DNA from: Anaerotruncus sp. G3(2012)
GTDB taxonomy: Bacteria > Bacillota > Clostridia > Oscillospirales > Ruminococcaceae
Assembly (NCBI RefSeq): GCF_000403395.2
Contig: NZ_KE159676.1
Coordinates: forward strand, 243,363-286,655
Reading direction: 5' to 3'
DNA length: 43,293 bases
A program made the position numbers and the translations under genes. The notes under the pieces were generated by a model that saw only the letters and a program-made list of their open reading frames with translations, was not told the DNA's origin and ran no database searches. Shown piece by piece: positions 1 to 43,293 of this stretch (the stretch's first letter is position 1; each line of letters opens with the position of its first letter).

Positions 1-125
1 TTTACACAGGGAATTTGTATCTGGTGCTGTTTTTTGCCCTTTATGATACCAACTTGCAGAATTTTGGTGTCAAAATCAGGCGTTTCCAGTGCTAAAAGGC
101 CAGTTAAGGCCGGGAAGGAGTTACT

Positions 126-323
126 ATGACGGATAATGAAAAGAAACTGATCCAGGCCCGACACCGTTTGGAAGAAGCTCAGGCCCGTGACCGTGTGAAG
201 CAGCGCAAAGCCCGGACACGGCGGTTAATCCAGGAGGGGGCTGTTTTGGAAAAGGCTCTGCCGCAGACGGTAAGCATGAGCTTGAACGAGTTGGAAACAT
301 ATCTGCACGAACTTACAAATTAA
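126..323 (+). CDS. Small DUF3847-like mobile-element protein
   Basis: A 65-residue, highly charged protein. It is Lys/Arg/Glu rich and helical at residues 1-35, then has a short conserved-looking tail (SMSLNELETYLHELTN). It resembles the DUF3847 family of small proteins found next to relaxase genes in Firmicutes conjugative and mobilizable elements; this is recognition by composition and context, and the function is unknown. The ATG is preceded by a good Shine-Dalgarno (GGAAGGAG, about 113-120). It lies just upstream of the oriT-like repeat region and the MobA/MobL relaxase and reads in the same direction, so an accessory role in DNA processing or its control is plausible. Confidence 0.6.
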   Translation: MTDNEKKLIQARHRLEEAQARDRVKQRKARTRRLIQEGAVLEKALPQTVSMSLNELETYLHELTN

Positions 324-339
324 GTACGCAAAGCAGGAG

Positions 340-545
340 CGTCCCGGTTCGCCGGGGCGCTCCGCTTTTCCCGGCCCGAAGGGCGCACTTACTCACCACC
401 CGCTGCGCGGGCGGTGGTACTGCCTTCGGCAGTCGTGCGCTCTGCGAGGCGGATGCGGCCCCTGCGGGGGCCTGCCGGGAATGACTGCGGTCATTCCCGG
501 TGCGTATGGAACAGATCGGCGCGCCGACCTGTTCCATACGCCAGC
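340..545. other. Putative MOBQ-type origin of transfer (oriT) with stacked inverted repeats
   Basis: This 300-base gene-free stretch is packed with inverted repeats. On the minus strand, bases 395-381 read TGAGTAAGTGCGCCC. TAAGTGCGCCCT resembles the nic region known from IncQ/RSF1010-type (MOBQ) origins, and it is immediately preceded by a hairpin (ACCACC...GGTGGT, 396-418), the layout known for that family. Further palindromes are CTGCC/GGCAG at about 421-432, an 11-bp stem at 475-500, and a 38-base palindrome (503-540, one mismatch) centred on GGCGCGCC. The next gene encodes a MobA/MobL (MOBQ) relaxase, which supports the call. A diverged copy of the 340-435 part lies inverted at about 32530-32650. 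The nick position is not proven. Confidence 0.65.
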
Positions 546-628
546 GAAAACCTGCCACTGGCAGCTTTTCACTGTTTACGGGGGACGTTGGACGAGGGAC
601 GGGAGACGAAAGACGGGGGTAATAAAAA

Positions 629-2320
629 CTGGCAATTTATCATTTGGAGGCAAAGGTTATCAGCCGAGGTATAGGGCGTTCCGCTGTTGCGGCAGTGGCC
701 TACATGAGCTGTTCCAGAATGTATAACGACTATGACGGGGTTCAGCATGACTACACCCGCAAGCAGGGACTTGTCTGGCAGCAAGTCTTTCTGCCAGATA
801 TGGCACCAGCAGAGTGGGCAGATCGGGAAGTTCTTTGGAACGCTGTGGAGGAAACGGAGAAAACAAAGGACAGCCGTCTCGCTCGTGAGTTTGTAGTGGC
901 GTTACCGGTTGAACTGAACAAGGACGAGTGGATTACCCTACTTACTGAATTTATCCAGACCAATTTTGTAGCAGAGGGGATGTGTGCTGATGTGTGCATC
1001 CACGACACAGATGGACACAATCCCCATGCTCATATCATGCTGACCGTTCGACCGCTGACGATGGAGGGCAAATGGCAGCATAAGACGGAGAAGGAATATC
1101 TCTGTGTCAAAGGCGGTGAAGAACGTGGTTTTACTGCATCCGAGTTCAAACAGGCGCAGGCCAATGGATGGGAGAAACAGTATCAGTATAAGGTTGGCAA
1201 AAAGAAGATGTATATGGCCCCATCAGCAGCGCAGACACAGGGCTATGAGCGGGTATCCAAGTATCCAAAAAGCACCAAATACGGCAGACAAAATCCGATC
1301 TCTGCGCGTTGGAACAGCGAAGATCAGCTTGTCCTCTGGCGGACAGCATGGGCTGATGAGGTGAACCGGTGTCTGGAACGTTTCGGACACGATGAGCGCG
1401 TCGATCACCGAAGTCACGCCGAGCGCGGTCTGGACGAGCAGCCCACTATCCATGAGGGAGTAGCCGCCCGTGCGCTGGAACAGAAGGGCATTATTTCTGA
1501 TCGCTGTGAACTAAACCGGCAGATTAAGGCGGACAATGTTCTGCTGCGGGAGTTGAAATCGCTGGTTAAGAAGTTGATGGATGCGGTAAAGAATACTGTT
1601 CCTGCCATTGCAGAGGCGATGGAAACTGTACGCCAGAAAATGATTATCTTCTGGTATCAGCTTTTGCATATTGGAGCCGGGAAAAAGCATTTTTCGGATA
1701 CGCTCCAAGTCGTTCAATCAGACATCAAACGGTATGAGGATATAGTCAAACAGATCAAAGTAAAGGTTCGGGAGCGCCGGGCACTGTTGGAGGAAAAGAA
1801 AGCTACCTCAGCAATTCAGGTGTTCCGGCATCGGGAATTAGCACAGAAAATCTCCGGTTTGACAGAAGATATTGAGGAATTGAAAAGCGAGAAGGCCCTG
1901 CTGCTCAATCAGCTTAATTGTGCATACGATCATGGTATTGCGGAGATTAAGCAGCGCATCACATCTATGGAGAACTCTTTGAACAAGCTGGACCAGCAAG
2001 GGAAAAAGTATGTCGCTGAATTGGAAGCGGCATTGGCTCAGTATACCGAGCTGCAGCAACAGGCGGCGGATATGGATGCCATAGAACTGGATACCGCCTG
2101 TCACAGTATCCGGCCTAATATGGAGCACAAAACTGTCCAGCGGCTGCAAGCCGCCTTTGGAGTGAAATTTGATTCCAGAACGTTGGCGCAGAGCCGAAGG
2201 GATGTTGTCGAAATGTTGGATAAATCATCAGAACCGGTATCTATCCGCCGGACGATACAACAGTTACAGGGACAGCAGAATAAGCAAAATTATGAGAAAG
2301 GGTACATCCAGGAGCGGTGA
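629..2320 (+). CDS. MobA/MobL family (MOBQ) relaxase with apparent CTG start
   Basis: Conjugative relaxase expected to nick oriT and lead the transferred strand. The N-terminal half matches the MobA/MobL nuclease domain: a GRSAVAAVAYMSCSRM motif near the start and the metal-binding histidine cluster HNPHAHI at about residues 130-136. The C-terminal half is a long coiled-coil-like region (about 300-500) rich in Lys, Glu and Gln. The family's usual N-terminus MAIYHLEAKV is present in frame from base 629, but its first codon is CTG; GGGGG at 615-619 gives correct spacing. The only other early candidate is TTG at 644, which would remove five conserved residues and has no better ribosome site. Length (563 aa) is normal for the family. 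It follows the putative cognate oriT. Confidence 0.85.
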   Translation: MAIYHLEAKVISRGIGRSAVAAVAYMSCSRMYNDYDGVQHDYTRKQGLVWQQVFLPDMAPAEWADREVLWNAVEETEKTKDSRLAREFVVALPVELNKDEWITLLTEFIQTNFVAEGMCADVCIHDTDGHNPHAHIMLTVRPLTMEGKWQHKTEKEYLCVKGGEERGFTASEFKQAQANGWEKQYQYKVGKKKMYMAPSAAQTQGYERVSKYPKSTKYGRQNPISARWNSEDQLVLWRTAWADEVNRCLERFGHDERVDHRSHAERGLDEQPTIHEGVAARALEQKGIISDRCELNRQIKADNVLLRELKSLVKKLMDAVKNTVPAIAEAMETVRQKMIIFWYQLLHIGAGKKHFSDTLQVVQSDIKRYEDIVKQIKVKVRERRALLEEKKATSAIQVFRHRELAQKISGLTEDIEELKSEKALLLNQLNCAYDHGIAEIKQRITSMENSLNKLDQQGKKYVAELEAALAQYTELQQQAADMDAIELDTACHSIRPNMEHKTVQRLQAAFGVKFDSRTLAQSRRDVVEMLDKSSEPVSIRRTIQQLQGQQNKQNYEKGYIQER

Positions 2321-2327
2321 GTTTTAT

Positions 2328-2363
2328 GAGCTATATTGATTGCTACAGCCACAGCATCTAATA
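2328..2363 (+). pseudogene. 11-codon remnant ORF at the element/cargo junction
   Basis: An ATG follows the relaxase stop by 7 bases, after a weak GGTGAG, and reads MSYIDCYSHSI before TAA. The stop sits directly against the stop codon of the oppositely transcribed cyuA-like gene at 2364. I read it as a possible stub of a gene that once followed the relaxase and was cut when the neighbouring DNA joined here. It could equally be a chance ORF. Confidence 0.25.
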
Positions 2364-3644
2364 TCATTTACACCGCTCAGTCATTATGGACAATATTGTC
2401 TGATCTGTCTGCCGCATTCCCTGCTGTGCCAAGATACCAATATTAGCGATGGTGTTATCCACGCCCTTGGTAACAATGCCGTCACCGCTCTTGAATTCCT
2501 GGTGATTCTTGTACATAGAATAGCCCAGGAGCCCTGCGTCCACACTGGCAGCGATCTTGGCGGCGCAGGAGGGCTTTGCCCCGTCGCAGATGGTGCCGCT
2601 GATCATAGCCACAGCGTTGACGATGGTGTGTGCAATGGCTTCATAGCTGCCGTCCAGCAGATAGGCAATCCCGGCCCCTGCCCCGACCCCCGCGCTGACT
2701 GCGCCGCAGTAGGCGGAGAGTCGGCCTATGCCGCTTTTCTGGTGGATCGTTACCAGGTCGCTGACCAGCAGCGCCCGGTACAGTTTCTCCTGACCGGTGC
2801 CCAAATGTCTGGCGTACCGTACCACCGGTACAGAAGCGGTGATGCCCTGGTTGCCGGAACCTGAGAGGATCACCACCGGCAGCTCACACCCGCTCATCCG
2901 GGCATCGCTTCCGGCGGCGGCCCACGCCCTGGCTTCCGTCTTGATGTCACTGGGGTACTCTGCCAGCATCACAGAGCCAATATTGGCTCCCCAGTCATTT
3001 TGCAGCCCTTCCTCCGCAATAGCTGTGTTGCAGTCGATCTGCCGGCGCAGCAGCGGCGCGATCTCCTCCAGTTCTGCCGTATTCGCAAAGTCCAGAATGT
3101 CCGCTACATTCAGGACACTCTTGTCCGTCAGACTGTCTTCGGTGGAATCTGTGACCGGCTTTTCCAGCAGGACCTCGCCGTCCCTTTCCTCCCGAACGAT
3201 GTTGCTGTGGCTGTTTGCGATGTGTACGGAAGCGAAGTGTTCCCCAGCCCAGCCGGTCAATCGGATATCCAGCATCCGGGTGGTATCCGCGCAGGCGATT
3301 TCGATAGGGGTATCCTGAGAATAGGCCGCGATAGTCTCGTGCAGCTCCGCCGGAACAGACGAGATGACCTGTAAGGCTCTCTCCGCTGCACCAGCTATAA
3401 TACCTGCGGCTATGGCCGCACAGATGCCTTTCAGTCCCCCGGAATTGGGAACCACAACGCTTTTCACATTTTTGATAATATTGCCGGAAACCTCAGCTCG
3501 TATCCGCTCCGGATTGGTACCAAGGATGTCACGGAGCCGGGCGGAGGCATAGGCCAGGGCAATCGGCTCTGTACAGCCCGTGGCGGGGACTAATTCTTCC
3601 CTTAAAATGGACAGATATGCCATTTTCTTTTCAGCAGTCAGCAT
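2364..3644 (-). CDS. cyuA: L-cysteine desulfidase-like protein (CyuA/UPF0597 family)
   Basis: Family members (YhaM/CyuA, MJ1025) are [4Fe-4S] enzymes that break down L-cysteine to pyruvate, ammonia and sulfide; the fold is related to the L-serine dehydratase alpha chain. The cysteines expected to hold the cluster are visible: Cys24 in ATGCTEPIAL and Cys353/Cys360 in GTICDGAKPSCAAK. Length (426 aa) is complete. I chose ATG at 3644 over the upstream start at 3701 because AAGGAGA lies 6 bases before it and the longer form would overlap the upstream gene. It is the last gene of a three-gene leftward operon after a YitT-like membrane protein and an M16 peptidase. Its stop meets the mobile-element side 44 bases from the relaxase stop. 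Substrate (cysteine or another amino acid) is unproven. Confidence 0.8.
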   Translation of the reverse strand: MLTAEKKMAYLSILREELVPATGCTEPIALAYASARLRDILGTNPERIRAEVSGNIIKNVKSVVVPNSGGLKGICAAIAAGIIAGAAERALQVISSVPAELHETIAAYSQDTPIEIACADTTRMLDIRLTGWAGEHFASVHIANSHSNIVREERDGEVLLEKPVTDSTEDSLTDKSVLNVADILDFANTAELEEIAPLLRRQIDCNTAIAEEGLQNDWGANIGSVMLAEYPSDIKTEARAWAAAGSDARMSGCELPVVILSGSGNQGITASVPVVRYARHLGTGQEKLYRALLVSDLVTIHQKSGIGRLSAYCGAVSAGVGAGAGIAYLLDGSYEAIAHTIVNAVAMISGTICDGAKPSCAAKIAASVDAGLLGYSMYKNHQEFKSGDGIVTKGVDNTIANIGILAQQGMRQTDQTILSIMTERCK

Positions 3645-3657
3645 AATTTTTCTCCTT

Positions 3658-4542
3658 TTACTTGATGGGACCTTCAGGTGATTCCACATAGATCCTTTCA
3701 CTGGAGAACCCCTGACCTCGGACCTCCTTGATCTGCGTGATGGTCAGAAACGCATGGGGATCAACGGATTGGATCAGCGCCTGCGCGGCATACAGCTTCC
3801 GGGGCGGAATTACGCACAGCACACCTCGCTGGAGCGTTCTTGTCCGGCCTGTTTCAATGTAGACCATAGTGGTCCCGGCCTGCAGCTCTGTCAGGCATTT
3901 TTGACGGAGCTTCTCATATTGACTGGAGACTACAAAAAGCTGTGTCTGGGATTGCCCCAGAAGCATCACCCGATCCAATGCAATTGTCTCCACGACCAGC
4001 AGTACAACGCCGTATAATATTTGTTCCGGATCGGAAAACAGAGCTTGTGCGCCCATGATGACGATATCCGTCAGGTAGACCGCTGCAGAAACCGGGATAT
4101 GCGTCCATTTATGCAGCACAAGATTGACCACATCGGTTCCACCGGTGGAGGAACCCACTCGCATAACCAGACCCACAGCGATACCCACCAGTCCGCCGCC
4201 CAGCAGGGCCGCCAGCAGTGGATCAGCTGTCAGCTGGTCAATACCTGGTATCCGCTGCGCCGCGCCCAGGAAGATAGGATAGAGCAGCGAACTGGCAATG
4301 GTGGCCACAACAAAACGCCACCCCAACACCGCCCACCCCAGCGCCAGAGCCATAAGATTTACGCACAAAACAATCGTTGCAGTGTCCAGCGGAATAAATC
4401 TTGCCAGAACGATGCCAACGCCGGTAGCGCCGCCCATAATCACGCCGCTGGGAAGAATGAACGCCGCCACCGCAAATCCCAGCAGTATATTCCCGGCCAA
4501 AATTGCGGAGCAAACCCCTGCCGCTTTTTTGAGGTGTCTCAT
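3658..4542 (-). CDS. YitT family membrane protein (YitT + DUF2179 domains)
   Basis: Integral membrane protein of unknown transport or sensing function. The N-terminal two thirds carry about five or six hydrophobic segments (FAVAAFILPSGVIMGGATGVGIV; the motif VMRVGSSTGGTDVVNLVL is typical of the family). The C-terminal about 90 residues (RGVLCVIPPRKLYAAQALI onward) form the soluble DUF2179 domain. The first in-frame ATG (4563) lies one base after the upstream stop. The ATG at 4542 has AAGGAG 9 bases before it and starts MRHLKKAAGV, so I prefer it (294 aa). It sits between the M16 peptidase and the CyuA-like gene, with spacing that implies translational coupling. Together these suggest peptide breakdown feeding amino-acid use, but that is inference. 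Confidence 0.8.
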   Translation of the reverse strand: MRHLKKAAGVCSAILAGNILLGFAVAAFILPSGVIMGGATGVGIVLARFIPLDTATIVLCVNLMALALGWAVLGWRFVVATIASSLLYPIFLGAAQRIPGIDQLTADPLLAALLGGGLVGIAVGLVMRVGSSTGGTDVVNLVLHKWTHIPVSAAVYLTDIVIMGAQALFSDPEQILYGVVLLVVETIALDRVMLLGQSQTQLFVVSSQYEKLRQKCLTELQAGTTMVYIETGRTRTLQRGVLCVIPPRKLYAAQALIQSVDPHAFLTITQIKEVRGQGFSSERIYVESPEGPIK

Positions 4543-4564
4543 TGCGTTATGCTCCTTTACCATG

Positions 4565-7459
4565 TCAAAGCACCGTCACGCAGTCCAGCAGCTCAGCGCA
4601 TACGTCTATCTGCTGTTGAGAGCCAAGGATACAGACCGCACCTTGTGCTGTCAGCTTCTCCACAGGATCCGCCAGAACAGCCAGATCATCCGGTACCGTG
4701 GAGAGCATCTCGCGCCGGACGCGGCACAGGTCTCCGTGGGTGATCTGCCGCCAATAGCGGGCGTCAGCGGTTTTCCCCTTCATACGGGCTGTTAAGAGCG
4801 GGTCGGACTCCGCCGCCGCTCCAATGATCATGCCGGCAAGGTCTATATCTGCGATACCCCGCAGAAAGCCGGCGGAGGCGCGATAGCAATCCAAGGTTCG
4901 GGCGGCACTGGGGTCCCGATAGGAGAAAAATCCCGCAAAGCCGGTATCCCGCAGGATCATCCCTGTACCGTAGGCCCCACCCTGGACCCGCACGGTGTTC
5001 CACAAGTGGCCCAGAGAGATCGTGCGGCCCATGACCTTTGCCGTTCCGCTTCCTGCACCCTGGAAAATGCCGCCCGCAGCTGAAAAAGAAATGTCCGTTG
5101 GAATCACGATCCCCTCCCGTCTGGGGCCCCAGGGACGAATAGCCGCAGTGCCCGGAAGAACAAAGGCACCTTCCGGCAGGTTGCCGGACAGTATGCGGGC
5201 AGTTATCCCCACAGCCGTCTCGTTCCCGGCGGTAATACTGGCCGTCATACGCGCGCGGCAGAAGATACGCTGTGACAGAGCCTTCAACTCCTCTGCCAGA
5301 ATGGGAAAGCGGACCGGGAAATCCCGCTCCAGCTCCGTCAGCCACCGGAGGAAGGTGATGCCGCCAGCCTGCTCCTGCACAGCGCCCTCAGCGGTGGAAC
5401 AGGCGAGAACTCTGGACATGGCGGCGTTGTGTCCCGCCATCACAGCCTGCTCCGCCATAGCTGACCGATGCTGGCGCAGGAACACGAGTACCCGTTCGGG
5501 ATCATCCCATCGCTGCCCCATCAAAAGCTCTGTCAGGAATGACAGGGCTTTTTCCAGCTTCGCGTCCAGGACGCTGCATGTGACACACAGGAACGTCCGG
5601 CAGCGGGTGGGAATGTTTTGCTGCCCATATGCCTCTACCGCGAATTGGATACTCCCGAACAGGGAGCGCATCTCCCGGTGGAGGTCCGCCAGAGCGTAGG
5701 CTGACGTATCCAAATAGCCGAACAGCCGGGCCATAAAGGACGCTTTGGTCAGTTCATCCGGGGCAAGATCATCCAGCGCAAAATAGAAATTCAAATAGGT
5801 GATCCCGTTCGTATGCAGTTCGTGGCACAGAAGTGTAATGCCCGCCGTTCGTTCTTCTGCGAAAGGCAGCTTCTCCGGTTCTGCCGGGACCTGCTCCAGG
5901 CGCAGCCTGGGGATGGATGCCAACTGCTCCGGCGTATCCGGCGCGGCCTGCCACGCGGCGATGGCCTCCTGATACCGGCGGATACCGGCGGCCTCCGCAG
6001 AGCTCCATCCTGACTGGACCGCGCTGAGGCGGGCTGTCTCCCGGGCCTGACGCTCCTGACCGGCTGTGTGAGAGGGACACATCAGCACCCGGCAATGGTG
6101 GGGATTTTTCAGCAGAATACGCTCCATCAGCTTTTCAAAATATCCATCTCCGCACTTTTGGCGCAGATCGCCAAAAAGCGTCCCTACGCTGAGATTTGCT
6201 GCCGGATCTCCGCCGTAGAGCCAGCTCTCCAGCACCTGAAAACCCAGCACAAGCCCCTGTGGCGTCTGCCCGTAATCACGCTGCCGGGCCTCAAACTCCA
6301 GCTTGTCCAGTGTGGCGAGGATACGCCGGTGATCCAACCCCTCCCGAACCAGCCGTTTCAATTCTTCTTGGATGGCGGCAGACACCTCGTCCATCCTGCC
6401 CTCATCTATATCCCGCGCCTCCAGCGTGACCCATGGCTGCTGGATGCCATCGTGAAGCTCCAGCCGGACATCCCGCGCCAGTCTGCCTTCCAGGAGCCGC
6501 CGCTTCAGCGGAGCCTGGTTGTCTCCGCAGAGCGCGTCCGACAGCGCCTGCAGCGCCGTCAGTGCCTCCCGGTCCCGGCAGGTACAGGCCACAAATCCAT
6601 CCGCCAGTTTGGAGCGGCCTTCCGGGGTTTCCTGGGGGGACAGTTCGTAGCGGACGATAGCCAAGCCGCCATCTACAGGCTTTTGCAGCGGAATTGCCCC
6701 CGGCGCGGGGCGGCGCTCATAGCCGGAGAGATATTCGCTGTCAAGGATCGCGAGAATTTCCCCGATATTCAAACGGCCATCCAGGAATATGTAGGAATTG
6801 GAGGGGTGATAGAGACGTCTGTGGGCGGCGGTGAACGCCTCATAGGTCAGCTCCGGGATATGCTCCGGGTCGCCGCCGGAGACGAAGCGGTAGCAGGTAT
6901 CCGGGAACAGGCAGCGGGTCATCTCGCGCTCCAGAAGAGCGTCCGGCGATGCAAAGGCTCCCTTCATCTCATTGAACACCACGCCCTTGCAGAAGGGTGC
7001 GCCATCCTCATCCAGTTCATAATGCCACCCTTCCTGACCGAATATCTCTGGCCTGGAGTGGAGCAGCGGGTGCAGCACTGCGTCCATATAGACCCGCAGG
7101 AGATTGATAAAATCCTGGTCATTCCGGCTGGATACTGGATAAAAGGTCCTATCCGGGAATGTCATGGCGTTCAAGAACGTATTGAGAGAGCTTTTCATCA
7201 ACTCCACAAAAGGCTCCTTTACCGGGTAACGTTCTGAGCCGCACAGGACCGAGTGTTCCAAGATATGAAATATGCCTGTGTCGTCCCAAGGCTGGGTTTG
7301 GAAAGCGATGCCGAAGGTTTTATTTTCCTCCGCCCGCTCCAGCCAGACCAGCCGGGCCCCGGACTTCTGGTGTTCCATCTGCCAGAGGACCGCATCCAGC
7401 TCATCTACACTTTGACGGTCGAGAACGATAAAGCCTGAAAGGATATCATTCTTTTCCAT
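4565..7459 (-). CDS. M16C family zinc metallopeptidase (presequence-protease/insulinase type)
   Basis: A 964-residue peptidase of the PreP/falcilysin type, whose two homologous halves enclose a chamber that degrades short unfolded peptides. The inverted zinc motif HxxEH is intact (His65-Ile-Leu-Glu68-His69). The third metal ligand is likely Glu164 in VVFNEMKGAF, about 95 residues later as in PreP. The middle part is the M16C-associated domain. Near the C-terminus GTGMILRDTGFAGFFSYRDP contains the conserved YRDP element. There is no signal peptide, so it should be cytosolic. The ATG at 7459 is preceded by GGGGAGG with 6-base spacing. It is first in an operon with YitT and CyuA-like genes and is driven by the promoter at 7512-7539. 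Substrates are unknown. Confidence 0.88.
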   Translation of the reverse strand: MEKNDILSGFIVLDRQSVDELDAVLWQMEHQKSGARLVWLERAEENKTFGIAFQTQPWDDTGIFHILEHSVLCGSERYPVKEPFVELMKSSLNTFLNAMTFPDRTFYPVSSRNDQDFINLLRVYMDAVLHPLLHSRPEIFGQEGWHYELDEDGAPFCKGVVFNEMKGAFASPDALLEREMTRCLFPDTCYRFVSGGDPEHIPELTYEAFTAAHRRLYHPSNSYIFLDGRLNIGEILAILDSEYLSGYERRPAPGAIPLQKPVDGGLAIVRYELSPQETPEGRSKLADGFVACTCRDREALTALQALSDALCGDNQAPLKRRLLEGRLARDVRLELHDGIQQPWVTLEARDIDEGRMDEVSAAIQEELKRLVREGLDHRRILATLDKLEFEARQRDYGQTPQGLVLGFQVLESWLYGGDPAANLSVGTLFGDLRQKCGDGYFEKLMERILLKNPHHCRVLMCPSHTAGQERQARETARLSAVQSGWSSAEAAGIRRYQEAIAAWQAAPDTPEQLASIPRLRLEQVPAEPEKLPFAEERTAGITLLCHELHTNGITYLNFYFALDDLAPDELTKASFMARLFGYLDTSAYALADLHREMRSLFGSIQFAVEAYGQQNIPTRCRTFLCVTCSVLDAKLEKALSFLTELLMGQRWDDPERVLVFLRQHRSAMAEQAVMAGHNAAMSRVLACSTAEGAVQEQAGGITFLRWLTELERDFPVRFPILAEELKALSQRIFCRARMTASITAGNETAVGITARILSGNLPEGAFVLPGTAAIRPWGPRREGIVIPTDISFSAAGGIFQGAGSGTAKVMGRTISLGHLWNTVRVQGGAYGTGMILRDTGFAGFFSYRDPSAARTLDCYRASAGFLRGIADIDLAGMIIGAAAESDPLLTARMKGKTADARYWRQITHGDLCRVRREMLSTVPDDLAVLADPVEKLTAQGAVCILGSQQQIDVCAELLDCVTVL

Positions 7460-7511
7460 AATGGGCCTCCCCTCATATGAGAAATTTCTTTTTTCTGTTT
7501 AGATGCCCACT

Positions 7512-7539
7512 ATTATAAATATTTTCTGCGCTGGCGCAA
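7512..7539 (-). promoter_or_regulatory. Sigma-A-type promoter for the M16-YitT-cyuA operon
   Basis: On the minus strand a TTGCGC -35 element (7539-7534) is separated by 16 bases from a perfect TATAAT -10 element (7517-7512), about 50 bases upstream of the M16 start. The rest of the roughly 300-base divergent region (7460-7767) holds no gene I can support. Short ORFs on both strands in it look like chance. Confidence 0.6.
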
Positions 7540-7706
7540 GCAGGTGTGCTTATTCTGTCTAATTCCGGGCTAAATTGTCCTGCCCATGGTCTGCCGGTGT
7601 CAGCCGGTCCGGAATTGTCTCTGGCTTCCCCCAAAACAGAAGCGGTGACGGGTATACGCCATTGGTACAGAATAAACCATTTTCAGGGCAGAATCGGCAG
7701 CTGATA

Positions 7707-7734
7707 TTGATTTTGCCCGGAAAACCTGTATTGT
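7707..7734 (+). promoter_or_regulatory. Candidate promoter of the redox/folding gene series
   Basis: TTGATT (7707-7712), a 16-base spacer and TATTGT (7729-7734) lie about 35 bases upstream of the flavoprotein start, in the region shared with the divergent M16 operon. The -10 box is a weak match, so this is a tentative call based on position and spacing. Confidence 0.35.
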
Positions 7735-7767
7735 TAAGGCAGAAAAACACCAGGAGGGATGCAGCGA

Positions 7768-8622
7768 ATGTACGATCTGCTCATTATCGGCAGCGGACCT
7801 GCCGGCGTTTCCGCCGCGCTGAGTGCGAAGGCGCGGAACTTGGACTTCCTCTGGTTCGGTTCCAGAGCGTTGAGTCCTAAAATCACGAAAGCCGAACGTG
7901 TCATAAATTACCCGGGACTTCCATCGATCACCGGCACAGAGATGCGCGATGCCTTCCTGCGTCAGACCGGCAGTCTGGGCATTTCTATTCTGGAGGAACG
8001 GGTGAACGCCGTTTACGACATGGGCGGATATTATACCTCCGTGGTCAACGAAAAAATGTACGATGCCAAAGCCGTCATCCTCGCCACCGGCGTATCCAGC
8101 TGCCGGGAAATCCCCGGTGAGAGCCGTCTGCTGGGCAGAGGCGTCAGCTATTGCGCCACCTGCGACGGGGGACTGTACCGGGGCAAACGGATCGCGGTGG
8201 TCTGCACAGACTCTTCTCTGGAGGAGGAGATCGAATTCCTGGCGGACCTGGCTTCGGAGGTATTTCTCTGTACCAGCTATAAGGATTGCGGCATCCGCCG
8301 GGACAATGTGCGGCACACAGTGGGCTATCCTATGGAAATCCTGGGGGAGAGCCGGGCTTCCGGCATCGTCTGCAATGGGGAGACGGTGGATGCAGACGGC
8401 GTATTCTGTCTGCGCTCCTGCGTGGCGCCGGCGGCTTTGCTGCCGGGACTGGCGGCGGAGGGCGGACACATTCAGGTAGACCGGCAGCAGCGGACCAACC
8501 TTCCAGGCTGCTTTGCCGCCGGGGATTGTACCGGGCGGCCCTATCAGTATGCCAAAGCGGTGGGCGAGGGCAACGTGGCCCTGCACAGTGCGGTAGAATA
8601 TATAAAAAAGGCGGTGGTGTAG
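7768..8622 (+). CDS. Thioredoxin-reductase-like flavoprotein lacking the NADPH glycine motif
   Basis: FAD-dependent dithiol oxidoreductase of 284 aa. The FAD-binding GSGPAG is at residues 8-13, the redox pair CATC at 129-132, and the C-terminal FAD motif is GCFAAGDCTGRPYQYAKAVG. The second nucleotide-binding domain is unusual: where NADPH-dependent enzymes have a GxGxxA-type loop, this protein reads RIAVVCTDSSLEE (about 141-153), and the downstream HRRxxxR phosphate-binding element is absent. Pyridine-nucleotide-independent thioredoxin reductases, including ferredoxin-linked clostridial enzymes, are known to lack these motifs, so a non-NADPH donor is a reasonable inference. ATG 7768 is preferred over 7759 because AGGAGGG is 9 bases from the former and directly abuts the latter. 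A trigger-factor-like gene follows by one base, then thioredoxin. Confidence 0.82.
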   Translation: MYDLLIIGSGPAGVSAALSAKARNLDFLWFGSRALSPKITKAERVINYPGLPSITGTEMRDAFLRQTGSLGISILEERVNAVYDMGGYYTSVVNEKMYDAKAVILATGVSSCREIPGESRLLGRGVSYCATCDGGLYRGKRIAVVCTDSSLEEEIEFLADLASEVFLCTSYKDCGIRRDNVRHTVGYPMEILGESRASGIVCNGETVDADGVFCLRSCVAPAALLPGLAAEGGHIQVDRQQRTNLPGCFAAGDCTGRPYQYAKAVGEGNVALHSAVEYIKKAVV

Positions 8623-8623
8623 C

Positions 8624-9544
8624 ATGAAATCACGAGTATTGCAGATAAAGGACTATCGGGAGGTGGATATAACGCCCCTGCTGAAGCCTTTCGTGCCGGA
8701 TGAGGCAGCGCTGGAGACAGAGCTGCGGCGGCTGACCAATCCGTATGTCCGCTGGGAAACGGGAGAGACTGCTTCCGCTGGGGATCAGGTGGTATGCCGT
8801 CTGGTCTCGGACTGTCCCAGGTTCAACAAGGAGAAAGTCCGGTTCGTAGCTGGCAGCGGTATGTTCCATAAGGAGCTGGAGGCGCTGGTTATTGGCATGA
8901 CAGTGGGAGAGGCCAGGGAAGCGGACCTGTCGGAGGGCAGGGTATCCCTCACACTGACGGGCGTGATGAACCGCGTGGTCCCAGAACTCAGTGATGAGAT
9001 GGTGGAGAAGCTGGGCCTGGAGGGTGTGGACACTGTGGCGGACTACAGAGCCTATCTGCTGGCGCAGCAGAAGGATTCCGCTTTCCAGGATGCCCTCTAT
9101 GAGCCCCAGAAACAGCTTATGGCGGAGGTAATCGCTGGATCAGAGTTTGTCCTCTGCAAGGAGGACTGGGCCGTCGTGGTGAATCGGGAGCTGGACCGCT
9201 GCCGGACGCTGTGCCGTCAGGAGGGTATGGTTTTGGAGGAGATGACCCCGGAGCAGTTCCGCGGACGCATTCCAGTGAAGAGCTACCACGAGCTGGTCGC
9301 CATGCTCCAATACGACGGCTGGGACAGCCTTTGCCGCTATCTGCTGGGCTGCTGGTACGCTCAAACCGATGGCTTCCAGGCCGGCGAAGCGGATTATGAG
9401 GCATTTATTGCAGACTATGCTAAAACTTGGCATGTCTCCGTGGAAAACGCCCGGGAAGCCAATCCCTATGAAACCTTTATTTTCAATGAATACGCCGGAC
9501 ACACCTACACGGTGTTGAAAAAATACATCAGAGAATTTTATTGA
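8624..9544 (+). CDS. Trigger-factor-like protein without the ribosome-binding domain
   Basis: A 306-residue soluble protein. Residues about 55-125 resemble the FKBP-type domain of trigger factor (FVAGSGMFHKELEALVIGMT, then VSLTLTGVMNRVVPELSDEM). The rest is helical and resembles the C-terminal chaperone region. The N-terminal ribosome-docking domain with its GFRxGxxP signature is missing, so it is not a standard tig product. It may be a dedicated folding factor or isomerase. The start lies one base after the flavoprotein stop and a thioredoxin gene follows by 12 bases, which ties folding to thiol chemistry. Peptidyl-prolyl isomerase activity is not shown by any catalytic signature I can verify. 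Confidence 0.65.
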   Translation: MKSRVLQIKDYREVDITPLLKPFVPDEAALETELRRLTNPYVRWETGETASAGDQVVCRLVSDCPRFNKEKVRFVAGSGMFHKELEALVIGMTVGEAREADLSEGRVSLTLTGVMNRVVPELSDEMVEKLGLEGVDTVADYRAYLLAQQKDSAFQDALYEPQKQLMAEVIAGSEFVLCKEDWAVVVNRELDRCRTLCRQEGMVLEEMTPEQFRGRIPVKSYHELVAMLQYDGWDSLCRYLLGCWYAQTDGFQAGEADYEAFIADYAKTWHVSVENAREANPYETFIFNEYAGHTYTVLKKYIREFY

Positions 9545-9556
9545 GGAGGACGTACC

Positions 9557-9874
9557 ATGGCAATTCAAACTGCGGACAAGAACAATTTCAAGGATCTGAT
9601 CAGAGAGGACTTCGTGATCGCCGATTTTTATGGCGCCACCTGCGTTCCCTGCAAGCTGTTCTCCAGAATTTTAGAGGACATTGCGGCAGAAATTCCCTTT
9701 CTGAATATCGTCAAGCTCAATACCACCGAGAATCCTGAGATCGCGGAGGAGTACGGCATCACTGCCGTACCCACCATCCATTTCTACAAGGACGGACAGC
9801 TGGTGGACAGCCATGTGGGCGTCATGCAGCCCCAGCCGGTGAAGGATGTCATTGCCCAATATATGTATACATAA
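9557..9874 (+). CDS. Thioredoxin-family protein with CVPC active site
   Basis: A 105-residue single-domain thioredoxin fold. The active site is Cys29-Val-Pro-Cys32 in FYGATCVPCKLF; the usual Trp before the first Cys is Thr and the usual Gly-Pro pair is Val-Pro. The cis-proline loop (TAVPTIHFYKDGQLV) is normal, and there is no signal peptide, so it is cytosolic. AGGAGG lies about 11 bases before ATG 9557. It is third in line after the thioredoxin-reductase-like and trigger-factor-like genes. The natural inference is that the flavoprotein reduces this thioredoxin. The altered CxxC should shift redox potential or partner choice relative to the housekeeping protein. Confidence 0.88.
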   Translation: MAIQTADKNNFKDLIREDFVIADFYGATCVPCKLFSRILEDIAAEIPFLNIVKLNTTENPEIAEEYGITAVPTIHFYKDGQLVDSHVGVMQPQPVKDVIAQYMYT

Positions 9875-9979
9875 AGCCGGACAGATCAGGCGGTCTTTCG
9901 GACAAAATCGACATGCACTCTTTTCCGCCTGTTCCGGGTATGCTATGATACGGCTATCAACAAAAGGAGGTCTCATTTC

Positions 9980-10459
9980 ATGAAAAAAGCCGCGAAACGA
10001 ACCCTCTGTACCCTTCTGGCGATTCTGCTCACGCTTGGTCTTGCCGCCTGCGGCGGCTCAAAAACCGTTGATCCGAAAACATGTACATATGACGAGATGG
10101 TGGACTATCTCACTGCCAAGGGCTACATCTCCAAGGATGCCGTCCCAGTGGATATGCTCACCACCATGGGATACCTCACCGACAACACCGGCGGGGAGAT
10201 CCCCTTCGCCCCCTTTGCGGACAAGGCCATGGATTACGACGGACTGTGGCTGATGTGGTGGGATTCCGAGACGCCCTCTGAGGCGTACACCAGCTGTTTC
10301 CAGAATCTTGCTATGAACGGCGGTACGGTGGTCTATATGGGCGGAGCGGCTGTGCTGGAGACCGCTGCCTACAGTGGCAGCTTCGCAATCGTCTTTGCGG
10401 AGAACTATGCCCAGAAGGACGCTGTCATTGCTGACTTCCAGGCGCTTTCCCAGAAATAA
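9980..10459 (+). CDS. Lipoprotein of unknown function, paralogue of the 14053 gene
   Basis: A 159-residue secreted lipoprotein with a basic N-terminus, a hydrophobic stretch and the lipobox LAAC (Cys at about 28). The mature part is acidic and Trp/Tyr rich and fits no family I recognise. Landmarks are TYDEMVDYLTAKGYI, then YDGLWLMWWDSET, then a C-terminal segment ending in AVIADFQALSQ. The same order of landmarks occurs in the membrane-anchored protein at 14053-14532, so the two are probably paralogues. AAAGGAGG gives a strong ribosome site. A likely promoter contains TGCTATGAT upstream (about 9949-9957). A hairpin separates it from the ABC exporter genes that follow. Confidence 0.7.
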   Translation: MKKAAKRTLCTLLAILLTLGLAACGGSKTVDPKTCTYDEMVDYLTAKGYISKDAVPVDMLTTMGYLTDNTGGEIPFAPFADKAMDYDGLWLMWWDSETPSEAYTSCFQNLAMNGGTVVYMGGAAVLETAAYSGSFAIVFAENYAQKDAVIADFQALSQK

Positions 10460-10465
10460 GGACAT

Positions 10466-10513
10466 AGAGACGCCCTACCCTATCCTGTATGGGATAGGGC
10501 AGAGGCGTTTCTC
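10466..10513 (+). terminator. Long hairpin between lipoprotein and ABC exporter genes
   Basis: CCCTATCC (10478-10485) pairs with GGATAGGG (10492-10499) across a short loop, and outer arms AGAGACGCC and GGCGTTTCTCT extend the stem. There is no strong U-run, only TTT in the right arm. It is therefore either a weak terminator or an RNA-stability/processing element that lets partial read-through into the exporter genes. Confidence 0.55.
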
Positions 10514-10542
10514 TGAAAGCACATAAGAGGAAGGAGAAATCA

Positions 10543-12282
10543 ATGGAAACGAACGCAATTTTCCGAAAAAATTACGGCAGCTTCCGCCGCTTCTTCTCCA
10601 TGCTGGGCAAGGCGGATTTGCCCTACCTGTGGATCATCGGCTATCTGGCGGCCAGCGCTGTCATCGCCAATGTGGGAGTCAGTTCCACCGAGTACAGCGC
10701 CGCCCTTTTCGCCGGGAACGTGGGCCTGACCGCCGTGGTGCTGCCCTATCTGTTCTATCAGGTCCTCTCCCTGATCCTGAGCTCTGTCTCTGGCCTCATC
10801 AACAACCTCTGCACTGCCCGCATGGACCGGAACCTGCGGCGGATGGTCTGGCGCAAGACGGTGAGCCTCCCGCTGCGGTTCTATGAAAACAACAACCCCA
10901 AGGAGCTGCTCAGCCGTATCACCACTGACATTTCCAGCATCAGCAGTCTGGTTATGAAGGTATTCCTTCCCATCTTCACCACCGCCTACTCCAGCTTTGT
11001 CATCCTCCGGAAGGTCTCCAGCTATGACGGTTCGCTGATGTGGTCCCTGCTGGCGGCGCTGCCGGTGAACATCCTCATCAGCTTTATCCTGAGCCGCCTG
11101 CAATTCGGCGTGCAGGACCTCATCAACCGCCGCAACGCCGAGCTGACCGCCTCCGTGGCGGAGCGGACCAACAACCTCATGCTCATCAAATCCATGGGTA
11201 CTGAGGCGAAAGAGGCCGGTACCGGCGGGGAGCGGATGAAGGCCAGCTACCGCGCCGCCGGAATGAACATCTGGGTCACTGGCATGGCACTCCCCATCCG
11301 GGCCATTGCCAGTGTCCTGCAAACCATCGTCATCATTCTGGTGGGCCGGGGCTTCTACGCCTCCGGCGCGCTGAGCCTTACGGAGTGGATCGCTTATTAT
11401 GGCTTTGCCGTTCAGCTGACCAATATCCTCAGCGCCTACTGCGGCTATTGGACCTCCTTCAAAAGCGCTCAGGGCGCGGTAGACCGGGTGAGCGAGATCA
11501 TGGACGAACGGTCTGAGGATCTGGATGCGGGAGATGCTATGGACTCTCCCACTGGCGGCATCCATTTTGAGAAGGTGGCCTTCTCCTTTGGCGCGGAGCC
11601 GCTGTTCCAGGGTCTGGACCTGGACATTCCCGCCGGGCGGATCACCGCCGTAGTGGGGCCGTCCGGCTCGGGCAAGACCACCCTTCTGAACCTGATCGAC
11701 CGCCTCTACCCCCTGGACGGAGGAGCGATCCGGATCGGAGGAAAGGATACCTCGGACTACTCCCTGGCGAGCTTCCGCCGGACCCTGGGATATGTGACCC
11801 AGGAGAGCGTCATGTACGCCGGGACGATTCGGGACAACCTGCTCCACGGCCTGGATCGGAAGCCGCCGGATAAGGAATTGGACGATGTCTGCGCCGCTGT
11901 GGGCATCCTGGAGTATGTACGCCGTCAGCCCTTGGGCTACGATGCCCCGGTGGGCGAGAGCGGAGCCAGCCTCTCCGGCGGGCAGCGGCAGCGGTTTTCC
12001 GTGGCCCGTGCGCTGCTGAAAAAGCCGGACTGCCTGCTGCTGGACGAGGCCACCGCCGCCATGGATATCGGCGGCAAGGCAGGCGTCTGGGCCAGCATCC
12101 GGCAGGTCATGGCAGGAAAGACCGTGGTCTATGTGGCCCACGACGCCCAGACCATCCGCAACGCGGACTACCTGATTGTCCTCCGGGACGGCAGAGTGGA
12201 GGCCGCCGGGGAGCGGGAGGACATTCTGGCCTCCGATCCCTACTGCCGGGAAATGATGGAAAACGGAGAGGAGGGACGCTGA
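10543..12282 (+). CDS. ABC exporter half-transporter (TMD-NBD), first subunit
   Basis: A 579-residue fused membrane and ATPase subunit of the type IV ABC exporter class. The N-terminal about 310 residues form the six-helix domain. The ATPase domain shows Walker A GPSGSGKTT (about 371-379), the signature LSGGQRQR (about 477-484), Walker B CLLLDEATAAMD with the catalytic Glu, and the H-loop VAHD. There is no N-terminal C39 peptidase domain, so it does not cleave leader peptides itself. AGGAAGGAG precedes the ATG. The second half-transporter begins one base after this stop, so the two should form a heterodimer. Cargo is unknown. Multidrug, lipid or peptide export are all possible, and flanking by two anchored paralogues suggests a peptide or envelope role. 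Confidence 0.85.
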   Translation: METNAIFRKNYGSFRRFFSMLGKADLPYLWIIGYLAASAVIANVGVSSTEYSAALFAGNVGLTAVVLPYLFYQVLSLILSSVSGLINNLCTARMDRNLRRMVWRKTVSLPLRFYENNNPKELLSRITTDISSISSLVMKVFLPIFTTAYSSFVILRKVSSYDGSLMWSLLAALPVNILISFILSRLQFGVQDLINRRNAELTASVAERTNNLMLIKSMGTEAKEAGTGGERMKASYRAAGMNIWVTGMALPIRAIASVLQTIVIILVGRGFYASGALSLTEWIAYYGFAVQLTNILSAYCGYWTSFKSAQGAVDRVSEIMDERSEDLDAGDAMDSPTGGIHFEKVAFSFGAEPLFQGLDLDIPAGRITAVVGPSGSGKTTLLNLIDRLYPLDGGAIRIGGKDTSDYSLASFRRTLGYVTQESVMYAGTIRDNLLHGLDRKPPDKELDDVCAAVGILEYVRRQPLGYDAPVGESGASLSGGQRQRFSVARALLKKPDCLLLDEATAAMDIGGKAGVWASIRQVMAGKTVVYVAHDAQTIRNADYLIVLRDGRVEAAGEREDILASDPYCREMMENGEEGR

Positions 12283-12283
12283 T

Positions 12284-14056
12284 ATGAAGCAGAACGGCAG
12301 AGACAGAACGCAGCAGAAAGAGAAGTTTTCTTTCCGGTCCTATATCACGTTTTATACCCGCTTTCCCATCCCCTGGTGGCTCTTTATCGGCTCCCTAGTG
12401 TTCAGTCTCATCAATACCGAGGTTTTTCTGGCTATCTCCAAATATGTCATCCAGATCAACAAGGGCGAGCTTTACAACGACGTCATCATCGGCTACTCTC
12501 TGCTGACTGTACTCAACGCTGTGATCGCCATGCTCAGCAACCTCTGCGGCGAGTACGGCATCCAAAAGGTCACGCTTCGGGCCAGAAAGCTGCTGTGGGA
12601 CAAGATCCTCCACCTGCCCATGCGGGAGGTGGAGCGCCGCCAGCCCTCGTCCCTTATCTCCGGCGTGGTCAACGACATCACCCAGGCCAGCAGCGTCATC
12701 TACATGATCTTCTCCACTGTGGCCTCCATCTATGGCTTCATCCGCTGCTGCGTGGAGATGGCCCGGTTCAACGCCGTCCTCTCCGCCTACATGCTGTTGC
12801 TTGTTCCCCTGGCCGTTGGGGTGTTCGCACTGGTAGGGCAGCTGCAATACCACATGATGCTACGGCGGTATGAGAGCCTGAACACTATGACGGAATTTTT
12901 CTCTGAGCATATCTCCGCCGCCAAGCATGTCAAGGCCCAGGCTATGGAGGGCCTGGAGATAGAAGAGGGCCTGCGGGCTATTGATGAGCGGTATAAGGCG
13001 GATATTTACTACGCCTTTATGGAGGTTTTACAGGTGTTTTCCAATACGCTGTACACCTCCATCGGAAAAGTCGCCATTGCCCTGTTTGGGTCCGACATGA
13101 TCCGCAAGGGCCGGATGCCGGACACTGGCATCAACGATTTCAGCACCTACAAGGACCGGGTGGACCAGTACCAGGCGGAGGTCCTGACCCATTACCAGAC
13201 CCTCAAGGGTACACAGGGTGCTATGCAGTACGTGGGCGTCCTTCTGGACGGTCCGGAAGAGGACCCGAATGCCGGGTACGATCTGCCAGGGAACCTGCCG
13301 GAGCGGGACATCGTGCTAGACCGGGTGAGCTTCGGCTATGTCCCCCAGCAGCCGGTACTCCACGACCTGAGCCTCACCATTCCCGCCGGAAAGACCACCG
13401 CCATCATCGGCAACAATGGCTCCGGCAAGTCCACTCTGCTCAAGCTGCTTCAAGGGATTTACCCACCGGACAGCGGACGGATATGGCTGGGGAAGTCCGC
13501 CGTGGACGAGGTGAAGCTGGCCCAGCTGCGCCGGCGGTTCGGCTGTGTCCTCCAGCACAACCCCTTGTTTTCCGGTACCGTCCGTGATAACATAGCCTAC
13601 GGCGAGACCGGCGAGGTATCGGACGAGGCTGTAGTCCAGGCCGCAAAGCTGGCGGATGCGGACGGGTTCATCCGCCAGCTGCCCCAGGAGTATGGCTCCG
13701 ATGTGGGCATGGGCGGGGCTCTGCTCTCCGGCGGACAGCGCCAGCGGGTGGCCATTGCCCGGACACTGCTGTCCGATCCGGACTATCTGCTCATGGATGA
13801 GGCCGGGGCCAGCCTGGACCACAAGAGTGATATGACCATCTACCGCACCATCCGGGAGCACATGAAGGGACGGACCATCGTGGTGGTGGCCCACGATATG
13901 CGCACAGTTATGGAGGCAGATCACATCATCGTTCTCAACAGCGGGTCCCTGGAGGCTGCGGGAACCCACGAGGAGCTGCTGAAAACCAGCTCCACATACC
14001 GCGCATACCTGGAACTTCAGGGGTGCGGCCTGGCGGGAGAGGAGGCCGGAAGATGA
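12284..14056 (+). CDS. ABC exporter half-transporter (TMD-NBD), second subunit
   Basis: A 590-residue partner of the preceding exporter gene. The six-helix membrane domain follows a charged cytosolic leader (KQNGRDRTQQKEK). The ATPase domain has Walker A GNNGSGKST, signature LSGGQRQR, Walker B YLLMDEAGASLD with catalytic Glu, and H-loop VAHD. Both composite ATP sites of the heterodimer therefore look canonical, unlike the many heterodimeric exporters with one degenerate site. The NBDs differ enough from the first subunit that this is an old divergence rather than a recent duplication. Start ATG 12284 follows GAGGAGGG. The stop TGA overlaps the ATG of the next gene (ATGA), indicating translational coupling with the anchored paralogue. 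Confidence 0.85.
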   Translation: MKQNGRDRTQQKEKFSFRSYITFYTRFPIPWWLFIGSLVFSLINTEVFLAISKYVIQINKGELYNDVIIGYSLLTVLNAVIAMLSNLCGEYGIQKVTLRARKLLWDKILHLPMREVERRQPSSLISGVVNDITQASSVIYMIFSTVASIYGFIRCCVEMARFNAVLSAYMLLLVPLAVGVFALVGQLQYHMMLRRYESLNTMTEFFSEHISAAKHVKAQAMEGLEIEEGLRAIDERYKADIYYAFMEVLQVFSNTLYTSIGKVAIALFGSDMIRKGRMPDTGINDFSTYKDRVDQYQAEVLTHYQTLKGTQGAMQYVGVLLDGPEEDPNAGYDLPGNLPERDIVLDRVSFGYVPQQPVLHDLSLTIPAGKTTAIIGNNGSGKSTLLKLLQGIYPPDSGRIWLGKSAVDEVKLAQLRRRFGCVLQHNPLFSGTVRDNIAYGETGEVSDEAVVQAAKLADADGFIRQLPQEYGSDVGMGGALLSGGQRQRVAIARTLLSDPDYLLMDEAGASLDHKSDMTIYRTIREHMKGRTIVVVAHDMRTVMEADHIIVLNSGSLEAAGTHEELLKTSSTYRAYLELQGCGLAGEEAGR

Positions 14057-14532
14057 AGCGCTTTACGATCCTTTTTTCCATCCTGCTGGCGCTGGGCTTT
14101 GCAGGTGTGCTGGCTTATGTGGCCTCGTCGCCGGAGTTTGTTCCGCCTACAGCGCTGATTGGCGAGGGTGAGGACGCGGATGCCCCCATTTGGAACATGA
14201 CGATAGAGGAACTCATCGCTGAAATCGCCGCCCAGGGGCTGATTGATGACCCATCCACTGCAATTTCCATGTCCAGCGACGGCCTTTGCACCGAGGCACG
14301 CCAGGTCAGTGGCGCGGAATTTTATTGGTGGGATCTGGACAACCTGAAGGAGGGCAGCATGGAGGAAACCTCCTACAAGAGTCTGAAGGCAGATGGGATT
14401 ATCAACCTCTATGGCTCCGGACACATTACCAGCTGCGTTCACAACGGTCCCTTTGCGCTGTGGTTGGACCTCTACGAGGGGGACGCCAAGGCGCTGGAGC
14501 AGGCGTTCAAGGCTGTAGGACAGACGGAATAA
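14053..14532 (+). CDS. Membrane-anchored paralogue of the 9980 lipoprotein
   Basis: A 159-residue protein with an N-terminal hydrophobic anchor (FTILFSILLALGFAGVLAYV) and no lipobox, followed by an extracytoplasmic domain. It shares ordered landmarks with the lipoprotein at 9980: an acidic helix plus glycine (MTIEELIAEIAAQGLI), a WWD motif (EFYWWDLDN), and a similar C-terminal strand-helix (FALWLDLYEGDAKALEQAF). The family is unknown to me. I chose ATG 14053, which overlaps the exporter stop, over the in-frame start at 14023 because the signal anchor begins there. Coupling to the exporter suggests an accessory, immunity-like or substrate-binding partner; this is inference only. Confidence 0.65.
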   Translation: MKRFTILFSILLALGFAGVLAYVASSPEFVPPTALIGEGEDADAPIWNMTIEELIAEIAAQGLIDDPSTAISMSSDGLCTEARQVSGAEFYWWDLDNLKEGSMEETSYKSLKADGIINLYGSGHITSCVHNGPFALWLDLYEGDAKALEQAFKAVGQTE

Positions 14533-14549
14533 AAGCGGGGTAGAAAACG

Positions 14550-15317
14550 ATGATGGAGATGAAAGTACTGCTGGTGGACAGCGATCAGCAGCTGCGCGAG
14601 GAATTGGTCGTCATGCTGCACGCTTTCCAGTGCTTTCGGGTGGTCGGAACGGCGCAGACCTCGACGGAGGCCATTGAATATGTGCAGTCCAATGAGGTGG
14701 ATATTATATTTGCCAACCACCAGCCAGCGGACCCCCGTATCACAGGAGTCGGGGAGTATTTGTCCGCCGTTCTGGGACAGAGCCATCCCCATATCCAGGT
14801 GGTGGTCTATTCCAACTCGGAGGAGTGGGCCTTCAACGCTTTCCGCTGCCAGTGCGCCGGGTATCTGCTGACGCCCTTTGATCCGCTGGCGCTTCAATCG
14901 CTGGTCAACCGCCTGCGGTACATTTTCGACCTTCAGCAAGCCAAGCGGGAGATATCCAACCGCAGCATCATGATCAAGACCCGCAGCGGCTATCAGCTTA
15001 CCCGCATCAGTGATATTCTTTTCATTGAGCGCAGTAACCGGAAAAACCGCATCGTCACTATAGATGGCCAGGAGATCGCGCTGCTGGGGTACACTATGAA
15101 CCAGCTGGAGGAAATGCTGGAGGGCTGCGGATTCTATCGCTGTTATCAATCTTTCATCGTCAATCTATCCCAGGTGGCGGCGGTCCGGGCGGACAATGAG
15201 GCGAAAAATTATGCGATCCGCTTCAAGGAGTATGAGGGGGAGATCCTGCTCAGCCGGGAAAAATACGCAGAGCTGGTGGCGCTTTTAAAAGGGCGGTATG
15301 CGGGGATCAATATCTGA
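14550..15317 (+). CDS. LytTR-family regulator with degenerate receiver domain
   Basis: A 255-residue regulator: an N-terminal receiver-like domain (about 4-120) and a C-terminal LytTR DNA-binding domain (about 145-250, with ISDILFIERSNRKNRIV and the FYRCYQSFIVNLSQV motif). The receiver keeps acidic residues at the N-terminal pocket (VDSD, 10-12). However, the phosphoacceptor position is Asn56 (DIIFANHQP) rather than Asp, and the switch lysine is Thr108 (YLLTPF). It should not be phosphorylated normally. No histidine kinase gene is nearby, which agrees with kinase-independent control. It follows the exporter and anchored paralogue by 17 bases and probably regulates this group. A strong terminator follows. 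Confidence 0.82.
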   Translation: MMEMKVLLVDSDQQLREELVVMLHAFQCFRVVGTAQTSTEAIEYVQSNEVDIIFANHQPADPRITGVGEYLSAVLGQSHPHIQVVVYSNSEEWAFNAFRCQCAGYLLTPFDPLALQSLVNRLRYIFDLQQAKREISNRSIMIKTRSGYQLTRISDILFIERSNRKNRIVTIDGQEIALLGYTMNQLEEMLEGCGFYRCYQSFIVNLSQVAAVRADNEAKNYAIRFKEYEGEILLSREKYAELVALLKGRYAGINI

Positions 15318-15342
15318 TGCTATGGATGAACCACAGCTTATA

Positions 15343-15398
15343 AGAAAAGCAAGGGCCTGCGAAAATATCTCAATTTTTTCGCAGGCCCTTGCTTTTCT
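15343..15398. terminator. Bidirectional-looking terminator with a perfect 23-bp stem
   Basis: The arms 15343-15365 and 15376-15398 are perfect 23-base inverted repeats with a 10-base loop. The A-rich start of one arm and T-rich end of the other would allow termination in both directions. It marks the end of the non-mobile gene block; mobile-element debris starts within about 200 bases. Confidence 0.85.
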
Positions 15399-15600
15399 AT
15401 CCTGATTGCCCCTATCGCACATACTGTCCCTTTAGGGATATTTCCTTTTGATTTAGGACTTTTCGCCTAAAGTATCTGGTATAGTCAACTACGGTAATTA
15501 TGAGAGTGTGGATAGCGATTGACTTCACAATTTGAGTAATCGTAGTGTATACGCTTAGCTGAAAATATAATAACGGTGAAATTATCCTTGACAAATCGCT
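15399..15600. other. Gene-free AT-rich end region of an insertion, with inverted repeats
   Basis: No gene is supported here. The stretch contains an imperfect long inverted repeat (GTATA...ACTACG at 15479-15493 against CGTAGT...TATAC at 15541-15552). It ends abruptly where homology to a serine recombinase begins (TCTCAGAAGCG, 15601). By analogy with the 1.5-kb insert ending at 32758, I read this as the right end of inserted DNA. Confidence 0.45.
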
Positions 15601-15765
15601 TCTCAGAAGCGAATCCTTGAAGCCTACGCAAAACAGAACGGCTTTTCCAACCTCAAATGGTACACGGACGACGGATTCTCTGGGGCAAATTTCCAAAGAC
15701 CCGGCTTCCAGTCCATGCTTGCCGACATTGAAGCGGGGCTTGTGGGAACGGTTATCGTAAAAGAT
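15601..15765 (+). pseudogene. Internal fragment of a large serine recombinase
   Basis: The frame QKRILEAYAKQNG...WYTDDGFSGANFQRPGFQ...GLVGTVIVKD encodes the part of a TnpX-like serine recombinase catalytic domain just after the catalytic Ser region. It lacks both the start and everything after VIVKD, where the sequence changes to unrelated DNA (GATTGTGTTATTTTAG). A diverged second copy lies at 32756-32967 and begins at exactly the same nucleotide of the gene. The fragment is non-functional and marks two insertion junctions, one at each end. Confidence 0.8.
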
Positions 15766-16079
15766 GATTGTGTTATTTTAGAACTAAACTCAGAAAGCCC
15801 TGAAAACACGGGACTTTGTGATGTTAGTTCTGTTTTTTGACCCAAAACAGAGGATAACAAAAGCGCAGGGCGGCGCAAGGAGGGTAGGACGCCCATCAGA
15901 CAAAGCAAGACTTCATAGAGCGGGTATCGCTGTCGGAGAAATCCGGCGGTCGGTATCCGCTCTTTTTTTGCGTCCGCAGACGGTTACATAGGCGTGTATC
16001 CTGCCCCATCTTGGGGGCTGGGTACACGCCTTTTTTCTTTTTCCCATAAACCCACATTGAGAAAGCGAGGTGAACACAA
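15766..16079 (+). promoter_or_regulatory. Leader with three terminator-like hairpins upstream of parB
   Basis: The gene-free 300-base leader of the conjugation module contains successive hairpins. One pairs AGAACTAA with TTAGTTCT (about 15778-15833) before a T-run. A second pairs AGAGCGG with CCGCTCT (about 15916-15962) before TTTTTTT. A third pairs GGCGTGTA with TACACGCC (15991-15998 and 16023-16030) before TTTTTT. The first may be the element's left end or a terminator blocking read-in. The last two could act as attenuators for parB expression; no known riboswitch class is recognisable. Confidence 0.45.
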
Positions 16080-16985
16080 ATGCCTAAAGCAAAGCCCAAA
16101 GAGCCGGAAGCGCAGACCGTGGCTGCGGCAGAAGCCGTGACGGAAACGGTACAGCGGTTCCCCCTCTCCGAGCTGCACCCCTTTGAGGGGCATCCCTTCA
16201 AGGTGCTGGACGATGACGCTATGGCGGAGACCGTGGAGAGCATCAGGATGGTCGGGATCGCTAATCCCCTCATCGTGCGCCCGGACCCGGACGGCGGGTA
16301 TGAGATCATCTCCGGCCACCGCCGCCACCATGCCGCAGAACTGGCGGGACTGGATGCCATCCCCGTCATTGTCCGAGAACTGGACGATGACGCCGCCGTT
16401 ATCATGATGGTAGACTCCAACCTCCAGCGGGAGAACATCCTGCCCAGCGAGAGGGCCAAAGCCTACAAAATGAAAATGGACGCCCTCCGGCATCAGGGAC
16501 AGCGCACAGACCTAACTTCGCCGCAAGTTGCGGCGAAGTTCCGCGCCGATGATGAAGTGGGAAAAGGTGCGGGCGTGAGCGGCGATACCGTCCGGCGGTT
16601 CGTCCGCCTGACGAACCTGATCCCCGAAATCCTGGATATGGTGGACGAGAAGAAAATATCCATGACGCCCGCCGTGGAGCTGTCCTACCTGAAGCCGGAG
16701 GAACAGCGGAACTTCCTGGAGGCGATGGACTACGCCCAGGCCGCACCCTCTGTATCGCAGGCCCAGCGCATGAAGAAAAAGAGCCAGGAGGACGGCTGTA
16801 CCCTGGAGGATATGTGCGGCATCATGGACGAGGCGAAGAAGGACGACATGGGGCAGATCGCGTTCAAGACCAGCGACTTGCAGAAGTTCTTCCCCAAGTC
16901 CTACACGCCCAGGCAGATGAGCGACACCATCCTCCGCCTGCTGGAACAGTGGCAGAGGCGGCGGCAGCGGAACCAGCAACGGTGA
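16080..16985 (+). CDS. ParB/RepB/Spo0J-family partition protein
   Basis: A 301-residue ParB-like protein. The N-terminal nuclease/CTPase-type domain has FPLSELHPFEGHPF and the box II-like GHRRHHAAELAG (about 78-90), then DSNLQRENILPSERAKAY, which is typical of the family. A helix-turn-helix region follows (about 135-200). The C-terminus is basic (QRRRQRNQQR). In conjugative elements such proteins open the transfer operon and probably aid maintenance or regulation. No ParA gene is visible beside it. The start is preceded by GCGAGGTG. A small terminator-like hairpin (GCCCCC/GGGGC, about 16988-17003, with T-run) follows the gene. Confidence 0.85.
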   Translation: MPKAKPKEPEAQTVAAAEAVTETVQRFPLSELHPFEGHPFKVLDDDAMAETVESIRMVGIANPLIVRPDPDGGYEIISGHRRHHAAELAGLDAIPVIVRELDDDAAVIMMVDSNLQRENILPSERAKAYKMKMDALRHQGQRTDLTSPQVAAKFRADDEVGKGAGVSGDTVRRFVRLTNLIPEILDMVDEKKISMTPAVELSYLKPEEQRNFLEAMDYAQAAPSVSQAQRMKKKSQEDGCTLEDMCGIMDEAKKDDMGQIAFKTSDLQKFFPKSYTPRQMSDTILRLLEQWQRRRQRNQQR

Positions 16986-17042
16986 CACGCCCCCTTTTGC
17001 GGGGCGCATTTTTTATGAAACGGAAAAGGAGCATCTACGCTT

Positions 17043-17543
17043 ATGAACAGTATCCATTTTCACTTCAACGGTGATGTGAACATCAACCTGTCCCTGCCCG
17101 ACAGCGCGGATAGGCCCGGCTACAAAAAGCTGGTGGACTCCCTGGAGGAGTACCTGCACGACGCGGCGGAGGAGGCCACCGTCACGGAGGCCGAGGCGGA
17201 CTCCATCGTGATGGTGATGCGCCCGGACAAGACCCCGGAGGTCATGCAGGAGACCCAGTGCTGGGACGAGATCGAGAGCAAAGGCAAGTACGACTGCCTG
17301 GAGGTCGTGTCGGACGACGCCCTGGATGTGGCGGGGCTGGCGATCGTCTTTGACGGGCGGCGCGTCCTGAACCTGGGCAGGGAACGGTATCTGCTCGGCC
17401 CCGTGATCGTCTACAAGACCGATGAGGACGGGGACGGCGTTTCCCTCTCTGCGGAGGATGTGATCGCCGCCGTGGTCTACTTTGCCGACCATACCGTGAC
17501 CCTCTACGCCGATGGGAAGGACTTCCCGGCGTTCCACATCTGA
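17043..17543 (+). CDS. Hypothetical conjugative-element protein
   Basis: A 166-residue acidic protein of unknown family. The N-terminus (MNSIHFHFNGDVNINLSL) looks beta-rich. The middle is very acidic (EEYLHDAAEEATVTEAEAD). The C-terminal half has several Gly/Asp turns (YKTDEDGDGVSLSAEDV). It lies between parB and the pcfB-like gene with the same direction and GC-rich codon use, and I believe such proteins recur at this position in related elements. There is no membrane segment or catalytic motif. The ribosome site AAAAGGAG is about 15 bases upstream. Confidence 0.6.
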   Translation: MNSIHFHFNGDVNINLSLPDSADRPGYKKLVDSLEEYLHDAAEEATVTEAEADSIVMVMRPDKTPEVMQETQCWDEIESKGKYDCLEVVSDDALDVAGLAIVFDGRRVLNLGRERYLLGPVIVYKTDEDGDGVSLSAEDVIAAVVYFADHTVTLYADGKDFPAFHI

Positions 17544-17596
17544 AACCAACGGCATCATACCTCCGGCGCCGTTTCCGCAGAAAGGGGGAATGAGAT

Positions 17597-18076
17597 TTGC
17601 AGGAGGAAGTAGAGAACAGGACCGTAAACCTGATGATAAGTACCAGCAAACTGACCGGGCGGACGCTGGTGGCGGCGTTCCGCAAGTACGCCCAGCACCG
17701 GGCGCGGGTGAAGGCCGGCAGGGCGGCGGAGGGCGACCACGGAAAGATGACCGTGGAGAAGCTGATCCGCAAGGACCAGGGGGCGCAGCAGATCGACATC
17801 GCCAAGAGCGGCATCAAGGACTTTGAGCGGGTGCTAAACAAGTACGGCGTGGACTATGCCATCCGAAAGGATGTGTCCCAGGAGACGCCCCGCTTCATGG
17901 TGTTCTTCAAGGCAAAGGACGCCGATGTGCTGACCGCCGCCTTCAAGGAGTATTCCGTGAAGCTGTCCCAGAAAGAGAAGCGGCCCAGCGTCCTGAAAGC
18001 CCTGGCGCACCTGAAAGAGCTTGCCAAGTCCATCCCCTCCAAGGTGCGGGAGAAGAACCAGGAGCGTGAGCGATGA
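17597..18076 (+). CDS. PcfB-like conjugation protein (DUF3801)
   Basis: A 159-residue protein with the N-terminal pattern VNLMISTSKLTGRTLVAAFR and a basic C-terminus, matching the PcfB/DUF3801 family found just before the VirD4 coupling gene in Gram-positive conjugative elements. In plasmid pCF10, PcfB is an accessory relaxosome/coupling factor; that role is carried over by family. The start is TTG at 17597, supported by AAAGGGGGAA upstream and by the match of the full N-terminus to the family. The stop overlaps the ATG of the coupling protein gene by four bases, so the two are translationally coupled. Confidence 0.75.
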   Translation: MQEEVENRTVNLMISTSKLTGRTLVAAFRKYAQHRARVKAGRAAEGDHGKMTVEKLIRKDQGAQQIDIAKSGIKDFERVLNKYGVDYAIRKDVSQETPRFMVFFKAKDADVLTAAFKEYSVKLSQKEKRPSVLKALAHLKELAKSIPSKVREKNQERER

Positions 18077-19824
18077 ACCAGAAAACCAAGAAACTCATCA
18101 TCCTGAACATCCCCTATGTGGTGATCGGGCTTTTCTGCACCAATATCGGGGAGGCGTGGCGCATGGCGGCGGGGACGGACATCTCCACGAAGCTGCTGGG
18201 CTTCTTCACCTCGATGGGGGCGGCGTGGGGGGACCCCATGCCCAGCCTGCACCCCTTCGACCTGTGCATCGGGCTTGCCATCGGCGCGGCGTTCCGGCTG
18301 GTGGTATATGTGCGGAGCAAGAACGCCAAGAAATACCGCTCCGGCGAGGAATACGGCAGTGCCAGATGGGGCGGGCCAAAGGACATCGAGCCGTTCGTTG
18401 ACCCCGTGTTCCAGAACAACGTCATCCTGACCCGGACGGAGAGCCTCACCATGAACAGCCGCCCCAAGGACCCCAAGACCGCCCGGAACAAGAATGTGCT
18501 GATCGTCGGCGGCTCCGGCAGCGGCAAGACCAGGTTCTGGCTCAAGCCCAACCTTTTACAGTGCCATAGTTCGTATGTCATCACTGATCCAAAAGGGGGG
18601 ATCGTCGAGGAGTGCGGGGCCGTCCTGGTGCGGAACAAGTACCGCATCAAGATTTTTAACACGATCAACTTCAAGAAGTCGATGCACTACAACCCCTTCG
18701 CCTATATCCACTCGGAGAAGGACATCCTGAAGCTGGTGACAACGCTGATGGTGAACACGCAGGGCGAGGGCAAGGGCGGGGACCAGTTCTGGGAGAAGGC
18801 CGAGAAGCTCCTTTACACGGCGCTCATCGCCTATATCCACTATATCGCGCCCGTGGAGGAGCAGAACTTCGGGACGCTCATCACCTTCCTGAACGCTATG
18901 GAAGTCCGGGAGGACGATGAGACGTTCCAGAACCCTATCGACCAGATGTTTGAGGCACTGGAAAAGAAAGAGCCGGACCACTTTGCTGTCCGCCAGTACC
19001 GGCTCTATAAGCTGGCGGCCGGCAAGACGGCAAAGAGCATCCTCATCTCCTGCGGCGCTCGGCTGGCTCCCTTTGACATCGCCGAACTGCGGGAGATCAC
19101 CCGGTATGACGAGTTGGAGCTGGACACCCTGGGGGACCGGAAGACCGCCCTGTTCCTCATCATGAGCGACACGGACAGCACCTTCAACTTCCTCATCAGC
19201 ATGATATACAGCCAGCTTTTCAATCTGCTGTGCGAGAAAGCCGATGATGTGTACCACGGGCGGCTCCCGGTCCATGTGCGCTGCCTCATTGACGAGTGCG
19301 CCAACATCGGGCAGATACCGAACCTGGAGAAGCTGGTGGCGACCATCCGAAGCCGGGAAATATCGGCCTGCCTGGTCTTGCAGGCGCAGAGCCAGCTAAA
19401 GGCGATCTACAAGGACAACGCCGACACCATCATCGGCAACATGGACACCCGCATCTTCCTCGGCGGCAGTGAGCCGACCACCTTGAAGGAGCTTTCCGCC
19501 GCCCTGGGCAAGGAGACCATAGATATGTTCAACACCGGGGTGAGCAAGGGCAGCCAGGAGTCCCACAGCATAAACTACCAACGGACGGGCCATGAGCTGG
19601 CAAGCGTGGACGAGCTGGCGGTGCTGGACGGCGGCAAGTGCATCCTCCAGCTCCGTGGCGTGAGACCGTTTTTGTCGGACAAGTACGACCTGACGAAGCA
19701 CCCCAATTTCCAGTACACGGCGGACTGTGACGAAAAGAACCGCTTTGACATCGAGAAGTTCCTGGACCACCGGCTGAAGCTGAAGGCGAAGGACGAATTT
19801 GAAGTGATCGACGCGGACGGATGA
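18073..19824 (+). CDS. VirD4/TraG-type coupling protein
   Basis: A 583-residue type IV secretion coupling ATPase that would bring the relaxase-DNA complex to the transfer channel. There are two N-terminal membrane segments (about 10-25 and 55-75). Walker A is VGGSGSGKTRF (about 144-154), preceded by a VLIVGG strand, and Walker B is VRCLIDECANIG (about 401-412). The C-terminus shows the conserved run AIYKDNADTIIGNMDTRIFL. The length is full. It belongs to the parB-pcfB transfer operon, but the mating channel genes that should follow are missing, so it is probably an orphan unless it serves a co-resident element. A terminator-like hairpin follows at about 19840-19862. Confidence 0.9.
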   Translation: MNQKTKKLIILNIPYVVIGLFCTNIGEAWRMAAGTDISTKLLGFFTSMGAAWGDPMPSLHPFDLCIGLAIGAAFRLVVYVRSKNAKKYRSGEEYGSARWGGPKDIEPFVDPVFQNNVILTRTESLTMNSRPKDPKTARNKNVLIVGGSGSGKTRFWLKPNLLQCHSSYVITDPKGGIVEECGAVLVRNKYRIKIFNTINFKKSMHYNPFAYIHSEKDILKLVTTLMVNTQGEGKGGDQFWEKAEKLLYTALIAYIHYIAPVEEQNFGTLITFLNAMEVREDDETFQNPIDQMFEALEKKEPDHFAVRQYRLYKLAAGKTAKSILISCGARLAPFDIAELREITRYDELELDTLGDRKTALFLIMSDTDSTFNFLISMIYSQLFNLLCEKADDVYHGRLPVHVRCLIDECANIGQIPNLEKLVATIRSREISACLVLQAQSQLKAIYKDNADTIIGNMDTRIFLGGSEPTTLKELSAALGKETIDMFNTGVSKGSQESHSINYQRTGHELASVDELAVLDGGKCILQLRGVRPFLSDKYDLTKHPNFQYTADCDEKNRFDIEKFLDHRLKLKAKDEFEVIDADG

Positions 19825-20060
19825 GCGTCACGCCGTAAGGCCCCCTCTGCGGGGGCTTTTCTCGTATCCGAAGGGCGTTTTCCCCCTGCGTGGGACAACG
19901 CCCGCCCGTAATGAAGCTGCCGGCAAACATGATGATATGGGCAGGCATCCAACGGGCGGGCTGACCAGGCGGGGCGGCGGGCGCCCTTTTGTATCTTCAA
20001 AACCACTATGAACCGGGCGGGGCAAAGGCTCCGCCCACTGTCTTTAAGGAGGACAAAGTT
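19825..20060 (+). repeat. Series of GC-rich inverted repeats before Maff2
   Basis: No gene is present. A CCCCC/GGGGG hairpin (about 19841-19856) follows the coupling gene. A perfect 10-base inverted repeat GCCCGCCCGT / ACGGGCGGGC lies at 19900-19909 and 19952-19961. GGGCGG / CCGCCC lies at about 20016-20037, directly before the Maff2 ribosome site AAGGAGG. These may be terminators or RNA-stability hairpins that set the high expression of the small membrane protein. Confidence 0.5.
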
Positions 20061-20201
20061 ATGGCATTTTTCAACAGTGCGATCGGTGTGTTGCAGACCC
20101 TCGTTGTGGCGCTGGGCGCCGGCCTCGGCGTGTGGGGCGCGATCAACCTTCTGGAGGGCTACGGCAACGACAACCCCGGAGCCAATGCTCATGTACGGTA
20201 A
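20061..20201 (+). pseudogene. Truncated Maff2-family membrane protein
   Basis: MAFFNSAIGVLQTLVVALG onward matches the start of the short Maff2-family membrane proteins (about 70 residues) of conjugative elements, with one transmembrane helix. After GYGNDNPGA the family sequence stops and the frame ends NAHVR. The second hydrophobic part is missing. The break (about 20186) is a clean junction: downstream DNA shows a different base composition and unrelated content. AAGGAGG precedes the ATG. Confidence 0.7.
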
Positions 20202-20540
20202 AGAAGCAAGCAACCGAAAACAAGAGATAGACCGCCAGCACCACACTATTCCGAACCAAAGACCAAAAGGCAAGCATTATGGAAATGTGCATAACAGGCT
20301 ATGGAATCATGGATAACTCTATTCACAGAACATGGAAAAGCTAAAGTGCAGCTTTCCCACATTCTGCAAACAGAGTTACCCACAATTCCATAAGACAGCC
20401 AGTTATACACATTCCCACAATGCCGACTACGGCGAAATCTCACTCCTTTTTATATATTTCAAAACATATTTTCACTTGCTAAAACAAAATAATTCTCACT
20501 ATTTTGCAAAAGTAGTGCAACGTGAGTAAAGGAGAACGAG
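20202..20540. other. Gene-free region with DnaA-box-like cluster and AT-rich tract
   Basis: No gene is supported. TTATGCACA (minus strand, 20294-20286) and TTATACACA (20403-20411) both match the DnaA-box consensus TTATNCACA. TTATCCATG (minus, 20316-20308), TTACCCACA (20376-20384), TTTCCCACA (20353-20361) and ATTCCCACA (20411-20419) are near matches. An AT-rich stretch (about 20445-20515) follows. Such an arrangement is what a DnaA-dependent plasmid or element replication origin would look like. No initiator gene is adjacent, so this is only a candidate. Confidence 0.4.
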
Positions 20541-20558
20541 CAGGCTATCTAAAACACT

Positions 20559-21341
20559 TTATCCCCCTATGAAAACTTGCAACTCGTAATCCCATTGTAA
20601 AATGCCCGACACGACTACGATTTGCACCATAAAAAACGGCTCTGCACTATATTCTGTTTTGGCGGTATAGATTAGTCTATCCAATGTGTTTTTTCGATTT
20701 TCTTCGGTACAGTTGGCGCATAGGTATTTCCCTTTGGGTAATATCTTTAATCCATCTATATCCGTGTAATGAATACAAACAGCAAAAAGTCTTGATATTC
20801 CTCTTTCGGTGTATATACCCGCCAAATCTTCAAAGGAGAATTGTTCTCTCAAAGTGGGCGTGACCTTATCATAAAAGTGGCTGAGATAATTCCACAGATT
20901 ATCGAGCGTCGGTACTTCTAATGTGTCGGACAGTAAAATAACTCGTTTCGGTAAATCTTTGAGAAAAAAGCCTTTGAAATTTTGCTTTGCTTGCAGCTTT
21001 CTTTCATAATCCGCTTTAGCTGATTGTATTTTGGATTTGCTATTTTGCAATATTGCTATTTTTTCGTCAGCCTTTTTCTCTGCTTGCGTTAAAAAATCCA
21101 CTATTTTTTCAAGTTCATCAAATTCCAACACTTTTTTTATCTCTTGCAAAGGTAAATCCATAAGCTGTAAAGCACGTACTGTATTTAGCCGAACAATATC
21201 CTGCTCCGTATAATAACGATAATTTGTCCATTCATCTTTTTTGCTCGGCTTGACTAATCCAATGCGGTCATAGTGCCGTAAAGTTTCGCTTGTTGTGTTG
21301 ACAGCTTTTGCAGCTTCTCCAACCGAAAAAAATTTTTTCAT
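20559..21341 (-). CDS. MerR-family regulator with GyrI-like effector domain
   Basis: A 260-residue transcription regulator. The N-terminal winged helix-turn-helix is clear (FFSVGEAAKAVNTTSETLRH, then YDRIGLVKPSKK and NYRYY). A dimerising coiled coil follows (about 75-125), and the C-terminal about 130 residues look like a GyrI/BmrR-type ligand-binding domain. ATG 21341 starts exactly at the HTH and has GGGAG upstream; the longer start at 21377 would add a non-conserved leader. It is divergent from the ABC transporter genes and probably controls them from the shared 112-base spacer, which holds a palindrome TTGTG-TTG-CACAA (about 21365-21377) that could be the operator. The ligand is unknown. 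Confidence 0.85.
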   Translation of the reverse strand: MKKFFSVGEAAKAVNTTSETLRHYDRIGLVKPSKKDEWTNYRYYTEQDIVRLNTVRALQLMDLPLQEIKKVLEFDELEKIVDFLTQAEKKADEKIAILQNSKSKIQSAKADYERKLQAKQNFKGFFLKDLPKRVILLSDTLEVPTLDNLWNYLSHFYDKVTPTLREQFSFEDLAGIYTERGISRLFAVCIHYTDIDGLKILPKGKYLCANCTEENRKNTLDRLIYTAKTEYSAEPFFMVQIVVVSGILQWDYELQVFIGG

Positions 21342-21453
21342 TTTGGCTTTCTCCCTATTGACTTTTGTGTTGCACAAAGGTTTACAATCTATTTTAGCAT
21401 AGGATTATGCGAAAATCAATGACTATACCAGAGCTTATAGGAGGAATGGCTAC

Positions 21454-22305
21454 ATGATAGCACTCGAACAGGTGACAAAACAGTACAGAGAGGCAACTGT
21501 ACTAAAGAACATTACCCTTTCGGTTGACGAACCTGGGATTTATTGCCTGCTTGGCAGAAATGGCGCGGGCAAGACAACACTTCTCAAGTCGATTGCCGGG
21601 TATCAAAACATTACAGACGGTACTATTCACGTTGACGGTAAAAAGATAACGACTTCCACACTGGACACAGGCGTTAGCTATATTGAAAATTTTGCAAAAC
21701 ATTTTAATCTTCCAGTCCGAAAACTGCTGCGGATTGCTTCAGAAGTAAATCCAGACTATGATTACAGCTTCGCTTCGGAAATGATGGAGCGTTTTGAATT
21801 GGACGGGAAAAAGAAGTTCAATCACCTTTCACTTGGCATGAAAACAATGGTTTCAACGATTATTTGTCTGGGAAGCAACAAAAATGTTGTTTTGTTAGAT
21901 GAGCCTGTCCTTGGCTTTGACGCAATTATGCGTGTGGAATTTTATGATATGCTGACGGAAAGTTTTCAGAAACACCCCCGAATTATTATTGTATCAACAC
22001 ATATCATTGAGGAAATCGCAAAGACAATTCAGAAGCTAATCATAATCGACAAGGGAAGTGTTCGCTTTTTCGACACATTGCAATCGGTTGAAACAAAAGC
22101 GTTCAGTGTTAGCGGACTTCAAAAAGACGTGGACGCTGCAACTCAAAACCTGCATACCATTGGGCAAGATACCGTCGGTGGTCTTGTAACAAGTTATATC
22201 TTTGATACGCCGCCGGAGCAGACCGCTTCATTAGAAATACGCCCGCTATCCTTGCAGGATTTCTTTATACAAATGGTAGGACATAAGGGAGGTACAGTAA
22301 AATGA
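21454..22305 (+). CDS. ABC transporter ATPase subunit
   Basis: A 283-residue ATPase with Walker A GRNGAGKTT (34-42), a shortened signature LSLGMKTM (about 127-134) of the kind found in export-type ATPases of the CcmA/NatA group, and Walker B VVLLDEPVLGFD (about 146-157). The H-loop His is in VSTHIIEE. The C-terminus carries an extra domain of about 80 residues. AGGAGG precedes ATG 21454. Its stop overlaps the permease start by four bases. With the divergent MerR regulator this suggests an inducible efflux or membrane-stress transporter, and the following GNAT and lipoprotein genes are part of the same cargo. Confidence 0.85.
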   Translation: MIALEQVTKQYREATVLKNITLSVDEPGIYCLLGRNGAGKTTLLKSIAGYQNITDGTIHVDGKKITTSTLDTGVSYIENFAKHFNLPVRKLLRIASEVNPDYDYSFASEMMERFELDGKKKFNHLSLGMKTMVSTIICLGSNKNVVLLDEPVLGFDAIMRVEFYDMLTESFQKHPRIIIVSTHIIEEIAKTIQKLIIIDKGSVRFFDTLQSVETKAFSVSGLQKDVDAATQNLHTIGQDTVGGLVTSYIFDTPPEQTASLEIRPLSLQDFFIQMVGHKGGTVK

Positions 22306-22949
22306 CAGCTATTTTTGCGATTGTAAAACGCTTGCTTGCAAGCAATAAAATCAGTTTCATTATAACGGCTCTTGTTGTGCTTTGCGCCACATCTTCTGGC
22401 GATGTGGTTCTAAGTAATGGAAATTACACTTGGCTGCTTGCCGTTCTAACTCCATTCTTTTTTGTGTTTTACGACTTTACGAAGCTGATACATCTGGGCG
22501 CAAGTAAAAAAGATTATTTTTACGGTTGTTTAATCAGCTATGGATTTTTGGCGTTTTGTATTTCGCTTGTCAACACAGCAATACATCTATTGATTGACCC
22601 TGCATATTCAGCGCAGACAGTTATCAATATGATGGACGTATGTAAATGGACAGAAAACGGGATTATTATTGCCGGATTACAACAAGTGTTTTTTCTGTTG
22701 CTTGCAATGGTTTTTCTCCATGTACTGCTATCTATGCAACCGTATTGGTATGGTTGGCTGGCAGACGCGGTTTTGGTTGCTATCATTTGTATTTTTACCC
22801 CGATTGTTTCGTTGAGGGGTATATTGGTTCATTTTTTCCAGATTACCATGTTTAACAGTAACGCACTTCTGCATATTGGTATCTGCCTGCTGTTAAGTGT
22901 CATGTTATCTTTTGGAGGGCTTGTGGTCTTAAAACGAAAGACTTTATAG
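22302..22949 (+). CDS. ABC transporter permease subunit
   Basis: A 215-residue integral membrane protein with about six hydrophobic helices (for example FIITALVVLCATSS, LAVLTPFFFVFYDF, FGGLVVLKRK at the end). There is no recognisable permease signature, but overlap with the ATPase gene (ATGA) and the hydrophobicity make it the partner membrane subunit. It is short for a permease, so it should function as a dimer. The base composition of this cargo block is more AT-rich than the mobilization genes on either side, indicating separate acquisition. Confidence 0.75.
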   Translation: MTAIFAIVKRLLASNKISFIITALVVLCATSSGDVVLSNGNYTWLLAVLTPFFFVFYDFTKLIHLGASKKDYFYGCLISYGFLAFCISLVNTAIHLLIDPAYSAQTVINMMDVCKWTENGIIIAGLQQVFFLLLAMVFLHVLLSMQPYWYGWLADAVLVAIICIFTPIVSLRGILVHFFQITMFNSNALLHIGICLLLSVMLSFGGLVVLKRKTL

Positions 22950-22959
22950 GGGGAGGGCT

Positions 22960-23409
22960 ATGATTAGAATAAAAGATATTGACGCAGACAATATCTTTGA
23001 TGTGTGTGAGCTGACTACAAATCACAATGGCATTGGTACGACTATGGAGAAATATTTATGCTGCAACGCAGTTTCCATAGCGGAAGCAAAATACTTTTCA
23101 GAAATGTACCCCAATGCCATTTACAATAATAACGTGCTGATTGGATTTTTTATGTATAAACGAACAGAAAATCAGCCTGACCTTGCAATTCTATGCCGCT
23201 TTATGATAGATTACCGATTTCAAAATAAAGGGTTTGGTAAAAAAGCATTTGAGCATATTTTAAGAGGTCTAAAAATTCAAGGTGTTAGAAAGGTAGTTTT
23301 GATGATAGATGACACAAACAAAATCGCAAAAAAACTATACCTTTCTTTCGGCTTTCAGTTTACAGGTAAGATTGAAAAGAACGAATATTATTATGAGTTA
23401 GAGCTGTAA
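22960..23409 (+). CDS. GNAT-family N-acetyltransferase
   Basis: A 149-residue single-domain acetyltransferase. The acetyl-CoA binding motif is MIDYRFQNKGFGKKAFEHIL (Q/R-x-x-G-x-G/A type), followed by the usual strand KVVLMIDDTNKIAKKLYLSF and a final aromatic strand. The substrate cannot be told; relatives modify antibiotics, polyamines or protein N-termini. It follows the permease by 10 bases after GGGGGAGGG, so it is in the MerR-linked cargo operon. Confidence 0.82.
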   Translation: MIRIKDIDADNIFDVCELTTNHNGIGTTMEKYLCCNAVSIAEAKYFSEMYPNAIYNNNVLIGFFMYKRTENQPDLAILCRFMIDYRFQNKGFGKKAFEHILRGLKIQGVRKVVLMIDDTNKIAKKLYLSFGFQFTGKIEKNEYYYELEL

Positions 23410-23439
23410 ATGTGACTTATCAGATATGGAGGAATTACA

Positions 23440-24096
23440 ATGAAAAAAATTATTTCACTTGCATTGTGTTTTGTATTAGGCTGTTTTGTTTTGGCGGGTT
23501 GTTCAGACAATAGCGAACCGTTTGAAGAAAAAAGCTATATACCAGATACGCAAATCAAAGAAATCAACCTTGATGTGCGGGATAGGGAAATTGAAGTGTC
23601 GCTATCAGAGGACGGACAAGTGCATATTCAATATTTTGAAAACAGTAAAGAGTATTACGATATTTCTGTTTCTGATGAAATATTGTCCATGACAAGTGCC
23701 AACAATAAGGAATGGAAAGATTACATTGGCGGGAAGGCTTCTTCGGAAAATAGGAAAATATCATTGCAGATACCAAACGAACTTTTAGATACTCTTACTT
23801 TGTCAACGACAAATGAAGATATATCGCTTCCCGCATTGACTGTAACCGGGAATATTAGCGTTTCTTCCAACGGTGGGAGCATTACATTTGAAAACTTAAA
23901 TGTTGGAAGCACTTTGCAGCTAAGCGTCAAGAACGGGAATATTTCTGGAACGATTATAGGAAGCTATGACGATTTTGCGATTCATTCAAAAATCAAAAAC
24001 GGTGAAAGCAGCTTGCCTAACAATAAAGACAGCGGCGAAAAAACGCTAAATGTATCCAGTAATAACGGTGATGTCAATATCGAGTTTGTAAGGTAA
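23440..24096 (+). CDS. Lipoprotein with DUF4097-like beta-repeat domain
   Basis: A 218-residue lipoprotein: signal peptide with lipobox VLAGC (Cys at about 21), a linker, then a beta-helix-like domain of short repeats such as NISVSSNGGSITFENLNVG and SVKNGNISGTI, ending NVSSNNGDVNIEFV. This pattern is typical of DUF4097 (adhesin-like) proteins. Family members often accompany cell-envelope stress systems, but no activity is known. AGGAGG precedes the ATG. It is the last cargo gene; the block that follows at 24119 is shared with the edge of the cargo at 33.5 kb. Confidence 0.75.
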   Translation: MKKIISLALCFVLGCFVLAGCSDNSEPFEEKSYIPDTQIKEINLDVRDREIEVSLSEDGQVHIQYFENSKEYYDISVSDEILSMTSANNKEWKDYIGGKASSENRKISLQIPNELLDTLTLSTTNEDISLPALTVTGNISVSSNGGSITFENLNVGSTLQLSVKNGNISGTIIGSYDDFAIHSKIKNGESSLPNNKDSGEKTLNVSSNNGDVNIEFVR

Positions 24097-24118
24097 ACAA
24101 AAGCAACCCCAGCCGGAG

Positions 24119-24180
24119 CAGTCAACGGTCAAGATAAACGGGCTATGCCCGCCGGTGACAGCCCCGTCCGGCTTCGCTGG
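24119..24180 (+). repeat. Cargo-boundary sequence, copy 1
   Basis: This block starts CAGTCAACGGTCAAGAT and continues with a GGGC...GCCC hairpin and TGACAG.CCCG.C.G.CTT.GCTGG. The same 17-base start and the same order of parts occur inverted at 33495-33431. In both places it lies just after the stop codon of a cargo lipoprotein gene and before conserved element backbone. Confidence 0.6.
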
Positions 24181-24251
24181 TGGGTAATCAAGGGGCGACA
24201 GCAAAAAGAGCTGCCGCCCTTTCCAATTATTCAGAAAAGAGGTGATTTTCT

Positions 24252-24710
24252 ATGACCGAATCAGAATATCAAGAACATATCCAGCACACACATAATGCCT
24301 TTTGTAAGATTGTCATTCGTCACGCTGCTATTGATATGGCGTTACGGCTACGGAAACAGTGGGGAAAGGAAATTTCCCTTGACTATCTGATGTTCGAAAA
24401 GTTTGTTCCGTTCAGTACCACGGATAATTATTTCGTTGAGCCGGAGCCTTGCGAGGAATACACTTTTACCGCTTGCGGGCAGACCGTTATCCTCTATGAC
24501 GGGGAGCTTGCCGCCGCCCTCTCCCTCTTGCCGGAAAAGGCACAGGAGGAAATCTTTCAGTATTACTTCCAGCACAGGACACAGAAAGAAATCGGCGAGA
24601 GGTACGGACAGACCCGAAGCACAGCGGGGCGGCATATCCAGCTTGCCTTACAGCAGCTACGCCGGGAAATGGAGAAGCACACCTATGAAAGACCGACTTC
24701 TCCCCTATGA
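24252..24710 (+). CDS. Sigma-70-region-4-like regulator of conjugative-element type
   Basis: A 152-residue protein with a C-terminal region-4-like helix-turn-helix (TQKEIGERYGQTRSTAGRHI, about 110-130). The N-terminal half has no recognisable region 2. Proteins of this kind (like Tn916 Orf7) occur in many Firmicutes conjugative elements and control transfer or excision genes. AGAGGTG precedes the ATG. The next gene overlaps by 26 bases and is its usual partner. Confidence 0.75.
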   Translation: MTESEYQEHIQHTHNAFCKIVIRHAAIDMALRLRKQWGKEISLDYLMFEKFVPFSTTDNYFVEPEPCEEYTFTACGQTVILYDGELAAALSLLPEKAQEEIFQYYFQHRTQKEIGERYGQTRSTAGRHIQLALQQLRREMEKHTYERPTSPL

Positions 24711-24885
24711 AACCATTATCAAGGCGCATGAGGGCGACCCGGAAGCCATGCAAGCCGTTCTTGACCGATACGCCGGACTTATCCGCTACTTCTCCTACAT
24801 AAACGGACATTATAACGCCGATATGGAGAACTATATCAAAACCAAGCTGATTGAAAGTCAGATGAAATTTCAGCTTGACCGATAA
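24685..24885 (+). CDS. Small helix-turn-helix protein (Tn916 Orf8-like)
   Basis: A 66-residue protein starting MKDRLLPYETIIKAHEGDPE and ending ESQMKFQLDR, of the small regulator family that follows the sigma-like protein in Tn916-related and other elements. ATG 24685 lies inside the end of the previous gene (26-base overlap), preceded by GGAGAAG, so expression is coupled. The function is unknown beyond regulation by family. A terminator-like hairpin with T7 tail follows at about 24927-24961. Confidence 0.75.
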   Translation: MKDRLLPYETIIKAHEGDPEAMQAVLDRYAGLIRYFSYINGHYNADMENYIKTKLIESQMKFQLDR

Positions 24886-25538
24886 CTGAAAATTGAATAG
24901 CCGCCGCCCATCACAGCGACATACAGAAACAGGGAATCAAGAAAAGGTTTCCTGTTTTTTTGCGCCCATTTTTTCAAAATGCGGGCAGAATGGAAAGCCG
25001 CTAACGCTCTATTAGTGAAAAAAACAAAAGAAGTTCGGCGTTTTGGAACTTTGGCAGTATTGCGCCGTGAAAAAGGGAAATTCGATTTTGAAGCTGGCAA
25101 ATCTGAAAGTTATCCGTGGAGGACGGGCGAAACGAAATTTTTCGGTTTTGTTTGGCAGTTTTTGATTTTCTTGTGGTGTGGGGAATGAAAAGAAAATGAA
25201 GAAATTTTTGAAAATCTCCGTCCATTTTGCCTTTTGCGGTTTTGTAGGTATTAGAGGGAGAATTATCGCCGCAGTTTTGGCAAAATCTCTCCCAGCGGCA
25301 CTAAAGGTATTGCGAGGGAAATTTCCGCCAAGCGCAACAAACACGTCGCCGCATGACGGATAGTAAGCAGACAGCCCGGAAACCGCCACTTTCTAAGAGC
25401 AAGATTCTACCATAGTACCAAATTTCGCTTATCGCTCATTTTGTCCTATGGGAATCTTGTTGGGGTTGCCACCCCAAGCCCGCCTTTTGCGGCTTGCGCC
25501 GTTTGAATGAATCCACCCATGAAAGGAGGTTTACGACC
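24886..25538. other. Long leader with putative oriT of the MobC/MobP module
   Basis: A 650-base stretch without a gene I can support. After a terminator (about 24927-24961) come several inverted repeats. One pairs AGGGAGA with TCTCTCCC around 25253-25292. TTGGGGT-TGCC-ACCCCAA, a perfect 7-base stem, lies at 25460-25477, directly upstream of mobC. Position before mobC and the MobP relaxase, and the nearly identical run CTTGTTGGGGTT in related elements, make this the likely origin of transfer. Short ORFs at 24979-25188 and 25178-25363 have no ribosome site and look like chance. Confidence 0.5.
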
Positions 25539-25934
25539 ATGAAAAGATACAACACGCCCCACCGAAGCCGGGTAATCAAGACACGCTTGACCGAGGAAGA
25601 ATACGCCGAGTTTTCCGAGCGTGTCACCCTCTGTCAAATGAGCCAAGCCGAATTTATCCGGCAAGCCCTTACCAAGTCGAGGATATGCCCGGTGATTACC
25701 GTTTCCCCGGTCAATGATGAATTGTTATCTGCTGTTGGGAAACTCACAGCCGGGTATGGAAAGATAGGCGGGAATCTGAATCAGATTGCCCGCTGTCTGA
25801 ACGAGTACGGCGCACCTTATAACACCCTCTCCAATGAGGTACGAGCCGCCCTGTCAGAGCTTGCCGCCTTGAAGTTTGAAGTCTTGCAGAAAGTAGGTGA
25901 AGCCGTTGGCAACATTCAAACATATCAGCTCTAA
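25539..25934 (+). CDS. mobC: MobC-family mobilization accessory protein
   Basis: A 131-residue relaxosome accessory protein. The N-terminal ribbon-helix-helix (SRVIKTRLTEEEYAEFSERV) should bind oriT. The C-terminal half holds the MobC signature GKIGGNLNQIARCLNEYG. The start at 25539 has AAGGAGG 9 bases before it; the upstream in-frame start at 25494 lacks one. The relaxase gene begins inside its 3' end (TTG 25906), giving a 29-base overlap and coupled translation, as usual for mobC-relaxase pairs. Confidence 0.85.
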   Translation: MKRYNTPHRSRVIKTRLTEEEYAEFSERVTLCQMSQAEFIRQALTKSRICPVITVSPVNDELLSAVGKLTAGYGKIGGNLNQIARCLNEYGAPYNTLSNEVRAALSELAALKFEVLQKVGEAVGNIQTYQL

Positions 25935-27537
25935 AAATGCCGACTATGGAGCTGCCGAGCAGTACCTAACCTTTGAGCATGACGAGTTTACCATGAAGCC
26001 CACACTGGACGGAAACGGGCGGCTTGTTCTCCGGGAAGATTACCGCATTTCCTCTCTGAATTGCGGTGATGAAGATTTTGCCATAGTGTGTATGCGCTCC
26101 AATCTGAAATACGGCAAGAACCAAAAGCGGGAGGACGTAAAGAGCCACCACTATATCATTTCCTTTGACCCCCGTGACGCAACCGACAACGGCTTGAATG
26201 TTGACCGGGCGCAGGAGTTAGGCGAGCAGTATTGTAAAGAGCATTTCCCCGGACACCAAGCGTTAGTATGCACCCATCCGGACGGGCATAACCACAGCGG
26301 GAATATCCATGTGCATATCGTGATAAACAGCTTGCGGATTGAGGAAGTGCCGCTATTGCCCTACATGGACAGACCAGCGGACACAAAGGCGGGCTGCAAG
26401 CACCGCTGTACGGACGCAGCTATGGAATATCTGAAAGCGGAAGTCATGGAGATGTGCCACCGGGAAAACCTCTATCAGATTGACTTGCTGCACGGGAGCA
26501 AGAACCGTGTCACCGAGCGGGAGTATTGGGCGAAGCGGAAAGGACAAGCCGCACTGGATAAAGAGAACGCTTCCCTTGCCGCCAAAGGAGAACCGCCCAA
26601 ACAAAGCAAGTTTGAAACCGACAAGGAACGGTTGCGAAACACAATCCGCACCGCCCTGTCCTCTGCCGTTTCCTTTGAGGACTTTTCCGGGAAGCTGTTA
26701 CAACAGGGCGTGACCGTCAAGGAGAGCCGGGGGCGGCTATCGTATCTCACCCCGGACAGGACGAAGCCAATCACCGCCCGGAAGCTAGGTGATGATTTTG
26801 ACCGTGCCGCCGTACTGGAAACACTCACCCAAAACGCACAGAACGCCGCAAGAGCCGCCGAAAAGCCCCTACCCAAACAGGAATACCCCCGCAGCCTAAA
26901 AGACCGTTTACAGCGAGGTAAAGCCGATATAAACGCACCGAAAAATGACAGTGTTCAGCGCATGGTAGACCGGGAAGCAAAACGGGCAGAGGGAAAAGGC
27001 GTGGGATATGACCGCTGGGCGGCAGTCCACAACTTAAAGCAAATGGCGGCGACCATGAGCATTTACGAAGAATCCGGCTTTTCTTCCCCGGAAGAACTGG
27101 AAGCCGCCCTTGCTACTGCCAGCGCAGAACTGAACAGCGTCCATGCCGAACTGAAAACGACAGAAAACACTTTGCGGGAGAAAAAGGACTTACAGAAACA
27201 GCTATTGGCGTACATCAAGACCAAGCCTGCCCGTGACGGACTGAAAGCGCAGAAAACAGAGAAAGCCCGGAGAGCCTACCGGGAACAGCACGAAAGCGAT
27301 TTTATCATAGCCGAAGCCGCCACCCGGTATTTCAAGGCACAGGGCATTTCCAAGTTGCCAGCGTCCAAAGCCCTACAAGCGGAGATTGAGCAGCTAACGA
27401 GGGAGAAAAACACCCTTTACAACGAGTACCGGGAAAAAAGGGAGCGCACCACAGAATTGCAGACCTTAAAAGGCAATATCGAGCAGATTTTGAGGGGCGC
27501 ACCGAGCCAGCACAAAAAACAGGAACAGGAACGATAA
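25906..27537 (+). CDS. MobP-type relaxase/mobilization nuclease
   Basis: A 543-residue relaxase (Relaxase/VirD2-like domain). The N-terminus ATFKHISSKNADYGAAEQYL is the family start. The first His motif and HIHVHIVIN-type metal motif (GNIHVHIVINSLR, about 130-142) form the nicking site. The C-terminal third is helical and charged. The likely start is TTG 25906, with AGGTG about 7 bases upstream; the GTG at 25897 would add residues not expected in the family. It overlaps mobC. Together with the upstream repeats it forms a complete mobilization cassette that could be served by a helper conjugation system. Confidence 0.85.
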   Translation: MATFKHISSKNADYGAAEQYLTFEHDEFTMKPTLDGNGRLVLREDYRISSLNCGDEDFAIVCMRSNLKYGKNQKREDVKSHHYIISFDPRDATDNGLNVDRAQELGEQYCKEHFPGHQALVCTHPDGHNHSGNIHVHIVINSLRIEEVPLLPYMDRPADTKAGCKHRCTDAAMEYLKAEVMEMCHRENLYQIDLLHGSKNRVTEREYWAKRKGQAALDKENASLAAKGEPPKQSKFETDKERLRNTIRTALSSAVSFEDFSGKLLQQGVTVKESRGRLSYLTPDRTKPITARKLGDDFDRAAVLETLTQNAQNAARAAEKPLPKQEYPRSLKDRLQRGKADINAPKNDSVQRMVDREAKRAEGKGVGYDRWAAVHNLKQMAATMSIYEESGFSSPEELEAALATASAELNSVHAELKTTENTLREKKDLQKQLLAYIKTKPARDGLKAQKTEKARRAYREQHESDFIIAEAATRYFKAQGISKLPASKALQAEIEQLTREKNTLYNEYREKRERTTELQTLKGNIEQILRGAPSQHKKQEQER

Positions 27538-27563
27538 CAGAACAGCCACAAGGAGGTAACACA

Positions 27564-28085
27564 ATGAGATTTACGAACAGCGAGCTTGAAATGATTTACC
27601 AGTACGCCGCACCCACCAAAGCGGAAACCATAGGCGGCATGAAAGAAACCGTACCCGTGATTAAGGATTTATTGACAAAGGTAATCATGGAGAAGGCCAT
27701 AGAAAAACTGCAAAAGATACCAGAGCCGGAGTGCAGCCAGTTTATAGCCGACAACAAAGCCCGTTTCCTTGCAGGGCATGAGAACTCTATCCGGCGGCGG
27801 CTTGCTGAAGCAAAGGCACAGGCGAAACAGCCGGTAATGCAGGGGCATGACTTGACAGGTATGGAGCGTTTCCACCCGGAAACCCGCCACATGATTGTGC
27901 TTGACGTAAAGACCAGCGACAGCCCCGTAGGCTATCCGGGGGAACGCCACCGCTATTTCCTCTCTGATGAGGGCTACAGGAACGCAAGAGCCAGTGAAAA
28001 GCGTGGGGAAATCAAGATAACGAGCCATGCCGCCGTAGCCGCCGGGAAGCTGTACCCGGACAGGAAGCCGGAAAGGGAGCGTTGA
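27564..28085 (+). CDS. Transposon-transfer-assisting-like protein
   Basis: A 173-residue protein. The first about 70 residues (MRFTNSELEMIYQYAAPTKA, then KAIEKLQKIPEPECSQFI) resemble the TTRAP family of small proteins from Firmicutes transposons. The rest includes a linker (QAKQPVMQGHDLTGM) and a compact C-terminal part (ERHRYFLSDEGYRNARASEK) that I do not recognise. AAGGAGG precedes the ATG. It sits between the relaxase and the Cys-rich VLP gene in one operon. The function is unknown; the family name reflects its location rather than a tested role. Confidence 0.6.
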   Translation: MRFTNSELEMIYQYAAPTKAETIGGMKETVPVIKDLLTKVIMEKAIEKLQKIPEPECSQFIADNKARFLAGHENSIRRRLAEAKAQAKQPVMQGHDLTGMERFHPETRHMIVLDVKTSDSPVGYPGERHRYFLSDEGYRNARASEKRGEIKITSHAAVAAGKLYPDRKPERER

Positions 28086-28089
28086 GGGC

Positions 28090-28476
28090 ATGGGCGCAAA
28101 GATACCGCAAATGGACTACCAGCAGCACAGAGCCGCCCGCCGCCTTGTGCATGAGTGCTGTAACTATGACGGCGGCAACTGTATTTTACTGGACGACGGC
28201 GAGCCTTGCGTATGTGTGCAGAGTATCAGCTATTCGCTTCTCTGCCGCTGGTTTCGGATTGCGGTGCTGCCGTTAGACGGGAAACTGGAAGCCGCTTTGC
28301 TCCACCGGGCAGACAGGAAACGCTGTACCGAGTGCGGCGGGTATTTTCTCCCCAAATCCAACCGGGGGAAATACTGCCCGGATTGTGCTGGACGCATGAA
28401 AAGAATCAGAGCCGCACAGCGCAAACGGAAACAAAGGCTGCTATGTCACGCTTTAGGAACTTTCAAACCCCCGTAA
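28090..28476 (+). CDS. Cysteine-rich VLP domain protein, copy 1
   Basis: A 128-residue basic protein with cysteines in two groups: HECCNYDGGNC...C.C in the N-terminal half and CTECGGYFLPKSNRGKYCPDC, a zinc-ribbon-like pattern, in the second half. The stretch LLCRWFRIAVLPLDGKLEAA contains the VLP motif that names the family. A homologue with the same layout is at 37211-37624 on the 8.1-kb element. In both places a RepA gene follows, so it may bind DNA or help replication. The start lies 4 bases after the previous stop. Confidence 0.8.
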   Translation: MGAKIPQMDYQQHRAARRLVHECCNYDGGNCILLDDGEPCVCVQSISYSLLCRWFRIAVLPLDGKLEAALLHRADRKRCTECGGYFLPKSNRGKYCPDCAGRMKRIRAAQRKRKQRLLCHALGTFKPP

Positions 28477-28585
28477 ATCAAGGCTTTTCAAGCACCGCTC
28501 AAAGGGTATGCAATACTTTTATCCTTTACCCCCGGAAAAGCCGTTCTAATTGCGTAACAGACCCCACAGACAGGAGGTGAGAACC

Positions 28586-29326
28586 ATAACCGATTACATC
28601 ACAGCCGACACCACAATGCCCCGTTTTCTGCCCTATCCCTATTTTCTGCTGAAAATGGACTTATCCTATACGGCAAGGCTGCTCTATGCGCTGCTTCTTG
28701 ACCGTTCCACCCTCTCACAGAAGAACGGCTGGCAGGACAGCGAGGGCAGGACGTATATTGTCTATCCCGTTTCGGAGATAACGGAAACAATGGATAAAGG
28801 CAGCACCACCATAAAAAGCGCACTGAACGAGCTGGACGCTGCCGGACTTTTGGTGAGGGAACGCCGGGGATTTTCCACCCCCAACCGCCTTTATGTGAAA
28901 GTGCCGACAGTGGTACAGGTTTCCGACCCTATGACAGCCGGAAAACCGACCCTCACAGAGCCGGAAAACCGTCCTACTGATAGCCGGGAAACCGACCCTC
29001 TGATAGTCGGAAAACCGACCCCTAACCAACTTACTATAAACAAACTAAAAGAGAACCAACGAAAAGGAGTGAGTGGGGAACCGCCCGCAGCCTTTGGCAG
29101 ATATAAAAATATTTTCCTCTCTGAAAGCGAATATGCGGAGCTGAAAGGGGAATACCCGGACAGGCTGGAACGGTTCATTGAGGAAATGAGCGAGTACATG
29201 GCTGCTATTGGGAAAGAGTACGCCAACCATGCCGCCGCTGTCCGTATGTGGGCAGGACGTGACCGAAAAGGGACGGGGAAGAAAGGAATCCCCGACTATT
29301 CCTACAAAGAGGGCGAGAGCCTTTGA
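28586..29326 (+). CDS. RepA-like replication initiator with apparent ATA start
   Basis: A replication initiator of the RepA_N type: TADTTMPRFLPYPYFLLKMD, then a winged-helix core (LLYALLLDRSTLSQKNGW, TTIKSALNELDAAGLLVRE). A linker with repeated GKPT/ENRPTDSRETDP follows, then a C-terminal helical part. Where the family start is expected the codon is ATA (28586), 8 bases after a perfect AGGAGG (28572-28577). In-frame alternatives are GTG 28577, inside that ribosome site, and TTG 28550, with none. The reading TDYITADTTMP from the ATA fits family N-termini. It probably drives replication of the excised element together with the DnaC-like ATPase that follows. Confidence 0.75.
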   Translation: MTDYITADTTMPRFLPYPYFLLKMDLSYTARLLYALLLDRSTLSQKNGWQDSEGRTYIVYPVSEITETMDKGSTTIKSALNELDAAGLLVRERRGFSTPNRLYVKVPTVVQVSDPMTAGKPTLTEPENRPTDSRETDPLIVGKPTPNQLTINKLKENQRKGVSGEPPAAFGRYKNIFLSESEYAELKGEYPDRLERFIEEMSEYMAAIGKEYANHAAAVRMWAGRDRKGTGKKGIPDYSYKEGESL

Positions 29327-29390
29327 CAACAACGATATAACGCCCCGTAAACAGGGCGTGGAAAAGACCATGAACAAGGAGGACGATTTT

Positions 29391-30242
29391 ATGAGTGATT
29401 ACGATAACGCTATTTTCCGGCTTGCCACAGCACAGGGAGCAGAGCCGGAGGACTACACGGGCGAGGACGGGCTTTTGTATTGCGGGAGCTGCCGCCAGCC
29501 CAAAGAAGCCTATTTTGCAGAGGGAAAGACGCTTTTCGGACGTGACCGCCACCCCAAAGAATGTGACTGCCAGCGGAAACACCGGGAAATGCTGGAAGCC
29601 ACAGACCGGGAGCAGAAGCACCGGGAGGAAGTGGAACGGCTGAAAAGAAAGGGCTTTACAGACCCCGCCATGAAAAAATGGACTTTTGAGAACGACAACG
29701 GGAAATGCCCACAAATGGGAATGGCGCACTCCTATGTGGAGCTATGGGAGCAGATGAAAGACGAGAACCACGGGCTGATTTTGTGGGGGAAAGTCGGCAC
29801 GGGGAAAAGCTATTTTGCCGGGTGTATCGCCAACGCCCTTATGGAGCGTGAGGTTTCCGTGTGCATGACGAACTTTGCAGCGATACTCAATGACCTTGCC
29901 GCCAGCTACAAAGACCGCAACGAATACATAGCCCGCCTTTGCAGCTTTTCCCTGCTTATCCTTGACGATTTCGGCATGGAGAGGGGAACGGAATACGGGC
30001 TTGAACAGGTTTACAACGTGATTGACAGCCGCTACCGAAGCGGAAAGCCGTTAATCGTGACAACGAACCTCACGCTGGAGGAATTGCAGAACCCGGAGGA
30101 CACCGCCCACGCCCGGATTTATGACCGCTTAACGGAAATGTGCCGCCCCGTCTGTTTTACCGGGGAGAATTTCAGAAAAGCCACCGCACAGGCGAAAATG
30201 GAACGCCTTAAAACGCTGCTGAACAGAAAGGAGAGCCTATGA
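29391..30242 (+). CDS. DnaC/IstB-like ATPase (helicase loader type)
   Basis: A 283-residue AAA+ protein. An N-terminal zinc-ribbon-like part (LYCGSCRQPKE, then HPKECDCQRKH) is followed by the ATPase core: Walker A WGKVGTGKSYF (about 129-139), Walker B LLILDDFGMERG, sensor 1 IVTTNLTLEE and an arginine near YDRLTEMCRP. Such proteins beside RepA load the replicative helicase. ATG 29391 has AAGGAGG with 8-base spacing; earlier in-frame starts (29370, 29208) lack one. The stop overlaps the tnpW start by four bases. Confidence 0.85.
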   Translation: MSDYDNAIFRLATAQGAEPEDYTGEDGLLYCGSCRQPKEAYFAEGKTLFGRDRHPKECDCQRKHREMLEATDREQKHREEVERLKRKGFTDPAMKKWTFENDNGKCPQMGMAHSYVELWEQMKDENHGLILWGKVGTGKSYFAGCIANALMEREVSVCMTNFAAILNDLAASYKDRNEYIARLCSFSLLILDDFGMERGTEYGLEQVYNVIDSRYRSGKPLIVTTNLTLEELQNPEDTAHARIYDRLTEMCRPVCFTGENFRKATAQAKMERLKTLLNRKESL

Positions 30243-30436
30243 CCGACACCCCAAACAGGAACACCGCCACTACTGCCCGCCGCCCGGATTGCGTCACCGA
30301 GGTACGCCGGGGAAATACCGTACTTGTGGTTTCCGGCTATTTCAAACAGGGAACTACCGCCACCGCCGCCGACAAAATGCTGAAAGTGCTGGAAGCGGAA
30401 AGCGCAGCCGGACAGCAATCACCGCACATGGCTTGA
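30239..30436 (+). CDS. TnpW-family small transposon protein
   Basis: A 65-residue protein with VTEVRRGNTVLVVSGYFKQG and ADKMLKVLEAE, the layout of the TnpW family (short beta-rich protein from Tn4451-type transposons, function unknown). It overlaps the DnaC-like gene (ATGA) and ends the operon; a 10-bp hairpin follows. In related elements the next gene is the recombinase, and here that gene begins at 31139 after a DUF4180 cargo gene. Confidence 0.75.
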   Translation: MTDTPNRNTATTARRPDCVTEVRRGNTVLVVSGYFKQGTTATAADKMLKVLEAESAAGQQSPHMA

Positions 30437-30452
30437 AACAGGCGTTGAAAAA

Positions 30453-30478
30453 GCGGTCATGCCGTGGAGCATGACCGC
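30453..30478 (+). terminator. Hairpin terminator after tnpW
   Basis: GCGGTCATGC (30453-30462) pairs perfectly with GCATGACCGC (30469-30478) across a 6-base loop. There is no U-run, so it may need Rho or act by stabilising the transcript end. Confidence 0.55.
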
Positions 30479-30526
30479 CTAAGCGTTGGGTTAATACACA
30501 ACTTTTTGATACGGGGATTTTATCTC

Positions 30527-30895
30527 TCAAATGATTTCAGTTAATTTTTGAACTGCTTCTTCCTTTGTGGCAACAAAGAAAACGTCTTTCCCCTTGTTGC
30601 TCTCAAAGATAAAGTCTTTTAAAGGCTTGCTTGTGTAATGCGAAAAGTCGCCGTATATGGCGATTTTCCCGCCGTAATTGATATATTTTTGAAGAACTTC
30701 CCCAGCCAAGCCGCTGCTTAAAATGAAGAAATCTTCTGTTATCAGTTTTTTATCCACAACGATATGCTTCGTGCCTGCTTCGTAATTGGCAGACATAAGC
30801 AAGTCGAGTGCTGAATCAACATCAGTAATCACTTTGTTGTCGCTTGACACGATAGCAACTGTCTTGTTGTTGCAATCAATTTTTTCAAACTCCAT
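30527..30895 (-). CDS. DUF4180-domain protein
   Basis: A 122-residue alpha/beta protein: MEFEKIDCNNKTVAIVSSDN, then DVDSALDLLMSANYEAGTKH, KLITEDFFILSSGLAGEVLQ, and FFVATKEEAVQKL. This matches the DUF4180 family, often found in cargo of Firmicutes elements; its role is unknown. ATG 30895 is supported by AGAGGT with 6-base spacing, whereas the longer start at 30928 has none. It points away from the recombinase gene on its right and has more AT-rich codons than the TnpW operon, consistent with independent cargo. Confidence 0.75.
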   Translation of the reverse strand: MEFEKIDCNNKTVAIVSSDNKVITDVDSALDLLMSANYEAGTKHIVVDKKLITEDFFILSSGLAGEVLQKYINYGGKIAIYGDFSHYTSKPLKDFIFESNKGKDVFFVATKEEAVQKLTEII

Positions 30896-31064
30896 GTCTG
30901 TACCTCTCTTTCCTTGAATTGCAGACAAAATCCCACGTTATCGCTGCTGGTAACGCTCTACGCATTATAGCATGGAGTTACGCTTTTTTCAACAACAATC
31001 ATATTGCGACAATCATTGAATAAAAAATGTAATATTTAACGAATTGTAAAGTAGCAAAAAGGGC

Positions 31065-31121
31065 TGTACAGCCAGCCCCGCCCTATGGTATAATAAACCT
31101 ACGGAATAGTGGGCTGGCTGT
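31065..31121 (+). promoter_or_regulatory. Recombinase promoter with an inverted repeat spanning the -10 box
   Basis: A perfect TATAAT lies at 31089-31094 with TGTACA (31065-31070) 18 bases before it. A perfect 11-base inverted repeat, ACAGCCAGCCC (31068-31078) and GGGCTGGCTGT (31111-31121), brackets the -10 element and transcription start. This could be a repressor operator or an RNA hairpin at the 5' end controlling recombinase expression. Confidence 0.55.
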
Positions 31122-31138
31122 CGGAAACGGAGGACATT

Positions 31139-31236
31139 ATGACAAGACAGACAACCCCAACACTCATTACCGCCCTATATCCGAGATTATCCCATGAGGA
31201 CGAGCTGCAAGGCGAGAGCAATTCTATCAGCAACCA
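31139..31236 (+). pseudogene. Large serine recombinase, piece 1 (catalytic N-terminus)
   Basis: From ATG 31139 (GGAGG ends 6 bases before it) the frame reads TTPTLITALYPRLSHEDELQ...SNSISNQ, the start of a TnpX-like recombinase with the catalytic Ser in YPRLS. After codon 32 the sequence becomes unrelated and stops within 19 codons. The frame continues at 32761 and again at 41104 after two insertions. Joining 31139-31236, 32761-32967 and 41104-42418 gives exactly 540 codons including the stop, a normal full-length recombinase. Confidence 0.75.
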
Positions 31237-31304
31237 AGAAAACATTTGTCAAGGGGGATTTCACCCAAAAGATGAAATCCCCCCGATAAACTGAAAGTTC
31301 TCTC

Positions 31305-32255
31305 TTATGAAGCTCGGCGCACCTCATCCCGGTAGAAACCGTCACCCTTAGACACCGTAATCAGTTCGCCCTGGTCGAGCATTGCCTTGATGCGTTTGGC
31401 CAGACACCAGTCACCAATACCCAGTCGCTCACGGCCCAGTACCTCGCCGATGAGTTGGGCCACCCGGAAGACCCCATTGGGAATGTGGGCACGGATAAAT
31501 GGATCGTAGAAATCCTCCCCCACACTGACCAGCCGCCCGTTGACCACAGCCCGTAGGGGGGCGTTCTCTTTCCGCAGTCCTGCCCACTCCATGGCAATAG
31601 CCCGGCGAACACTCTTGGGGATTTCCCGCTCCAAGGGAAGGAACGCCGCCCAGTCCCCTGGAACCAACTCCCCCCAGCTAAGACAGGACTGTACTGTACC
31701 GTCCTCCCTCGGCATCCACTGAGGCAGTTCTAAGGCGGTCACGGGGCAATCGAAGCTCCGAAGCAGCCAGCACACTTCGTAAAACCCACACAGGGACCAA
31801 GGTGCGGCGGGGCTGTACCAGATGCGTACTGCCTCGCCGTTTTCTGCCGTCTCCAACAGTCGTAACCGATCCTGCTGACGCTGCTCCCACATCTGATCAC
31901 GCTGTTGGGCGTAGTCCTCAGGGGTACTGTCTGGGAGAGGGAAGTCGCCCCCCAACCAGGCGGTAAGCAGATTAAACCGAGCCTTATCCACATTGGGTCC
32001 GCTAAGGGGACCCATATCCAGACCGTAGGAAGGACACAGTACATCTCCAGGACTGCCACCCACAGGTCGTGCCCGACGTTTCTCCTCCTCCCACTGGGCC
32101 TTGAGTTTTGCCATGGCCCGCTCCTGTTCCTCCGGTGTGGTCTCGCCTTCTCCAAAAATGAACCCGATAGGTCCGTCCTCGCTATTGATGCAGGAACAGT
32201 GGGTAGCCAGCTTCAACGACCCGCGTTCGCTGTCGGAGAAAACAACCTGTAGCAT
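31305..32255 (-). CDS. DUF1835/DUF3658 domain protein
   Basis: A 316-residue soluble protein. The N-terminus MLQVVFSDSERGSLKLA is the DUF1835 start, a Rossmann-like part follows (CWLLRSFDCPVTALELPQW), and the C-terminal about 90 residues (WAGLRKENAPLRAVVNGRLV, then YDPFIRAHI, ending KRIKAMLDQGELITV) match DUF3658. Firmicutes proteins with this pair are widespread, but their activity is unknown. AGGTC-type ribosome sequence lies upstream of ATG 32255. It is the only gene in the 1.5-kb insert and runs opposite to the interrupted recombinase, so it is the insert's cargo. Confidence 0.65.
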   Translation of the reverse strand: MLQVVFSDSERGSLKLATHCSCINSEDGPIGFIFGEGETTPEEQERAMAKLKAQWEEEKRRARPVGGSPGDVLCPSYGLDMGPLSGPNVDKARFNLLTAWLGGDFPLPDSTPEDYAQQRDQMWEQRQQDRLRLLETAENGEAVRIWYSPAAPWSLCGFYEVCWLLRSFDCPVTALELPQWMPREDGTVQSCLSWGELVPGDWAAFLPLEREIPKSVRRAIAMEWAGLRKENAPLRAVVNGRLVSVGEDFYDPFIRAHIPNGVFRVAQLIGEVLGRERLGIGDWCLAKRIKAMLDQGELITVSKGDGFYRDEVRRAS

Positions 32256-32526
32256 GGTAAGACCTCCATATCAAACTCTTATTTATCGAATTGACACGAA
32301 CCAAGTATACCATCACCGCAAGTAACTTTCAACCCCAGTTATAGATGCAGATAGTAGTAGCAAGCAATGCACCGGTATATACCTAGTGCAGCTTGTTGGT
32401 GTCCGAAGACCCCCAAGCCCCCGGTGCATCGGTGAAGCTCCGCCCGATGCACAAGCCGCCGTTGGCGTCTGCTGGCCTGTCCATACTGGGCAGGGAAGGG
32501 ACGCTCGGCGGGTCTCCCTGGTCGAA

Positions 32527-32651
32527 CGCACGACTGCCGCAGGCAGTACCACCGCTCGCTTGCGGGTGGTGAGTAAGTGCGCTCTTCGAGAGGACCGGCA
32601 GAGAGAACGGAGCGCCCAGGTCATCCCCGGACGCTCCCGCTTCGGTTCCCT
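32527..32651 (+). other. Second MOBQ-type oriT-like sequence (copy of 340-435)
   Basis: The plus strand carries GAGTAAGTGCGCTCTTCG (32571-32588), preceded by the hairpin ACCACC...GGTGGT (32549-32570) and by CTGCC-GCA-GGCAG (32534-32546). Read in reverse complement, this follows the same order as 340-435: an AGGAGCGTCC-like run, GCGCTCCG, the TAAGTGCGC core, the hairpin and the CTGCC repeat. There is no relaxase in the insert, so mobilization would need one in trans, such as the MobA/MobL protein at 629-2320. Sequence similarity is by eye and function is inferred. Confidence 0.6.
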
Positions 32652-32760
32652 CCTGCTGGTAAATCACCATCCCTCCATCCTGTGCCATTCTGCCACAAAT
32701 GAACCGCAGTCAATGTAATGTAGTGGCTTGGTGAAACCACCCTTTATACATTACATCTCA

Positions 32761-32967
32761 GAAGCGAATCCTTGAAGCCTACGCCAAACAGAACGGTTTC
32801 CGCAATCTGAAATGGTACACGGACGACGGTTTCTCCGGCGCAAACTTCCAAAGACCCGGTTTTCAAGCCATGCTTGCGGACATTGAAGCGGGGCTTGTGG
32901 GAACGGTCATCGTAAAAGATATGTCGCGGTTAGGGCGAAACTATCTGCAAGTGGGAATGTACACAGA
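32761..32967 (+). pseudogene. Large serine recombinase, piece 2
   Basis: The frame KRILEAYAKQNGFRNLKWYT... through FSGANFQRPGFQAMLADIEA to VKDMSRLGRNYLQVGMYT continues piece 1. At the GA dinucleotide 32966-32967 it enters the left end of the 8.1-kb element. The next recombinase codons (DVIFPSLGCRF) are found after the matching GA at 41102-41103. Piece 2 is similar to, but clearly diverged from, the fragment at 15601-15765, so it is not a recent duplicate. Confidence 0.8.
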
Positions 32968-32999
32968 AACATTATGGACAAGGACACAAAAGGCAGACC

Positions 33000-33530
33000 A
33001 TGAAATGGGGCTGCTGACAACAAATAAAGGTTGAATATCCGGCACAGGGAAAGTGCGGGATATTCAGCCTTTTTGTTGTTTGTTGGGGTTTCCAAAGGGG
33101 CTTGCCCCTTGGCACACGACTTTGCTTGCAAAGTGTAGTGTGTTATACGCTCTGTCAGCGTTGCTGCGAAAATGGGATTGCCACCGGGAAAGGCAATAGC
33201 ATTTGGAGCGGCAGGAAAACAGGGCTGTGATTGCGTGACGTGGAGCCGCAAGCGCAAGACTGGTCTTATCAGCAGACAGGGCGTATATGGAACTTCCGTT
33301 CCACGCCGGACTATGAGACAAAGTGTCCCAAACGGATAGCCACACTCACAAAAAAGAAGACGGATTTTTCTCTCAAAATTGAAATGGGCAGGAAAGCCAT
33401 TTTAGGGCTTTCCCGCCTTGACTACCCATCAGCAAAGACAGGCGGGACTGTCAGCGGCGGCGCATTTATGCGCCGTTCATCTTGACCGTTGACTGGCTCG
33501 CCTGGCTTTGCTATTTCCCCGATAGATTAG
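33000..33530. other. Left end region of the 8.1-kb element: terminator, repeats, cargo boundary
   Basis: No gene is firmly supported. A hairpin with T-tail (GGTTGAATATCC, 33029-33040, against GGGATATTCAGCC, 33057-33069) can stop read-in from outside. A palindrome CCAAAGGGGC-TT-GCCCCTTGG follows at about 33091-33112, close to the type of repeats seen before mobC at 25.4 kb. An ORF at 33231-33485 encodes 84 residues without ribosome site or family and is probably chance. The region ends with the cargo-boundary block (33431-33495). Confidence 0.5.
33431..33495 (-). repeat. Cargo-boundary sequence, copy 2
   Basis: On the minus strand it starts CAGTCAACGGTCAAGAT, runs through a GGCGC-type hairpin with GCGCC, and ends CTGACAGTCCCGCCTGTCTT. 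This is the counterpart of 24119-24180. Here too it abuts the 3' end of a cargo lipoprotein gene, about 40 bases from its stop. Confidence 0.6.
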
Positions 33531-33534
33531 GAAA

Positions 33535-33981
33535 TTATTTGAGTGGCTTTTCACGTTCTTGAACATAATCATTTTCAAAGCTAATAGAAATTATTGTATT
33601 TTTTATTCCTGTCCCTGTAAAACATACAGCATATTCGTCATCCTTTTTTAGATTGTCCAGTGAAATGGAAAAAGTAGTTAATTCAACTGCTCCGTCCCAT
33701 GTATTACTCCATAAAATCTCATTTGTTTTATTGTTCTTGATTTCTAAAATTCCTTTTTCTCCATCCATTTCCAATTCACATTTTGCTGTCACATTCTCTA
33801 AATCATTTGATACACAAAATAGCTTTTCATTGATAAATGGTTCTGTATCATCATAATTTTCATTTAATTGCATTTCGATTTTTACACCATCTGCGGTATT
33901 GGCATTGGCTATGGAACTTTTGCATGATGTTAAGGCCGCCATACTAATAAGTGCAATACATAAAACAAGAATTTTCTTCAT
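33535..33981 (-). CDS. Lipoprotein of unknown function
   Basis: A 148-residue lipoprotein: MKKILVLCIALISMAALTSC with the lipobox LTSC (Cys 20), followed by a beta-rich domain (VTAKCELEMDGEKGILEIKN, then FSISLDNLKKDDEYAVCF). I recognise no family. AGGTATTT-type sequence gives a usable ribosome site. It is the left-most cargo gene of the 8.1-kb element and is transcribed toward its left end, with the HTH regulator 33 bases upstream in the same direction. Confidence 0.65.
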   Translation of the reverse strand: MKKILVLCIALISMAALTSCKSSIANANTADGVKIEMQLNENYDDTEPFINEKLFCVSNDLENVTAKCELEMDGEKGILEIKNNKTNEILWSNTWDGAVELTTFSISLDNLKKDDEYAVCFTGTGIKNTIISISFENDYVQEREKPLK

Positions 33982-34014
33982 AAATACCTCCGCATACTTT
34001 GGTTTTCTGCTCTT

Positions 34015-34815
34015 TTATTTTCTCCCCCGCTGTGGGGTTGGATTTTTCAGCAAGTCCGATTTCTCCGCAATCTTTTTCAGCCACTTCTTTTCTTCTTCTG
34101 ACAGCTTCTTCAAATTCAATTTGAGCTGTTTGCAGATAAAAGCCATAGATGCTTGCTCCATGTCATCGTCCTCGCTGGCGGCTTCGTCTGCGGCCTGCAA
34201 CAATCCTTTCAGCGGGTTATCCTCCGGGACGCTGAAAAAATCGTCCTTGTGGGTTTCCCGCAGGTCAAATGCTATATTGTTTATGTCCTGCTGTATCACA
34301 TAGCGGCAAAAGCTGTCATCGTCAATATGGGCGGCGATAAGCTGTCTTAACTGCGGGTCGGTCAAGCCGGAATTATGTTGCTTCATAATGGTTGCGCTCA
34401 TAGCGTCCACAATGGCGTTTGCGCCCTGCACCTGCTTCCCGGCAATTCCATTCACATAAATTTCAAGGTCAGCCATCAGCCGGGGAAAATCCGGGTGCAC
34501 CGCCAGTTCACACAAGAGGGAATTGTCTACCAACCCACTTTTCAATAGTTCAATCATATCATCACTCAAACACAGGTCTGCAAGATCGGCGTTTGGGTAA
34601 TTTTTTGTTTCGGACAGCCCCAGCAGATAGTCGGCAGTCACGCGGTAAAATTTCGCCAGTTTGATAAGAGCATAGTGGCTGATATCCTTGAAGTCATCCG
34701 CTTCATAACTGCCCAGCGCAGACTTGGAGAGGTGCGTTTGCTCCGCAAGCTGTTCCAGTGTCAAGCCACGCTCCACACGCAGGTCTTTTAAGCGTTCTTG
34801 TGTGGATAGTTCCAT
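34015..34815 (-). CDS. XRE-type helix-turn-helix regulator
   Basis: A 266-residue regulator. The Cro/C1-type HTH is at residues 6-65 (ERLKDLRVERGLTLEQLAEQ, THLSKSALGSYE, then KFYRVTADYLLGLSET). The C-terminal 200 residues are helical and acidic in the middle (AADEAASEDDDMEQ), with no recognised enzyme fold and no peptidase HExxH motif. ATG 34815 is preceded by AAGGAGGGAG. Regulators of this build are frequent in cargo of gut elements and may control element transfer; the target is unknown. Confidence 0.8.
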   Translation of the reverse strand: MELSTQERLKDLRVERGLTLEQLAEQTHLSKSALGSYEADDFKDISHYALIKLAKFYRVTADYLLGLSETKNYPNADLADLCLSDDMIELLKSGLVDNSLLCELAVHPDFPRLMADLEIYVNGIAGKQVQGANAIVDAMSATIMKQHNSGLTDPQLRQLIAAHIDDDSFCRYVIQQDINNIAFDLRETHKDDFFSVPEDNPLKGLLQAADEAASEDDDMEQASMAFICKQLKLNLKKLSEEEKKWLKKIAEKSDLLKNPTPQRGRK

Positions 34816-34874
34816 GCTCTCCCTCCTTGTCCACTCTATAAAATAGGAAGTTGTTACATTGTGGGGTATGTTTA

Positions 34875-35381
34875 TTATACATGTTTTGTTGTTTTTACTC
34901 TTGATTGTGTAATTTCTTCAAATAGTTGTTTTTCGTTTAGGTCTTTAAAAACTCTTTTTGGAATTAACGTATATATTCGTGGTGCTTGAATTAAATAATA
35001 AAAATCATGGCTTTCCCATAGTGCAGAGTAAATATCCCACTTCATTTCTGATTCAATGCTTTGTGTTTTAAATTTAATTGTTTCTTTTGAGAATACCAGC
35101 GTATATTCCTCATGATATTTTGCAGTTTGCTTGAATTTCAGTATAGGCATTAGAATATATAAATAGCTTCCCAATGCAGTTACAACAATTACCAATCCAA
35201 ATATTAAAATACTAAATATGCTAAAAGAGGTGAACAGCATATAAACTACCGACAGCAGCAAAAATACAGTGACTAAAGCAATATCATATTTATGTATAAT
35301 TTTACTAGAAATTAAATATTGCCTTTCTGCTCTTATATATTCACTTTGAGTATATTGAAATCTTAATTCTACTGTTTCCAA
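34875..35381 (-). CDS. YcxB-like membrane protein
   Basis: A 168-residue protein with two adjacent transmembrane helices (IALVTVFLLLSVVYMLFTSF and IFGLVIVVTALGSYLYILMP) and a soluble C-terminal domain carrying the YcxB-like pattern EEYTLVFSKETIKFKT...WDIYSALWESHDFYYLI...IPKRVF. The family is widespread in Firmicutes with no known activity. The low GC content matches its neighbours to 36.8 kb and contrasts with the mobilization genes. It lies 49 bases downstream of the DUF6194-like gene on the same strand. Confidence 0.7.
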   Translation of the reverse strand: METVELRFQYTQSEYIRAERQYLISSKIIHKYDIALVTVFLLLSVVYMLFTSFSIFSILIFGLVIVVTALGSYLYILMPILKFKQTAKYHEEYTLVFSKETIKFKTQSIESEMKWDIYSALWESHDFYYLIQAPRIYTLIPKRVFKDLNEKQLFEEITQSRVKTTKHV

Positions 35382-35430
35382 AAGTATACCTCCATTCGTT
35401 GTATAAATAATCTTTGTTACAACTTCGGAT

Positions 35431-35880
35431 TTATACTTTTCTTTTCTTAAATTTTTCTACGGCATATTCATAAGCTTCTTGAATAAATGGTTTTAATTTT
35501 TCAAAGGTTTTATCTGACGGATTTAATACAGAAATCCAGCCCATCCAAGCATATACAGGATGTGGAATTATCTTATTTAATTCTGTGAAATCATAATTCA
35601 TACTTACTATTTCTCCCGCACTTGGTCTTTTAGGTACATCACTAAATAATTCTATAAAAGTTTTTTTGCGAATTCCTAAATTAACTCTGTATACATTTTC
35701 TCTATCCAAATTTGAGCCGTTGTCATTATCTCCATCTTTTTCTTTTATTGTAAGTATATACACGCCTCTTTTTAAAACATGATTGGGATTATAAAATATT
35801 CCCTTTTCTCCCCAGCTATCTACCAAAACTGTATCTTTTAAATTTTTAAGACAATACTTTAATATTTCTTCTGGTTTCAT
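35431..35880 (-). CDS. DUF6194-family protein
   Basis: A 149-residue soluble protein. Landmarks are GEKGIFYNPNHVLKRGVYIL, TIKEKDGDNDNGSNLDR, VYRVNLGIRKKTF, and HPVYAWMGWISVLNPSDKTF, which match the DUF6194 group of Bacilli and Clostridia. The function is unknown. I prefer ATG 35880 (MKPEEILKY), which has AAAGG 6 bases upstream, over the in-frame start at 35895. It lies between the AraC-type regulator and the YcxB-like gene, all three reading leftward. Confidence 0.7.
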   Translation of the reverse strand: MKPEEILKYCLKNLKDTVLVDSWGEKGIFYNPNHVLKRGVYILTIKEKDGDNDNGSNLDRENVYRVNLGIRKKTFIELFSDVPKRPSAGEIVSMNYDFTELNKIIPHPVYAWMGWISVLNPSDKTFEKLKPFIQEAYEYAVEKFKKRKV

Positions 35881-35939
35881 ATTTTTACCTTTCAAATTCT
35901 AATTCATCATGCTCTATACGAACTGGAATTTATAGCTAT

Positions 35940-36839
35940 TCAAGCCGTTAGTATTACTGGAACAGCTATCCTTGCTCCCGTACTTGTATCTGCACCGAAG
36001 TTAAAACTTGGGGCTATATCATATGCGAATTTATAACCATATACCGCAGGATTGTATTTTCCTATCGCTGCATATGTGATTTCAATCGCCTTACAGAAGT
36101 CCTCTTCATTCTCGTATGGTTCACTTTGAAAATAAAGCATGATACATTCTGGAAGTTCCACTGTTTTATATGTTTCTGGAAGTTCTTTATCATAATCTAA
36201 TGGCACTTCAACGCCTGCTGCTATCTTTGAAAAACCATTTTCGACTAATTTGTCTGGTAATTCAATCAAAGCAGCAGGTTCAAATTTTTCTGGAATACTA
36301 TTTAGCAGACCTTCCCATTCACAGCCAACTTCTTCGCAATACGAAAAATAATCTTGTGCATGGTGTGACGGGAGATAAATCAACTTCCTTTTTTCACGTT
36401 CTTTAACAGTAATCATACAAAAACTTAAATCATTACCCATAAATAATTCCTCCTTATTTTTAAACAAAGCATAATAGTGACTAATCGGATATTGTATGAA
36501 TAATGGAATAGCAATCTTTTTTTCACGATATACAGAGGGATTGATATGAAATTTTTTATAAAAGGAACGCGAAAATCCCTCGTGCGTTTTATAATGGCTG
36601 TTCAATGCGACTTCCAAAATTGTTTTTTTTGTATTCAATAATTCATTTGCGCTATCCGTTAAACAAACTGCACTAACATATTCTTGTAATGTTTTGTTCA
36701 GATACTTCTTGAAAATTCTGTCAACTTGTCGCCTTGAATACCCAATCTTAGAACAGATATCATTTATATTGAAATTAGCATCTTTATGATGTATGCGTAT
36801 ATAGTCCTGTATTTTCTGTACCGTTTCTATTTCTCTCAT
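35940..36839 (-). CDS. AraC-family regulator with GyrI-like C-terminal domain
   Basis: A 299-residue regulator. The AraC-type double HTH is at residues 1-100 (FNINDICSKIGYSRRQVDRI, then ILEVALNSHYKTHEGFSRSF and FYKKFHINPSVYR). The remaining 180 residues form a GyrI/BmrR-like ligand domain (KLIYLPSHHAQDYF, SKIAAGVEVPLDY, LPECIMLYFQSEPYENEEDF). This N-terminal HTH plus effector-domain build is like Rob/TetD-type regulators that sense small molecules. The upstream spacer contains GACAAA-TTGTCA-TTTGTC (36898-36915), a candidate operator. It probably regulates the two downstream cargo genes or itself. Confidence 0.82.
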   Translation of the reverse strand: MREIETVQKIQDYIRIHHKDANFNINDICSKIGYSRRQVDRIFKKYLNKTLQEYVSAVCLTDSANELLNTKKTILEVALNSHYKTHEGFSRSFYKKFHINPSVYREKKIAIPLFIQYPISHYYALFKNKEELFMGNDLSFCMITVKEREKRKLIYLPSHHAQDYFSYCEEVGCEWEGLLNSIPEKFEPAALIELPDKLVENGFSKIAAGVEVPLDYDKELPETYKTVELPECIMLYFQSEPYENEEDFCKAIEITYAAIGKYNPAVYGYKFAYDIAPSFNFGADTSTGARIAVPVILTA

Positions 36840-37210
36840 TCAATCATACCCACCTCTAATATACATAATTAACAACGTGCTTATCTTGATTTATTTAGAC
36901 AAATTGTCATTTGTCGCTTTGCTGTTTCCATTCTACCACAATTCCGAGAGCGTGGAAATAGAAAGTTTTCCGGGCTGATTTCCGACATTATGGATATACG
37001 GGACGGGCGGTCATTTAGGTGTAGACTTATCTTAGTTCATCGATGAGCCGCACCTTGAAAACAGAATGACCGTTCGAAAGGCGTTTCCCGGCAGGGGAAG
37101 CAACGCAAGGAGCCAGTTTCGGGACAACTTGTCCCGAAGTCCGGGGAGCGTGCCAACGTCGGAAAACCTTTCGGAGAGAACGGCAGCGAAAAAGCAAATG
37201 GAGGAAACGC
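36840..37210. other. Divergent spacer with palindromes, possible MobV-element oriT
   Basis: A 370-base stretch with no supported gene. An inverted repeat GACAAA...TTTGTC (36898-36915) lies near the AraC-type gene. A perfect 10-base palindrome, TTCGGGACAA-C-TTGTCCCGAA, lies at 37118-37138, followed by GTCCGGGGAGCGTGCC. The latter sits about 70 bases before the Cys-rich VLP gene, at the start of the mobilization genes, so it could be the oriT or a regulatory site. I cannot match it to a known nic sequence. Confidence 0.4.
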
Positions 37211-37624
37211 ATGAGAGATAATCCATATAAACGACTGCCACCCATAGAGCGCAGACCGGACGGTTCCCTCTACTGCATGAACCCGGCGCAGAGGAAACAG
37301 GCAAACGCCCTTATCCGGCGGGAGTGCTGTAATTGTGAAAACGGGGCTTGTATCGCCCTTGGCGACTGGGACAGCCACACCTGCCCGCAGATGATTTCTT
37401 TCTCGGTCTGCTGCAAGTGGTTCCGTTGGGCGGTCTTACCACTTATGGGGACGCTGGAAGCGGCGATTTACCGGAATAAGGATCTGAAACGCTGTGAGGT
37501 CTGCGGCGGTGTGTTCGTCCCAAAATCCAACCGAGGGAAATACTGCCCGGACTGTGCCGCCAGAGTTCACAGGCGGCAGAAAACAGAAAGTGAACGGAAA
37601 AGGAGGTCGAGCGTGGACAGTTAG
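37211..37624 (+). CDS. Cysteine-rich VLP domain protein, copy 2
   Basis: A 137-residue homologue of the protein at 28090: RRECCNCENGACIALGD, then CCKWFRWAVLPLMGTLEAAI with the VLP-type motif, and CEVCGGVFVPKSNRGKYCPD, a CxxC...CxxC zinc-ribbon pattern, followed by a basic tail. The order VLP protein then RepA is the same as in the other module. GGAGG precedes the ATG. A role in replication or DNA binding is an inference from context only. Confidence 0.8.
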   Translation: MRDNPYKRLPPIERRPDGSLYCMNPAQRKQANALIRRECCNCENGACIALGDWDSHTCPQMISFSVCCKWFRWAVLPLMGTLEAAIYRNKDLKRCEVCGGVFVPKSNRGKYCPDCAARVHRRQKTESERKRRSSVDS

Positions 37625-37735
37625 GGGCTGAAAAGTCCTTGATTTATAAAGCGTTCAGAGGGCAGAACCGGAAGAAGTGGTATAAAGTATCGCCCTCCCC
37701 TGAAAATGCCTTTCTAACCGTCCACAAAGCATACT

Positions 37736-38131
37736 ATGACAAGCATGATTTATATTCATCAGCCAGGAAAGGCGTCCAGCTTCACCCGGCTCCCCAATTT
37801 TCTCTTTGAAGCGCCCACATTCCAGCCCTTATCCAACGAAGCAAAGCTGCTGTATGCCTTTATCCTGCGGCGGGCGGAGTTATCCCGGAAAAACGGGTGG
37901 GCGGACGAGTACGGTCGCATTTACCTGTATTATCCCATTTGCGAGGTGGTTGCCCTGCTCCATTGTGGGCGGCAAAAAGCAGTCAACACCTTGCGAGAGT
38001 TGCAGTATGCGGAGTTGATTGACATTAAGAAACAGGGCTGCGGAAAACCCAATCGCATTTATCCAAAATCTTATGAAGCGGTTTCAAACACCGACTTTAA
38101 GAAATCCGATTATGGTACGCGGTCGAATTGA
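37736..38131 (+). CDS. RepA_N-type replication initiator (short form)
   Basis: A 131-residue protein made of the RepA_N winged-helix domain only: FTRLPNFLFEAPTFQPLSNE, LLYAFILRRAELSRKNGWAD, YLYYPICEVVALLHCGRQKA, then KQGCGKPNRIYPKSYE. It lacks the long C-terminal part seen in the 28586 gene, so it is either a minimal initiator or a truncated one. The frame ends cleanly with no homologous tail downstream. There is no strong ribosome site at ATG 37736. It precedes the MobV relaxase gene. Confidence 0.75.
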   Translation: MTSMIYIHQPGKASSFTRLPNFLFEAPTFQPLSNEAKLLYAFILRRAELSRKNGWADEYGRIYLYYPICEVVALLHCGRQKAVNTLRELQYAELIDIKKQGCGKPNRIYPKSYEAVSNTDFKKSDYGTRSN

Positions 38132-38304
38132 AAACCGTACTCGACAAGTACGATAATCAATCCTCTTGAAGTACGGAAACTGGACGGTATATAGAAATAC
38201 AAAGATTAAAACGATTGATTTATATCTATTTCATTCCTATCCTATCAGAGATAATTTTGGCGGGGAAACCCGCTGGAAAGGAAGGGAACGGGGAAAGGAG
38301 TTTC

Positions 38305-39246
38305 ATGGCACAGCACGCAATTTTGCGGTTTGAAAAGCACAAGGGCAACCCGGCAAGACCGCTGGAAGCCCATCACGAACGGCAAAAGGAACAGTACGCC
38401 AGCAATCCCGACATTGACACCAGCCGGAGCAAGTACAACTTCCATATCATTAAGCCAGAGGGTAGATACTACCACTTTATCCAGAACCGCATTGAACAGG
38501 CAGGGTGTCGCACCCGCAAGGACAGCACCCGGTTTGTAGATACGCTGATTACCGCCAGCCCGGAGTTTTTTAAGAAGAAGTCCCCAAAGGAAATTCAAGC
38601 GTTTTTCCAGCGAGCGGCGGACTTCCTCATTGAAAGAGTGGGCAAAGAAAATATCGTGTCGGCGGTGGTTCACATGGACGAGAAAACGCCACACCTGCAT
38701 TTGACCTTTGTTCCGCTGACACAGGACAACCGCCTGTGCGCCAAAGAGATTTTAGGCAACCGGGCGAATTTGACAAAATGGCAGGACGATTTTCACGCCT
38801 ACATGGTGGAGAAATACACAGATTTGGAGCGTGGGGAAAGCGCCAGCAAGACGGGCAGGAAGCATATCCCCACCCGGCTGTTCAAACAGGCGGTTTCCCT
38901 CTCCAAACAGGCAAGAGCCATTGAAGTCACCCTTGACAGCATTAACCCACTGAACGCCGGAAAGAAGAAAGAGGAAGCCCTCGCTATGCTGAAAAAATGG
39001 TTCCCGCAGATGGACAACTTCTCCGGGCAACTGAAAAAGTACAAGGTCACAATCAATGGCCTTTTGGAAGAAAATCAGCAGTTGGAAGCCAGAGCCAAAG
39101 CCAGCGAAAGCGGCAAAATGCAAGACCGTATGGAACGGGCGAAGTTAGAAAGCGAACTGCACAATATCCAAAGACTGGTTGAGCGTATCCCGCCGGAGGT
39201 GCTGGCAGAACTGAAACGGCAGCAGCATTGCAGAAAGGAAAGGTGA
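38305..39246 (+). CDS. MobV-family relaxase (Mob_Pre)
   Basis: A 313-residue plasmid recombination/mobilization protein. The N-terminus AILRFEKHKGNPARPLEAHH is typical of MobV/Pre. The metal-binding motif is HMDEKTPHLHLTFVPL (about 123-138), in which the HxH pair should hold the metal. The C-terminus is a coiled coil (KVTINGLLEENQQLEARAKA) for dimerisation. ATG 38305 has AAAGGAG 7 bases upstream; the longer frame start at 38215 is not supported. It should nick an oriT on this 8.1-kb element and lets the element be mobilized by a helper. It is the third relaxase class in the window. Confidence 0.88.
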   Translation: MAQHAILRFEKHKGNPARPLEAHHERQKEQYASNPDIDTSRSKYNFHIIKPEGRYYHFIQNRIEQAGCRTRKDSTRFVDTLITASPEFFKKKSPKEIQAFFQRAADFLIERVGKENIVSAVVHMDEKTPHLHLTFVPLTQDNRLCAKEILGNRANLTKWQDDFHAYMVEKYTDLERGESASKTGRKHIPTRLFKQAVSLSKQARAIEVTLDSINPLNAGKKKEEALAMLKKWFPQMDNFSGQLKKYKVTINGLLEENQQLEARAKASESGKMQDRMERAKLESELHNIQRLVERIPPEVLAELKRQQHCRKER

Positions 39247-39250
39247 TTTT

Positions 39251-39445
39251 ATAAGTAACAGTATCAGATACAAGAAAGAAACCGAAATCGTGACTTTTCA
39301 GGGAAAGGAAATCACGCTGGAAAATCTCTCCCCAATATTCACGCCGGAGCAGGAAGCGGAGAAACGCCGGGAGCTGGAACAGCAGCTTTATGAGGTGTTC
39401 CGCAAGTACGCCGACAAGCGGCAGAACGAGGAAGCCGGGGCGTAA
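39251..39445 (+). CDS. Small protein between relaxase and recombinase, apparent ATA start
   Basis: An ORF of 64 codons plus stop, reading SNSIRYKKETEIVTFQGKEI...LSPIFTPEQEAEKRRELEQQ and ending in a charged helix, lies directly after the relaxase stop. Its coding look (phase, codon use like neighbours, long amphipathic helix) is good, but the codon where translation should begin is ATA (39251), after AAAGGTGA. The next in-frame start-like codon is GTG 39290, which would drop 13 residues. It resembles small proteins that precede recombinase genes in related elements; excisionase-like or regulatory roles are possible but unproven. Confidence 0.5.
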   Translation: MSNSIRYKKETEIVTFQGKEITLENLSPIFTPEQEAEKRRELEQQLYEVFRKYADKRQNEEAGA

Positions 39446-39463
39446 GGTTTTCCGAAGCCATCG

Positions 39464-39492
39464 TTGATTTGCGGGGCTGCTGGCGGTATAAT
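39464..39492 (+). promoter_or_regulatory. Strong sigma-A promoter of the intact recombinase
   Basis: TTGATT (39464-39469), a 17-base spacer and a perfect TATAAT (39487-39492) lie 47 bases upstream of the recombinase ATG. This is the best promoter match in the window. The 5' leader it produces contains a hairpin covering the ribosome site. Confidence 0.7.
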
Positions 39493-39505
39493 GAAACTGT
39501 CAGTA

Positions 39506-39532
39506 GCTCCGTTTCTTTTTTAGAAAAGGAGC
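39506..39532 (+). promoter_or_regulatory. Hairpin sequestering the recombinase ribosome-binding site
   Basis: GCTCCGTTTCT (39506-39516) pairs with AGAAAAGGAGC (39522-39532), 10 of 11 positions, across a 5-base T-rich loop. The right arm contains the Shine-Dalgarno AAGGAG, 7 bases before ATG 39539. When folded, the ribosome site is hidden, so translation should be low unless the hairpin is opened or translation is coupled. Confidence 0.6.
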
Positions 39533-39538
39533 GACAAT

Positions 39539-41050
39539 ATGGATAATCGAATAGACGCGATCTATGCAAGACAATCGGTGGACAAAAAGGACAGCATTTC
39601 CATTGAAAGCCAGATTGAGTTTTGCAAATATGAACTAAAAGGCAGTAACTGTAAAGAGTACAAAGACAAAGGGTATTCCGGGAAAAATACGGAGCGTCCA
39701 GAGTTCCAGCAGCTTATGAGGGACATCGAAAGCGGACTTGTGCGGAAAGTAGTGGTCTACAAACTGGACCGTATCAGCCGTTCCATTCTCGACTTTGCGA
39801 AGATGATGGACTACTTCCAAAAGTATGAAGTGGAGTTTGTGTCCTCTACGGAAAAGTTTGATACCTCCACCCCGATGGGGCGGGCTATGCTGAATATCTG
39901 TATCGTGTTCGCCCAGCTTGAAAGGGAAACCATACAGAAGCGGGTGCAGGACGCATGGCACTCCCGCTGTCAGCGGGGTTTCAAGATGGGAGGGAAAACA
40001 CCCTACGGGTTTCGGACAGAGCCGTATGTGATGGACGGGGTGCGGACAAAGAAGTTGGTCATTGAGCCGGCAGAAGCGGCGTTTGTGCGGCAGATGTATG
40101 AAATGTACGCAGACCCGCAGGTGTCCCTGCATGACATTACAAAGAAACTGACAGCGGACGGTATGCGTACCTATCATGGCAGGCCGCTGTCGAGGGCAAC
40201 TTTGAGCGTTATCCTACGCAACCCGATTTATGTCATGGCTGACCTCGACATATACGAGTTCTACAAAAGCCAGGGAACGGATATTTACAATAACGCCGCC
40301 GACTTTGCGGGGACAAACGGCTGTTATTACTATCAGGGCAAGGGGAACACCGAGGACAAACATAAACACCTGCAAGGGCAGACGCTGGTGCTTGCTCCCC
40401 ACGAGGGCTTTATCCCCTCCGAACTGTGGCTAAAATGCAGAAAGAAGCTGCTTGCCAGCCATACCTACCAGCCCGCAAGGAAAGCCCGGAACACTTGGAC
40501 AGCGGGAAAAATCAAGTGCGGAAAATGCGGTTATGCGCTCATGTCGGCACACTCCAACGGTATCCTCTATATGCGCTGTACCGTCCATGCGGACAGCGGG
40601 GCTTGTCCCGGCTGCGGGTGTGTGAAGTTGCACGAACTGGAAGCGGTTGTCTATGGGGCGATGGTAAAGAAGCTGAAAGATTTTAAGACGCTGACAGGAC
40701 GGAAAAAGGCGGCGAAAATCTCCCCAAAGCTGACAGCGAAGCGGCTGGAACTGGCGCAGGTGGAGAGCGAGATTGAAAAGCTGCTTGACACGCTGACAGG
40801 CGCAAGCCCGGTTTTGCTCTCCTACGTAAACAGCAGGATTGAGGAACTGGACGCAAAGCGGCAGAGCATTTCCAATGAGATTGCAAAATTGTCTGCGGAC
40901 GCTGTGCCAGCCGAAAAGATAGAAAGCATTTCCGGCTATCTGGACGATTGGGAAAATGTCAGCTTTGAGGACAAGCGGCAGGTAGTGGACGCACTGATAA
41001 CCGTTATCCGGGCGACCAATGAGAAAGTAGAAATCGAGTGGAAAATCTGA
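39539..41050 (+). CDS. Large serine recombinase, intact (TnpX/TndX-like)
   Basis: A 503-residue site-specific recombinase. The resolvase domain (1-150) has the catalytic Ser13 in AIYARQSVDK, then GYSGKNTERPEFQQLMRDIE and the YKLDRISRSILDF active-site region. The recombinase domain (about 165-280) has KTPYGFRTEPYVM. A zinc ribbon (CGKCGYALMSAHSNG ... CPGCG) and a C-terminal coiled coil follow. No frame breaks or missing catalytic residues are seen. It lies 52 bases from the right end of the 8.1-kb element and should excise and insert it at GA-containing sites. Its site here is inside another element's recombinase gene. Confidence 0.92.
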   Translation: MDNRIDAIYARQSVDKKDSISIESQIEFCKYELKGSNCKEYKDKGYSGKNTERPEFQQLMRDIESGLVRKVVVYKLDRISRSILDFAKMMDYFQKYEVEFVSSTEKFDTSTPMGRAMLNICIVFAQLERETIQKRVQDAWHSRCQRGFKMGGKTPYGFRTEPYVMDGVRTKKLVIEPAEAAFVRQMYEMYADPQVSLHDITKKLTADGMRTYHGRPLSRATLSVILRNPIYVMADLDIYEFYKSQGTDIYNNAADFAGTNGCYYYQGKGNTEDKHKHLQGQTLVLAPHEGFIPSELWLKCRKKLLASHTYQPARKARNTWTAGKIKCGKCGYALMSAHSNGILYMRCTVHADSGACPGCGCVKLHELEAVVYGAMVKKLKDFKTLTGRKKAAKISPKLTAKRLELAQVESEIEKLLDTLTGASPVLLSYVNSRIEELDAKRQSISNEIAKLSADAVPAEKIESISGYLDDWENVSFEDKRQVVDALITVIRATNEKVEIEWKI

Positions 41051-41103
41051 CGGGCTAACCTCCGGCGTACATTATCCTTTTGTGCTCTTGTCCAGAATAG
41101 TGA

Positions 41104-42418
41104 CGTCATTTTCCCTTCCCTCGGATGCCGGTTCGTATCGGTTCTGGACTGCCTGGACAGCGAGGGGGACAACACCGATATGCTGCACTTCCGCAGTCTG
41201 ATGAATGACTACCATCTCAAGGACCTGTCCAGCAAGGTCAAGTCAGTGCTTCATGCCAAGAAGAAAAGCGGCCAGTATCTTGCCGCCTACGCTCCCTACG
41301 GATACCGCAAGAGCGAGGAGGACAGACACAAGCTGGTGATTGACGGGGAATCCGCCGCTGTTGTGCGGCAGATATTCCAGATGCGTCAGTCCGGCATGGC
41401 CTATGGGAAAATCGCCGCCGCCCTGAATGAGAAAGGGATTCTCCCTCCCCGCTGGTACTGGGCGGTCCATTACGGAAATGGCAGCTGCAAGTATTCGCGG
41501 CTGTGGGCTTACGCAACCGTCCGAAGCCTTCTGAACGATGATGTTTATGCCGGTACGCTCACACAGAACTGCACCGGTTCCCGTTCCTATAAGGATAAGA
41601 CCATGATAAGGAAACCGGAATCGGAATGGATTTCCCATGAGGGCGCGCACGAGGCGATTATCGGGCCGGAGCTGTGGGAGGCTGTCCAGAAAATCAATCA
41701 GGCGGCGAAACAGATTTCCGCTAACAATACGCCGCCCCAAGCATCTCTGTTTACCGGAAAGTTGGTCTGTGCGGACTGTGGGCATCCTCTGGTTGCCGCC
41801 CGCGAAACACAGCGCCGGAAAAATGGCACTGTCAAGCACTATACTTCTTATTTCTGCTCCCGGTTTGCCACTACCGGACATAGCGTTTGCTCATGGCACC
41901 GGATTTTTGAGATCAGCTTGAAAAACTTGGTGCTGAGTGAAATCCGGGCGCATGGAAAAGCGGTTGCAGCCGATGAAGCCGCTGTACTGGATAAGCTGAA
42001 ACAGCACATCCAATCCGCAAGCGCCGCACAACAGGAGGATAGCCGACAGGAAATCAGCCGTTTGCGGCGGCGTTTGGAGGAGTTGGAACAGATCACCGCA
42101 AAACTTTATGAAGATAAGGTAAGCGGGGCAATCAGCGGCGATTCCTTCTCGGTTCTGATTCAAAAGAACGAGCAGGAACGCATCCAGAAATCGGAACGCC
42201 TGGACAGCCTGTTAGCCGGGGAACGGAAAGCCCAGCAGGACATCGCCAATATCCACCAGTGGGCCGGAACCATCCGGCAGTATCTGGACTTGCAGGAACT
42301 GAACCGGGAAATCATTGAGGAACTGATTGACCGCATTGAAGTTGGAGAACGGACCATTATTGACGGTCAAAGACACCAGGACATTAAAATTTACTACCGC
42401 TTTGTTGGGCTGGTGTGA
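41104..42418 (+). pseudogene. Large serine recombinase, piece 3 (C-terminal part)
   Basis: After GAC at 41102 the frame reads VIFPSLGCRFVSVLDCLDSE, MLHFRSLMNDYHLKDLSSKV, the recombinase domain (YAAYAPYGYRKSEED-like, residues written QYLAAYAPYGYRKSEED), the zinc ribbon (CADCGHPLVAARETQ), the coiled coil and a normal C-terminus ending IKIYYRFVGLV. The catalytic N-terminus is missing here and is found as pieces at 31139-31236 and 32761-32967. An internal ATG (41180) could still give a protein, but without the catalytic serine. This is the third piece of one 539-residue gene. Confidence 0.8.
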
Positions 42419-42552
42419 TCGGGCGAAAAAACGCCTGACCGCATCAGCAGCCAGACGAAAACATTCTGTAACAGTAGCGATATTTGATTGTTGCACACTG
42501 ATTTGTCGAATTGGAGAGAAATTAGCAGTTTACCCCTCCCAAATGCCTCGTG
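42419..42552. other. Right end region of the interrupted-recombinase element
   Basis: The short gene-free span between the stop of recombinase piece 3 and the point (about 42552) where leftward recombinase homology begins. By position this should contain the right terminus of the element whose recombinase was split. No clear inverted-repeat partner is visible in the window, so its other end is probably outside or lost. Confidence 0.35.
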
Positions 42553-42980
42553 TTCTTAAAAATGTTACGCAAGGGGGCAAAATCATTGTCGCCCTGTGCG
42601 CTGTCAACGCCGTCATTGATAGCAATAAAACGGACGTTTTTCTGTGGGAAAATCATTTCCGTATAACGGCCCACCTCCACAAAATCCCTGCCCAGGCGGG
42701 AAAGGTCCTTTACCAGAATCAGGTTAATCAGGCCATGCCTTGCGTCCTCCAGCATTTCCAAAAATCCGGGCCGCTGAAAATTGCCGCCGCTGTACCCATC
42801 GTCCTGATAGGTCTTGACCTCGATCCAGCCGTTGAGCATGACGAATTTGGAGAGGATTTCATATTGGTTCTCAATGCTCACCGATTCATCGCTGGGGATA
42901 TAGCCCTTCGCTTTTGCGGAATTGGAGGCGTCATCCACACTCAGGCGGCAGTAGATACCGACTTTATATTGCTTCGCCAT
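42553..42980 (-). pseudogene. Leftward serine recombinase, N-terminal part only
   Basis: From ATG 42980 (MAKQYKVGIYCRLSVDDASN) the frame covers the catalytic domain: Ser in YCRLS, YQDDGYSGGNFQRPGF, LVKDLSRLGRDFVEVGRYTE and FIAINDGVDSAQGDNDFAPL. After RNIFKN homology ends, and the frame closes nine codons later. The rest of the gene is not in the window. It is another recombinase that has been used as an insertion target. The stop of the next gene upstream (43272 side) overlaps its start. Confidence 0.75.
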
Positions 42981-43293
42981 AATCCTGCCCCCTTTCCTGT
43001 GCCAGCGCCCCGTCCACATTCCCGACATAGCGGTAGTAGACCTTGACCTCACAAATCCGCTGCCCGTTGACCTTCTGGGTATCGCCAACCTCGATCCGGT
43101 CTACCAGTTCAAAGAGAATGGTTTCGTCCAGTTCCGAGATTTCGGTATAGCGCCGGATAATTTCCAGCCAGCGGTCGGTATCCACCTGGTTTTCCAGGTG
43201 CGCCCGGACTTTCCTTTCCAGTTCCGGGACTGCCTCCGCCTTTTCTGCCCGTTCCGCTTCATATTTCTGCATCAGGGTCTGAAATACCGTCTG
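42964..43293 (-). CDS. C-terminal part of another leftward serine recombinase (runs off window)
   Basis: The minus-strand frame encodes a coiled-coil and the usual recombinase C-terminus (RYTEISELDETILFELVDRI, then QRICEVKVYYRYVGNVDG). The start is beyond base 43293. Its stop overlaps the start of the recombinase at 42980 by 17 bases, so the two were a tandem pair, as known for elements that encode two or three serine recombinases. I cannot judge whether the missing part is intact. Confidence 0.7.
   Translation of the reverse strand, partial: QTVFQTLMQKYEAERAEKAEAVPELERKVRAHLENQVDTDRWLEIIRRYTEISELDETILFELVDRIEVGDTQKVNGQRICEVKVYYRYVGNVDGALAQERGQDYGEAI

Follow-up and report, generated by a model that had tools for sequence, protein, structure and literature searches.

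Two related large serine recombinase genes, apparently rearranged by elements whose lineages insert mainly into such genes, in Anaerotruncus sp. G3(2012)

Elements moved by large serine recombinases (LSRs) are already known to attack genes of other mobile elements. Serine-integrase IMEs occupy maff2, snf2 and traG of ICEs of the Tn5252 superfamily (PMC5704250, PMC5357655), and IME_Rho_tet inserts in numerous divergent members of a single gene family, with 116 of 256 insertions in MAFF2 ORFs (PMC12904643). As described in the available portions of these articles, both resemble the two elements analyzed here, E and X, in that they occupy a fixed site within a conserved gene carried by other mobile elements. 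They differ in that here the integrase gene itself would be the target, struck at two codons, one for each of two LSR lineages, and in that the attacker E falls victim in turn to elements of the X type. ICEs found in traG, mutT or hsdM that carry serine-integrase triplets share with E the tandem LSRs at one end and the disruption of a gene, once within another ICE, whereas E has a tandem pair of LSRs at each of the three loci inspected and a different target (PMC4701971, available portions). Tn6104 to Tn6106, nested in Tn6103, are nested mobilizable LSR elements like those found here, but they interrupt different ORFs of that ICE (1743 and 1776; PMC3158075, available portions). A report of LSR or integrase genes as a standing target was not found in the open PMC literature, a scope outside which supplements, most subscription papers and preprints fall.

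The window (the whole 43,293-nucleotide stretch of DNA that was analyzed) contains the features listed in Table 1. We consider it very probable that two distinct, related LSR genes were rearranged in it and that the lineages of E and X target LSR genes; an inversion made by X and a habit of hunting integrase genes would complete this picture. The 2 genes are termed N_A, which presumably encodes the integrase of the ICE resident at roughly 16 to 31 kb, and N1A, the integrase of E. Resolvase, Recombinase and zinc-ribbon domains are present in N_A, N1A and the X recombinase, which are all LSRs, and the catalytic domain of N_A matches the TnpX structure 2mhc. As read from the sequence, N_A is split by three insertions (the 1.5-kb insert, the 8.1-kb X and E) plus an inversion, and its host element would be disabled and frozen in place.

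Table 1. Features of the rearranged locus. Coordinates are those of the window unless a contig is named.
Feature	Coordinates	Strand	Remarks
N_A part 1, catalytic N-terminus	31139..31236	+	aligns to unbroken N_A on C7, L161 4031-3934
1.5-kb insert with DUF1835/DUF3658 ORF (31305-32255, minus)	31237..32760		
N_A part 2, ends in GA core	32761..32967	+	L161 3933-3727
Element X, 8,136 bp, mobilizable-element type	32968..41103		one GA core copy included
X RepA_N protein	37736..38131	+	Pfam RepA_N
X MobV relaxase	38215..39246	+	Pfam Mob_Pre; NCBIfam MobV above cut-off
X large serine recombinase	39539..41050	+	Resolvase, Recombinase, Zn_ribbon_recom domains
Inverted segment, 1,554 bp	41104..42657		two reciprocal junctions at GA
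N1A tail (C-terminal part), inverted position	41104..42418	+	97% nucleotide identity to tail of intact C12 gene; N1-type head in 54/62 readable loci
E attachment end	42419..42557		..CTCGTGTTC, core TT (AA on minus)
N_A part 3, codons after YT-GA to RNIF + Asn core	42556..42657	-	L161 3726-3625, directly after part 2
N1A head (N1) of E integrase	42658..42980	-	intact C12 gene; ATG at 42980
rec0, C-terminal piece of second E recombinase	42964..43272	-	DUF4368
N_A part 4 (last)	C22:1632-2849		on contig C22, outside the window

The first-pass annotation had instead proposed a single TnpX-like gene in three pieces, cut by two nested insertions. Its arithmetic stands. The pieces (N_A parts 1 and 2 and the N1A tail; 98 + 207 + 1315 = 1620 nt) amount to 540 codons including the final stop, that is, 539 residues, and each piece, when translated separately, is open in the expected phase: piece 1 reads MTRQ..ISN, piece 2 reads KRIL..VGMYT, and piece 3 runs from 41105 through 437 codons without a stop to the stop at 42416-42418. 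The correct phase at both joins is expected by chance in about 1 in 9 cases. Pieces 1 and 2 are genuinely one gene and are contiguous in uninterrupted relatives (N_A without the 1.5-kb insert reads AGCAACCA/GAAGCG, the slash marking the join), and the 1.5-kb and 8.1-kb inserts fall exactly between bases that are adjacent there. However, the codons that follow in these relatives are not piece 3 but N_A parts 3 and 4, on the minus strand and on C22, respectively. All four parts lie end to end in unbroken copies on C7 of the same genome and in Sporofaciens musculi, as read from the gene on C7 and from L145/L128; the link from E to C22 rests on homology because the E copy of the window runs into contig ends. 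Piece 3 becomes homologous to the intact N1A gene on C12, in which the N1 head and the piece-3 tail stand together, immediately past the GA with which the 8.1-kb element ends. In a survey of 78 loci, a tail akin to piece 3 was seen to begin in 62, and their heads were of N1 type in 54 and of neither type in 8 (four of which are an X-type end), while a piece-2-type head occurred in 0. Moreover, the full-length N_A and N1A genes are 33% identical, in line with the outcome (different recombinase subfamilies for pieces 1-2 and for piece 3) that the annotation itself had named as speaking against one gene. The unbroken N_A genes and the head-tail counts thus rule out one gene in three pieces, to which we give next to no credence; the annotation also overlooked both the inversion and E as a third insert. 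The phases agree because the borders are homologous codons of related genes and not because the pieces form one gene: the inversion broke the two genes at a GA that occupies one and the same codon in each, and the frame is therefore open across the pieces.

X is bordered by TACACAGA/AACATT on the left and AGTGA/CGTC on the right. It corresponds to the Tn4451/TnpX type, a mobilizable LSR element with a 2-bp core, as it has an LSR, an identical 2-bp core, GA, at both ends, and a mobilization gene (MobV), with no conjugation machinery found; no transfer-channel domains were present in the 7 further X ORFs scanned. The core of TnpX is GA. A class-wide search of 391 genomes for close relatives of X found only the genome of the window itself. 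E is probably an ICE, with a coupling protein and a transfer ATPase between the two ends of its copy in genome G004, in a scan that covered 6 ORFs of L132/L133; the window, which holds one E end, shows neither of the two genes, and homology of rec0 to locus L027 is lost just beyond the window end. Within N_A, E entered the RNIF-N-E-W stretch at its Asn codon, with AA as the core. Copies related to the 1.5-kb insert, with different cargo, lie elsewhere in the same genome. None of the 20 window ORFs scanned reached an NCBIfam resistance cut-off, and no RNA family reached its gathering score in the window.

Both reciprocal GA junctions of the inverted segment are present in the window, and the breakpoints share about 8 bases and no long repeat. 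These features indicate that the two genes traded halves through an inversion whose ends are two GA dinucleotides, one in N_A and the other at the same codon of the E integrase. The rearrangement is read from one draft assembly, without reads, and the exact N1/N_A junction occurs at this locus only among 35 genomes. An assembly chimera, in which N_A part 3 truly lies beside part 2 and the E integrase is intact, would fit this occurrence in 1 of 35 genomes and the spread of E copies over several contigs of the draft; we judge it improbable because both breakpoints coincide with the GA core of X, at matching codons of the two genes and with only about 8 bp of sequence in common, an unusual place for an assembler error. 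An inversion that took place would probably be the work of the X recombinase, which cuts at that GA, either directly, by acting on an X end together with a free site, or through two X copies of which one was later lost. The second route, by homologous recombination between inverted X copies, has a real though minor share of the probability: X-type elements sit at the same GA in both kinds of host gene (N1A type at L030, L057, L061 and L092; N_A type at L067), whereas two insertions and one excision would be required and a single X is present at this locus.

In the wider samples, E and X represent two lineages of LSR elements whose insertions fall mainly in other LSR genes, at a conserved codon particular to each lineage. 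For E, 47 loci were surveyed and 46 had readable junctions (L033, in which the E end was not reached, was left out). In 41 of them the E end lay at a single Asn codon of an LSR gene, as recognized by profile, with the codon frame shared, in 39 and by a short fragment in 2; the other 5 (L044, L046, L049, L057 and L087) were outside LSR genes. All three E left ends of this genome run straight into LSR tails. Among more distant E relatives, 13 of 20 had a junction of this kind in an LSR gene; two of the remaining 7, which had none, retained little sequence. X and its closest relatives were found at another LSR codon, at YT/GA, in 6 of 9 cases, a count that excludes 12 of 20 X relatives (48-62% identical), and 2 of 32 matches in a related search were without a locus. 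With 3 insertions elsewhere, a strictly LSR-specific X is not supported. One could argue that E and X are ordinary promiscuous elements that strike LSR genes merely because these are common, given the insertions elsewhere, the 13 to 68 LSR-type matches per genome in ten genomes, and the description of DUF4368 LSRs as a multi-targeting clade (PMC10083194, available portions). We hold this to be very unlikely: LSR genes make up an estimated 0.6-1.7% of such genomes, so that about one in 46 junctions would be expected by chance, and not at a single codon, and the sister group of X was at the LSR codon of X in 0 of 25 cases. The E recombinases do contain DUF4368, and their targets form many clusters like those of that clade (20 at 70% identity by single linkage, a method that differs from that of PMC10083194, available portions); at 50% identity the targets collapse into 3 clusters, a point that weighs against our reading of E and X. 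However, the targets of E are one gene family at one codon, and E is therefore specific, not loose.

We propose the term integrase-gene hunter for elements that insert mostly at a single homologous codon of LSR genes, as seen for E (41/46) and the X subgroup (6/9). Such hunters would use a gene family with many copies per genome that is dispensable to the cell, and would insert seamlessly with a 2-bp core, so that the integrase of the rival would be off until the hunter excises. Tentatively, at least two LSR lineages of gut Clostridia may practise integrase-gene hunting as a lasting strategy, reversibly locking rival integrases, with the hunters themselves hunted (X-type elements in the E integrase) and with E integrases that match the target of E poorly; crossovers at the shared codon might recombine catalytic heads with DNA-binding tails and so create new integrases. 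The locus would be a natural head-tail swap of two integrases at a single dinucleotide, and it cautions that an in-frame fit of fragments is no proof of one gene when the break sites are themselves homologous recombination sites. The attachment site of E tracks a conserved codon stretch through its wobble positions. E and X would provide a tangible example, open to testing, of mobile elements that compete by knocking out one another's integrases, and they may account for the multi-targeting look of some DUF4368 integrases.

According to the first-pass annotation, three stretches of the window (pieces 1, 2 and 3) formed a single TnpX-like large serine recombinase (LSR) gene split by two insertions. 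The in-phase fit of the three stretches was reproduced, all being open in the proposed phase and adding up to 1620 nt including the stop. Piece 3 is not the rest of the gene that starts at pieces 1-2 (N_A). The unbroken recombinase gene N1A on contig C12 of the same genome has a tail 97% identical to piece 3 but a different head (N1, not pieces 1-2), and N_A and N1A are only 33% identical over their full length. When piece-3-type tails were surveyed at 78 loci (77 homologue loci and C12), the start of the tail was readable in 62 and unreadable in 16. An N1-type head preceded the tail at 54 of the 62 readable loci and a piece-2-type head at none of the 62. The other 8 showed neither head: in L030, L057, L061 and L092 an end of the type of X, the 8,136-bp mobilizable-type element at window 32968-41103, stands in place of the head, and the remaining loci are L039, L081, L083 and L101.

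Contig C7 of the same genome (L161) carries an N_A-type gene that is uninterrupted and 540 codons long, and Sporofaciens musculi, the genome to which L049 belongs, has a second one (L145/L128). Alignment to the C7 gene placed four N_A parts side by side (see table), the few bases common to part 3 and the C22 piece being the core region. The parts have the same order in L145/L128, and parts 1-3 are consecutive too in L029, where E, the ICE whose integrase is N1A, lies inside an N_A-type gene without inversion. Because this order is kept in the unbroken genes, N_A is in four parts, separated by three insertions and one inversion; the proposed disruption by insertion thus stands, but not the count of two insertions and three parts. 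The C22 piece begins immediately behind E's other end. E runs into contig ends, so that its continuation from the window to C22 is inferred from homology. The left end of E was also found at C6:892 and C20:79361, each time followed by a different LSR tail.

Parts of the two recombinase genes and, for N_A, their positions in the unbroken C7 gene
Feature	Window position	Strand	Position in L161	Evidence
N_A part 1	31139-31236		4031-3934	alignment to unbroken C7 gene
N_A part 2	32761-32967		3933-3727	alignment to unbroken C7 gene
N_A part 3	42657-42556	minus	3726-3625	alignment to unbroken C7 gene
N_A C22 piece			3629-2396	alignment to unbroken C7 gene
N1 head	42980-42658	minus		matches C12 N1A head
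Piece 3	41104-42418			

Both reciprocal junctions of the inversion were found (a slash marks each border). The N_A/X border reads TACACAGA/ and then X, the X/piece 3 border ..AGTGA/CGTCATTTTCCC, and the N1/N_A part 3 border, on the minus strand, ..TATACGGA/AATGATTTTCCC; the corresponding unbroken sequence in the C12 N1A is ..TATACGGACGTCATTTTCCC. The exchange point is GA, in the same codon of N_A and N1A. Of 35 genomes, this one alone has an exact N1/N_A junction, the remaining matches, with 2-3 mismatches, being mostly natural N1A or N_A sequence. At the level of sequence, the insertions between neighbouring bases, the 2-bp cores, the targets and the inversion are shown. The inversion may be the work of X's recombinase, or it may go back to recombination between two X copies, one of which was then lost.

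X encodes a MobV relaxase, RepA_N and an LSR. Our survey comprised 36 copies including that of the window, 11 of them with at least 74% identity to X's LSR. Nine of these had a readable right junction (not L180, with 28 bp, or L181, which is cut): six lie in LSR genes at YT/GA (window, L165, L166, L167, L168, L179) and three have no LSR gene at the junction (L108, L122, L164). None of the 25 other copies (59-67% identical) had one, L190 retaining just 57 bp. Loci L010, L030, L057, L061, L067 and L092, selected via E's gene, likewise have X-type ends at this GA; L092 and L166, from one genome, may be the same insertion. By eye, the X-type elements within E's integrase in L030 (7878-9470) and L057 (2720-4309) carry an ORF resembling an ABC-F ATPase.

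The 1.5-kb insert (window 31237-32760) belongs, with L015-L018, to a small family with common ends and differing cargo ORFs (DUF1835/DUF3658 in the window; a GNAT-like ORF, by eye, on C12). It has 11 DNA matches in its own genome, four nearly full length, besides or including the window copy, and its borders suggest a 2-bp CA core. A second N_A-type fragment (15604-15765) starts at the same base as part 2 (CA/GAAGCG); ahead of it lies an end resembling the 1.5-kb insert's left end in reverse orientation.

At one end of E, two LSR genes stand in tandem (3 loci examined). Genome G004 has both ends of E on a single contig, about 45 kb from each other and flanked by the two halves of an LSR gene; the interval encodes a VirD4/TraG coupling protein and a TraG-type ATPase, along with a CHAP protein. 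The attP core implied by the end sequences is GTGTTC-AA-GAACAC. E's end was found at 47 loci, 46 with a readable junction. Calling an LSR target by profile match (E below 1e-5, junction in the same frame), 39 of the 46 junctions fall within an LSR gene, at the Asn codon of F-N-E-W/M. A short LSR fragment occupies the same position in L035 and L069, and L044 (128 bp left), L046, L049, L057 and L087 show no LSR sequence there. With 13 to 68 LSR-type matches per genome (10 genomes), LSR genes make up an estimated 0.6-1.7% of the DNA, so about one such target or fewer is expected by chance in 46 junctions. Single-linkage clustering of the 38 of 41 target domains long enough gave 25 groups at 90% identity, 20 at 70% and 3 at 50%. 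Distant E relatives (44-77% identical) share the junction in 13 of 20 cases, the seven misses including L078 and L090 with just 50 and 368 bp left.

Invariant bases of the E site fall on codon positions 1-2 (-4, -10 and -16, 41/41), and third positions from -3 to -21 are conserved in 59% at most (-24, 73%); variation also affects several first or second positions. To a large extent this pattern mirrors conservation of the LSR gene family. On a matrix of the 37 unique sites in use, with a leave-one-out median of 30.5, six intact N_A-type sites scored 38-42, E's own integrases 12.9 and 7.1, and the five non-LSR junctions -40.0 to -1.3. Self-avoidance by E is a tendency and no more, because six of these 37 sites fall below 20; descent alone could explain the low scores of its own integrases.

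The genome comprises 3.6 Mb in 24 contigs, the window being positions 243363-286655 of contig C20. Named piece-3 relatives are mainly Lachnospiraceae, Oscillospiraceae and other Clostridia, many of which we take to be mouse-gut isolates. ICE genes (ParB, VirD4/TraG, relaxase, RepA_N) occupy the left part of the window; within this region a low-G+C block (21454-24096; ABC ATPase, GNAT and DUF4097 ORFs) looks like separate cargo. From window 43293 onwards (L013), E's second recombinase, rec0, is truncated and loses homology to L027, about 1.3 kb of which is missing, with 260 bp of other sequence instead.

Among known elements, the closest comprise the serine-integrase IMEs of maff2, snf2 and traG (PMC5704250, PMC5357655), IME_Rho_tet, which lies in MAFF2 ORFs (PMC12904643), ICEs that carry serine-integrase triplets (PMC4701971), Tn6104-Tn6106 (PMC3158075) and the multi-targeting DUF4368 clade (PMC10083194). 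Unlike the maff2, snf2, traG and MAFF2 ORF targets described there, the target here is the integrase gene itself. As far as our searches show, this target, hit by two lineages at two codons, is new, without earlier report in the open PMC literature searched. Insertion would inactivate the integrase that is hit, and excision would restore it. With N_A broken into four, N1A into two, and the homology of rec0 ending just past the window, both the resident ICE and the window's E seem disabled in cis; the C7 and C12 copies might act in trans.
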